Assembly: GCA_020055645.1 (NCBI GenBank) | Contig: CM034546.1 | Span: forward strand, 15,252,001 to 15,316,000 | DNA: 64,000 nucleotides | Direction: 5' to 3' | Source of the DNA: Tomocerus qinae | Lineage: Eukaryota > Arthropoda > Collembola > Entomobryomorpha > Tomoceridae | Shown: one piece after another, positions 1 to 64,000 of the stretch | Layout: every line of letters starts with the position of its first letter | How positions within the stretch are numbered: position 1 is the first letter of the stretch | Notes under the pieces: generated by a model | Database searches by the model: none | What the model saw: the letters and a program-made list of their open reading frames with translations, nothing else | Told to the model about the DNA's origin: nothing | Translations under genes and position numbers: made by a program

Positions 1-358
1 CCTTGAATTATTACAAGTTGTGCAGCGATAAAGCTGTAAAAACTTAAGACTATAAATATAGTTTCTCAAAACGTATAACTTAAACCAAAATCAGTGTTTC
101 TGAAATACAAACCACAGAAAGAACTTCAATTTTTTTCTTTGTCAAACCTCTGCGCGAGGCCTTGGGCAACTGCCCAGTCCGCCCATTGGGAGTGCCGCCT
201 CTAGTTGATATGCAAAATAAAAAAATGCAAATGACAACCAGAGACCTGTAGCTACAATTACAAAGGATTTAAAACAAGGCTGAATTTTAGAAGAAAATAA
301 AATACATTTTTTTCTATTTCTACTTTTAACTCAAAAGCTAATATTTTTTTCTTTTTAG

Positions 359-3300
359 GGGTTACTGGGAAGCCACTTTTCAATTGTAAGTAAAACATAA
401 GTAAGATAACACTAATTAGTAGTAATCATTTAAACCAAACATCGTCTATAATACGTTGTAACCAATAAATGACTGGTTGTCAGACTCAAAATCTTTACCA
501 TTCTTCTGCGATTAGTGAATGAGATTATTGTAATACAATTAATGGATGCACATTATGACCAAACAAAACTTTTTCTTTACCAACAGATGACTGTAAGAAT
601 CGTTTTCATAAGGAATGGTACACACAAAGTGATTGGGAGACAGTGTTAGCAGACAGGGATTGCTATGAAGGTAAGAACTAATGATTTATCGATTTAAGAA
701 CCTGTTAATTATTCAGTACGGTTTTTGCTCATCTAATAATTCTTAGTAGTACCTAAGGAAATTGTGAATATTAAATGATCTATTACAAAATGCACAAGTT
801 AATTGCTGTGAGTTTCAATTCAGACGACTATCTTCTGGTGAAGAGATCTGATACTTACTATGTGAATGTGCTTAGTAATAATATTTCCATTATATATTTG
901 GAAACCTCCCTCTTAATTTGTCAACATACAGGACTAAAAATTTCATGATATTTTGAAATTAGGAGGATATATTAAACCAACCCCACCACCCGATTCTACC
1001 TGGCCTCCAACCACTGCCGCCTATCATCCACCCGATTCTGCCTGGCATTCAACCACGGCCGCCTATCATCCACCCGATTCTGCCTGGCATTCAACCACTG
1101 CCGCCTATCATCCACCCGATTCTGCCTGGCATTCAACCACTGCCGCCTATCATCCACCCGATTCTGCCTGGCATTCAACCACTCCCACCTGGTATTCACC
1201 GACGTCCACTTGGCATCCACCCACTTCTACCTGGCCACCCCCACATAGTCCTCCATCATTGGATTCTGCGGAAGAACGATGTAGGAAACTAAAATGGATC
1301 TACAGTGGGGAATCAATAATTATGAAAAGTAGCGGAATTATGGTTACCATTCATGGCTCCGAAGAACTTGATGCAAGGCAGGTGAGTAGGATCAAATATT
1401 GTTTTGCATATAAAATTAATGCTTAACATAATTATACACGAATTATACTATTTTCATAATTTATTCTCGATAAAAAACAATCTGATAATTTGTTTATTAC
1501 TAGTTCAACTGGTACGAAGCTGCCAGTTGTTGCCGACTGAACAACTGGACGTTGGCCAGTATAAGTAATAGAACTGATATCAATGAATTTCATAATTCGT
1601 TCCATAACGAATCCCAACCACACAATTTTAGTCTTGCTTGGACCAACGTCTACAGTTATAATGGTTGGAACAGTTTGTATGGTGATGATTCCCTTATTCT
1701 CCGAGCCTTATTCTCTAACCGACCTAATTATGGATTATGCGTTAAAATTGCAAGGAACGGAGGAGGGCCACTAATTGCTGCTGAAGAAAACTGTAATGCT
1801 CACAATCCGACGATGCATTATTTATTGTGCGAAGAAAGTAAGTTAACTCATAGGGCTACCCGAATTTTACTTCACAGGAAATTTATGACGTGGATTAAGT
1901 TAAAAAAGACACACCTGTAGCTACAAATCGATTTACAAAGGATTTAAAGCACGGAGAAATAATATAATTTTTTTATTTCTCTTTTTAACATACATAATAA
2001 AACAAATTTTTTTTTCATTACAGGAGATGTTAGCAAGCTAGGTTTCCAATGTAAGTATAAGCAAACAAATTTGGTGTTGGTCAATGAATTATAATGTAAT
2101 AATATATTATAACAATTAATGAACACAGTGTTGTTGTAGTTATCATTATTATAATTTTTACCATTATTCTGAAACTTTGTCAATGGGATTTAAGTTATGA
2201 AATTAGTGAAAACTTCTTTTATTTATAAATAGATGACTGCATGAATCGTTTTCGTAAGGAGTGGTACACACTGAGGGATTGGGAGACAATCATAAGTAAT
2301 GCTATGTGGTGCTATCAAAGTAAAGACTAATGATTTAATACAAGTACCTTTATTTAAATGCCAATTTTGAATGCTCAGAATGACAAACGTAGATATAAAT
2401 TTACATCAAGAATTTAAAATTCGGCAGTACATCAATTGATTCTGGCCACTACATATATTGCAATGTGTTAATTTCACATTTATAGAACACTAGCCGGTCA
2501 CAGGGCCCAGGCCCTGTTATAAATAAAGCTAGCATGTATTCCGGGGAGTAATTGTACGATGAGTAGAATGCATCTAACAGATAACAGATTTTTTATTATA
2601 ATTCACGTTGATCTTCCCACAGTTTCTCATTTATAGGCCGCTAGGTAACAGTTTTACATTGATAGAGAGTCAAAAAGTATTCCAAAACTTAGTCTTTGTA
2701 CGACGTAGATTCAACTTTTTGATTCGAAATAAAATTGTGGCTAGTGGCAAATTACTCCAGTCACTTACCATGATCACATGTTTGACTCGCGGTTTACGGT
2801 ATTCAGGGTATGCGAACCATCATTATACATTAAGTTAGTTTTAATGTAGTGACTCACTTTTTTGGGAATCTAACTTTATTAAATTATATTAAATTATTTA
2901 AAATAAAGATATCAAAAACAAAACCGCCACATTTTTTCTTCAATAAATTGATAATCTAAAACCTGCCGTAATTCAAGATTGTTCGCTAACCTTTGAATAT
3001 GTTTTAATATTATATATTAATAGGCCCCCAGTAATATCTGAATTCCAAAATAATTAGGCATAAACATGCGCTTTGATTTTATTAACATGCGCGCGAAGGT
3101 CCGTGTTGAATGAACTCAACACTAATAATACACATCGTTCGGTATTGCCACTGAATTTGGTGTAAATTAACACATTTTCTCAAAGGGGTTGATGTTCTGT
3201 GATTCGGACTATTTATTTGAAGTCTTCACAGATGTGCGTAAATCCCAAAATCATTTTCATCAAAATTGTACAGTTTTTGTTGAATACACTGTATGTAGTA

Positions 3301-6290
3301 CAGTGTATTTATGTTAAGTTAAAAATCATGTAGAGTGACTGTACATAAATTAAATAAAACATAAATTTCCTTATGACGTTTCTTAACAGGTGGGCCTCGT
3401 ACGGAACGACCTACTATCTCAACAACCGAGGCCTATCATACAAAACCACCTCGACCAAATAACACTGTCCTTCCCCTCGAGACTTGCAACATTGACCTCA
3501 ATGGCAATAAAACGGTACATAATATATCCAATTTACGTTAACCTTAGATGATTCAATAATTGGTATTGTGAAATAAAATTATTCAGTTGAGTACATAAAT
3601 AAATTAGCTTTTTATACATAAAAATATCACCACTTATTTCTACTTTAGGGGTGTAGGGAGAACGGGTTTTTCTCTAAATATCTGCCCACCAAGAAATAAT
3701 TTTAAAATAAAAATGGGAGTAATTCATTTGCTTTTGATAACATTCTGACTATATTCAAGCTGTTTAGTAATGGGAGAGCCTATCAGATACAGAAAACTTA
3801 AAACTTACAGACATGTACCTAGTTTTTAATATAACTTTTTTGAGAAAACGTTGAAAACATATGATTCGTGGGAATTGGTTTTGACACATATATTTCATTT
3901 CATTAAACCCATTTCAAAATACCAAAGTATTCTCTCCAAGTCTCCAACATTCTATAATATAATCGCGCTAAAACCTGACTATCCATGTCATGGTAGGAGA
4001 GCCTAGGAAACCTAAAACCCCCTCTCCTAAGTGTAGCACAAGTGCTAGCTGTAACCCCTTTGGACATCGCCTCCTCCCATCAACTATAATAAACATAATA
4101 TATTCACGTTCCTTGAAAGCACGAAAGCAAAATGCGCATGCCCCCTCCCTCTAAACCAACGAAATGAGTTGTTTCATATTCAATGTACAAAATACCATTT
4201 ACCACTCACCAGTGGTAAGTGGTTTTTAATGGTATTTAACGTTAAATACCACTACCTAAAAAGTAGTGGTAAGTGGTATAAATGGTAAAAAATAGTTTTT
4301 TTTAAATTTCGTGTTTGAATTTTGAATAAAATTCGGTGCTAAAGTATGAAATAGCTTAGCAGATGATCATTTTTGTCACAAATTGATAAGTGCTCATCAA
4401 TCAGAGTAGGATTCAACAATGGGGGCGCTAACAACCCTTGCCAATTGAGCAACTAATTGCAATTAAATTAGCATCAATTTTAAATGTGTGATATCACATA
4501 CAATCTTTTTTTCTTCATTTTTTATAATTTTTGGTGTACAATCAAATAAATATGATTAATTTAATTGCTTAAGGGGCTAATTGGAAATATTTCATAGAAA
4601 ATACAGCTTTAAAACTTATATTTTAGGAAGTCTAGTAGTGTATCTGTACTCTGTACTCAGCTGTCTAATCAATCGCTAAAATTTACCATTTTTACTATTA
4701 AATGCATTTTTACCATTAAGTGCATTTTTATCACTGTGATGGTAAAAAAGGCTAAAAAGTGGTAAATTTTGTATACTGTTCATATTATTATAACATCAGA
4801 ACAATAATACAAGTTCACATAAGATGATTATTGGTGATTGATTAGAAATAATTAGCTAAAGAAGACAATCCGTTTTCCAAAATGCTGGAATCATATTTTT
4901 CTGATTTTAAAGGGGAACATTCTGGGGTGTTCATTAAAAATATAGTATTTTATTATTCCCTGTATTGGGCACTACTAAACACAGTTATTGTTTTGGTTTA
5001 GGAACTTTTCGATTTGACCCGGAATTGTTTTTATTACTGTGATCAGTGGCCTGCTTAATTTCTCTTGAGTACCAGGTTCGCCCCTTAGCTGGGTTCACTA
5101 GTTATAGATACTTTGCCTATTTTACCTTAGTTTAAAAATATTAAACTTCAGTAAGCATTGATTTATATTATAACATGTGGTTGATGATCACATGGTTAAC
5201 TTGGGGGGGGGGCATAAATTATAATTAAATTAAATCATTCACCATTATGAAGAAAATGTTCCCGTGTACAATAGCTTTATCCAGAATAATAGTATACCAT
5301 AAACTTCTTGACTCACAGATACAGTCTAAGAATGATATTTTATACTTCTGGTTATGATTAACAGTAAAATTATTGAATAATTTATCAGGCCACGTGGAAC
5401 GAAGCCCTAGTAAATTGTCAACAAAAAAACATGATTCTACTGGTTATCGAATCGGAGGAGGACAACCAATTCCTAAATAATAATGGATTACTGAGACAAG
5501 AACGTAAGTTGAAGTTCAATTTGTCATGGCTTATTTATCATGTTCGAAACAATTAAAAGCCAGGAAAATATAATTTAATATTATTATTTATTAGGTGCAG
5601 TTAGGTATATATAATTTTAGTACAATATTATATTATAGCGATTTCTTTATCAAGAATTTTCTTTTTCCAGCTTTTGATTCAGACACACATTTTTGGAGTG
5701 GGGCCAAGTTTACATCGAGTGATTTTGGACCTCTTATGTGGGAACCGATAGGAAACAAGTTTTTCGGCTATGAATTAAATTCTGCTCATAATACTGGTGG
5801 GTTAACCAAATGGTGGGGTCTGGGAGATCCTGATGTTAAAAATGGAACAGAATTGTGCATTGCTATGCAGTTTCCTGGGTATTTTCCTCCAGTTTGGTTC
5901 ACTTCGGACTGTGACGAGAAATTGCCCTTTATTTGTGTACACGCAAGGTAAGCAATCAATTTTTATTGTAGATGTTTACACTATCTAAACAGATTGAACT
6001 CACTGATTTAATATTGAAATGTAAAGATTTTATTTAATGCATTTAAATAAGTATTATTATTCAGAGTAAATTGCGATTTTAAGGTCTTGAAAAAATGTAA
6101 TTGTTTGCTGTTCTATATATATTATTTTGTAAGAACAAATAATAAACATAATATGAACATAATATTCCCTAGACACCAGCGAATGACAGAGTGCATACAT
6201 GATGAGGGTCCAGCTGGAGGGACAATTAGTTTTCCTGGTAATACTACTTCTAATCCTGGATGGTTTGAATCTCCTCCAGCAATACCATAG
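359..6290 (+). CDS. Gene 1: multi-CTLD secreted protein, 3' part (5' end outside window)
   Basis: Ten exons join in frame: 359-385, 587-670, 963-1381, 1504-1837, 2024-2050, 2233-2319, 3390-3514, 5389-5503, 5671-5947 and 6173-6290 (stop TAG). They give 537 residues, with one nucleotide carried in from an exon left of the window. All junctions are GT-AG. Exons 359-385 and 587-670 are the 27-nt microexon and two-Cys linker that follow a CTLD lying off-window. Exons 963-1381 and 1504-1837 form one CTLD (core motifs WYEAASCC, LAWTNV, LLCEE). After another microexon and linker, exons 3390-3514, 5389-5503 and 5671-5947 form a last, differently split CTLD (WNEALVNCQ, KWWGLGDP, LPFICVH). The last exon adds a 39-residue Gly/Pro/Thr tail. 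Seen: frame, splice sites and motifs. Known: the CTLD fold and its usual extracellular location. Inferred: secretion, because the paralogue downstream has a signal peptide. No membrane segment is visible. Ligand unknown. Confidence 0.8.
963..1837 (+). other. Gene 1 CTLD (exons 963-1381 and 1504-1837) with Pro/Thr-rich linker
   Basis: The first exon encodes a Pro/Trp/Thr linker made largely of a 14-residue repeat, then the start of the domain (SAEERCRKLKW ... EELDARQ). The second exon encodes the CTLD core: WYEAASCC near its start, LASIS, LAWTNV where classical CTLDs have WIGL, GLCVKI, and the closing LLCEE. The intron between them is phase 0, as in the corresponding exon pairs of gene 2. The EPN/QPD and WND calcium and sugar ligands of classical C-type lectins are not present, so sugar binding should not be assumed. 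Confidence 0.8.
989..1190 (+). repeat. In-frame 42-bp coding minisatellite in gene 1
   Basis: A 42-bp unit encoding PDSAWHSTTAAYHP is repeated about five times inside exon 963-1381. The first copy is variant (PDSTWPPTT) and the last runs into a related Thr/Trp/Pro stretch. Internal copies are almost identical at the DNA level, which indicates recent expansion. Because 42 is a multiple of three, changes in copy number lengthen or shorten the linker without breaking the frame. The minus-strand open frame here is a shadow of this repeat. Confidence 0.9.
2320..3389 (+). other. Gene 1 intron (1070 bp), nothing coding seen
   Basis: AT-rich intron bounded by GTAAAG and AACAG. A short GC-rich palindromic patch (CAGGGCCCAGGCCCTG) lies near 2500. 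An open frame at 2608-2838 has no recognisable domain and is probably chance. Confidence 0.6.
3515..5388 (+). other. Gene 1 large intron (1874 bp) with repeat debris
   Basis: The intron splits the terminal CTLD of gene 1. It holds the inverted-repeat element at 4184-4776. Near 3990-4030 is a fragment (TGGTAGGAGAGCCTAGG followed by AAAACCCCCTC) related to one near 23170-23225, so it is probably a dispersed repeat. A run of G lies near 5205. No further exon was found. Confidence 0.6.
4184..4776. mobile_element. Possible inverted-repeat (MITE-like) element in gene 1 intron
   Basis: Both ends are built from inverted copies of a ttaccac/gtggtaa motif. The left end reads tgtacaaaataccatttacc and the right end gtggtaaattttgtata, imperfect inverted repeats of each other. 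Inner arms (4200-4300 and 4680-4765) repeat the motif in both orientations and could fold into hairpins. No open frame and no clear target-site duplication were seen, so class and exact ends are uncertain. Confidence 0.4.
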
Positions 6291-8112
6291 GATATAAAGC
6301 CGTATATAATTCTCTTTACTAATTTGGTTTCAGTATAAAAAATATTTTCCTGTTTTACGACATTATCTAACAATACAGAATTATTGGTATGAATTGAATG
6401 TAATTGGTTAAGTCTTAGAATGAAAGAACGTAGAATTAATGTAAGAAGGCTATATCTGGTATTGGTATTTTATAAGGCTTCTTAGTTCTTTCTCAAGTAC
6501 AGATTTTTAATTTTTTTATGTGTAATAGTATGTAAGTAAGCTTTGCTACAATCTGAACATATTATTGTGTACATTTTGTATAAATACAACATAATTCAAG
6601 CAATAAAGAAACCAGTTAAAATGTAAAATGTTTACTCTCAATTGTTCATTAGTTCATTAATTTCATTCATTGAATTAGAATTATTAAGTTAACGGGGTAA
6701 AGTAATGTTTTTATTATTATTATTCTATTTTACAGTACAATGGTATAAAATACCAAAAACCAGGTACAATTATTAGTAGAGTATTTAATTCTGATCCAGA
6801 TAATAATGTATGTTATTTCTCTGGATATCGATAATATTGGTAATTTATGGTCGGTTACTACAGACAATCTTCGAATAATGTACCGTACTTCACTGAATGA
6901 TACAATTTATCAAAAACTGTTTTTAGGCTTTATATCGTTTTATATATTTTCAATAGCAAAATAATAATATTATTTACTCCACATAGAAATGTTTTCCATA
7001 TTAAAAATTTATTGGTGGGTTTAAATATCTACATATTGTCCATATGAAAAGTTTGTTGTGTTCACAATGAATTAATTTTGATGTTTTTACGGCATATACT
7101 TATTTGTTTGGATGGATGGTACTGATGACAGTACAATACACCTTTTAAACTGCTAACCATTTATATATTTCGGACCTTACATTTATTGCTGTAAGCATTC
7201 TAAACAGATGTATAAAATAATCTGATACTTTAAAAATAAAATCCAAAATTTAATTCATAATAGTTCTTAAAACCTTCGATTAAGGTTAGCACCTGATACA
7301 TTGTGCAACGAAAACGTGAATGAACTTGGTTAAGCACTCAAAAGTTAATTACCAAAGGGCAAAACATTCTAAGAATTTCAGACTTCTTTATGAACCGTTA
7401 AAACCATTTCCTGGACTGTTACTATTAAAGAGCAATGACCAGTAAGTTTAGGTCTACCATTCGTCCTGATTTTAGCAGGATTGTCCTTATTTTTTTGAAT
7501 CCGCATCGATTGCCCAAATTTTCTCTGAATATGTCCCAATTTTTTGACAAATCAATTAAATTTAAGTACAATTTAACAGTACTTCACAGAGTTATTAATT
7601 ACTCTATGGAAATTGAATTTTGGTATCATTAAGTACATTTCCTACACTTTTAAATTGCAGAATTAAAACTGACTTCCAATTATGTAGCTTGTAACCTTTG
7701 CTGGAGTAAATCTGTCTTAAAATTAAGAACAACGTAATTAACATTTTACTTACTAGTACCTAATGCACTCTTTCAATTTAGCCCAATTTAAGGGAGGGTG
7801 GAAAGTTGTCTTGACTTTAGCAGAAAAAGGGCTTTGAATTAGTTAGACAAAATAAAAATAAATCGCAAGTCCCCAAGAAAATTTTATCGTTTGACAAAAC
7901 CAAATTCTGGCAACCCTTAGTTTTGTAGTGAATTGATAATTAAAATGGCATTAGTTTTCTTATAATTCTGGACTTGTTTTGCAAAATATTTTACAGTACA
8001 AATTTTAATTTTAGATGCCAAGAACTTCAAAAATCATTTTATTCAGTCATGAAAAAAGTTAAATTACCTAAAACCTAAAAAGCTAGAATATTTTCACCAC
8101 GTAAATCTTATC
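6291..8112. other. Gene 1 3' UTR and spacer between the two lectin genes
   Basis: AT-rich DNA between the gene 1 stop and the gene 2 start. The only open frame of note (7435-7632) has no recognisable domain. No TATA box or other promoter element could be assigned with confidence, although the gene 2 promoter must lie in the distal part if the 8113 start is right. Confidence 0.5.
6602..6607 (+). promoter_or_regulatory. Candidate polyadenylation signal of gene 1
   Basis: AATAAA about 310 bp downstream of the gene 1 stop codon, the first canonical hexamer in a plausible position. Usage cannot be shown from sequence. Confidence 0.45.
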
Positions 8113-11100
8113 ATGGCGTTCCCGAAAATAAATCTTTCGATATTTATTTTGCATTTCCTTATTGTTCGGGGAAAATCTGCGCATCTAGCTGCAGATAAAA
8201 ATTGTAAGAACAAAATTTTTTGGTGCTTTGTTAATTCAAAATCTATAACATATATTGAGCCTATGATTATGCTCTGGCAATTACAATTAGAATGTGATTC
8301 TATTTCTTGCAGATATAGCAAAGTCTATCAATGAAACCAGATTTGACTACAACAGTTTCAATCGCCAAGGTAAGATTTTTTTTAGAGATGAATAATCTTC
8401 ACAAGTATTTCACCCAACAATTAGTTTCCAGTTTTATATTAAAATTATATAGTTAATTTATTTTGGAATTCCAAAATGTTGAAGTAGAAATTGATAAATG
8501 ATATTCAATAGACAAATAAATGAAGATGTTTGTACTTTTGAAATTTTAATTTGTATTGGTTTTTATTAATTATTTTATTTAGAAAGGTTTTCAATACCAA
8601 CTTTGCAACGGATGGGAGTTTCTCGGAATTTCTTATTTTATGATCAGCCCCAGCACAAATCAGAACTGGAATTACCAAATTCTCTCTCTAAACGTCGTAT
8701 GTATATACACTTTGAAATTAAATTACTAATTTGATAGAAATAAGATTATCAGCATATAGAGTTAAAATAAATTTCCATAATCAGTTTTTATTGTAATATT
8801 TTTCAGACGCAGCACAATCCTCGGAAGCAAAGTGTATGCAATTGCAATTTACCATGTCCATATATCCACTTAAGAAGAGTAGTGGAAATAATGTAGTTCT
8901 GTATTATTCTAAAGAAAAAGCTGCAAGGGACGTGAGTGCTACAATTTTCGGGAACATACTATAAAAAAGTTTAGAAATCCGTAGATTTCTTAAAGTCGTT
9001 TATAGCTAGTTAAACTTACTATTGGTTGTAAAGTAGCCAAATATTAAATATTTAGACAAGTTTTCAAACGATTTCTCATTTAAATGCGTTCATTAAAATT
9101 GTTATGTGCGTATATTTCTAGTTCAACTGGTTCGAAGCAGCAAGTTGTTGTAAAAGGAGAGGCTGGATGCTTGCTAGTATGCTCAACCAAAAGGATCTTG
9201 ACGGATACACAAAGTATGCTGAGCCAAAAAAAGGAACTGACTTTCAACTTAGATGGACTAATGCCCACAGAATCGGAAGGATAATATGGATGAATCTCTA
9301 TGGAGAAGTTTTTAATGGAAACAATTTTGACAGACCAACATTTGATTATGGTCCAGGTTACTGCAAAACTATGAGACAGGATTCAAACGGGTATCTCCAT
9401 ATTTCAGTTCATACAAGTGATAAAAAGTTGGGGGGTAAAGGCCTTTATTGCGAAACAAGTATGCTCAATATTTATTTGTTAATAAAAACCGCAAAAAATT
9501 AAAAAAGGCTTATCATGATAAAATAATTTTTATTTTGTTTTCAGTTGACAAAAAATATAAAGATTTTAACAGTAAGTAAGTTTTAACTTATAATAATAAA
9601 TAATACAATACAAAAATACTATTAATAAATAATCTTCGATGTAAAAAAGCAGACGTTACATAGTATTTTCATCCACCTCCCTAAACTCTGTTAACTTTGT
9701 AGTTTTATCACTGAACCTTTCTGATTTCAAATGAACATCACAAGTCTTCTTAAGACTAAAAACATCCGCTGTTACGTCAACATACAGGAGGTGTTTTTGG
9801 TGTTACCCATTTGTAAACTTGACGTTAATCTTGACCCCTGGATTACAATCAAAAATATTTAAACACAGTATCCCAATTTGTACTTGAATTTCCATGTTTT
9901 CGGTCGGATACATAGACATACAGATTTCCACAAAGTAGCTTCAGTTTGCTTGCAAGTTGGAGCGTGAAACTGATTTTGAGAATTTTATCAAACTAAAATC
10001 TACATACACCTACTCAGATGTTTTTACATCTACTATGCATCTATACTTTTATGCTGACTAAATAAAACATTGACTAATGCAATATATCTACTAATTAATT
10101 TATGTATTCTAATATTTAAAAGAAAAAAATAAGAATTATGAAACTCGTCCATGACATTAAAAAAATATTAATAAAAATCATTATCATTTACAGTCGATTG
10201 TCACAACAAAGTACCTAAACAATGGTACTCCCAAGAGGATTGGTTAGTAGTACTGGGACAATACTGCCGTTCAAGTAAATTCATTAAACATTAACATTCA
10301 ATAAATACAACCAATAAAAATTATAGTTTAATACAAGATGATAATATATATATATTGATTCTAACAATCAAAAAATGTGAAATTCAGTATTATAATATTA
10401 ATTGTTTTACTTTAAGAGTAAACACGTCTATTAATATCAAATTTTTCTTAAACTTATCTTTAAATTATCTTTTAGTTCCCTGCGCATAAAAATTTGGAGC
10501 TTAACCTTTTAAATTTCATTCTTAGTTTCGATTCCATTGATATCCTTCAAAAATTTACTGAATATTGCATTATTGTTGACAAGAAAGTAAGAAACGAAAA
10601 ATTGAGGCTAGGCTAAATGGTTTTTGAAGGGACGATATGTAAAACATGCAATAATTGTTTACACAGTCCCTCCACCACCACCACCACCACCTCCTCCGCC
10701 ACCTCCACCACCTCCTCCGCCACCTCCTCCGCCACCTCCTCCACCACCTCCTCCACCACCACCACCTCCTCCTCCACCACCACCTCCTCCTCCACCTCCT
10801 CCACCACCACCACCTCCTCCTCCACCACCACCTCCTCCTCCTCCTCCTCCATCTTCTCCTGATGAAATTGCTGCTCAATTGTGCAAGAATTTGGTGATTG
10901 ATGAAGTTCAGTTAGTGCAGAAAAGTGGAGGTAAAGTTAATCTTCACATATCCAAGGACAGCCAGACAATAATGGCAAGTGCAATTAATTATTATTTCAA
11001 AATATCGTCTTCTTAACATAGCAATGTGACAAATTACATGATCGCGACAATGTGACCAGCCAGAAAAAATGTTTTTACGAAAATTGGCCAAAATATGGTT

Positions 11101-14100
11101 TGTTATACTTGGTAGCGGTCATAATAATGTGGTATGTCACATTGTAATGTTGAATGCTAAGCAGACGATAAACCGTTGTATATATAGAGTAAAAACCGAA
11201 TTATTTTGGAACATAAAAATATTTAAATAAATTATACAGCTAGGTTTTGAGTGTCACTTCCTTTTCAATTAACGCGAACATTCACAAATAAAACATTCCC
11301 ATTGCCCCAGGTGAGTGGATTAGGAATTTTGGGCAGATAAGTAACGGAATGGTTCTTTTTCCGCGTGATGTGAAATTCAAAACCTAGTATATGTTATATG
11401 TATGTTAGTACAAGATATTTATACACATACGAAGTTCATAACGTTGGCAACCCATTTCTAACTTGATAATAAATGATGAATTTACTTAGTTCAATTGGTT
11501 TCAAGCTGCTAGCTGTTGTAAAGTCAAAGGTTGGATGCTAGCCAGTATTACAAACCAAAAGGATCTTACGGGATACGAAAAGTACCGTCAGACAAGCAAT
11601 GGAACTGGAATTAATCTTGGATGGACCAATGTTCACAAACTCGGAGATCAATGGAGAAATCTCTACGGAGAAGATTTCAATGGAGAAAGTTTTGACAGGG
11701 AAACAGACGACGTTGGTCCAGATTACTGCAAAAAAATGAGACAGGATGCAAACGGAGTTCTTTATCTCACAAATCAAAAATGTGATGCATCTATCACGGT
11801 TGCAGCTCTTTTCTGCGAGGAAAGTATGTTCGACAATTTAATTGCTTAAACAATAATGGAGATTAAAATTCCAAATTTTAAACAAAATATTTATTTTCAA
11901 CCGTAATGAAATTATACAATTAAATTTTAATAATAATTTAAAATTCTCAACTAGTCATCGATAGTAAATAGTCAAATACTGTAAAATGATAATAATATTG
12001 TGATAATAAGCACACAGGTTAAAGTATGTAGGTAATGAAAAACAGGATAATTTATTTTGAGAACATATTGGTTTAAATAACGCCATAGACTGAGTGCTAA
12101 ACTTTTTTTATTTTCAGAGGATTCAAGCAAACCAGCTTTTAATTGTAAGTAAATGCAAAACATTAGTTTTTAAATAATATTAAATTACGAATGGTGTACA
12201 TTATTTTATACTTACGTGTTAAATAGTTAGACCATCAATTTAAAAGCAAATATTATTTAATAGACGACTGTGGCAATCTCAGACCTCAGGAGTGGTACAC
12301 AGCAGAAGATTGGAAGGTGGTATTAAAACAAAACTGTAAAGCAGGTAAATTAATTTTTATCAAACGGTAAAATATTAAGAATTTTGGAATACCTACAAAT
12401 ATACTGATTTTGAAAATTGAGGTACACATTGCTCTTCGGTTTTCAATGATTGATTGACAATGTAAAAGTAATTAAATTCGCAAAATGTCTACTCTATATA
12501 CTTTTTATTGAAGAACTAATTAATCCGAATTTTAATTCAATAATCATAAACCACGATAATAATTTCCTTATTTATCTGTAAGTATGCATTTTTCATTTAT
12601 TAAATATAGTTACAAAAAATTTTCATTGTTGAAACGCAGAAGGAACTACAGCTCCACCTTCTCCTGCTCCACCTTCTCCAGTTACTCCACCACCTCCAAT
12701 TGAAGGTCCGACTACAAGTACCCCACCAGCATCCCCTCCTCCATCAGGAGAATCTGCAGAAGAACGATGCAAGAATCTAAAATGGACGTACACAGGGGAA
12801 TCTACAATTATGAAAAGTAGCAACGCTATGGTTATTATTCATGGATCTGAAGAAATTGAAGCAAGGGAGGTGAGTAGTACTATCAAATACTAGCAATTAT
12901 TAACTACTGACACAATGGAGAAATAAAAAAAAGAATTTTAGTTCATTGCACAAACAAGCTGTTAACATAATACACAAGAAATTAAAGGAATAATTAATTT
13001 GTTGAAAATGTGAATTAAGAAAACTAGTTGGTTTTACACCAAGATCAGTTTACTTGTTTCCCTGTATACGAGTTTACTAAAACCAATTTACATGAAATTC
13101 CAAATTGACTATAAATAATGCATTTCGATGGCAACTATTTTACATCTAAACAGGAATTCTAGAATTTTATAATTCATTCTGGAAACAATCAATCTGATTA
13201 TTTGTACATTTCTAGTTCAACTGGTTTGAAGCTGCGAGTTGTTGCCGACAGAACAACTGGATGATTGCTAGTATAACTACACAAGCTGATGTCGCTGAAT
13301 TCCATAAAGCGTACCATGCAGACTCACAACCACTAAATTTAAATCTTGCATGGACCAACATCCACAGTTTCGATGGCAGATGGAAAAGTCTTTACGGAGA
13401 TATGATCGATATGGGCAACATTACTAGTAGTAGGATCTTTTTCCCACCTGGTACTGGCTACTGCATAAAAATGGCAAAGATCGACGGAGGGCCCCTAATT
13501 GTTACCGATCAGCATTGTCATGTAGGAAAAATATCGGACGAATTGAGGAAGCTTTATTTATTGTGCGAAGAACGTAAGTTTTTATAAAATGTATAAGTAC
13601 TGCCTGTAAAATATATAAGTAATACGTAAAACATACGAATGTCTCTGTGGACGAAGATAATGGTAAAATTTTCATGCTAGTTATAGAGGAGAGGTAAACA
13701 CATGTTGTTTTATGCTAATTTCTAATTAGTTAAGCCATGTATTCGTTATCATATATTATTTTCCATTTTAGGGGATACTGGGAAGCCACGTTTTAATTGT
13801 AAGTAAAATAACAGAGCTTTAATTATCAAAAACGTTATAACAATTAATGTACACTAGTATCGCCATTATGATCTTTACCATTTTTAACTTGTGAATGAGA
13901 TTTAAATGATAAAATTAGTGGATACACATTTTTATCAAACAAAACTTTTTATCAATAGATGACTGTAAGAACCGTTTTCCGACGAAATGGTACACACAGA
14001 GTATTTGGGAGACAGTTTTAGCAGACAAGGATTGCTATGAAGGAGGACCTAGTAAACCTGACCCAGAACCAGACCCAACTTCCACTCTCCCACCAGCACC

Positions 14101-17100
14101 ACCTTTCACTTCGCCCCCACCACCAGTATCACCTTCTACCCAGTCCCCAGCACCTTCTCCTCCATCAGGAGAATCTGCGGAAGAACGTTGTAAGAAACTG
14201 AATTGGAAATATACAGAAGAACCAATAAAACTTTTAAAAACTAATGCGGCTATTGTCAACGTTTCTGGATCTAACGACACTGAAGCAAGAGAGGTAGGTA
14301 TAAGCGCTATTTTTCTACCATTGTGGCAATTAGTGGATTTAATGAATTCAGACATGGCACTTAAAATATTTCTCGGAAATAAATATCCGAAATTTTTGAA
14401 ATATTTCGCGAAATATTTCCCTGGGTAGGGATTTACGGGGCTGTAAAAGAAATAACTTTGGCAGTAAAATAAAGTCTTTTGGGCAAGGGTACAATAGGCA
14501 TTAAAACTGAGTACTGACAGTAATATAAAGTACGAAAGGCAGTAGTACGGGTAGTAGTGGCTGTAGCACAAAAATTAGCATTAATTAGAATACTAGGTTT
14601 TGAATACTCCTTGAGCATACAAATGAATGCAATTCAACTTGACGTAGGGCGATGTAGTGATAGCTTGCTATATACTTTACATCAGATAAGAAATTTAAGG
14701 TAGGTAATTCATTATTTCGTTGGAGTTGTTGGTGGCTTGTAAAAAAATTTAATGTTCCATTAATTATAAGACTCAGACTATTAGACTAGGCTTAGATGTA
14801 GACTCGATTCTTATACTTTACTGAGTTTACTTAGTAGACTGAGTTTTAGTAGAAAATGGCATCCCAACGTGCTTATTCTTCTAATTCTGACACAGATTCA
14901 GAAATTGAAAATAGTACCAATAATACCACGAAAAATACTAAAATCAACTGGAAACTTTTAAAATTTAATACTTTAATACTCCTACTATTAAATACTACTA
15001 CTTAATCCCCCCAGTGCAAGACAGATACCAATCGCTATAAAACGCAAAGCAGGAAGACCTCAAAGTGTATCTAAAGCCTAGTGAAACCATAAATTCTGAT
15101 TCATTGAATTTTGAAAAACGACACTAATTTGTCAGCTGGTTTAATTTTGAACTAATTGTGACTTAATTTTGGACTAATTGTGATTTAATTTTGAACTAAT
15201 TGGGATTTAATTTTTGAACTAATTGTGACTTAATTTTGAACTAATTGTGACTTAATTTCGGACTAATTGTGATTTAATTTTGAACTAATTGTGATTTAAT
15301 TTTGAACTAATTGTGACTTAATTTTGGACTAATTGTGATTTAATTTTGAACTGATTGTGATTTAATTTTGAACTTAATTGTGACTTAATTTTGGACTAAT
15401 TGTGATTTAATTTTGAACTAATTGTGATTTAATTTTGAACTAATTGTGACTTAATTTTGGACTAATTGTGATTTAATTTTGAACTATAATTGTGATTTAA
15501 TTTTGAACTAATTGTGACTTAATTTTGGACTAATTGTGATTTAATTTTGAACTAATTGTGATTTAATTTTGAACTAATTGTGACTTAATTTTGGACTAAT
15601 TGTGATTTAATTTTGAACCAATTGTGATTCAATTTTGACTAAATAAAAATCATTTTTGCTACAGCCACTACTACTGCCTTTCATACTTTATTTTACAGCC
15701 CTGAAAAATTAGACGTGCTGCCTATAGCATTTTGCCCAAAAGACTTTTTTTACTGCCAAAGTTACTTCTTTTACAGCCACAAAATCATTAACCCTATTTC
15801 CCTCCCACTTTCCTTCTCCTTCTCCTTCCCACTTTCATTAATTTCAAATATTTCATTTTTCAAGAAAAATTCTTTGAAATATGAAATTATTGCCATGTCT
15901 AATGAATACCGTAACAACGAACGTTTTCTGATGTTAGTCTGGACTATTGAGTACAATAATCTATTTTAAAATTTGATTTGCACATTTTAGTTTAACTGGT
16001 TCGAGGCTGCAAGTTGTTGCAGATCGAAAAACATGATGCTTGCCAATATACATACAATGAATGATATTGCTGCATACCATAGTATCTACTTTCTACCACA
16101 ACTAGAGTATAGTCTTTCGTGGACCAACGTTCACGGTTTCGGTGGCAAATGGAGAAATCTTTACGGAGAGTTAATTAACTTTAAAGCCATTGCGAACACA
16201 ATGTCAAATGAACCTGGCACTGGTTATTGCTTAAAAATGGGGGGACGAATCGAAGGCCGAGTTTTAAATCTTTTGGATCAAGAATGCAAAAAAGGAAGAA
16301 TAAATGATCAGCCGTCAATGTTTGCATTATTATGCGAGACAAGTATGTTCACTTTTATAATTAAAATAAAGTTAGTTATAACATGGCCATAAACTAGGTC
16401 CAAATATATAGTTACACTAATTCCCTATTATATTGGCCGAAGATTTGTTATCTGACTATACATAATTGTAACTAAGAATTTTAATTCATTCCAGTTGTTG
16501 AATATTGTTTATAATATGAACCTTTTTTCTATTTTAGTGGATAACACAAAGGAGGACTTTAATTGTAAGTAAATTCAATGGCATAAATCATTACCACAAT
16601 CAGGTTTATTTCAACGTTATTTACTTTCATACATTTTAAATTCTATTTAATTGCAAATAAGCTATCTGTGAATAATAAAAGTTACTAGTTGTGACAGCTT
16701 GATGATTTACACCATGGAAAGTTGCTAGAACTTTCCGCGTGTAAAGTTATTTCAATGAAGGAATAAAAATATTTTTTAATATTAATAGACGACTGTATGA
16801 ATCAAATTACCAATGACTGGTTCACAGAAAGTGATTGGGAGAAAATATTGTCAGATCCAGATTGCTATCTTGGTAAATATCTTAACAACTACTTCCTTCT
16901 GTTGAAAAAATGGTCCTGTTTATAGATTTCACTCTATAAACAGTTTCACTAAAACTAATATTAATTTCCAATTTGATTTTTCAAAATAGGTGGACCTAAT
17001 GATCCAAAACGAACTACTACTGTAGCTCCCCTTCCACCAACGGAACTTCCTGTTCCTATTACTACAACAACCGAGGTTGATGCTACATTACGACCTATGC

Positions 17101-20100
17101 CAAATATCACTGTCCCTCCCCTCGAGTCATGCAATATTGATCTCTGTGACAATAAACTGGTACATTTTATATCCACTTTCCGATTAGATTGATCTGAGTC
17201 TACTTCACATTTCCTCTCAAACGTTATTCTACCTTAAATTGTTTTAAAAACATCCAATATTACTCAATGATTTGTAACATTTTTATTGTTTATTAGGCAT
17301 CATGGGACGAAGCCCAAGTAAATTGCCAACTAGAAAACATGATTCTATTGATTGTTGAATCCGAGGCGGATATAGAATTCCTAAATCAGTATGCAGTACT
17401 AAAACAAGATCGTAAGTTCAAACACATTATTACTAAATTAGCAGAAATTTATTGCCGATTACTTAAGCTCAACACAAATACAGCAATAAAATCGTATTTA
17501 AAGGTAGTTCTTCCTCGTTCCAATAACTATTACAGTTTTCCACAATATTTAGCAATTTCAGTGCTTTCAATTATCTCCGGTCGTCAACTAAGGGGAAAAC
17601 AATTAGACATTCCTACGTAATTTGTAATTTTGTAATTTGTAATTGCTTTGTTGTCATACAGTATACGTTCTCAATATAATATCGTCCTTTAAGGATCGAA
17701 AAAGCCTCTATCCACTTTCAGATTGGTGGACGAATAAGCCTATATCCATTTTTTGTTTGGTGGACGAATAAGCCTATATCCATTTTTTGTTTGGTGGACG
17801 AATAAGCCTATATCCAATTTTCGTTTGGTGCAGGAAATAGCTTCTATCCTCTTGCAGCTTTGCTTGTAAAGTTATAGGGGCGTATTGATACATAGTTAAT
17901 ATGGGTGGCGGAAATATTGAAATTTTATTCTTCCTTCCAGCCAGTCCAGTTTTATCCAATATCAAAATACGAATTTGTGTCATTAAAAGTTTTGTTTTTG
18001 TCTTATTGTGTATTAGCTAAAATTTTATAATGCTTGTGTACATTCTAGCATGATATATTTCAAGTATCAACATAAAAACAATAAATACTTCATTTCGTCA
18101 ATTTGTTTATTCTTACTGTGTCCCGACAACATTACGTAATGCTGTAAGATGACAGAGGCTATTTCCTGCACCAAACGAAAATTGGATATAGGCTTATTCG
18201 TCCACCAAACAAAAAATGGATAAAGGCTTATTCGTCCACCAAACAAAAAATGGATATAGGCTTATTCGTCCACCAATCTGAAAGTGGATACAGGCTTTTT
18301 CGATCCTTAAGGGACGATATGATACTGATTTCCAATAGAGGACCATAAATACGTAATAATGGTACATCTTGAATCTAGATAGTTGTAATTTTTGGTGTCC
18401 ATATTAAGTCAGCAATCAAAGATAATTTTAACATCAAAAGAAAATTGAAATATAATTAAAGTTCATGGTTTCGGTACCTTTTACAGTATAAATCGAATTA
18501 ATTCTCCGCATTGAAATACTTCTCCCTCTGGTTGAATGATTTTTATCGTTTTTCAAATGCAAAATAATAGCCCATGAGATATAATTCTCCATATCGAAAT
18601 AATTCACCATTCCAATCTAAATTTCAGTAGGTCAGGTTAGGAAGTGGTATTGCCCCTTTTTGTCAACACCTTTGGTCAACAAAATGTTTTTGAGATCCCT
18701 TTTTGTCAACGAAATATTTATTTTACATGCAGCATGTACATATAATATGTAATATAGATAGCATAAGTTCCAATTTCAGTTAGTACTCACATATGCTTTC
18801 GGAAAAAGAATCCCTTTCTATTATTTAAATTGCATACGAGACGCAGTAATTGCTGTTTAGTGAATGTAATATTAAAGTTTAAATCACAATTTCCGAATTA
18901 TCTCCTTTTGAATTAAAACTACTAAAATTCAATCTTTTCAGCTTTTAATACAGCCACACGTTTTTGGAGTGCGGCCAGGTTTACATCGATCAAGTATGAG
19001 ACTCTTTTATGGGAGCCGGCAGGAGAAGAGTTTCCCGAATTTCGGATAAATAATGCTAATGGCATAACTAAATGGTGGGGTCTGGGAGAACCGATGGACA
19101 ATGAAAAGAAGGGAAAAGAATTGTGTGTTTCTATGCAATTTCCAGGACATTCACCTTCAATTTGGTACGCTTCGGACTGTGGCGAAAAATTGCCATTTAT
19201 TTGTGTACACGCAGCGTAAGATCTAATTTAAATTTATTTAATAGATTTGATATTAAACAGATTTAATTTATAGATGTTAATGACTTGAATATTTAATGGC
19301 ATAAAAAATTTTAAACTTGGTTTGAAAATGCTGTGAATTGCTATTCTGTACCATTTTTTTATTATTTTAAAATTTCAGAGATCAGCGAGCGACAGAGAAA
19401 TGCACTGAGGAACCAGAAGTGGATACTCCCTCTCCAGGCGAGACGACCAGTCCTCCTATGGGCACTACTCCTCCTGTACCTCCTATGGGCACTACTCCTC
19501 CTGTGAATATTACTACTGAAGAGATTACTTCTCCACCTGACTTGTCAGAAACCACGAAAAGTCCAGATACAATTATTGGAGTATTTATTCCTGACCCAGA
19601 TCCCTTGCCACCTCATCTTCCAACTCCGGGTAAACCTATTCCGGGTACACTTACACCTGAAACCAATGAAACCAGTACACTGCGACCAACAGATCCAAAT
19701 ACTAACTGCGCTCAAAAACCAAATGGTGTTTGGATTCCCGATGATTTTGATCCGTTAAACCCATTTTACGCAATCCGTGGTTCAACGGACGAAAAATCGA
19801 CGGCCTTCCGCACCAGTTCTTGTTCGTGGCCATTTTTCATGAATACGCAAATTGCTGGTGAATTTGTTCCCGATAGCAATCCATATTCAGCTATTGAAGG
19901 TTTACTTTCGCAAGGTCAACCACCCTACATTTTTCACCCCTTGAATTTCCACAACAGTATCAATAATGATACTCCAGGAAATTGGCGCCCTCTGAGAAGA
20001 TTATTTCCCACTTTTGCGTTGGTTGTTCATGGAATTATGAAACCCGTTGAGAACAGTGATACGTCGATATTTATTCCGGATTCAATGGTCCCTGGAATCT

Positions 20101-22805
20101 TTTCTCCAATCGACGGTTCTCCTGATATTCCCGGTTCAATGACTCAAGGTCCCCTTAAACTATTCAAAACTCAGAACCCACCGAATATTCAGCAACATAC
20201 AATTGGAACTTGGAAACCAAAAGTTGGTCATTTACCAAACTTTCCATTCCTCACGATATTCGGAACATTATTTCCTTGGGAGAAAGACAAGAATTATGCT
20301 GTCTTTACCTCAAATGATACATTGGTTGTATGTTTTGTTCCCGACGACAATAAAATCGGCCTTAGTTTGACTGGAGAGCTTTTTCAAGGCAATTATCCAG
20401 TATTTATTCCAGATACACCAATACATACTGATGAGAACTGTGATCCAGAATCTGGGTCGCCTATTCTTGGACTATTCAAACCTTGTACAAATGACAAGTT
20501 TTTTGAAGTAACTCATACCATTATCAAACCCTCCGATTGTTTAGGAAATGATACTAAAGACTGGTCGATACATCTCCCGAAAGTTGTCTTTGGAGAATTC
20601 ATTCCAGATTCAGATCCTAAAAATCCCATTAAAGGGACTATGACTAAGAATGACCCTTACACATTTACCCCAAAAGATCCAAGTAGTAAAATTGACAAAG
20701 AAACTCATGGAACATGGAAACCTGACAAAGATGACGCAATTCATGGAACTCTTAAGCCTCGTGAAAATCCTAAAGGGTCCGCTGTTTTCATTCCTGATCG
20801 TATATCTAAAGGAGTAATCTTATATGATGGCGACGATCCAAAAATTTACAGTATCCCTGGAACTATAAGTGATAAAAGTCCGTATATATTCAAACCGATT
20901 AACCCTAGCTTATTATCTCCATCTACTCGACAAGGAATTTGGATCCCAGATGACCCTAGTGAACCCTTAAATCCTTTCGGAGGTAAAGAAGCCCATGGAA
21001 CCGTAGAACCTAAACCTGAAAATTCACCCGAATATGCTCTATTTATTCCGGACGAATTTATATTTGGGAATTTGTTTTGTATATTTGAAAATGTTCTTCA
21101 TGGGCCTATCAATGGTTCCCTTACGGCACAGACTCCTAGTATTTTTGTGCCAGATGAACCTTCTGACGCATTGGCAGCAGCTAATGAAATGTGTATTTGG
21201 ATGCCCAACCCACCCACATCTCCAAAATATCCACACTCTGTAACATACGGAAAGTTTACACCCGACCCTGCAGATCCGGATAAAGGTACTTTTACACCAT
21301 ACCCTGATTTACCCGGAACATTTATTCCCGACGAAGGTTCACCACACGAAGGAACATTGACACAAACTCCTCCTGTACAATTTAAACCGACCAAACCTCC
21401 TCCTTTAGAAAAAGATACTCATGGGACTTGGTGCCCAGATATAGGATTGACACCTTACTATCCGTTGTCTTGTGTTGGAGGCACGATGAAGCCAAAGGGC
21501 CCTATAGTATTGTTTGAACCAGATGAAAATGTGTTTGCTACATTTATTCCTGATGACAGAGATAAACCACCTTCAAATGGAACGATTCAACATGCCCGTC
21601 CACCAACATACACTACCAATCCGCCAGTCAGTTATGAACCACTTCAATCTATGGTACCTGGAATGTTTATTTTCATTCTTTTCCCAGGAGGCACAAAATC
21701 CCCCAACTTTCGGGTACTAATCTTGGAAATACAGCCGACAGCCACGTACTCACTTATTCCTTCTCATATGGTGCCAGTGAAATTTTATCCTGATGATAAT
21801 CCTGATGCTCCAATTAATGGAAAAATTTCCGAAGGGAAAACACCTGTTTTTGAATTTATGGATAAAGTATCAATTACTATTCCCAAGACAGGAATTATTG
21901 TGGTTCTCGATCCTATTAAGCCTAATTATTATCAGAAACCATTTCACGGCGAACTTAAACATCCTGATGGTAGTCACTATCCTAAGGACACTATTATATT
22001 TGTACCCGATAATAACATTCCTGGACAAATGGTACCCCAGAATGAAACACAACCACCTATTTTAGGAGTCTTGATTATTCGTGAGCCTTGGGAGCCTAGA
22101 ATATATACACCCACTCCTCCAGTACCCATATCTGTGTTGATTCACGTCCACTGGCTTCCCACTACTGTTTATGCTTTCCCAGGTGGACCATTGAACCAAA
22201 CTAAAGGTGTTTTAAAACCTGATAATGGTACTACATATTTCATTCCATACAAAGAGTATAGCGGGCAATTTGTTCCTGATTCAACTACTAATAAATTAAT
22301 CCCAATCAAAGGTAAAATGGTCGAAAGCGTACCACCAACGTTTATTCCCAAAAAATTAGCAGAAGTTGTTACTAAAGATACTCCAGGGACTTGGCTTCCT
22401 GATTCAACAGTGGACGAAGACACGCCTTTTGGAAGTCCCCAAGTTGGAGTGATGAAACCAACCGAAAATCGAAGAGCTATGATTTGGGTTGTTATGGTAG
22501 TGCCACCTACTGAAGGGACTAGTGGACATTTTGTACCTGATGAAAACCCAGGTGATATTATTCCTGGATATATGATACTCCCGAATGTTTTTGTAGCCAC
22601 TCATTCTTCGGGCGTCGTCACTGTGATGACTTATGGGACATGGAAACCTGACCCCGGTGCACCTCCTGGCGGTCCCTTTTCAGAACCAGACCATGGGTAC
22701 CTTGAATCTGAGGGAAAAGATGTTCTTTGGTTCCCAGATAAAATTGATCAGTGTGAAACGGAAATTAGTGGAAACACACCGAACACATTCTTTCTTGTTT
22801 GTTGA
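8113..22805 (+). CDS. Gene 2: secreted five-CTLD protein with polyproline stalk and giant PD-repeat tail
   Basis: Twenty-two exons join in frame to 2326 residues: 8113-8203, 8313-8369, 8583-8696, 8807-8931, 9122-9458, 9545-9571, 10194-10274, 10667-10974, 11490-11823, 12118-12144, 12264-12344, 12640-12869, 13216-13573, 13772-13798, 13959-14293, 15991-16342, 16538-16564, 16789-16872, 16990-17159, 17297-17411, 18942-19215 and 19379-22805 (stop TGA). The start was chosen because it opens a signal peptide (hydrophobic LSIFILHFLIV, likely cleaved near residue 24). Five CTLDs follow at about residues 95-241, 345-491, 565-723, 805-961 and 1035-1184, joined by two-Cys linkers and Pro-rich segments, one of 61 prolines. 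Residues 1185-2326 come from one exon: a Thr/Pro-rich neck, then ~13 repeats. No membrane segment is apparent, so a secreted, possibly matrix or surface-associated protein is inferred. Junctions are GT-AG except a likely GC-AG at 10975. Function and ligand unknown. Confidence 0.82.
8807..9458 (+). other. Gene 2 CTLD1 (exons 8807-8931 and 9122-9458)
   Basis: The lead exon (AKCMQLQF ... KEKAARD) and core exon (FNWFEAASCC, LRWTNAH, GPGYCKTM, GLYCET) form the first CTLD. Compared with CTLD2 (NQKCD), the penultimate conserved cysteine is replaced by serine (HTSDKK), so one expected disulfide is missing. The exon boundary is phase 0, as in the next three domains. Confidence 0.8.
9572..10193 (+). 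other. Gene 2 intron (622 bp), nothing else seen
   Basis: Intron between the first microexon and its two-Cys linker exon. AT-rich, with no repeat or coding signal recognised. Confidence 0.5.
10275..10666 (+). other. Gene 2 intron (392 bp), nothing else seen
   Basis: Intron between the first two-Cys linker exon and the polyproline exon. AT-rich, ending in ACACAG. No other feature recognised. Confidence 0.5.
10669..10851 (+). repeat. 61-codon uninterrupted polyproline tract
   Basis: CCT and CCA codons with a few CCG encode 61 prolines in a row in the frame fixed by the flanking splice phases. CCC is not used. The trinucleotide repeat keeps the other frames open too (Thr/Ser and His/Leu on +, Glu/Val and Arg/Trp on -); these are shadows. 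Such a tract should form a stiff polyproline-II rod between CTLD1 and CTLD2. Confidence 0.9.
10975..11489 (+). other. Probable GC-AG intron of gene 2
   Basis: The upstream exon must end in phase 0 to join the CTLD2 core exon. At that point the sequence is ATG|GCAAGT, a GC donor with the rest of the donor consensus intact; the acceptor is TTACTTAG. No GT donor in the same phase is evident nearby. The intron also holds a weak inverted repeat (aatgtgac near 11032 and gtcacatt near 11135) that may be a small degenerate element. Confidence 0.6.
12640..13573 (+). other. Gene 2 CTLD3 (exons 12640-12869 and 13216-13573)
   Basis: The linker exon is rich in Ala, Pro and Thr (APPSPAPPSP), then reads SAEERCKNLKW ... 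EEIEARE. The core exon has FNWFEAASCC, LAWTNIHSF, GTGYCIKM and LLCEE. It is the gene 2 domain most like the gene 1 CTLD at 963-1837: both lead exons share SAEERC, YSGES/YTGES and HGSEE motifs. Confidence 0.8.
12870..13215 (+). other. Gene 2 intron (346 bp) inside CTLD3, nothing else seen
   Basis: Phase-0 intron in the conserved position within the CTLD. AT-rich, with no repeat recognised. Confidence 0.5.
14423..15794. mobile_element. Non-autonomous long-TIR DNA transposon (Mutator-like or foldback) in gene 2 intron
   Basis: A 1372-bp element is bounded by a 9-bp direct repeat TATTTCCCT (14414-14422 and 15795-15803) that looks like a target-site duplication. The ends start GGGT and form long inverted repeats: 14440-14495 pairs with 15731-15778 (CTTTTGGGCAA against TTGCCCAAAAG), and 14528-14580 with 15651-15695 (GGCTGTAGCA against TGCTACAGCC). 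Between the arms is a 22-bp minisatellite. A 49-residue open frame beginning MASQRAYSSNSDTDS at 14856 has no recognised domain and may be residue of an internal gene. A 9-bp duplication with G-rich long ends fits Mutator-like elements, but there is no transposase to confirm this. Confidence 0.65.
15125..15650. repeat. 22-bp minisatellite with 66-bp higher-order pattern inside the intronic element
   Basis: Tandem copies of a 22-bp unit, GAACTAATTGTGATT followed by TAATTTT, fill the middle of the element. Three variants alternate regularly (GAAC...GTGATT, GAAC...GTGACT, GGAC...GTGATT), giving a 66-bp trimer repeated several times with only occasional indels. Confidence 0.85.
16990..19215 (+). 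other. Gene 2 CTLD5, split over three exons
   Basis: Exons 16990-17159 (Thr/Pro linker ending LESCNIDLCDNKL), 17297-17411 (ASWDEAQVNCQ ... VESEADIEFL) and 18942-19215 (FWSAARF, LWEPAGEEF, KWWGLGEP, ELCVSMQF, WYASDCGEKLPFICVH) mirror the last CTLD of gene 1 exon for exon. This is the most canonical CTLD of the gene, but EPN reads EPM and WND reads WYAS. Confidence 0.8.
17679..18320. mobile_element. Inverted-repeat element with four-copy 34-bp arms, in the last long intron of gene 2
   Basis: The left arm (17679 to about 17850) has tandem 34-bp units containing GGTGGACGAATAAGCC. The right arm (about 18150-18320) has the same units in reverse orientation (GGCTTATTCGTCCACC). The outer ends match as inverted repeats (ATATCGTCC and GGACGATAT). 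About 300 bp of unrelated DNA lies between the arms. No open frame, and the target-site duplication is unclear, so this is a MITE or foldback element of unknown superfamily. The rest of this intron (17412-18941) shows nothing coding. Confidence 0.7.
19379..22805 (+). other. Gene 2 terminal exon: ~13 copies of an ~82-residue PD-repeat
   Basis: One 3427-bp exon encodes residues 1185-2326. A Thr/Pro-rich neck (PPMGTTPPV twice) comes first. Then GxF[IV]PD-type starts recur at protein residues of about 1252, 1345, 1424, 1502, 1590, 1662, 1748, 1831, 1905, 1985, 2067, 2147 and 2234, a spacing of 72-93 residues. A full repeat has four segments of roughly 20 residues: GEFIPDSDP, then GTMT...P..FTP, then a HGTWKPD segment, then HGTLKP.EN ending in AVFIPD. 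Repeats 5, 6, 8 and 12 are the most regular; 9-11 are degenerate. Cysteines are few. I recognise no family. The regular Gly-hydrophobic-Pro strands suggest a beta-rich solenoid or rod, which is inference only. Confidence 0.8.
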
Positions 22806-23882
22806 TTCATGAAATAAATACTACAGAAATTTAATATTATGACTATTATTATTGAATCTGGGAAAGAACTTGGTAGTTTGTTACTAAGTTTTATGTATTT
22901 ATTTTTATTTATATTTGAAATGATGTTACAACTGAATTTTACAACCAAATACAACATAGATGGATTAATGATCTTTAATAACTTAATAGCTTAACTAATC
23001 TTATCTAAAAATTATGAAATAAACATTGTTTATTGTCTTGGTCAATTTGTATTTCACAACACTTTAATACAAAGTGTCAATGCGTTAATGTGACTTATCT
23101 CTATATATAATCGCAGACTTGATAAATTTACCTGTCTATATATATTTATATATATATATATGTATGTACGTGTGGTAGGGAGAACCTAGGGCACCTGCAT
23201 ATATTACGTAAAGCAAAACCCCCTCCCACATGTGTTTAAAATCTTAAGCCTGAAATATTTATGTAAATATTTTTTTATTTGAAAAATATTTCCGTAAATA
23301 TTTTTTTATTTGTAAAATATTTCCGTAAATATTACATAACTCAAAATATTTAAATATATTTACGATATTTTTTGATATTATTTTCCCACCACTATGAAAC
23401 GAAAAAATACAAAAGAAAATTTTCCTACGAGTAGCCAAAAATTTTTTTTATAAATGTCGGACCCCTGGTAATATGTATATTTCATAAATGGTCAGTGGAA
23501 AGCGAGCAACGTGCCAATAAGAATAAAACTTAAACATATTTTATTAAGAACAGTAACAATCTTTCGAGTATAATAATCTTACTTTGGAAGTTAATGAATT
23601 AATAACGCATTGTGAATAAATGTTGAAATTGTTAAGTCAGAAACAACAAATAATAATTTGAGAGGTAAACATGGCGTCAATAAATCCGTTATAAATAGTT
23701 TTATAGTACTGGAGAAACTACATTCGCATTTCGCAAGGTTTTAGCAAAAAGCAGCCATGTAGTCGTCGATTACCTGATTTATGGTACTTTTGTGGCTGAA
23801 AATTGTACAGGATTTTATATTTTTGATAAATGTTTGCGAGTTCTTTAAATATGCCTACATTTTTGTCAGACCCTCAGATGAT
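22806..23882. other. Spacer between gene 2 and the satellite array
   Basis: No gene seen. It contains a TA-rich microsatellite (about 23135-23165), a fragment of a dispersed repeat (GGTAGGGAGAACCTAGG ... AAAACCCCCTCCC, about 23172-23230) related to one near 3990-4030, and a repeated aaatatttccgtaaatattt palindrome (about 23265-23345). Confidence 0.5.
22813..22818 (+). promoter_or_regulatory. Candidate polyadenylation signal of gene 2
   Basis: AATAAA seven bases after the stop codon; a second AATAAA lies at 23018-23023. The second gives a more usual 3' UTR length. Which is used cannot be told from sequence. Confidence 0.4.
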
Positions 23883-26248
23883 AGTTAGCATTGGTATAAT
23901 GGGCATTTCTAATGACCAATTGGTGAACTTGGCAATTTGTAATGACTTAGTGTGGTACTTGGGATTTTTATTGACTAATTAGTGTACTTGGCCTTTCTAG
24001 TTACTAATGGGTGTCCTGGTCATTTTAGTAATTAATACTTATTATTTCTGGTAATTAGTGAGGGTGCTTGTTATTATTAGTAACTAATTGGTGTATATGG
24101 GCATTTCTAGTAACAAATTGCTGTATATGGGCATTTCTATAGTAACTAATTGGTGTATATGGGCATTTCTAGTAACTAGTTGGTGTATAAGGGCATGTCT
24201 AGTAACTAATTGGTGTATATGTGCATTTCTAGTAACTAATTGGTGTATATGGGCCTTTTGATTAACTAATTGGTGTATATAGGCATTTCTAGAAACTAAT
24301 TGGTGTATATGGGCATTTCTAGTAACTAATTGGTGTATATGGGCATTTCTAGTAACTAGTTAGTGTACATGGGCATTTCTACAAACTATTGGGAGTACTT
24401 GTCATTTCTACGAACTAATTGGTTCATTTGGCATTTTTTATCACATTGATAGAGTTTTTTATTAATTATTATGTTGACCTTTATAGGTAGAATCGGCAAT
24501 TAGGATATTTCTTTTGACCAAGTAGATTACCAATATTTAGCTTTTTGCGATTTGTCATTTCTGTTCATGTTGGTAAGTAGCATTGTCGTGGTTGTCATTT
24601 GCAAAAAACTTTGTTATTCTATATTAAGCTGGTTTTTTATTTTGTTAATGTACACAGTTGCAACATTATTCTTGTTTCCGATATCAAATAATTTTGATTT
24701 TAAACCACCCTACTTTAAGTTTCTTCTGAGTTTCATAGTCATTAATCATGACTTTGTCGCACTATTCCACAGAGTATTAGCAATAGGTTTTGTTGATTGC
24801 TGCTGTTTTATTACCGTTTCGTCAAACTAAAACACTATATGAAACAATTATTATATTAAATAGTTTTTATTATATAAAATTTGATACAAACAGTATCATA
24901 TTTTATTTAAAAAATGATATTTAACTCTAGATAAAAATTTATTTAATGTGCTTTTCAAAATCACGTTAATCCAGGGCTAAGTGTTTGAACCTGTTTCACA
25001 GCAAAGAATCCCTTAGTCACAAAACAACACAATTTAAGCAACGTTGATCACAAATTGTTTCGCCACATTGAATATCCAAATTACATAATAAATGTAATAT
25101 AATTTTAATAGTAAAATTATATAACAGCGTTCGACAATGTCAGGTTTACATAGGGTCCATTAATAAAAACTGCTTCACGGTGTAAAAATTTCACTAATCA
25201 AGAATTTAGAATTTAGATAAAAAATTTAGATGTTTTAATGTTTGTTGGCAAAAGTAATTTATCCCAGTCTTACAATTATAACTCGTCTCAATAACCGAGC
25301 TAATAAAACGACACAAAATGTTTATTAGTTCTAATTAAAGATATTTTCGGAAGAAAAGACTTCTACCAACCTATATACTGTTGTTAGATTTATGTTTATA
25401 AACCGAAAGCTAGTTTTGCATTAATTTTGATACCCATGATAGGAAACATTAACTTTTAAAATCAAATTGAGATTTTCATGATTTAAGAGGATTAAACTAA
25501 AAAATTATTAAATCCGCTTCTATTTATTCTGAAAGTTGTATTTGTAAAACTACAGACTTAAAGACAAGTAGTTTCACATTTATTTTTGAATTACCTTTTT
25601 ATGATAAAATCCTTTTGAATGGTTGAATTTCGTGAGAAAGATTATTAAATTATTGTTGAATATGTTAGTCAGCATTGGTATAATGGGCATTTCTAATGAC
25701 CAATTGGCGAACTTGGCAATTTGTAATGACTTAGTGTGGTACTTGGGATTTTTATTGACTAATTAGTGTACTTGGCCTTTCTAGTTACTAATGGGTGTCC
25801 TGGTCATTTTAGTAACCAATTGGTGTACTTATTATTTCTGGAAATTAGTAGGGGTGCTTGTTATTATTAGTAACTAATTGGTGTATATGGGCATTTCTAG
25901 TAACTAATTAGTGTATATGGGCATTTCTAGTAACTAATTGCTGTATATGGGCATTTCTAGTAACTAATTGGTGTATATGGGCATTTCTAGTAACTAATTG
26001 GTGTATATAGGCATTTCTAGTAACTATTTGGTGTATATGGGCATTTCTAGTAACTAATTGGTGTATATGGGCATTTCTAGTAACTAGTTAGTGTACATGG
26101 GCATTTCTACAAACTATTGGGAGTACTTGTCATTTCTACGAATTAATTGGTTCATTTGGCATTTTTTATCACATTGATAGAGTTTTTTATTTATTATTAT
26201 GTTGACCTTTATAGGTAGAATCGGCAATTAGGATATTTCTTTTGACCA

Positions 26249-26810
26249 CTCTATATGTAAGGTTTAGATGCCAGGCTATCGTATAGAGACAATAGCCCTC
26301 AACCAGCTCAGGAGAAAACGAAATGAAATAGAAAGATGGAATTAAAGTTTAAGGTTCGCAGTACGGTATTGGTTTGTAAAAATCTACGGCTAGTTTTATT
26401 TACACCAAAGCAAACCACATTCACTCATCAACATTTACACATACTAAATACAATCTTCCGTAAGGCCGAATGTTGGTCAAATGCTATCACAGCATAAGAC
26501 TGCTAGACTCTCCAGTCAGCTTGAAGTGTTCAGCTCTCCAGCAGAACCAAGAATGATCACAGAGCACCAGAGACAATTCAATTACATCAAGCAAAATGCC
26601 TGTGACATTGGAAATCATATCTATTATCTTTATCTAACAAATTATAATTAGCTAATCTCAAGAAATGTAAAGAGATGGGAAAAGGTGGGAGTTAGTTTAG
26701 CTGCTGTCTATTGGAATGCGAAGTTCATTGAATTGCATGACAATTAGGAGTCAGACTGTCGAGGTCATCTTATCACTTCTTTAATCTGTTTGGTGCCACG
26801 AGTCTTACAA
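26249..26810. mobile_element. 562-bp insertion in satellite unit 2 (copy 1)
   Basis: Uninterrupted units read ...TTTTGACCA|AGTAGATTACC.... Here 562 bp lies between those halves. The insert starts CTCTATATGTAAGG and ends GAGTCTTACAA, so TGTAAG/CTTACA form short inverted ends resembling the TG...CA ends of a long terminal repeat. No target-site duplication or open frame was found. Class unknown; a solo LTR is possible. Confidence 0.6.
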
Positions 26811-27951
26811 AGTAGATTACCAATATTTACCTTTTTGCGATTTGTCATTTCTGTTTATGTTGGTAAGTCCCATTGTCGTGCTTGTCATTTGCAAAAACTT
26901 TGTTATTCTATATTAAGCTGGTTTTTTATTTTGTTAATGTATACAGTTGCAACATTATTCTTGTTTTAGATATCTAATAATTTTGATTTTAAACCACCGT
27001 ACTTTAAGTTTCTTCTGAGTTTCATAGTCATTAATCATGACTTTGTCGCACTATTTCACAGAGTATTAGCAATAGGTTTTGTTGATTGCTGCTGTTTTAT
27101 TACCGTTTCGTCAAACTAAAACACTATATGAAACAATTATTATATTAAATAGTTTTTATTATATAAAATTTGATACAAACAGTATCATATTTTATTTAAA
27201 AAATGATATTTAACTCTAGATAAAAATTTATTTAATGTGCTTTTCAAAATCACGTTAACCAATGGCTAAGTGTTTGAACCTGTTTCACAGCAAAGAATCC
27301 CTTAGTCACAAAACAACACAATTTTAGCAACGTTAATCACAAAATGTTTCGCCACATTGGATATCCAAATTACATAATAAATATAATATAATTTTAATAG
27401 TAAAATTATATAACAGCGTTCGACAATATCAGGTTAACATAGGGTCCATTAATAACAACTGCTTCACGGTGTAAAAATTTCACTAATCAAGAATTTAGAA
27501 TTTAGATAAAAAATTTAGATGTTTTAATGTTTGTTGGCAAAAGTAATTTATCCCAGTCTTACAATTATAACTCGTCTCAATAACCGAGCTAATAAAACGA
27601 CACAAAATGTTTATTAGTTCTAATTAAAGATATTTTCGGAAGAAAAGACTTCTACCAACCTATATACTGTTGTTAGATTTATGTTTATAAACCGAAAGCT
27701 AGTTTTGCATTAACTATGATACCCATGATAGGAAACATCAACTTTTAAAATCAAATTGAGTTTTTCATGATTTAAGAGGGTTAAACTAAAAAATTATTAA
27801 ATCCGCTTCTATTTATTCTGAAAGTTGTATTTGTAAAACTACAGACTTAAAGACAAGTAGTTTCACATTTATTTTTGAATTACCTTTTTATGATAAAATC
27901 CTTTTGAATGGTTGAATTTCGTGAGAAAGATTATTAAATTATTGTTGAATA

Positions 27952-28580
27952 TGTTAGTCAGCATTGGTATAATGGGCATTTCTAATGACCAATTGGCGAA
28001 CTTGGCAATTTGTAATGACTTAGTGTGGTACTTGGGATTTGTATTGACTAATTAGTGTACTTGGCCTTTCTAGTTACTAATGGGTGTCCTGGTCATTTTA
28101 GTAACCAATTGGTGTATTTATTATTTCTGGAAATTAGTAGGGGTGCTTGTTATTATTAGTAACTAATTGGTGTATATGGGCATTTCTAGTAACTAATTGC
28201 TGTATATGGGCATTTCTAGTAACTAATTGGTGTATAAGGGTATTTCTAGTAACTAATTGGTGTATATTTGCATTTCTAGTAACTAATTGGTGTATATGGG
28301 CATATCTAGTAACTAATTGGTGTATATGGGCCTTTTTATTAACTAGTTGGTGTATAAGGGCATTTCTAGTAACTAATTGGTGTATATGCGCATTTTTATT
28401 AACTAATTGGTGCATATAGGCATTTCTAGAAACTAATTGGTGTATATGGGCATTTCTAGTAACTAATTGGTGTATATGGGCATTTCTAGTAACTAATTGG
28501 TGTATATGGGCATTTCTAGTAACTAGTTAGTGTACATGGGCATTTCTACAAACTATTGGGAGTACTTGTCATTTCTACGA
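27952..28580. repeat. Nested 30-bp minisatellite (representative copy)
   Basis: Within each satellite unit a 30-bp motif containing GTAACTAATTGGTGTATATG and then GGCATTTCTA is repeated roughly 10-16 times, with degenerate copies at both edges. The same block occurs in all 16 units. Because 30 is divisible by three, the block lacks stops in several frames on both strands and yields mirror-image open frames (HQLVTRNAHI on -, LVTNWCIWAF on +). These are by-products, not genes. Confidence 0.9.
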
Positions 28581-31500
28581 ACTAATTGGTTCATTTGGCA
28601 TTTTTTATCACATTGATAGAGCTTTTTATTAATTATTATGTTGACCTTTATAGGTAGAATCGGCAATTAGGATATTTCTTTTGACCAAGTAGATTACCAA
28701 TATTTACCTTTTTGCGATTTGTCATTTCTGTTTATGTTGGTAAGTCCCATTGTCGTGCTTGTCATTTGCAAAAAACTTTGTTATTCTATATTAAGCTGGT
28801 TTTTTATTTTGTTAATGTATACAGTTGCAACATTATTCTTGTTTTAGATATCTAATAATTTTGATTTTAAACCACCGTACTTTAAGTTTCTTCTGAGTTT
28901 CATAGTCATTAATCATGACTTTGTCGCACTATTTCACAGAGTATTAGCAATAGGTTTTGTTGATTGCTGCTGTTTTATTACCGTTTCGTCAAACTAAAAC
29001 ACTATATGAAACAATTATTATATTAAATAGTTTTTATTATATAAAATTTGATACAAACAGTATCATATTTTATTTAAAAAATGATATTTAACTCTAGATA
29101 AAAATTTATTTAATGTGCTTTTCAAAATCACGTTAACCAATGGCTAAGTGTTTGAACCTGTTTCACAGCAAAGAATCCCTTAGTCACAAAACAACACAAT
29201 TTTAGCTACGTTAATCACAAAATGTTTCGCCACATTGGATATCCAAATTACATAATAAATATAATATAATTTTAATAGTAAAATTATATAACAGCGTTCG
29301 ACAATATCAGGTTAACATAGGGTCCATTAATAACAACTGCTTCACGGTGTAAAAATTTCACTAATCAAGAATTTAGAATTTAGATGTTTTAATGTTTGTT
29401 GGCAAAAGTAATTTATCCCAGTCTTACAATTATAACTCGTCTCAATAACCGAGCTAATAAAACGACACAAAATGTTTATTAGTTCTAATTAAAGATATTT
29501 TCGGAAGAAAAGACTTCTACCAACCTATATACTGTTGTTAGATTTATGTTTATAAACCGAAAGCTAGTTTTGCATTAACTATGATACCCATGATAGGAAA
29601 CATCAACTTTTAAAATTAAATTGAGTTTTTCATGATTTAAGAGGGTTAAACTAAAAAATTATTAAATCCGCTTCTATTTATTCTGAAAGTTGTATTTGTA
29701 AAACTACAGACTTAAAGACAAGTAGTTTCACATTTATTTTTGAATTACCTTTTTATGATAAAATCCTTTTGAATGGTTGAATTTCGTGAGAAAGATTATT
29801 AAATTATTGTTGAATATGTTAGTCAGCATTGGTATAATGGGCATTTCTAATGACCAATTGGCGAACTTGGCAATTTGTAATGACTTAGTGTGGTACTTGG
29901 GATTTGTATTGACTAATTAGTGTACTTGGCCTTTCTAGTTACTAATGGGTGTCCTGGTCATTTTAGTAACCAATTGGTGTATTTATTATTTCTGGAAATT
30001 AGTAGGGGTGCTTGTTATTATTAGTAACTAATTGGTGTATATGGGCATTTCTAGTAACTAATTGCTGTATATGGGCATTTCTAGTAACTAATTGGTGTAT
30101 AAGGGTATTTCTAGTAACTAATTGGTGTATATTTGCATTTCTAGTAACTAATTGGTGTATATGGGCATATCTAGTAACTAATTGGTGTATATGGGCCTTT
30201 TTATTAACTAGTTGGTGTATAAGGGCATTTCTAGTAACTAATTGGTGTATATGCGCATTTTTATTAACTAATTGGTGCATATAGGCATTTCTAGAAACTA
30301 ATTGGTGTATATGGGCATTTCTAGTAACTAATTGGTGTATATGGGCATTTCTAGTAACTAATTGGTGTATATGGGCATTTCTAGTAACTAGTTAGTGTAC
30401 ATGGGCATTTCTACAAACTATTGGGAGTACTTGTCATTTCTACGAACTAATTGGTTCATTTGGCATTTTTTATCACATTGATAGAGCTTTTTATTAATTA
30501 TTATGTTGACCTTTATAGGTAGAATCGGCAATTAGGATATTTCTTTTGACCAAGTAGATTACCAATATTTACCTTTTTGCGATTTGTCATTTCTGTTTAT
30601 GTTGGTAAGTCCCATTGTCGTGCTTGTCATTTGAAAAACACTTTGTTATTCTATATTAAGCTGGTTTTTTATTTTGTTAATGTATACAGTTGCAACATTA
30701 TTCTTGTTTTAGATATCTAATAATTTTGATTTTAAACCACCGTACTTTAAGTTTCTTCTGAGTTTCATAGTCATTAATCATGACTTTGTCGCACTATTCC
30801 ACAGAGTATTAGCAATAGGTTTTGTTGATTGCTGCTGTTTTATTACCGTTTCGTCAAACTAAAACACTATATGAAACAATTATTATATTAAATAGTTTTT
30901 ATTATATAAAATTTGATACAAACAGTATCATATTTTATTTAAAAAATGATATTTAACTCTAGATAAAAATTTATTTAATGTGCTTTTCAAAATCACGTTA
31001 ACCAATGGCTAAGTGTTTGAACCTGTTTCACAGCAAAGAATCCCTTAGTCACAAAACAACACAATTTTAGCAACGTTAATCACAAAATGTTTCGCCACAT
31101 TGGATATCCAAATTACATAATAAATATAATATAATTTTAATAGTAAAATTATATAACAGCGTTCGACAATATCAGGTTAACATAGGGTCCATTAATAACA
31201 ACTGCTTCACGGTGTAAAAATTTCACTAATCAAGAATTTAGAATTTAGATGTTTTAATGTTTGTTGGCAAAAGTAATTTATCCCAGTCTTACAATTATAA
31301 CTCGTCTCAATAACCGAGCTAATAAAACGACACAAAATGTTTATTAGTTCTAATTAAAGATATTTTCGGAAGAAAAGACTTCTACCAACCTATATACTGT
31401 TGTTAGATTTATGTTTATAAACCGAAAGCTAGTTTTGCATTAACTATGATACCCATGATAGGAAACATCAACTTTTAAAATTAAATTGAGTTTTTCATGA

Positions 31501-34500
31501 TTTAAGAGGGTTAAACTAAAAAATTATTAAATCCGCTTCTATTTATTCTGAAAGTTGTATTTGTAAAACTACAGACTTAAAGACAAGTAGTTTCACATTT
31601 ATTTTTGAATTACCTTTTTATGATAAAATCCTTTTGAATGGTTGAATTTCGTGAGAAAGATTATTAAATTATTGTTGAATATGTTAGTCAGCATTGGTAT
31701 AATGGGCATTTCTAATGACCAATTGGCGAACTTGGCAATTTGTAATGACTTAGTGTGGTACTTGGGATTTGTATTGACTAATTAGTGTACTTGGCCTTTC
31801 TAGTTACTAATGGGTGTCCTGGTCATTTTAGTAACCAATTGGTGTATTTATTATTTCTGGAAATTAGTAGGGGTGCTTGTTATTATTAGTAACTAATTGG
31901 TGTATATGGGCATTTCTAGTAACTAATTGCTGTATATGGGCATTTCTAGTAACTAATTGGTGTATAAGGGTATTTCTAGTAACTAATTGGTGTATATTTG
32001 CATTTCTAGTAACTAATTGGTGTATATGGGCATATCTAGTAACTAATTTGGTGTATATGGGCCTTTTTATTAACTAGTTGGTGTATAAGGGCATTTCTAG
32101 TAACTAATTGGTGTATATGCGCATTTTTATTAACTAATTGGTGCATATAGGCATTTCTAGAAACTAATTGGTGTATATGGGCATTTCTAGTAACTAATTG
32201 GTGTATATGGGCATTTCTAGTAACTAATTGGTGTATATGGGCATTTCTAGTAACTAGTTAGTGTACATGGGCATTTCTACAAACTATTGGGAGTACTTGT
32301 CATTTCTACGAACTAATTGGTTCATTTGGCATTTTTTATCACATTGATAGAGCTTTTTATTAATTATTATGTTGACCTTTATAGGTAGAATCGGCAATTA
32401 GGATATTTCTTTTGACCAAGTAGATTACCAATATTTACCTTTTTGCGATTTGTCATTTCTGTTTATGTTGGTAAGTCCCATTGTCGTGCTTGTCATTTGA
32501 AAAAAACTTTGTTATTCTATATTAAGCTGGTTTTTTATTTTGTTAATGTATACAGTTGCAACATTATTCTTGTTTTAGATATCTAATAATTTTGATTTTA
32601 AACCACCCTACTTTAAGTTTCTTCTGAGTTTCATAGTCATTAATCATGACTTTGTCGCACTATTCCACAGAGTATTAGCAATAGGTTTTGTTGATTGCTG
32701 CTGTTTTATTACCGTTTCGTCAAACTAAAACACTATATGAAACAATTATTATATTAAATAGTTTTTATTATATAAAATTTGATACAAACAGTATCATATT
32801 TTATTTAAAAAATGATATTTAACTCTAGATAAAAATTTATTTAATGTGCTTTTCAAAATCACGTTAACCAATGGCTAAGTGTTTGAACCTGTTTCACAGC
32901 AAAGAATCCCTTAGTCACAAAACAACACAATTTTAGCAACGTTAATCACAAAATGTTTCGCCACATTGGATATCCAAATTACATAATAAATATAATATAA
33001 TTTTAATAGTAAAATTATATAACAGCGTTCGACAATATCAGGTTAACATAGGGTCCATTAATAACAACTGCTTCACGGTGTAAAAATTTCACTAATCAAG
33101 AATTTAGAATTTAGATGTTTTAATGTTTGTTGGCAAAAGTAATTTATCCCAGTCTTACAATTATAACTCGTCTCAATAACCGAGCTAATAAAACGACACA
33201 AAATGTTTATTAGTTCTAATTAAAGATATTTTCGGAAGAAAAGACTTCTACCAACCTATATACTGTTGTTAGATTTATGTTTATAAACCGAAAGCTAGTT
33301 TTGCATTAACTATGATACCCATGATAGGAAACATCAACTTTTAAAATCAAATTGAGTTTTTCATGATTTAAGAGGGTTAAACTAAAAAATTATTAAATCC
33401 GCTTCTATTTATTCTGAAAGTTGTATTTGTAAAACTACAGACTTAAAGACAAGTAGTTTCACATTTATTTTTGAATTACCTTTTTATGATAAAATCCTTT
33501 TGAATGGTTGAATTTCGTGAGAAAGATTATTAAATTATTGTTGAATATGTTAGTCAGCATTGGTATAATGGGCATTTCTAATGACCAATTGGCGAACTTG
33601 GCAATTTGTAATGACTTAGTGTGGTACTTGGGATTTGTATTGACTAATTAGTGTACTTGGCCTTTCTAGTTACTAATGGGTGTCCTGGTCATTTTAGTAA
33701 CCAATTGGTGTATTTATTATTTCTGGAAATTAGTAGGGGTGCTTGTTATTATTAGTAACTAATTGGTGTATATGGGCATTTCTAGTAACTAATTGCTGTA
33801 TATGGGCATTTCTAGTAACTAATTGGTGTATAAGGGTATTTCTAGTAACTAATTGGTGTATATTTGCATTTCTAGTAACTAATTGGTGTATATGGGCATA
33901 TCTAGTAACTAATTGGTGTATATGGGCCTTTTTATTAACTAGTTGGTGTATAAGGGCATTTCTAGTAACTAATTGGTGTATATGCGCATTTTTATTAACT
34001 AATTGGTGCATATAGGCATTTCTAGAAACTAATTGGTGTATATGGGCATTTCTAGTAACTAATTGGTGTATATGGGCATTTCTAGTAACTAATTGGTGTA
34101 TATGGGCATTTCTAGTAACTAGTTAGTGTACATGGGCATTTCTACAAACTATTGGGAGTACTTGTCATTTCTACGAACTAATTGGTTCATTTGGCATTTT
34201 TTATCACATTGATAGAGCTTTTTATTAATTATTATGTTGACCTTTATAGGTAGAATCGGCAATTAGGATATTTCTTTTGACCAAGTAGATTACCAATATT
34301 TACCTTTTTGCGATTTGTCATTTCTGTTTATGTTGGTAAGTCCCATTGTCGTGCTTGTCATTTGAAAAAAACTTTGTTATTCTATATTAAGCTGGTTTTT
34401 TATTTTGTTAATGTATACAGTTGCAACATTATTCTTGTTTTAGATATCTAATAATTTTGATTTTAAACCACCCTACTTTAAGTTTCTTCTGAGTTTCATA

Positions 34501-37500
34501 GTCATTAATCATGACTTTGTCGCACTATTCCACAGAGTATTAGCAATAGGTTTTGTTGATTGCTGCTGTTTTATTACCGTTTCGTCAAACTAAAACACTA
34601 TATGAAACAATTATTATATTAAATAGTTTTTATTATATAAAATTTGATACAAACAGTATCATATTTTATTTAAAAAATGATATTTAACTCTAGATAAAAA
34701 TTTATTTAATGTGCTTTTCAAAATCACGTTAACCAATGGCTAAGTGTTTGAACCTGTTTCACAGCAAAGAATCCCTTAGTCACAAAACAACACAATTTTA
34801 GCAACGTTAATCACAAAATGTTTCGCCACATTGGATATCCAAATTACATAATAAATATAATATAATTTTAATAGTAAAATTATATAACAGCGTTCGACAA
34901 TATCAGGTTAACATAGGGTCCATTAATAACAACTGCTTCACGGTGTAAAAATTTCACTAATCAAGAATTTAGAATTTAGATGTTTTAATGTTTGTTGGCA
35001 AAAGTAATTTATCCCAGTCTTACAATTATAACTCGTCTCAATAACCGAGCTAATAAAACGACACAAAATGTTTATTAGTTCTAATTAAAGATATTTTCGG
35101 AAGAAAAGACTTCTACCAACCTATATACTGTTGTTAGATTTATGTTTATAAACCGAAAGCTAGTTTTGCATTAACTATGATACCCATGATAGGAAACATC
35201 AACTTTTAAAATTAAATTGAGTTTTTCATGATTTAAGAGGGTTAAACTAAAAAATTATTAAATCCGCTTCTATTTATTCTGAAAGTTGTATTTGTAAAAC
35301 TACAGACTTAAAGACAAGTAGTTTCACATTTATTTTTGAATTACCTTTTTATGATAAAATCCTTTTGAATGGTTGAATTTCGTGAGAAAGATTATTAAAT
35401 TATTGTTGAATATGTTAGTCAGCATTGGTATAATGGGCATTTCTAATGACCAATTGGCGAACTTGGCAATTTGTAATGACTTAGTGTGGTACTTGGGATT
35501 TGTATTGACTAATTAGTGTACTTGGCCTTTCTAGTTACTAATGGGTGTCCTGGTCATTTTAGTAACCAATTGGTGTATTTATTATTTCTGGAAATTAGTA
35601 GGGGTGCTTGTTATTATTAGTAACTAATTGGTGTATATGGGCATTTCTAGTAACTAATTGCTGTATATGGGCATTTCTAGTAACTAATTGGTGTATAAGG
35701 GTATTTCTAGTAACTAATTGGTGTATATTTGCATTTCTAGTAACTAATTGGTGTATATGGGCATATCTAGTAACTAATTGGTGTATATGGGCCTTTTTAT
35801 TAACTAGTTGGTGTATAAGGGCATTTCTAGTAACTAATTGGTGTATATGCGCATTTTTATTAACTAATTGGTGCATATAGGCATTTCTAGAAACTAATTG
35901 GTGTATATGGGCATTTCTAGTAACTAATTGGTGTATATGGGCATTTCTAGTAACTAATTGGTGTATATGGGCATTTCTAGTAACTAGTTAGTGTACATGG
36001 GCATTTCTACAAACTATTGGGAGTACTTGTCATTTCTACGAACTAATTGGTTCATTTGGCATTTTTTATCACATTGATAGAGCTTTTTATTAATTATTAT
36101 GTTGACCTTTATAGGTAGAATCGGCAATTAGGATATTTCTTTTGACCAAGTAGATTACCAATATTTACCTTTTTGCGATTTGTCATTTCTGTTTATGTTG
36201 GTAAGTCCCATTGTCGTGCTTGTCATTTGCAAAACACTTTGTTATTCTATATTAAGCTGGTTTTTTATTTTGTTAATGTATACAGTTGCAACATTATTCT
36301 TGTTTTAGATATCTAATAATTTTGATTTTAAACCACCGTACTTTAAGTTTCTTCTGAGTTTCATAGTCATTAATCATGACTTTGTCGCACTATTTCACAG
36401 AGTATTAGCAATAGGTTTTGTTGATTGCTGCTGTTTTATTACCGTTTCGTCAAACTAAAACACTATATGAAACAATTATTATATTAAATAGTTTTTATTA
36501 TATAAAATTTGATACAAACAGTATCATATTTTATTTAAAAAATGATATTTAACTCTAGATAAAAATTTATTTAATGTGCTTTTCAAAATCACGTTAACCA
36601 ATGGCTAAGTGTTTGAACCTGTTTCACAGCAAAGAATCCCTTAGTCACAAAACAACACAATTTTAGCTACGTTAATCACAAAATGTTTCGCCACATTGGA
36701 TATCCAAATTACATAATAAATATAATATAATTTTAATAGTAAAATTATATAACAGCGTTCGACAATATCAGGTTAACATAGGGTCCATTAATAACAACTG
36801 CTTCACGGTGTAAAAATTTCACTAATCAAGAATTTAGAATTTAGATGTTTTAATGTTTGTTGGCAAAAGTAATTTATCCCAGTCTTACAATTATAACTCG
36901 TCTCAATAACCGAGCTAATAAAACGACACAAAATGTTTATTAGTTCTAATTAAAGATATTTTCGGAAGAAAAGACTTCTACCAACCTATATACTGTTGTT
37001 AGATTTATGTTTATAAACCGAAAGCTAGTTTTGCATTAACTATGATACCCATGATAGGAAACATCAACTTTTAAAATTAAATTGAGTTTTTCATGATTTA
37101 AGAGGGTTAAACTAAAAAATTATTAAATCCGCTTCTATTTATTCTGAAAGTTGTATTTGTAAAACTACAGACTTAAAGACAAGTAGTTTCACATTTATTT
37201 TTGAATTACCTTTTTATGATAAAATCCTTTTGAATGGTTGAATTTCGTGAGAAAGATTATTAAATTATTGTTGAATATGTTAGTCAGCATTGGTATAATG
37301 GGCATTTCTAATGACCAATTGGCGAACTTGGCAATTTGTAATGACTTAGTGTGGTACTTGGGATTTGTATTGACTAATTAGTGTACTTGGCCTTTCTAGT
37401 TACTAATGGGTGTCCTGGTCATTTTAGTAACCAATTGGTGTATTTATTATTTCTGGAAATTAGTAGGGGTGCTTGTTATTATTAGTAACTAATTGGTGTA

Positions 37501-40500
37501 TATGGGCATTTCTAGTAACTAATTGCTGTATATGGGCATTTCTAGTAACTAATTGGTGTATAAGGGTATTTCTAGTAACTAATTGGTGTATATTTGCATT
37601 TCTAGTAACTAATTGGTGTATATGGGCATATCTAGTAACTATTTGGTGTATATGGGCCTTTTTATTAACTAGTTGGTGTATAAGGGCATTTCTAGTAACT
37701 AATTGGTGTATATGCGCATTTTTATTAACTAATTGGTGCATATAGGCATTTCTAGAAACTAATTGGTGTATATGGGCATTTCTAGTAACTAATTGGTGTA
37801 TATGGGCATTTCTAGTAACTAATTGGTGTATATGGGCATTTCTAGTAACTAGTTAGTGTACATGGGCATTTCTACAAACTATTGGGAGTACTTGTCATTT
37901 CTACGAACTAATTGGTTCATTTGGCATTTTTTATCACATTGATAGAGCTTTTTATTAATTATTATGTTGACCTTTATAGGTAGAATCGGCAATTAGGATA
38001 TTTCTTTTGACCAAGTAGATTACCAATATTTACCTTTTTGCGATTTGTCATTTCTGTTTATGTTGGTAAGTCCCATTGTCGTGCTTGTCATTTGAAAAAA
38101 ACTTTGTTATTCTATATTAAGCTGGTTTTTTATTTTGTTAATGTATACAGTTGCAACATTATTCTTGTTTTAGATATCTAATAATTTTGATTTTAAACCA
38201 CCCTACTTTAAGTTTCTTCTGAGTTTCATAGTCATTAATCATGACTTTGTCGCACTATTCCACAGAGTATTAGCAATAGGTTTTGTTGATTGCTGCTGTT
38301 TTATTACCGTTTCGTCAAACTAAAACACTATATGAAACAATTATTATATTAAATAGTTTTTATTATATAAAATTTGATACAAACAGTATCATATTTTATT
38401 TAAAAAATGATATTTAACTCTAGATAAAAATTTATTTAATGTGCTTTTCAAAATCACGTTAACCAATGGCTAAGTGTTTGAACCTGTTTCACAGCAAAGA
38501 ATCCCTTAGTCACAAAACAACACAATTTTAGCAACGTTAATCACAAAATGTTTCGCCACATTGGATATCCAAATTACATAATAAATATAATATAATTTTA
38601 ATAGTAAAATTATATAACAGCGTTCGACAATATCAGGTTAACATAGGGTCCATTAATAACAACTGCTTCACGGTGTAAAAATTTCACTAATCAAGAATTT
38701 AGAATTTAGATGTTTTAATGTTTGTTGGCAAAAGTAATTTATCCCAGTCTTACAATTATAACTCGTCTCAATAACCGAGCTAATAAAACGACACGAAATG
38801 TTTATTAGTTCTAATTAAACATATTTTCGGAAGAAAAGACTTCTACCAACCTATATACTGTTGTTAGATTTATGTTTATAAACCGAAAGCTAGTTTTGCA
38901 TTAACTATGATACCCATGATAGGAAACATCAACTTTTAAAATCAAATTGAGTTTTTCATGATTTAAGAGGATTAAACTAAAAAATTATTAAATCCGCTTC
39001 TATTTATTCTGAAAGTTGTAGTTGTAAAACTACAGACTTAAAGACAAGTAGTTTCACATTTATTTTTGAATTACCTTTTTATGATAAAATCCTTTTGAAT
39101 GGTTGAATTTCGTGCGAAAGATTATTAAATTATTGTTGAATATGTTAGTCAGCATTGGTATAATGGGCATTTCTAATGACCAATTGGCGAACTTGGCAAT
39201 TTGTAATGACTTAGTGTGGTACTTGGGATTTGTATTGACTAATTAGTGTACTTGGCCTTTCTAGTTACTAATGGGTGTCCTGGTCATTTTAGTAACCAAT
39301 TGGTGTATTTATTATTTCTGGAAATTAGTAGGGGTGCTTGTTATTATTAGTAACTAATTGGTGTATATGGGCATTTCTAGTAACTAATTGCTGTATATGG
39401 GCATTTCTAGTAACTAATTGGTGTATAAGGGTATTTCTAGTAACTAATTGGTGTATATTTGCATTTCTAGTAACTAATTGGTGTATATGGGCATATCTAG
39501 TAACTAATTGGTGTATATGGGCCTTTTTATTAACTAGTTGGTGTATAAGGGCATTTCTAGTAACTAATTGGTGTATATGCGCATTTTTATTAACTAATTG
39601 GTGCATATAGGCATTTCTAGAAACTAATTGGTGTATATGGGCATTTCTAGTAACTAATTGGTGTATATGGGCATTTCTAGTAACTAATTGGTGTATATGG
39701 GCATTTCTAGTAACTAGTTAGTGTACATGGGCATTTCTACAAACTATTGGGAGTACTTGTCATTTCTACGAACTAATTGGTTCATTTGGCATTTTTTATC
39801 ACATTGATAGAGCTTTTTATTAATTATTATGTTGACCTTTATAGGTAGAATCGGCAATTAGGATATTTCTTTTGACCAAGTAGATTACCAATATTTACCT
39901 TTTTGCGATTTGTCATTTCTGTTTATGTTGGTAAGTCCCATTGTCGTGCTTGTCATTTGAAAAAAACTTTGTTATTCTATATTAAGCTGGTTTTTTATTT
40001 TGTTAATGTATACAGTTGCAACATTATTCTTGTTTTAGATATCTAATAATTTTGATTTTAAACCACCCTACTTTAAGTTTCTTCTGAGTTTCATAGTCAT
40101 TAATCATGACTTTGTCGCACTATTCCACAGAGTATTAGCAATAGGTTTTGTTGATTGCTGCTGTTTTATTACCGTTTCGTCAAACTAAAACACTATATGA
40201 AACAATTATTATATTAAATAGTTTTTATTATATAAAATTTGATACAAACAGTATCATATTTTATTTAAAAAATGATATTTAACTCTAGATAAAAATTTAT
40301 TTAATGTGCTTTTCAAAATCACGTTAACCAATGGCTAAGTGTTTGAACCTGTTTCACAGCAAAGAATCCCTTAGTCACAAAACAACACAATTTTAGCAAC
40401 GTTAATCACAAAATGTTTCGCCACATTGGATATCCAAATTACATAATAAATATAATATAATTTTAATAGTAAAATTATATAACAGCGTTCGACAATATCA

Positions 40501-43500
40501 GGTTAACATAGGGTCCATTAATAACAACTGCTTCACGGTGTAAAAATTTCACTAATCAAGAATTTAGAATTTAGATGTTTTAATGTTTGTTGGCAAAAGT
40601 AATTTATCCCAGTCTTACAATTATAACTCGTCTCAATAACCGAGCTAATAAAACGACACAAAATGTTTATTAGTTCTAATTAAAGATATTTTCGGAAGAA
40701 AAGACTTCTACCAACCTATATACTGTTGTTAGATTTATGTTTATAAACCGAAAGCTAGTTTTGCATTAACTATGATACCCATGATAGGAAACATCAACTT
40801 TTAAAATTAAATTGAGTTTTTCATGATTTAAGAGGGTTAAACTAAAAAATTATTAAATCCGCTTCTATTTATTCTGAAAGTTGTATTTGTAAAACTACAG
40901 ACTTAAAGACAAGTAGTTTCACATTTATTTTTGAATTACCTTTTTATGATAAAATCCTTTTGAATGGTTGAATTTCGTGAGAAAGATTATTAAATTATTG
41001 TTGAATATGTTAGTCAGCATTGGTATAATGGGCATTTCTAATGACCAATTGGCGAACTTGGCAATTTGTAATGACTTAGTGTGGTACTTGGGATTTGTAT
41101 TGACTAATTAGTGTACTTGGCCTTTCTAGTTACTAATGGGTGTCCTGGTCATTTTAGTAACCAATTGGTGTATTTATTATTTCTGGAAATTAGTAGGGGT
41201 GCTTGTTATTATTAGTAACTAATTGGTGTATATGGGCATTTCTAGTAACTAATTGCTGTATATGGGCATTTCTAGTAACTAATTGGTGTATAAGGGTATT
41301 TCTAGTAACTAATTGGTGTATATTTGCATTTCTAGTAACTAATTGGTGTATATGGGCATATCTAGTAACTAATTGGTGTATATGGGCCTTTTTATTAACT
41401 AGTTGGTGTATAAGGGCATTTCTAGTAACTAATTGGTGTATATGCGCATTTTTATTAACTAATTGGTGCATATAGGCATTTCTAGAAACTAATTGGTGTA
41501 TATGGGCATTTCTAGTAACTAATTGGTGTATATGGGCATTTCTAGTAACTAATTGGTGTATATGGGCATTTCTAGTAACTAGTTAGTGTACATGGGCATT
41601 TCTACAAACTATTGGGAGTACTTGTCATTTCTACGAACTAATTGGTTCATTTGGCATTTTTTATCACATTGATAGAGCTTTTTATTAATTATTATGTTGA
41701 CCTTTATAGGTAGAATCGGCAATTAGGATATTTCTTTTGACCAAGTAGATTACCAATATTTACCTTTTTGCGATTTGTCATTTCTGTTTATGTTGGTAAG
41801 TCCCATTGTCGTGCTTGTCATTTGCAAAACACTTTGTTATTCTATATTAAGCTGGTTTTTTATTTTGTTAATGTATACAGTTGCAACATTATTCTTGTTT
41901 TAGATATCTAATAATTTTGATTTTAAACCACCGTACTTTAAGTTTCTTCTGAGTTTCATAGTCATTAATCATGACTTTGTCGCACTATTTCACAGAGTAT
42001 TAGCAATAGGTTTTGTTGATTGCTGCTGTTTTATTACCGTTTCGTCAAACTAAAACACTATATGAAACAATTATTATATTAAATAGTTTTTATTATATAA
42101 AATTTGATACAAACAGTATCATATTTTATTTAAAAAATGATATTTAACTCTAGATAAAAATTTATTTAATGTGCTTTTCAAAATCACGTTAACCAATGGC
42201 TAAGTGTTTGAACCTGTTTCACAGCAAAGAATCCCTTAGTCACAAAACAACACAATTTTAGCTACGTTAATCACAAAATGTTTCGCCACATTGGATATCC
42301 AAATTACATAATAAATATAATATAATTTTAATAGTAAAATTATATAACAGCGTTCGACAATATCAGGTTAACATAGGGTCCATTAATAACAACTGCTTCA
42401 CGGTGTAAAAATTTCACTAATCAAGAATTTAGAATTTAGATGTTTTAATGTTTGTTGGCAAAAGTAATTTATCCCAGTCTTACAATTATAACTCGTCTCA
42501 ATAACCGAGCTAATAAAACGACACAAAATGTTTATTAGTTCTAATTAAAGATATTTTCGGAAGAAAAGACTTCTACCAACCTATATACTGTTGTTAGATT
42601 TATGTTTATAAACCGAAAGCTAGTTTTGCATTAACTATGATACCCATGATAGGAAACATCAACTTTTAAAATTAAATTGAGTTTTTCATGATTTAAGAGG
42701 GTTAAACTAAAAAATTATTAAATCCGCTTCTATTTATTCTGAAAGTTGTATTTGTAAAACTACAGACTTAAAGACAAGTAGTTTCACATTTATTTTTGAA
42801 TTACCTTTTTATGATAAAATCCTTTTGAATGGTTGAATTTCGTGAGAAAGATTATTAAATTATTGTTGAATATGTTAGTCAGCATTGGTATAATGGGCAT
42901 TTCTAATGACCAATTGGCGAACTTGGCAATTTGTAATGACTTAGTGTGGTACTTGGGATTTGTATTGACTAATTAGTGTACTTGGCCTTTCTAGTTACTA
43001 ATGGGTGTCCTGGTCATTTTAGTAACCAATTGGTGTATTTATTATTTCTGGAAATTAGTAGGGGTGCTTGTTATTATTAGTAACTAATTGGTGTATATGG
43101 GCATTTCTAGTAACTAATTGCTGTATATGGGCATTTCTAGTAACTAATTGGTGTATAAGGGTATTTCTAGTAACTAATTGGTGTATATTTGCATTTCTAG
43201 TAACTAATTGGTGTATATGGGCATATCTAGTAACTAATTGGTGTATATGGGCCTTTTTATTAACTAGTTGGTGTATAAGGGCATTTCTAGTAACTAATTG
43301 GTGTATATGCGCATTTTTATTAACTAATTGGTGCATATAGGCATTTCTAGAAACTAATTGGTGTATATGGGCATTTCTAGTAACTAATTGGTGTATATGG
43401 GCATTTCTAGTAACTAATTGGTGTATATGGGCATTTCTAGTAACTAGTTAGTGTACATGGGCATTTCTACAAACTATTGGGAGTACTTGTCATTTCTACG

Positions 43501-46500
43501 AACTAATTGGTTCATTTGGCATTTTTATCACATTGATAGAGCTTTTTATTAATTATTATGTTGACCTTTATAGGTAGAATCGGCAATTAGGATATTTCTT
43601 TTGACCAAGTAGATTACCAATATTTACCTTTTTGCGATTTGTCATTTCTGTTTATGTTGGTAAGTCCCATTGTCGTGCTTGTCATTTGCAAAACACTTTG
43701 TTATTCTATATTAAGCTGGTTTTTTATTTTGTTAATGTATACAGTTGCAACATTATTCTTGTTTTAGATATCTAATAATTTTGATTTTAAACCACCGTAC
43801 TTTAAGTTTCTTCTGAGTTTCATAGTCATTAATCATGACTTTGTCGCACTATTTCACAGAGTATTAGCAATAGGTTTTGTTGATTGCTGCTGTTTTATTA
43901 CCGTTTCGTCAAACTAAAACACTATATGAAACAATTATTATATTAAATAGTTTTTATTATATAAAATTTGATACAAACAGTATCATATTTTATTTAAAAA
44001 ATGATATTTAACTCTAGATAAAAATTTATTTAATGTGCTTTTCAAAATCACGTTAACCAATGGCTAAGTGTTTGAACCTGTTTCACAGCAAAGAATCCCT
44101 TAGTCACAAAACAACACAATTTTAGCTACGTTAATCACAAAATGTTTCGCCACATTGGATATCCAAATTACATAATAAATATAATATAATTTTAATAGTA
44201 AAATTATATAACAGCGTTCGACAATATCAGGTTAACATAGGGTCCATTAATAACAACTGCTTCACGGTGTAAAAATTTCACTAATCAAGAATTTAGAATT
44301 TAGATGTTTTAATGTTTGTTGGCAAAAGTAATTTATCCCAGTCTTACAATTATAACTCGTCTCAATAACCGAGCTAATAAAACGACACAAAATGTTTATT
44401 AGTTCTAATTAAAGATATTTTCGGAAGAAAAGACTTCTACCAACCTATATACTGTTGTTAGATTTATGTTTATAAACCGAAAGCTAGTTTTGCATTAACT
44501 ATGATACCCATGATAGGAAACATCAACTTTTAAAATTAAATTGAGTTTTTCATGATTTAAGAGGGTTAAACTAAAAAATTATTAAATCCGCTTCTATTTA
44601 TTCTGAAAGTTGTATTTGTAAAACTACAGACTTAAAGACAAGTAGTTTCACATTTATTTTTGAATTACCTTTTTATGATAAAATCCTTTTGAATGGTTGA
44701 ATTTCGTGAGAAAGATTATTAAATTATTGTTGAATATGTTAGTCAGCATTGGTATAATGGGCATTTCTAATGACCAATTGGCGAACTTGGCAATTTGTAA
44801 TGACTTAGTGTGGTACTTGGGATTTGTATTGACTAATTAGTGTACTTGGCCTTTCTAGTTACTAATGGGTGTCCTGGTCATTTTAGTAACCAATTGGTGT
44901 ATTTATTATTTCTGGAAATTAGTAGGGGTGCTTGTTATTATTAGTAACTAATTGGTGTATATGGGCATTTCTAGTAACTAATTGCTGTATATGGGCATTT
45001 CTAGTAACTAATTGGTGTATAAGGGTATTTCTAGTAACTAATTGGTGTATATTTGCATTTCTAGTAACTAATTGGTGTATATGGGCATATCTAGTAACTA
45101 ATTGGTGTATATGGGCCTTTTTATTAACTAGTTGGTGTATAAGGGCATTTCTAGTAACTAATTGGTGTATATGCGCATTTTTATTAACTAATTGGTGCAT
45201 ATAGGCATTTCTAGAAACTAATTGGTGTATATGGGCATTTCTAGTAACTAATTGGTGTATATGGGCATTTCTAGTAACTAATTGGTGTATATGGGCATTT
45301 CTAGTAACTAGTTAGTGTACATGGGCATTTCTACAAACTATTGGGAGTACTTGTCATTTCTACGAACTAATTGGTTCATTTGGCATTTTTTATCACATTG
45401 ATAGAGCTTTTTATTAATTATTATGTTGACCTTTATAGGTAGAATCGGCAATTAGGATATTTCTTTTGACCAAGTAGATTACCAATATTTACCTTTTTGC
45501 GATTTGTCATTTCTGTTTATGTTGGTAAGTCCCATTGTCGTGCTTGTCATTTGAAAAAAACTTTGTTATTCTATATTAAGCTGGTTTTTTATTTTGTTAA
45601 TGTATACAGTTGCAACATTATTCTTGTTTTAGATATCTAATAATTTTGATTTTAAACCACCCTACTTTAAGTTTCTTCTGAGTTTCATAGTCATTAATCA
45701 TGACTTTGTCGCACTATTCCACAGAGTATTAGCAATAGGTTTTGTTGATTGCTGCTGTTTTATTACCGTTTCGTCAAACTAAAACACTATATGAAACAAT
45801 TATTATATTAAATAGTTTTTATTATATAAAATTTGATACAAACAGTATCATATTTTATTTAAAAAATGATATTTAACTCTAGATAAAAATTTATTTAATG
45901 TGCTTTTCAAAATCACGTTAACCAATGGCTAAGTGTTTGAACCTGTTTCACAGCAAAGAATCCCTTAGTCACAAAACAACACAATTTTAGCAACGTTAAT
46001 CACAAAATGTTTCGCCACATTGGATATCCAAATTACATAATAAATATAATATAATTTTAATAGTAAAATTATATAACAGCGTTCGACAATATCAGGTTAA
46101 CATAGGGTCCATTAATAACAACTGCTTCACGGTGTAAAAATTTCACTAATCAAGAATTTAGAATTTAGATGTTTTAATGTTTGTTGGCAAAAGTAATTTA
46201 TCCCAGTCTTACAATTATAACTCGTCTCAATAACCGAGCTAATAAAACGACACGAAATGTTTATTAGTTCTAATTAAACATATTTTCGGAAGAAAAGACT
46301 TCTACCAACCTATATACTGTTGTTAGATTTATGTTTATAAACCGAAAGCTAGTTTTGCATTAACTATGATACCCATGATAGGAAACATCAACTTTTAAAA
46401 TCAAATTGAGTTTTTCATGATTTAAGAGGATTAAACTAAAAAATTATTAAATCCGCTTCTATTTATTCTGAAAGTTGTAGTTGTAAAACTACAGACTTAA

Positions 46501-47426
46501 AGACAAGTAGTTTCACATTTATTTTTGAATTACCTTTTTATGATAAAATCCTTTTGAATGGTTGAATTTCGTGCGAAAGATTATTAAATTATTGTTGAAT
46601 ATGTTAGTCAGCATTGGTATAATGGGCATTTCTAATGACCAATTGGCGAACTTGGCAATTTGTAATGACTTAGTGTGGTACTTGGGATTTTTATTGACTA
46701 ATTAGTGTACTTGGCCTTTCTAGTTACTAATGGGTGTCCTGGTCATTTTAGTAACCAATTGGTGTACTTATTATTTCTGGAAATTAGTAGGGGTGCTTGT
46801 TATTATTAGTAACTAATTGGTGTATATGGGCATGCCTAGTAACTAATTGCTGTATACGGGCATTTCTAGTAACTAATTGGTGTATAAGGGCATTTCTAGT
46901 ATTAACTAATTGGTGTATATTTGCATTTCTAGTAACTAATTGGTGTATATGTGCATTTCTAGTAACTAATTGCTGTATATGGGCATTTCTAGTAACTAAT
47001 TGGTGTATATGGGCATTTCTAGTAACTAATTGGTGTATATGGGACTTTTGATTAACTAATTGGTGTATATAGGCATTTCTAGTAACTATTTGGTGTATAT
47101 GGGCATTTCTAGTAACTAATTGGTGCATATGGGCATTTCTAGTAACTAGTTAGTGTATATGGGCATTTCTACAAACTATTGGGAGTACTTGTCATTTCTA
47201 CGAATTAATTGGTTCATTTGGCATTTTTTATCACATTGATAGAGTTTTTTATTAATTAATATGTTGACCTTTATAGGTAGAATCGGCAATTAGGATATTT
47301 CGTTTGACCATTTAGAATACCAAAATTTAGCTTTTTGCGATTTGTCATTTCTGTTCATGTTGGTAAGTCCCATTGTCGTGCTTGTCATTTGCAAAAAACT
47401 TTGTTATTCTATATTAAGCTGGTTTT

Positions 47427-48288
47427 AGCTCGCCTGAGAAAGCGAGCTTATAGAACCAAACAGTCTGTCCGTACATCTGTACGTCCGTCGCCACGACAAC
47501 TTTCGAAAGCAATGACGGATATTGACCAAACTTGGCAAAAACAATGCCTATGGACCACTGACGATCCCTATTGAATTGGGGGTAAATCGGTCCATTGGTT
47601 GCTGAGATAACGCGCGGTCACTTTGTTTTCATTTTGATAGTCAAAGTGAAAATTTGGCATTAAATGGACATTAAAAAGTTCAATGGCGTTTCCTATAAAT
47701 TGTTAGGGGATAGTATAAAACCTTTCAATCCGCTTCTACCAAATTTGAGATTTTATAATAAAGCAAATTAAACCGGAAAATAATCATTATACGATGGAAA
47801 AAAATCTATTTTGGATTTTTATACAATTTTATAGTCAAATTCCCATTTTTTGATTTCCTTTAAATTTTGGTAATCTTTGTTAACCGATTTTAATTTTCTG
47901 TAGATTTTAATACTTATAATCAATCAAGGTTGAATATCTGTTGATTTTCATAGTCAACATTAATCAATTTTGATTTTCTGTTGATTTTCATAATCAACAT
48001 TAATCAATTTTGATTTTCTGTTTATTTTCATAGTCTACATTAATCAATTTTGAATTTCTGTTGATTTTGATAGTCAACATCAATCTATTTTGATTTGCTG
48101 TTGATTTTGATATTCAACATCAATCTATTTTTATTTTCTGTTGGTTTTTGTATTGAATTATGAATTAAATAATCTAGTTTGAATTACTGCTTACTTTAAT
48201 AATCAAAATAAAATTTCTATTATTGTTACAACCAAAATGTGCACACGGTCCCTTTTACTCAGGCGAGCTTCTGTTACGGCTTGCTGTA
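47427..48288. mobile_element. 862-bp insertion in satellite unit 13 (copy 1)
   Basis: Uninserted units read AAGCTGGTTTTTTATTT. Here the site is split, with GGTTTT present on both sides (47421-47426 and 48289-48294), consistent with a 6-bp target-site duplication. AGCTCGCCTGAG at the left edge is inverted as CTCAGGCGAGCT about 20 bp inside the right edge. The left part holds a GC-richer stretch (TCTGTCCGTACATCTGTACG ... GATAACGCGCGG) and the middle a 40-bp minisatellite. An open frame at 47335-47574 spans the junction and has no recognised domain. Non-autonomous element, superfamily not determined. Confidence 0.65.
47901..48150. repeat. 40-bp minisatellite inside the 862-bp insertion
   Basis: About six tandem 40-bp units (TTGATTTTCATAGTCAACAT followed by a TAATCAATTTTGATTTTCTG-like half) with a palindromic core. 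Equivalent blocks lie in the other two copies of the insertion, near 50620-50869 and 55619-55868. Confidence 0.85.
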
Positions 48289-50145
48289 GGTTTTTTATTT
48301 TGTTAATGTACACAGTTGCAACATTATTCTTGTTTCAGATATCAAATAATTTTGATTTTAAACCACCCTACTTTAAGTTTCTTCTGAGTTTCATAGTCAT
48401 TAATCATGACTTTGTCGCACTATTCCACAGAGTATTAGCAATAGGTTTTGTTGATTGCTGCTGTTTTATTACCGTTTCGTCAAACTAAAACACTATATGA
48501 AACAATTATTATATTAAATAATTTTTATTATATAAAATTTGATACAAACAGTATCATATTTTATTTAAAAAATGATATTTAACTCTAGATAAAAATTTAT
48601 TTAATGTGCTTTTCAAAATCACGTTAACCAAGGGCTAAGTGTTTGAACCTGTTTCACAGCAAAGAATCCCTTAGTCACAAAACAACACAATTTAAGCAAC
48701 GTTGATCACAAATTGTTTCGCCACATTGAATATCCAAATTACATAATAAATGTAATATAATTTTAATAGTAAAATTATATAACAGCGTTCGACAATGTCA
48801 GGTTTACATAGGGTCCATTAATAACAACTGCTTCACGGTGTAAAAATTTCACTAATCAAGAATTTAGAATTTAGATAAAAAATTTAGATGTTTTAATGTT
48901 TGTTGGCAAAAGTAATTTATCCCAGTCTTACAATTATAACTCGTCTCAATAACCGAGCTAATAAAACGACACAAAATGTTTATTAGTTCTAATTAAAGAT
49001 ATTTTCGGAAGAAAAGACTTCTACCAACCTATATACTGTTGTTAGATTTATGTTTATAAACCGAAAGCTAGTTTTGCATTAATTTTGATACCCATGATAG
49101 GAAACATTAACTTTTAAAATCAAATTGAGATTTTCATGATTTAAGAGGATTAAACTAAAAAATTATTAAATCCGCTTCTATTTATTCTGAAAGTTGTAGT
49201 TGTAAAACTACAGACTTAAAGACAAGTAGTTTCACATTTATTTTTGAATTACCTTTTTATGATAAAATCCTTTTGAATGGTTGAATTTCGTGCGAAAGAT
49301 TATTAAATTATTGTTGAATATGTTAGTCAGCATTGGTATAATGGGCATTTCTAATGACCAATTGGCGAACTTGGCAATTTGTAATGACTTAGTGTGGTAC
49401 TTGGGATTTTTATTGACTAATTAGTGTACTTGGCCTTTCTAGTTACTAATGGGTGTCCTGGTCATTTTAGTAACCAATTGGTGTACTTATTATTTCTGGA
49501 AATTAGTAGGGGTGCTTGTTATTATTAGTAACTAATTGGTGTATATGGGCATGCCTAGTAACTAATTGCTGTATACGGGCATTTCTAGTAACTAATTGGT
49601 GTATAAGGGCATTTCTAGTATTAACTAATTGGTGTATATTTGCATTTCTAGTAACTAATTGGTGTATATGTGCATTTCTAGTAACTAATTGCTGTATATG
49701 GGCATTTCTAGTAACTAATTGGTGTATATGGGCATTTCTAGTAACTAATTGGTGTATATGGGACTTTTGATTAACTAATTGGTGTATATAGGCATTTCTA
49801 GTAACTATTTGGTGTATATGGGCATTTCTAGTAACTAATTGGTGCATATGGGCATTTCTAGTAACTAGTTAGTGTATATGGGCATTTCTACAAACTATTG
49901 GGAGTACTTGTCATTTCTACGAATTAATTGGTTCATTTGGCATTTTTTATCACATTGATAGAGTTTTTTATTAATTATTATGTTGACCTTTATAGGTAGA
50001 ATCGGCAATTAGGATATTTCGTTTGACCATTTAGAATACCAAAATTTAGCTTTTTGCGATTTGTCATTTCTGTTCATGTTGGTAAGTCCCATTGTCGTGC
50101 TTGTCATTTGCAAAAAACTTTGTTATTCTATATTAAGCTGGTTTT

Positions 50146-51007
50146 AGCTCGCCTGAGAAAGCGAGCTTATAGAACCACACAGTCTGTCCGTACATCTGTA
50201 CGTCCGTCGCCACGACAACTTTCGAAAGCAATGACGGATATTGACCAAACTTGGCAAAAACAATGCCTATGGACCACTGACGATCCCTATTGAATTGGGG
50301 GTAAATCGGTCCATTGGTTGCTGAGATAACGCGCGGTCACTTTGTTTTCATTTTGATAGTCAAAGTGAAAATTTGGCATTAAATGGACATTAAAAAGTTC
50401 AATGGCGTTTCCTATAAATTGTTAGGGGATAGTATAAAACCTTTCAATCCGCTTCTACCAAATTTGAGATTTTATAATAAAGCAAATTAAACCGGAAAAT
50501 AATCATTATACGATGGAAAAAAATCTATTTTGGATTTTTATACAATTTTATAGTCAAATTCCCATTTTTTGATTTCCTTTAAATTTTGGTAATCTTTGTT
50601 AACCGATTTTAATTTTCTGTAGATTTTAATACTTATAATCAATCAAGGTTGAATATCTGTTGATTTTCATAGTCAACATTAATCAATTTTGATTTTCTGT
50701 TGATTTTCATAATCAACATTAATCAATTTTGATTTTCTGTTTATTTTCATAGTCTACATTAATCAATTTTGAATTTCTGTTGATTTTGATAGTCAACATC
50801 AATCTATTTTGATTTGCTGTTGATTTTGATATTCAACATCAATCTATTTTTATTTTCTGTTGGTTTTTGTATTGAATTATGAATTAAATAATCTAGTTTG
50901 AATTACTGCTTACTTTAATAATCAAAATAAAATTTCTATTATTGTTACAACCAAAATGTGCACACGGTCCCTTTTACTCAGGCGAGCTTCTGTTACGGCT
51001 TGCTGTA
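50146..51007. mobile_element. 862-bp insertion in satellite unit 14 (copy 2)
   Basis: Same insertion and site as 47427-48288, exactly the same length, nearly identical sequence. The host unit is 2719 bp, as is the preceding one, so the inserted monomer has been amplified as a whole. Confidence 0.65.
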
Positions 51008-52628
51008 GGTTTTTTATTTTGTTAATGTACACAGTTGCAACATTATTCTTGTTTCAGATATCAAATAATTTTGATTTTAAACCACCCTACTTTAAGTTTC
51101 TTCTGAGTTTCATAGTCATTAATCATGACTTTGTCGCACTATTCCACAGAGTATTAGCAATAGGTTTTGTTGATTGCTGCTGTTTTATTACCGTTTCGTC
51201 AAACTAAAACACTATATGAAACAATTATTATATTAAATAATTTTTATTATATAAAATTTGATACAAACAGTATCATATTTTATTTAAAAAATGATATTTA
51301 ACTCTAGATAAAAATTTATTTAATGTGCTTTTCAAAATCACGTTAACCAAGGGCTAAGTGTTTGAACCTGTTTCACAGCAAAGAATCCCTTAGTCACAAA
51401 ACAACACAATTTAAGCAACGTTGATCACAAATTGTTTCGCCACATTGAATATCCAAATTACATAATAAATGTAATATAATTTTAATAGTAAAATTATATA
51501 ACAGCGTTCGACAATGTCAGGTTTACATAGGGTCCATTAATAACAACTGCTTCACGGTGTAAAAATTTCACTAATCAAGAATTTAGAATTTAGATAAAAA
51601 ATTTAGATGTTTTAATGTTTGTTGGCAAAAGTAATTTATCCCAGTCTTACAATTATAACTCGTCTCAATAACCGAGCTAATAAAACGACACAAAATGTTT
51701 ATTAGTTCTAATTAAAGATATTTTCGGAAGAAAAGACTTCTACCAACCTATATACTGTTGTTAGATTTATGTTTATAAACCGAAAGCTAGTTTTGCATTA
51801 ATTTTGATACCCATGATAGGAAACATTAACTTTTAAAATCAAATTGAGATTTTCATGATTTAAGAGGATTAAACTAAAAAATTATTAAATCCGCTTCTAT
51901 TTATTCTGAAAGTTATAGTTGTAAAACTACAGACTTAAAGACAAGTAGTTTCACATTTATTTTTGAATTACCTTTTTATGATAAAATCCTTTTGAATGGT
52001 TGAATTTCGTGAGAAAGATTATTAAATTATTGTTGAATATGTTAGTCAGCATTGGTATAATGGGCATTTCTAATGACCAATTGGCGAACTTGGCAATTTG
52101 TAATGACTTAGTGTGGTACTTGGGATTTTTATTGACTAATTAGTGTACTTGGCCTTTCTAGTTACTAATGGGTGTCCTGGTCATTTTAGTAACCAATTGG
52201 TGTACTTATTATTTCTGGAAATTAGTAGGGGTGCTTGTTATTATTAGTAACTAATTGGTGTATATGGGCATGCCTAGTAACTAATTGCTGTATACGGGCA
52301 TTTCTAGTAACTAATTGGTGTATAAGGGCATTTCTAGTATTAACTAATTGGTGTATATTTGCATTTCTAGTAACTAATTGGTGTATATGTGCATTTCTAG
52401 TAACTAATTGCTGTATATGGGCATTTCTAGTAACTAATTGGTGTATATGGGCATTTCTAGTAACTAGTTAGTGTACATGGGCATTTCTACAAACTATTGG
52501 GAGTACTTGTCATTTCTACGAATTAATTGGTTCATTTGGCATTTTTTATCACATTGATAGAGTTTTTTATTTATTATTATGTTGACCTTTATAGGTAGAA
52601 TCGGCAATTAGGATATTTCTTTTGACCA

Positions 52629-53190
52629 CTCTATATGTAAGGTTTAGATGCCAGGCTATCGTATAGAGACAATAGCCCTCAACCAGCTCAGGAGAAAACG
52701 AAATGAAATAGAAAGATGGAATTAAAGTTTAAGGTTCGCAGTACGGTATTGGTTTGTAAAAATCTACGGCTAGTTTTATTTACACCAAAGCAAACCACAT
52801 TCACTCATCAACATTTACACATACTAAATACAATCTTCCGTAAGGCCGAATGTTGGTCAAATGCTATCACAGCATAAGACTGCTAGACTCTCCAGTCAGC
52901 TTGAAGTGTTCAGCTCTCCAGCAGAACCAAGAATGATCACAGAGCACCAGAGACAATTCAATTACATCAAGCAAAATGCCTGTGACATTGGAAATCATAT
53001 CTATTATCTTTATCTAACAAATTATAATTAGCTAATCTCAAGAAATGTAAAGAGATGGGAAAAGGTGGGAGTTAGTTTAGCTGCTGTCTATTGGAATGCG
53101 AAGTTCATTGAATTGCATGACAATTAGGAGTCAGACTGTCGAGGTCATCTTATCACTTCTTTAATCTGTTTGGTGCCACGAGTCTTACAA
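52629..53190. mobile_element. 562-bp insertion in satellite unit 15 (copy 2)
   Basis: Same insertion at the same site as 26249-26810, same length, and identical as far as I can read. The two copies therefore descend from one insertion event spread by amplification of the satellite, not from two transpositions. An open frame starting in its end (53170-53358) has no support as a gene. Confidence 0.6.
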
Positions 53191-55144
53191 AGTAGATTAC
53201 CAATATTTACCTTTTTGCGATTTGTCATTTCTGTTTATGTTGGTAAGTCCCATTGTCGTGCTTGTCATTTGCAAAAAACTTTGTTATTCTATATTAAGCT
53301 GGTTTTTTATTTTGTTAATGTATACAGTTGCAACATTATTCTTGTTTTAGATATCTAATAATTTTGATTTTAAACCACCGTACTTTAAGTTTCTTCTGAG
53401 TTTCATAGTCATTAATCATGACTTTGTCGCACTATTTCACAGAGTATTAGCAATAGGTTTTGTTGATTGCTGCTGTTTTATTACCGTTTCGTCAAACTAA
53501 AACACTATATGAAACAATTATTATATTAAATAGTTTTTATTATATAAAATTTGATACAAACAGTATCATATTTTATTTAAAAAATGATATTTAACTCTAG
53601 ATAAAAATTTATTTAATGTGCTTTTCAAAATCACGTTAACCAATGGCTAAGTGTTTGAACCTGTTTCACAGCAAAGAATCCCTTAGTCACAAAACAACAC
53701 AATTTTAGCAACGTTAATCACAAAATGTTTCGCCACATTGGATATCCAAATTACATAATAAATATAATATAATTTTAATAATAAAATTATATAACAGCGT
53801 TCGACAATATCAGGTTAACATAGGGTCCATTAATAACAACTGCTTCACGGTGTAAAAATTTCACTAATCAAGAATTTAGAATTTAGATGTTTTAATGTTT
53901 GTTGGCAAAAGTAATTTATCCCAGTCTTACAATTATAACTCGTCTCAATAACCGAGCTAATAAAACGACACGAAATGTTTATTAGTTCTAATTAAACATA
54001 TTTTCGGAAGAAAAGACTTCTACCAACCTATATACTGTTGTTAGATTTATGTTTATAAACCGAAAGCTAGTTTTGCATTAACTATGATACCCATGATAGG
54101 AAACATCAACTTTTAAAATCAAATTGAGTTTTTCATGATTTAAGAGGATTAAACTAAAAAATTATTAAATCCGCTTCTATTTATTCTGAAAGTTGTAGTT
54201 GTAAAACTACAGACTTAAAGACAAGTAGTTTCACATTTATTTTTGAATTACCTTTTTATGATAAAATCCTTTTGAATGGTTGAATTTCGTGCGAAAGATT
54301 ATTAAATTATTGTTGAATATGTTAGTCAGCATTGGTATAATGGGCATTTCTAATGACCAATTGGCGAACTTGGCAATTTGTAATGACTTAGTGTGGTACT
54401 TGGGATTTTTATTGACTAATTAGTGTACTTGGCCTTTCTAGTTACTAATGGGTGTCCTGGTCATTTTAGTAACCAATTGGTGTACTTATTATTTCTGGAA
54501 ATTAGTAGGGGTGCTTGTTATTAATAGTAACTAATTGGTGTATATGGGCATGCCTAGTAACTAATTGCTGTATACGGGCATTTCTAGTAACTAATTGGTG
54601 TATAAGGGCATTTCTAGTATTAACTAATTGGTGTATATTTGCATTTCTAGTAACTAATTGGTGTATATGTGCATTTCTAGTAACTAATTGCTGTATATGG
54701 GCATTTCTAGTAACTAATTGGTGTATATGGGCATTTCTAGTAACTAATTGGTGTATATGGGCCTTTTGATTAACTAATTGGTGTATATAGGCATTTCTAG
54801 TAACTATTTGGTGTATATGGGCATTTCTAGTAACTAATTGGTGTATATGGGCATTTCTAGTAACTAGTTAGTGTATATGGGCATTTCTACAAATTATTGG
54901 GAGTACTTGTCATTTCTACGAATTAATTGGTTCATTTGGCATTTTTTATCACATTGATAGAGTTTTTTATTAATTATTATGTTGACCTTTATAGGTAGAA
55001 TCGGCAATTAGGATATTTCGTTTGACCATTTAGAATACCAAAATTTAGCTTTTTGCGATTTGTCATTTCTGTTCATGTTGGTAAGTCCCATTGTCGTGCT
55101 TGTCATTTGCAAAAAACTTTGTTATTCTATATTAAGCTGGTTTT

Positions 55145-56006
55145 AGCTCGCCTGAGAAAGCGAGCTTATAGAACCACACAGTCTGTCCGTACATCTGTAC
55201 GTCCGTCGCCACGACAACTTTCGAAAGCAATGACGGATATTGACCAAACTTGGCAAAAACAATGCCTATGGACCACTGACGATCCCTATTGAATTGGGGG
55301 TAAATCGGTCCATTGGTTGCTGAGATAACGCGCGGTCACTTTGTTTTCATTTTGATAGTCAAAGTGAAAATTTGGCATTAAATGGACATTAAAAAGTTCA
55401 ATGGCGTTTCCTATAAATTGTTAGGGGATAGTATAAAACCTTTCAATCCGCTTCTACCAAATTTGAGATTTTATAATAAAGCAAATTAAACCGGAAAATA
55501 ATCATTATACGATGGAAAAAAATCTATTTTGGATTTTTATACAATTTTATAGTCAAATTCCCATTTTTTGATTTCCTTTAAATTTTGGTAATCTTTGTTA
55601 ACCGATTTTAATTTTCTGTAGATTTTAATACTTATAATCAATCAAGGTTGAATATCTGTTGATTTTCATAGTCAACATTAATCAATTTTGATTTTCTGTT
55701 GATTTTCATAATCAACATTAATCAATTTTGATTTTCTGTTTATTTTCATAGTCTACATTAATCAATTTTGAATTTCTGTTGATTTTGATAGTCAACATCA
55801 ATCTATTTTGATTTGCTGTTGATTTTGATATTCAACATCAATCTATTTTTATTTTCTGTTGGTTTTTGTATTGAATTATGAATTAAATAATCTAGTTTGA
55901 ATTACTGCTTACTTTAATAATCAAAATAAAATTTCTATTATTGTTACAACCAAAATGTGCACACGGTCCCTTTTACTCAGGCGAGCTTCTGTTACGGCTT
56001 GCTGTA
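55145..56006. mobile_element. 862-bp insertion in satellite unit 16 (copy 3)
   Basis: Third copy at the identical site in the last, truncated unit of the array. Confidence 0.65.
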
Positions 56007-56030
56007 GGTTTTTTATTTTGTTAATGTACA

Positions 56031-56240
56031 CAGTTGCAACATTATTCTTGTTTCAGATATCAAATAATTTTGATTTTAAACCACCCTACTTTAAGTTTCT
56101 TCTGAGTTTCATAGTCATTAATCATGCCTTTGTAGAGTTGCAACATTATTCTTGTTTGAGATATCTAATAATTTTGATTTTAAACCACCCTTCTTTAAGT
56201 TTCTTCTGAGTTTCATAGACATTAATCATGTCTTTGTCGC
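56031..56240. repeat. Local ~104-bp tandem duplication in the last satellite unit
   Basis: The segment beginning GTTGCAACATTATTCTTG (56031) and running into the motif TTTCATAGTCATTAATCATG is repeated from about 56135 with several substitutions. No other unit has this duplication. The flanking DNA of this unit is also more diverged than in core units. Confidence 0.75.
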
Positions 56241-57395
56241 ACTATTCCACAGAGTATTTGCAATAGCTTTTATTGAGGGCTGCTCTTTTATTACCGTTTC
56301 GTCACACTATTAAACAATTATTATATTTTATAATTTTTATTATATAAACTTTGATACAAACAGTATCATATTTTATTTAAAAAATGATATTTAACTCTAG
56401 ATAAAAATTTATTTAATGTGCTTTTCAAAATCACGTTAACCCAGGGCTAAGTGTTTGAACCTGTTTCACAGCAAAGAATCCCTTAGTCACAAAACAACAC
56501 AATTTAAGCAACGTTAATCACAAATTGTTTCGCCACATTGAATATCCAAATTACATAATAAATGTAATATAATTTTGTTAGTAAAATTATATAACAGCGT
56601 TCGACAATGTCAGGTTAACATAGGTTCCATTAATAACAACTGCTTCACGGTATAAAAATTTCACTAATCAAGAATTTAGAATTTAGATAAAAAGGAGAGA
56701 ACCACCTAAGACTGGAGTAATTGGCCTAGCCCCATTCAGTTTTGAAATTGTCCCATTAAAATCAAATGGGACATGGGTGGGCCTGAGTCACTGAATAAAA
56801 GTTACTAAAAATTGTCTTAGTAACTGACATGAGTGAGACAATAGTCCTAAAAAGATCCTCCTTTATGGTATCCCTCCGCTAATGACCCAAGGGGATATAG
56901 GCAACAAAGGTGAGGGAGGAGGTGCCTAGGTGATAATACTTATGCCTATCTGTACTTATTTAAAACGATTGAAAATCAATTTGCTCTTTCGAGCGCGAAA
57001 ACCTGCTAGCTAAAAATTATCATAAATTAAAAATCGTTCATTTCCTCTCTGTCAGAGTTAAAATTCTGTCAGAGGTTGCTGGTAATAACATTTTCATCAA
57101 GATTTTCACCGAATGTTTTTTAAAAAAGTGCTTCTGGGTGGTACGTGGGTTCCTTTGTTCTATATTAATGTAATATTGTTGATTAGACAATAATACATTA
57201 ATATTTAAGAAAGTAGCTAGGGTTTGGTATAGTGTAGAGCAATCTACACTTGTTTTCGCCCATCCACAATTATATTTAGTTGTGTTTCGCGTTATACTGC
57301 TAGGGTACTTTCATTTCGGGCAGTGCTACCACTTACAGTGCTAACGCAATGACCTAATGGTAAAGAAATAACTGGTACGGTTTAATTGTCATTGT

Positions 57396-57490
57396 GTCCA
57401 CATCTGTGGGCCAGACTGATTAGGGTACCAGGAATTTGATACCATTGCGTTTGAACTGTAAGTCGCCTGTCTGTTTTGGGTACCCCCTAG
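57396..57490. repeat. 95-bp direct repeat, copy 1
   Basis: Identical by eye to 57949-58043, both starting GTCCACATCTGTGGGCC and ending GGGTACCCCCTAG. The copies are 553 bp apart, just upstream of the transposase. Confidence 0.85.
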
Positions 57491-57948
57491 TAGTAGTGTT
57501 CGGTTATGGAGATGAGCCTCGATAGTAGAGCTTACGGTTTTCAGAGTCGAAAACGCATTCGGATGCTTCAGCCCAAGCTAATTAACCCGTCAATGAGATG
57601 CCCGTGATGACGAAATAACCCGGATGTCCAACATGCCAAATATTACGATGTACTTGTCTTTATTCCAATGTCAGCCAGTCAGTCCGCTCCAACCTCGCCA
57701 CTGCTCGTTCTACTCAGTACTTGCCAGGACACCAACTTCCAACTCAATGTGCACCATCGCACCGCTTCTAGCTCAATGTGTCCACCTTCGCACGCTTCGC
57801 TCTCCTTTTAAGCAAGCATTCTTGCCTTTTGGCTCCTACAATGGCGGTTGGAGTCGGATTGGCTGGCTACTTAATTCAAATATTACAGACCCGCTTAATA
57901 TTACAGACCCGCTTAGAACCTATTATAAGTTAACCAAGAACTACTACA

Positions 57949-58043
57949 GTCCACATCTGTGGGCCAGACTGATTAGGGTACCAGGAATTTGATACCATTG
58001 CGTTTGAACTGTAAGTCGCCTGTCTGTTTTGGGTACCCCCTAG
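57949..58043. repeat. 95-bp direct repeat, copy 2
   Basis: Second copy of 57396-57490, lying 206 bp before the transposase start codon. The DNA between the copies also has a short internal duplication (TTACAGACCCGCTTA, near 57886-57915). Confidence 0.85.
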
Positions 58044-58249
58044 GGAACGTTTTGGGTTTTGTTTTACTGGGCGACGAAAAATTGAACACAATAATAAATA
58101 CTAAAGTGACCACATTTTTCCACATTAAAAGCAACCACATTTTAAATTCGCCAAATCAGTAAAAATGTTATTACCAGCAACAAGTTTACCAATTTAAACA
58201 ATATGATCAGATATTCCAAAAATCAGTGTGCCTATAATTTTCAATAAAA

Positions 58250-60358
58250 ATGCCTGGAGTTCAAAAAAATTGCTGCGTGTGTTATCGAAGGATTGAAACT
58301 GGAGGAAGGAGTGTTACTGATACCGTATGGCTGCGAGTTGAAAAATATCTAACATTTCTAAGAATAAGCTCTGGCGTCGATAAAGTTGTAAATAGAGATG
58401 GTCATATTTGTAAAAACTGTCATTTGGCCCTAAAAAACAGTCAATTTCGAAGAATCAAGCCGTTAAATAAGCCGAAAGTTGCGAAATCTACAAATAGGGA
58501 AGAAATGGAACCAATGGACTTTGAAATGAATTCGGAGCATGATAGCGACGTGTCTTCGTTGCCAAACGATTCGATGGACTTCTCAACGCAATCCTCATTA
58601 ACGACTATTGCAGATAGTTATCATTCTAATTTCTCCGTGGACTCACATGCTTCTACTTTGAGCTTTAATTCTCAATCTTCAATTAGTTCTGCAGGATTCA
58701 GTGGCCATTCTTCGAACCAAGCCTTAAGTGGTACCAATACTAGTGTTAATTCTCACATTGATGAACCGTCTGAACATGAAACATCGACTACAATAAGTTC
58801 GATATCTGATGCTACCAAGTTTAAGCTCCCGAGATTAAAGGAAGCTATTGAAGTTAATATTCCATCTTGTACTAGTACTATGAGCAAGTGTTTCCTTTGT
58901 AGGAATAAAAACAAGGAGGGCAGATTACGCATTCCTAAAAGAGCCATAGCTTTTGTTTGGTTTCACAAAAAGATACTGATACCAGTAAACAACCGATGCT
59001 GTGCAAATCACCTGAACGATAACGGATACTTTAACCATGATGCAGAAAAGAAAGTGATAGCCTCCCAAACTTCAACTTTTCTGACTGGTGACGACGTGAA
59101 AGTTATTTTGTCGTCGTTTAATGCTAAAGTTTTCTCTACAGTAAACACAGTAACCTTTGATGAACATTCTCAATACACAACTGAGGACTATCAACTGCTT
59201 ACTGGTTTATCCAAAACAGACTTTGAACACACGTTTAAACTGATTTCTTCAGATCTTCGTGATAGTTGCAACCGCACTAAAAGGAATGCTCTTGGCCTTT
59301 TCCTTATGAAACTGAAAACTAATTTATACCAAGATGTTCTCTCATCAATACTTTTCGGCATGAATTGTCAACAGCGTGTGAGTGATACATTTGAAAGTGT
59401 TAGGTTGGCGTTAGAAAAGCATTTTGTTCCACGTTATCTTGGCTATCACCATATTACCAGAGAAGAAGCAAAACAACACCAGTCATCTTTTGCGCATACT
59501 CTTTTTGGAGCCGATGAAAGTTCAATGTGCCTCATTGCTGATGGCACATATTTATACATTGAACAGTTATCGGACCATGACGAGCAGAAGAAGACCTATT
59601 CTAACCATAAGCACGGTAACCTGGTGAAGCCGATGATGGTCATCCATCCTAAGGGCTTTATACAAGACGCAGATGGGCTTTACTTTGCAGATAATGGAAA
59701 CAATGACTCAAACATATTGAAAGCTATGCTACTAGATACTGATGGAATTTCCTCCTTCCTGCGGCCTAATGATTACTTTTTACTAGACCGTGGTTTTCGT
59801 GATGTCATTCCAGACCTTGTTGAAAAAGGATATAAAACCTTTTCGCCAAGTTGCTTGCAGAAAAAACAGCCACAGTTTACGACTAGTCAAGCAAATGAAA
59901 CCAGAAAAGTCACCATGATTCGTTGGACAGTAGAAGCTAAAAATGGACATGGTAAAAGATTCAAATTTTTAAAAGAAAAGATAGAAGCCACATATCTACC
60001 AAAATTGCCGTCTATATTTAGAATTATATGTGGGTTTCTCAACGCCTATTCTGCTCCATTGTTTAAGGATGATCAAGAACACATGGAAATAGCCAACAAT
60101 GCCCTTCTAAGGACTCAACAGGAAAACAAACTGCAGATCCGAGTGGAAAGTTTGAGTTTGGAACGGAGAAGGAGCAATTTAGTACCAGCATCTAAGGATA
60201 CTCTTTTAAACTTTCCTGTTTTGACTGAAAAAGATATCAAAAATATAACTATTGGAAAGTACCAAAGAAAAAATGCTCCTTTGTACACAAGACGGCACTT
60301 GAAGAAAGATTCCAGTTACTGCTTTTGGGCTTTTGAAGAACCAGAGCGGCTGATATGA
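58250..60358 (+). CDS. DDE_Tnp_4-type transposase with N-terminal zinc fingers, frameshifted at the C-terminus
   Basis: 702 residues from an ATG in context AAAAATGCC. Residues 8-57 form a zinc-finger-like module (C8/C11 and C54/C57). A Ser-rich spacer follows to about 200, then a second Cys/His cluster (C214, C217, C250/C251, H254) resembling the zinc modules of related transposases. A helix-turn-helix-like region lies near 313-390. The catalytic core has the expected triad: D431 in LIADGTYLYIE, D513 in LLDRGFRDV and E562 in VEAKNGHGK. This matches the DDE superfamily 4 fold of PIF/Harbinger and IS5-related transposases. The frame stops at 60358 just where homologous proteins continue into a SWIM zinc finger, which is found intact in the overlapping frame. 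It is a single-exon, transposon-derived gene. Probably a recently broken copy, although expression as two proteins cannot be excluded. Confidence 0.85.
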   Translation: MPGVQKNCCVCYRRIETGGRSVTDTVWLRVEKYLTFLRISSGVDKVVNRDGHICKNCHLALKNSQFRRIKPLNKPKVAKSTNREEMEPMDFEMNSEHDSDVSSLPNDSMDFSTQSSLTTIADSYHSNFSVDSHASTLSFNSQSSISSAGFSGHSSNQALSGTNTSVNSHIDEPSEHETSTTISSISDATKFKLPRLKEAIEVNIPSCTSTMSKCFLCRNKNKEGRLRIPKRAIAFVWFHKKILIPVNNRCCANHLNDNGYFNHDAEKKVIASQTSTFLTGDDVKVILSSFNAKVFSTVNTVTFDEHSQYTTEDYQLLTGLSKTDFEHTFKLISSDLRDSCNRTKRNALGLFLMKLKTNLYQDVLSSILFGMNCQQRVSDTFESVRLALEKHFVPRYLGYHHITREEAKQHQSSFAHTLFGADESSMCLIADGTYLYIEQLSDHDEQKKTYSNHKHGNLVKPMMVIHPKGFIQDADGLYFADNGNNDSNILKAMLLDTDGISSFLRPNDYFLLDRGFRDVIPDLVEKGYKTFSPSCLQKKQPQFTTSQANETRKVTMIRWTVEAKNGHGKRFKFLKEKIEATYLPKLPSIFRIICGFLNAYSAPLFKDDQEHMEIANNALLRTQQENKLQIRVESLSLERRRSNLVPASKDTLLNFPVLTEKDIKNITIGKYQRKNAPLYTRRHLKKDSSYCFWAFEEPERLI

Positions 60359-60642
60359 TTCGAGTTAACATGGAATCCAGATTTGGGCAAGGAATTCACA
60401 TGGTTTGGATAACATTTGACAGCTCTAAGGCCGGAGAAAATGCAATAACAGGATGGTACTGCCGCTGTAAAAATGGTTCCCGAACAGTGGGCTGCTGTAG
60501 TCACATAACATCAGTGATATGGTACTTAGGATTTGCTCGTCATCAAGAAATAGACTTAGTTTCCAATAAGCGGGGATTGGCTGAAAATATACTTGATGCT
60601 GATAAGTTATTGCAAAACCACCTCGAGGAGAGTCAAGAATGA
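60355..60642 (+). pseudogene. SWIM zinc-finger C-terminal part of the transposase, in a shifted frame
   Basis: The frame opens at an ATG overlapping the stop of the upstream frame (ATGA) and encodes 95 residues. GWYCRCKNGSRTVGCCSHIT gives the CxC...CxH pattern of a SWIM zinc finger (C36, C38, C48, H50 of this frame), followed by a helix (VIWYLGFARHQ). SWIM domains occur at the C-terminus of transposases of this type, so this is most simply the tail of the 58250-60358 protein separated by a small indel near 60352-60358. Translation from the overlapping ATG is possible but unsupported. Confidence 0.75.
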
Positions 60643-60735
60643 ATCGCACCAGAAAATCTGAATTCTAAAGGGCAGAGTTGTTATTTCAGTTATATTTAGA
60701 GCAGTGATAGATAAAGTTATTTGAGTTCGAGTGAT

Positions 60736-60741
60736 AATAAA
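60736..60741 (+). promoter_or_regulatory. Candidate polyadenylation signal of the transposase gene
   Basis: AATAAA 94 bp after the SWIM-frame stop; another AATAAA is at 60856-60861. Position is plausible, use unproven. Confidence 0.35.
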
Positions 60742-60990
60742 TTGTATACACAGATATCTTATCAATGTCTTCGCTTAATCAGTGCTATTAATTGTTATGT
60801 TTAAATTGGAAAGGTATTCGTTAAATATGTAATTATGGAACAGTGTTAAAGAGAAAATAAAGAGAGAAAATTAGTTTATACAGAAATATGCAGGTACCAT
60901 TGTATTTTTTTCAATTCATTGTAAGAAATAGTTACCTTAATACTACAACTGAATACATTATTACCTGATTTATTTTAATTACTTCGAAGA

Positions 60991-61659
60991 TACTAGAATT
61001 TATTTAAAAGTACCAGAATTTATTTAAAAGTACTAGAATGTATTTAAAAGTTCTAGAATGTATTTAAAAGTACTAGAATTTATTTAAAAGTTCTAGAATT
61101 TATTTAAAAGTACTAGAATGTATTTAAAAGTACTAGAATTTATTTAAAAGTACTAGAATTTATTTAAAAGTACTAGAATTTATTTAAAAGTACTAGAATT
61201 TATTTAAAAGTTCTAGAATGTATTTAAAAGTACTAGAATTTATTTAAAAGTTCTAGAGTTTATTTAAAAGTACTAGAATTTATTTAAAAGTACTAGAATT
61301 TATTTAAAAGTACTAGAATTTATTTAAAAGTTCTAGAATGTATTTAAAAGTACTAGAATTTATTTAAAAGTACTAGAATGTATTTAAAAGTACTAGAATT
61401 TATTTAAAAGTACTAGAATTTATTTAAAAGTACTAGAATTTATTTAAAAGTTCTAGAATGTATTTAAAAGTACTAGAATTTATTTAAAAGTTCTAGAATG
61501 TATTTAAAAGTTCTAGAATGTATTTAAAAGTACTAGAATTTATTTAAAAGTTCTAGAATTTATTTAAAAGTACTAGAATTTATTTAAAAGTACTAGAATT
61601 TATTTAAAAGTACTAGAATTTATTTAAAAGTTCTAGAGTTTATTTAAATGTACTAGAAT
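60991..61659. repeat. 20-bp minisatellite, left block
   Basis: About 33 tandem copies of TATTTAAAAGTACTAGAATT with two common variants (TTCTAG for TACTAG, and AATG for AATT). The block starts about 350 bp after the transposase tail and is interrupted at 61660 by a mobile element. Confidence 0.95.
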
Positions 61660-62750
61660 TAGGGCATCCAGTCCCGGGAAATCAGTCTCGGGAATTCCCG
61701 GGAGTCTCGAGACTTATTTTCCCGAGACTGAAACAGCCAGTCTCGAGAAATTCTCGAAAATTTAAACATTTTAGAGAACAATATTTTTTATAAAAATTGG
61801 TTTTGAAAATTTTTACGCTACAGACTATTAGTATGTGAGTGTGAAAGACATTATTAATAACTTACGTTTCTACTCCCAATATTATTTTCATTTCTTCTTT
61901 GTCAAACCTTTATTGAAATATTTAATTATGTCTTAACACAATTTTCCATTAAGGGTTTATTTACTAAACTAGAGAGCTAGTCCGTTCCATCAAATTGAAG
62001 GTTTACCTTGCCAGTCAATTACAAATCTTAAAAGCCATTTAAGTTTTAGCAAATTTAAATGACTTAAAGTACAGTGAAAATTTGAAAATGACCCCCTAAT
62101 ATATTATTTCTTTGAAACCAAAAATATACTGACTGCATCACGTAGGCAAACTCAGCCAATGGCATCGATAAAAATTCCTAAAACCTCTTGATCACAGTCT
62201 TATATATTAGCTATTAATTTAAACATTTATTTAAGTTTAGTCCTAGAAGAGCAGAAACATTATATTCAATTGCATTTCTACCAGTAATCTACCCACACGA
62301 CATAATAATTTTATCTAATGAACTAACTAATACATATCTAACACCTGACGATTAGTGACAGATAGTATGTCGTCGGTGGTAACCGTAGCGTACTTAGGAT
62401 GTGCCTAGTCGTGGTTCTGAAATGTCATTTAAAGTATACAACACGCCAACAGACATAGCCTTCAGACCAGCTGGATAAATGAGACTTCTTTTTTCGTTTC
62501 GGGAATAAATTCATAGAAATAAATTGAAATTTATTTAATTAAAGGCTAGTCCCATTATTGAAATAAAAATTTTAATCCAAGTTTTGTTGACGGCATTAAA
62601 ATAAATAAAATATTCACCATTTTTAAATAAAATTTTGGAAATTTTTAGTGCTAAATGTAGGACTTCTTTAGTCTCGGGAATTTCCCGGGAAATTCCCGGG
62701 AAGTCTCATTTCCCGGGACTGGCCAAAACTACTCGAGACTGGATGCCCTA
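61660..62750. mobile_element. Non-autonomous hAT-like element inserted in the 20-bp minisatellite
   Basis: 1091 bp with inverted ends TAGGGCATCCAGTC and GACTGGATGCCCTA, flanked on both sides by ACTAGAAT (61652-61659 and 62751-62758). An 8-bp duplication with a CTAGA core and ends starting TAGGG fits the hAT superfamily. Subterminal regions are rich in CCCGGG and TCTCGAG palindromes (61670-61755 and 62670-62735). No transposase frame is present. A caveat is that ACTAGAAT also occurs in every minisatellite unit, so the duplication alone is weak evidence; the inverted ends are the stronger evidence. Confidence 0.75.
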
Positions 62751-63000
62751 ACTAGAATATATTTAAAAGTACTAGAATTTATTTAAAAGTACTAGAATTT
62801 GTTTAAAAGTACTAGAATTTATTTAAAAGTACTAGAATTTGTTTAAAAGTACTAGAATTTATTTAAAAGTACTAGAATTTATTTAAAAGTACTAGAATTT
62901 GTTTAAAAGTACGAGAATTTATTTAAAAGTACTAGAATTTATTTAAAAGTACTAGAATTTATTTAAAAGTACTAGAATTTATTTAAAAGTACTAGAATTT
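62751..63000. repeat. 20-bp minisatellite, right block
   Basis: About 12 further copies of the same 20-bp unit resume directly after the hAT-like element. Some read TTTGTTTAAAAG where the left block has TTTATTTAAAAG, a variant not seen there. Confidence 0.95.
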
Positions 63001-63352
63001 GTTGTAATATTCTGATATTGGGTGCGTTACATATTGAATTCGGGTACAGAATGTTTGGATTTCGGGGGGGGAGCTATTTGCATTTGGTGTTGAGTTATTT
63101 TATATATATTTTCTACCCCTTGTGCACGTTGGAAGGAGTATACAGAAAATTGATATATATTATGCATATAACAAATTTCACTGATTTCAATCCTAGGAGA
63201 CTCTAATAACTAGTATCTGACACTTTTTTGCGGAAAAAATTTTTCAGGGGGGCGTAATCCCCATTTGGGGCTATCTTCGTTCCCTTCTGACGTATGGCCT
63301 TGAAATTAGCATAGCATCTGTCTTAAAGGTAGGTTAGGTTATATACTGAGTT

Positions 63353-64000
63353 TCATCACAAAATTCGCAATACTTTCTGAAATATTGCATTTTTAAGTCT
63401 AAATTTTAACGTTTTGTGACCTCATTTGACCGCATATATCTTGCAAGATAGGATCGATATAGGACATTTTACATTTTTAACCCATGAAAGGCATATATGT
63501 GCATCGATTTTAATTGGAATTAGAAAAAGAACAAGCCCACTTTAGGAGATATTGTGTCTTAAAGTTTGGGTAGTAAAGGGTACAGAAATTGTGGCGAAGC
63601 TTGACATAATGTTGAACTCGAGGTTGAAGATGCAGCATAAAAAGAAATTGACGACAAAAGCGGAATGGAATAGAGTCATCAACAACCCATTTTATCAAAA
63701 GAAATTCCATTATTTGACTATTTGTGTTGCTAAACTTTGGTCACTTACTACAGCTTCGCTACAATTTCTGTACCCTTTACTACCCAAACTTTAAGACACA
63801 ATATCTCCTAAAGTGGGCTTGTTCTTTTTCTAATTCCAATTAAAATCGATGCACATATATGCCTTTCATGGGTTAAAAATGTAAAATGTCCTATATCGAT
63901 CCTATCTTGCAAGATATATGCGGTCAAATGAGGTCACAAAACGTTAAAATTTAGACTTAAAAATGCAATATTTCAGAAAGTATTGCGAATTTTGTGATGA
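63353..64000. repeat. Long inverted repeat (foldback or TIR element), running off the window
   Basis: Left arm 63353-63600 and right arm 63753-64000 (248 bp each) are near-perfect inverted copies around a 152-bp spacer. TCATCACAAAATTCGCAATA at 63353 pairs with the last bases of the window, and ACAGAAATTGTGGCGAAGC pairs with GCTTCGCTACAATTTCTGT with one mismatch. The arms reach the window edge, so full length and flanks are unknown. Small open frames here are symmetrical by-products. The stretch 63001-63352 shows nothing else recognisable apart from a G run near 63065. Confidence 0.85.

Follow-up and report, generated by a model that had tools for sequence, protein, structure and literature searches.

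Thirteen old and diverged copies of a small cysteine-poor domain, arranged in tandem, were confirmed in the terminal exon of a gene for a lectin-like protein. The gene lies on the forward strand of the window, which designates here the whole stretch of 64,000 nucleotides that was analysed (GC content 31%). No significant match to the repeat was encountered in the libraries searched, and its predicted fold is a six-stranded beta domain.

The terminal exon

The exon extends from 19379 to 22805 on the forward strand, behind an AG acceptor, and ends with the stop TGA at 22803-22805. It displayed one open frame of 1,142 residues (the frame itself is open from 19371 to 22805), as expected from the single giant exon announced in a preliminary description of this DNA. 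At the base composition of the exon, 1,142 stop-free codons would occur by chance with a probability of ~1e-29, and the GC contents of the three codon positions (0.51/0.45/0.29) were coding-like. A Thr/Pro-rich linker is encoded ahead of the first repeat (19379-19577, forward strand). Right behind the stop, an AATAAA is found on the same strand (22813-22818), followed by a second poly(A)-type signal at 23018.

It is very unlikely that the array is decaying and non-functional, be it a pseudo-exon or an unconstrained tail. Repeats 4, 7 and 9 are indeed degenerate and the upstream paralogue described below carries no array, but the stop-free length of the frame, its coding-like codon composition, the in-phase acceptor together with the poly(A)-type signals, and a strand skeleton that is conserved in most repeats all speak against such a decay.

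Detection and divergence of the repeats

The motif G-x-[FWLMIV]-x-P was present 28 times in the exon protein, against a mean of 3.5 (maximum 11) in 2,000 shuffles; with a final D added, it was found 14 times against a mean of 0.24 (maximum 3). Scanning with a profile of six repeats revealed 13 consecutive domains between residues 68 and 1125 of the exon protein, the matches for the fourth (2.3 bits) and ninth (7.9 bits) being partial. In a leave-one-out comparison, each of the six seed repeats was scored against a profile of the remaining five and the seven non-seed repeats against all six. All 13 exceeded the best of their 200 shuffles (192-199 of 200 shuffles reported), the lowest scores being those of repeat 4 (10.1 bits against 6.4 for the best shuffle) and repeat 9 (14.4 against 4.9).

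According to both procedures, the forward strand encodes repeat 1 at 19578-19856 (second half degenerate), repeat 2 at 19857-20093, repeat 3 at 20094-20330, repeat 4 at 20331-20591 (the most degenerate), repeat 5 at 20592-20810, repeat 6 at 20811-21065, repeat 7 at 21066-21314 (degenerate), repeat 8 at 21315-21536, repeat 9 at 21537-21779 (second half degenerate), repeat 10 at 21780-22022 and repeat 11 at 22023-22262 (both diverged), repeat 12 at 22263-22523 and repeat 13 at 22524-22751. Repeats 5 and 6 were also modelled with AlphaFold2.

Lengths ranged from 73 to 93 residues with a mean of 81.4, in agreement with the roughly 13 copies of ~82 residues claimed previously. The scarcity of cysteines (10 per 1,058 repeat residues) and the different stages of decay, with repeats 4 and 9 scoring weakest, also stood as described. 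The recurrence of GxF[IV]PD starts held for the spacing (73-93 residues) and only in part for the motif, its exact form being displayed by six of the 13 repeats while the other starts were degenerate.

Pairwise identity among repeats averaged 26.0% (maximum 44%), and adjacent repeats shared 26.1%. At the DNA level (minimum length 20 nt), copies in the array had only stretches of 20-40 nt in common; an exact 26-nt duplication is situated in the linker, outside the repeats. Since mean identity is this low and adjacent repeats do not resemble each other more than pairs in general do, the array is old and no product of recent slippage. The short DNA stretches in common likewise ruled out a recent expansion of minisatellite type.

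Strand motifs and predicted fold

Alignment of the repeats uncovered six motifs marking strands: S1 (GxFxPD), S2 (IxGx[LMI]), S3 (xFxP), S4 (TxGxWxP), S5 (xxGx[LM]KP) and S6 (xFxPD). AlphaFold2 predicted repeat 5, taken singly, as a six-stranded domain with high confidence, and the same pattern recurred in a model of a repeat pair, of which repeat 6 formed the second half, with one six-stranded unit per repeat. The beta-rich character proposed beforehand is thus supported by prediction, while the four segments of ~20 residues proposed for each repeat gave way to six conserved strand motifs. Each repeat has six motifs that follow the pattern (G)-x-[F/W/L/M]-x-(P) and probably closes into a six-stranded barrel; closed barrels formed the majority of the structural neighbours among the matches listed.

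A beta-solenoid or continuous beta-rod, in which the 20-residue segments would be the stacked coils of one solenoid, had been suggested and would suit the short strands and the recurring positions of G and P. It was favoured by neither structure prediction, a lone repeat already yielding a confident six-stranded domain and the pair showing this pattern again. Strand starts were moreover unevenly spaced in the models, by 10-15 residues inside repeat 5 and then by seven to the first strand of repeat 6. Together with the prevalence of barrels among the listed neighbours, this makes a solenoid highly unlikely. A rod-like shape of the array as a whole is plausible.

The two halves of the repeat (S1-S3 and S4-S6) displayed a weak similarity, with a local hhalign score of 16.0, where the best of 200 column shuffles reached 12.2. 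The local match paired only S2-S3 with S5-S6 (18 columns, probability 19.7%), and a global alignment that also paired S1 with S4 reached a probability of 2.1%, so that an origin of the repeat by doubling of a three-strand half is a lead rather than a result.

Search for relatives of the repeat

The terminal exon matched no family in Pfam (E <= 10), NCBIfam or PHROGs. When the 13 repeats were compared singly with Pfam, one of them gave the only match, to Toxin_30 at chance level (E 0.16), and two sequence searches of the PDB each returned a single row at chance level (E 0.19 and 0.45). The exon found no match in phages and plasmids, nor did the repeat pairs r5-r6 and r12-r13 find a relative in viral contigs and prokaryote genome contigs; repeat 8, compared with viral contigs only, gave none either, and a viral structure library contained nothing at E <= 0.001. 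A viral or bacterial origin was rejected on the searches of the exon (phages and plasmids) and of these repeats (viral and prokaryote contigs). In the literature, no paper was found with the string GTWKPD, the matches listed for four motif strings were all unrelated, and searches by topic yielded comparators (see below), the repeat being undescribed in the titles and abstract starts of the matches listed.

The repeat is accordingly termed unrecognised in the sense that it lacks a match in Pfam, NCBIfam, PHROGs, the PDB and the viral and prokaryote collections searched, and the earlier view of a repeat domain without a name was upheld within the libraries covered (Pfam, NCBIfam, PHROGs and PDB sequences). 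It could nevertheless belong to a family described in eukaryotic resources such as InterPro, UniProt or the AlphaFold DB. The scans compared single proteins with profiles, not profiles with profiles, and few matches with E above about 0.1 pass their filters, which leaves room for such a family; against it, the whole exon had no Pfam family even at E <= 10 and the single repeats only the chance match to Toxin_30. Membership of such a family was considered unlikely.

Structural resemblance to the PilZ domain and to the C-terminal barrel of 3C-like/NS3 proteases came with 3-13% identity to the repeat in the rows listed and with no Pfam match. The motifs RxxxR and [DN]xSxxG are those by which PilZ domains bind c-di-GMP; the former occurred once in the whole exon and the latter was absent. 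GDSG and AAHC, the catalytic strings of trypsin-like proteases (3C-type enzymes differ), were both missing from the exon protein. The resemblance likely reflects a shared simple topology only.

The host gene

The predicted gene comprises 22 exons from 8113 to 22805 on the forward strand, joined in one frame (splice sites were placed by eye and checked by script). Its CTLDs (C-type-lectin-like domains) and its exon structure make this intron-containing gene look animal. Twenty of the 21 introns have GT-AG boundaries. For the intron behind exon 8, GC-AG is the better reading (donor GCAAGT), and it gives a protein of 2,326 residues. Exon 1 (8113-8203, forward strand) contains the ATG and encodes the 19-residue segment with the highest hydrophobicity in the protein, which looks like a signal peptide according to hydropathy; secretion is suggested by this N-terminus only.

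Four divergent CTLD-like modules were recognised from the gene model and alignment, with their CTLD-like exons at 9122-9458 (module 1, of weak CTLD identity), 11490-11823 (module 2), 13216-13573 (module 3) and 15991-16342 (module 4), all on the forward strand. They are alike in layout, a CTLD-like exon being followed by a 27-nt exon, an exon of 81-84 nt and a proline-rich linker, the last two parts fused in one exon in module 3. One linker exon (10667-10974, forward strand) encodes 61 consecutive prolines from a tandem repeat rich in CCT/CCA/CCG; the GC-AG intron follows it. The terminal CTLD, next to the array, is encoded on the same strand by exons 17297-17411 and 18942-19215, the latter ending in a GT donor in phase with 19379. 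It is a clear Lectin_C domain (39.3 bits against a curated cut-off of 22.6, E 1.2e-9).

Fusion of the array to five CTLDs, as claimed before, was supported for the reading frame and the last module, whereas none of the four upstream modules matched Lectin_C. These share with one another and with one module of the upstream paralogue a recognisable kinship (38-47% identity to module 4 for the other three and the paralogue module), and the paralogue module reached E 0.061 with Lectin_C, below the cut-off. With a profile of the modules, the top two of five PDB rows were CTLDs (E 0.21 and 0.37) and the remaining three SIN3; hhalign of the upstream modules with the terminal CTLDs gave a probability of 7.4% over 32 columns. 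Because of these values, the count is put at one certain CTLD and four that are probable by motif.

The strings EPN/QPD and WND are the canonical calcium and sugar motifs of C-type lectin domains, and CTLDs without sugar binding are common. EPN, QPD and WND were all absent from residues 1-1184, which speaks against classic sugar binding and not against binding in general.

Two introns of the gene contain further repetitive DNA. A 22-bp minisatellite of 22.7 copies occupies 15140-15642, between CTLD-like modules, and an element of fold-back appearance, whose two ends carry oppositely oriented 34-bp subrepeats, occupies 17697-18302, between the exons of the terminal CTLD.

The upstream paralogue and the surroundings of the gene

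A paralogue adjoins the array gene upstream, their terminal CTLDs being 59% identical. Its last exon begins like the array exon and ends after 38 residues at a TAG (6288-6290). A poly(A)-type signal follows this stop at 6602. Beyond it, about 470 bases past the stop, the forward strand retains a relic of the beginning of repeat 1 (6760-6801; 34 of 42 nt matching). Its window-wide E was 3.6e-4, that of the next best match 0.64, and none of 500 Markov sequences reached its score. No other relic was found in the window by profile on six-frame pieces of at least 15 residues, and tblastn returned three chance rows (E 5.6-9.7). The simplest reading of this one short match is that the ancestor carried the array and that the upstream copy lost it.

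In a linker exon of the paralogue (986-1190), a minisatellite with a unit of 42 nt, equivalent to 14 residues and reading PPDSAWHSTTAAYH, is present in 4.9 copies. Directly downstream of the array gene, 23890-56237 is a tandem higher-order satellite with units mostly of about 1,865 bp and a later spacing of 2.3-2.7 kb, each unit containing the 30-bp minisatellite TAGTAACTAATTGGTGTATATGGGCATTTC. Further on, an intact open frame of 706 residues (58238-60358) displayed a DDE_Tnp_4 transposase domain (Pfam E 8.8e-16). The next frame (60337-60642) showed a CxC...CxH pattern, presumably reminiscent of a SWIM finger. Two 20-bp minisatellite arrays with a common unit were found at 60991-61660 and 62751-63000.

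Proposed role and comparison with known systems

We judge the chances about evenly balanced that the 13 cysteine-poor beta domains form the C-terminal part of a secreted lectin-like protein, most likely as an end-to-end arm, spacer or fibre segment. In such an extracellular protein, the N-terminal half would present one clear and four divergent CTLDs on proline-rich linkers, and the beta domains, stacked end to end, would extend from it. The CTLD part may bind partners or join molecules end to end, while the array may confer reach, multivalency and strength, all without disulphides, in a mechanical or matrix role.

A multivalent lectin of innate immunity was weighed against this arm or fibre. 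The array would then be a ligand-binding or diversifying region that recognises microbes together with the CTLDs, and the divergence of the repeats (mean identity 26%) would reflect selection for variety; the neighbouring paralogue with its similar terminal CTLD would fit, and insect C-type lectins are linked to pathogen recognition, immune activation and cell adhesion in the part of the source available (PMC7379682). A conserved strand skeleton is, however, what a structural module would be expected to show, the N-terminal half lacks the EPN/QPD/WND strings, and the array was apparently lost in the paralogue. An immune function of this kind appears rather improbable.

For the arm or fibre, the closest working analogue in print, among the passages available, is octovafibrin, an egg-tether protein of Octopus bimaculoides composed of a CTLD, 29 EGF domains and a further CTLD, whose lectin domains are said there to drive end-to-end assembly of load-bearing threads (PMC10336842). 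In both proteins, which are secreted (here as suggested by the N-terminus only), C-type lectin domains occur together with a long series of tandem copies of a single small domain. From the same passages, the octovafibrin repeats are EGF domains with three disulphides each, whereas the present array is cysteine-poor, matches neither EGF nor any other Pfam family, and is C-terminal, lacking a second flanking CTLD in a protein that has four divergent modules further upstream. Flatworm adhesion proteins, as far as the available excerpts describe them, are likewise very large and also combine a CTLD with long arrays, Mlig-ap1 having a C-type lectin domain and 17 EGF-like modules and Mlig-ap2 46 repeats of 221-255 residues (PMC6410801; relatives in PMC9229212). 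They differ in being cysteine-rich and in their vWD, TIL and EGF domains, which were absent from the Pfam scans here; this distinction concerns domains, not repeat sequences. Bacterial fibrillar adhesins bear an adhesive domain on a stalk, according to the portion available (PMC9210967), and would work alike if the present array is a stalk. They are bacterial surface proteins, whereas the array had no NCBIfam match and two of its repeat pairs none in prokaryote genome contigs.

As a tentative proposal, which we rate somewhat short of even, the unit may represent a novel family of animal domains, beta barrels of six strands that are poor in cysteine. The barrel would have arisen when a half of three strands was duplicated, with tandem expansion within one exon thereafter; the resulting array would be a modular extracellular arm free of disulphides, which a CTLD gene would have captured and which would be optional between paralogues. 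Most animal extracellular arrays draw on few modules (EGF, Ig, FN3, TSP1 and cadherin). A beta domain that is poor in cysteine, arranged in tandem, based on G-x-aromatic-x-P motifs and without match in the libraries searched would extend this short list; protein fibres without cysteine could be patterned on it, and it would exemplify the gain or loss of a domain array, as one exon, between adjoining lectin paralogues.
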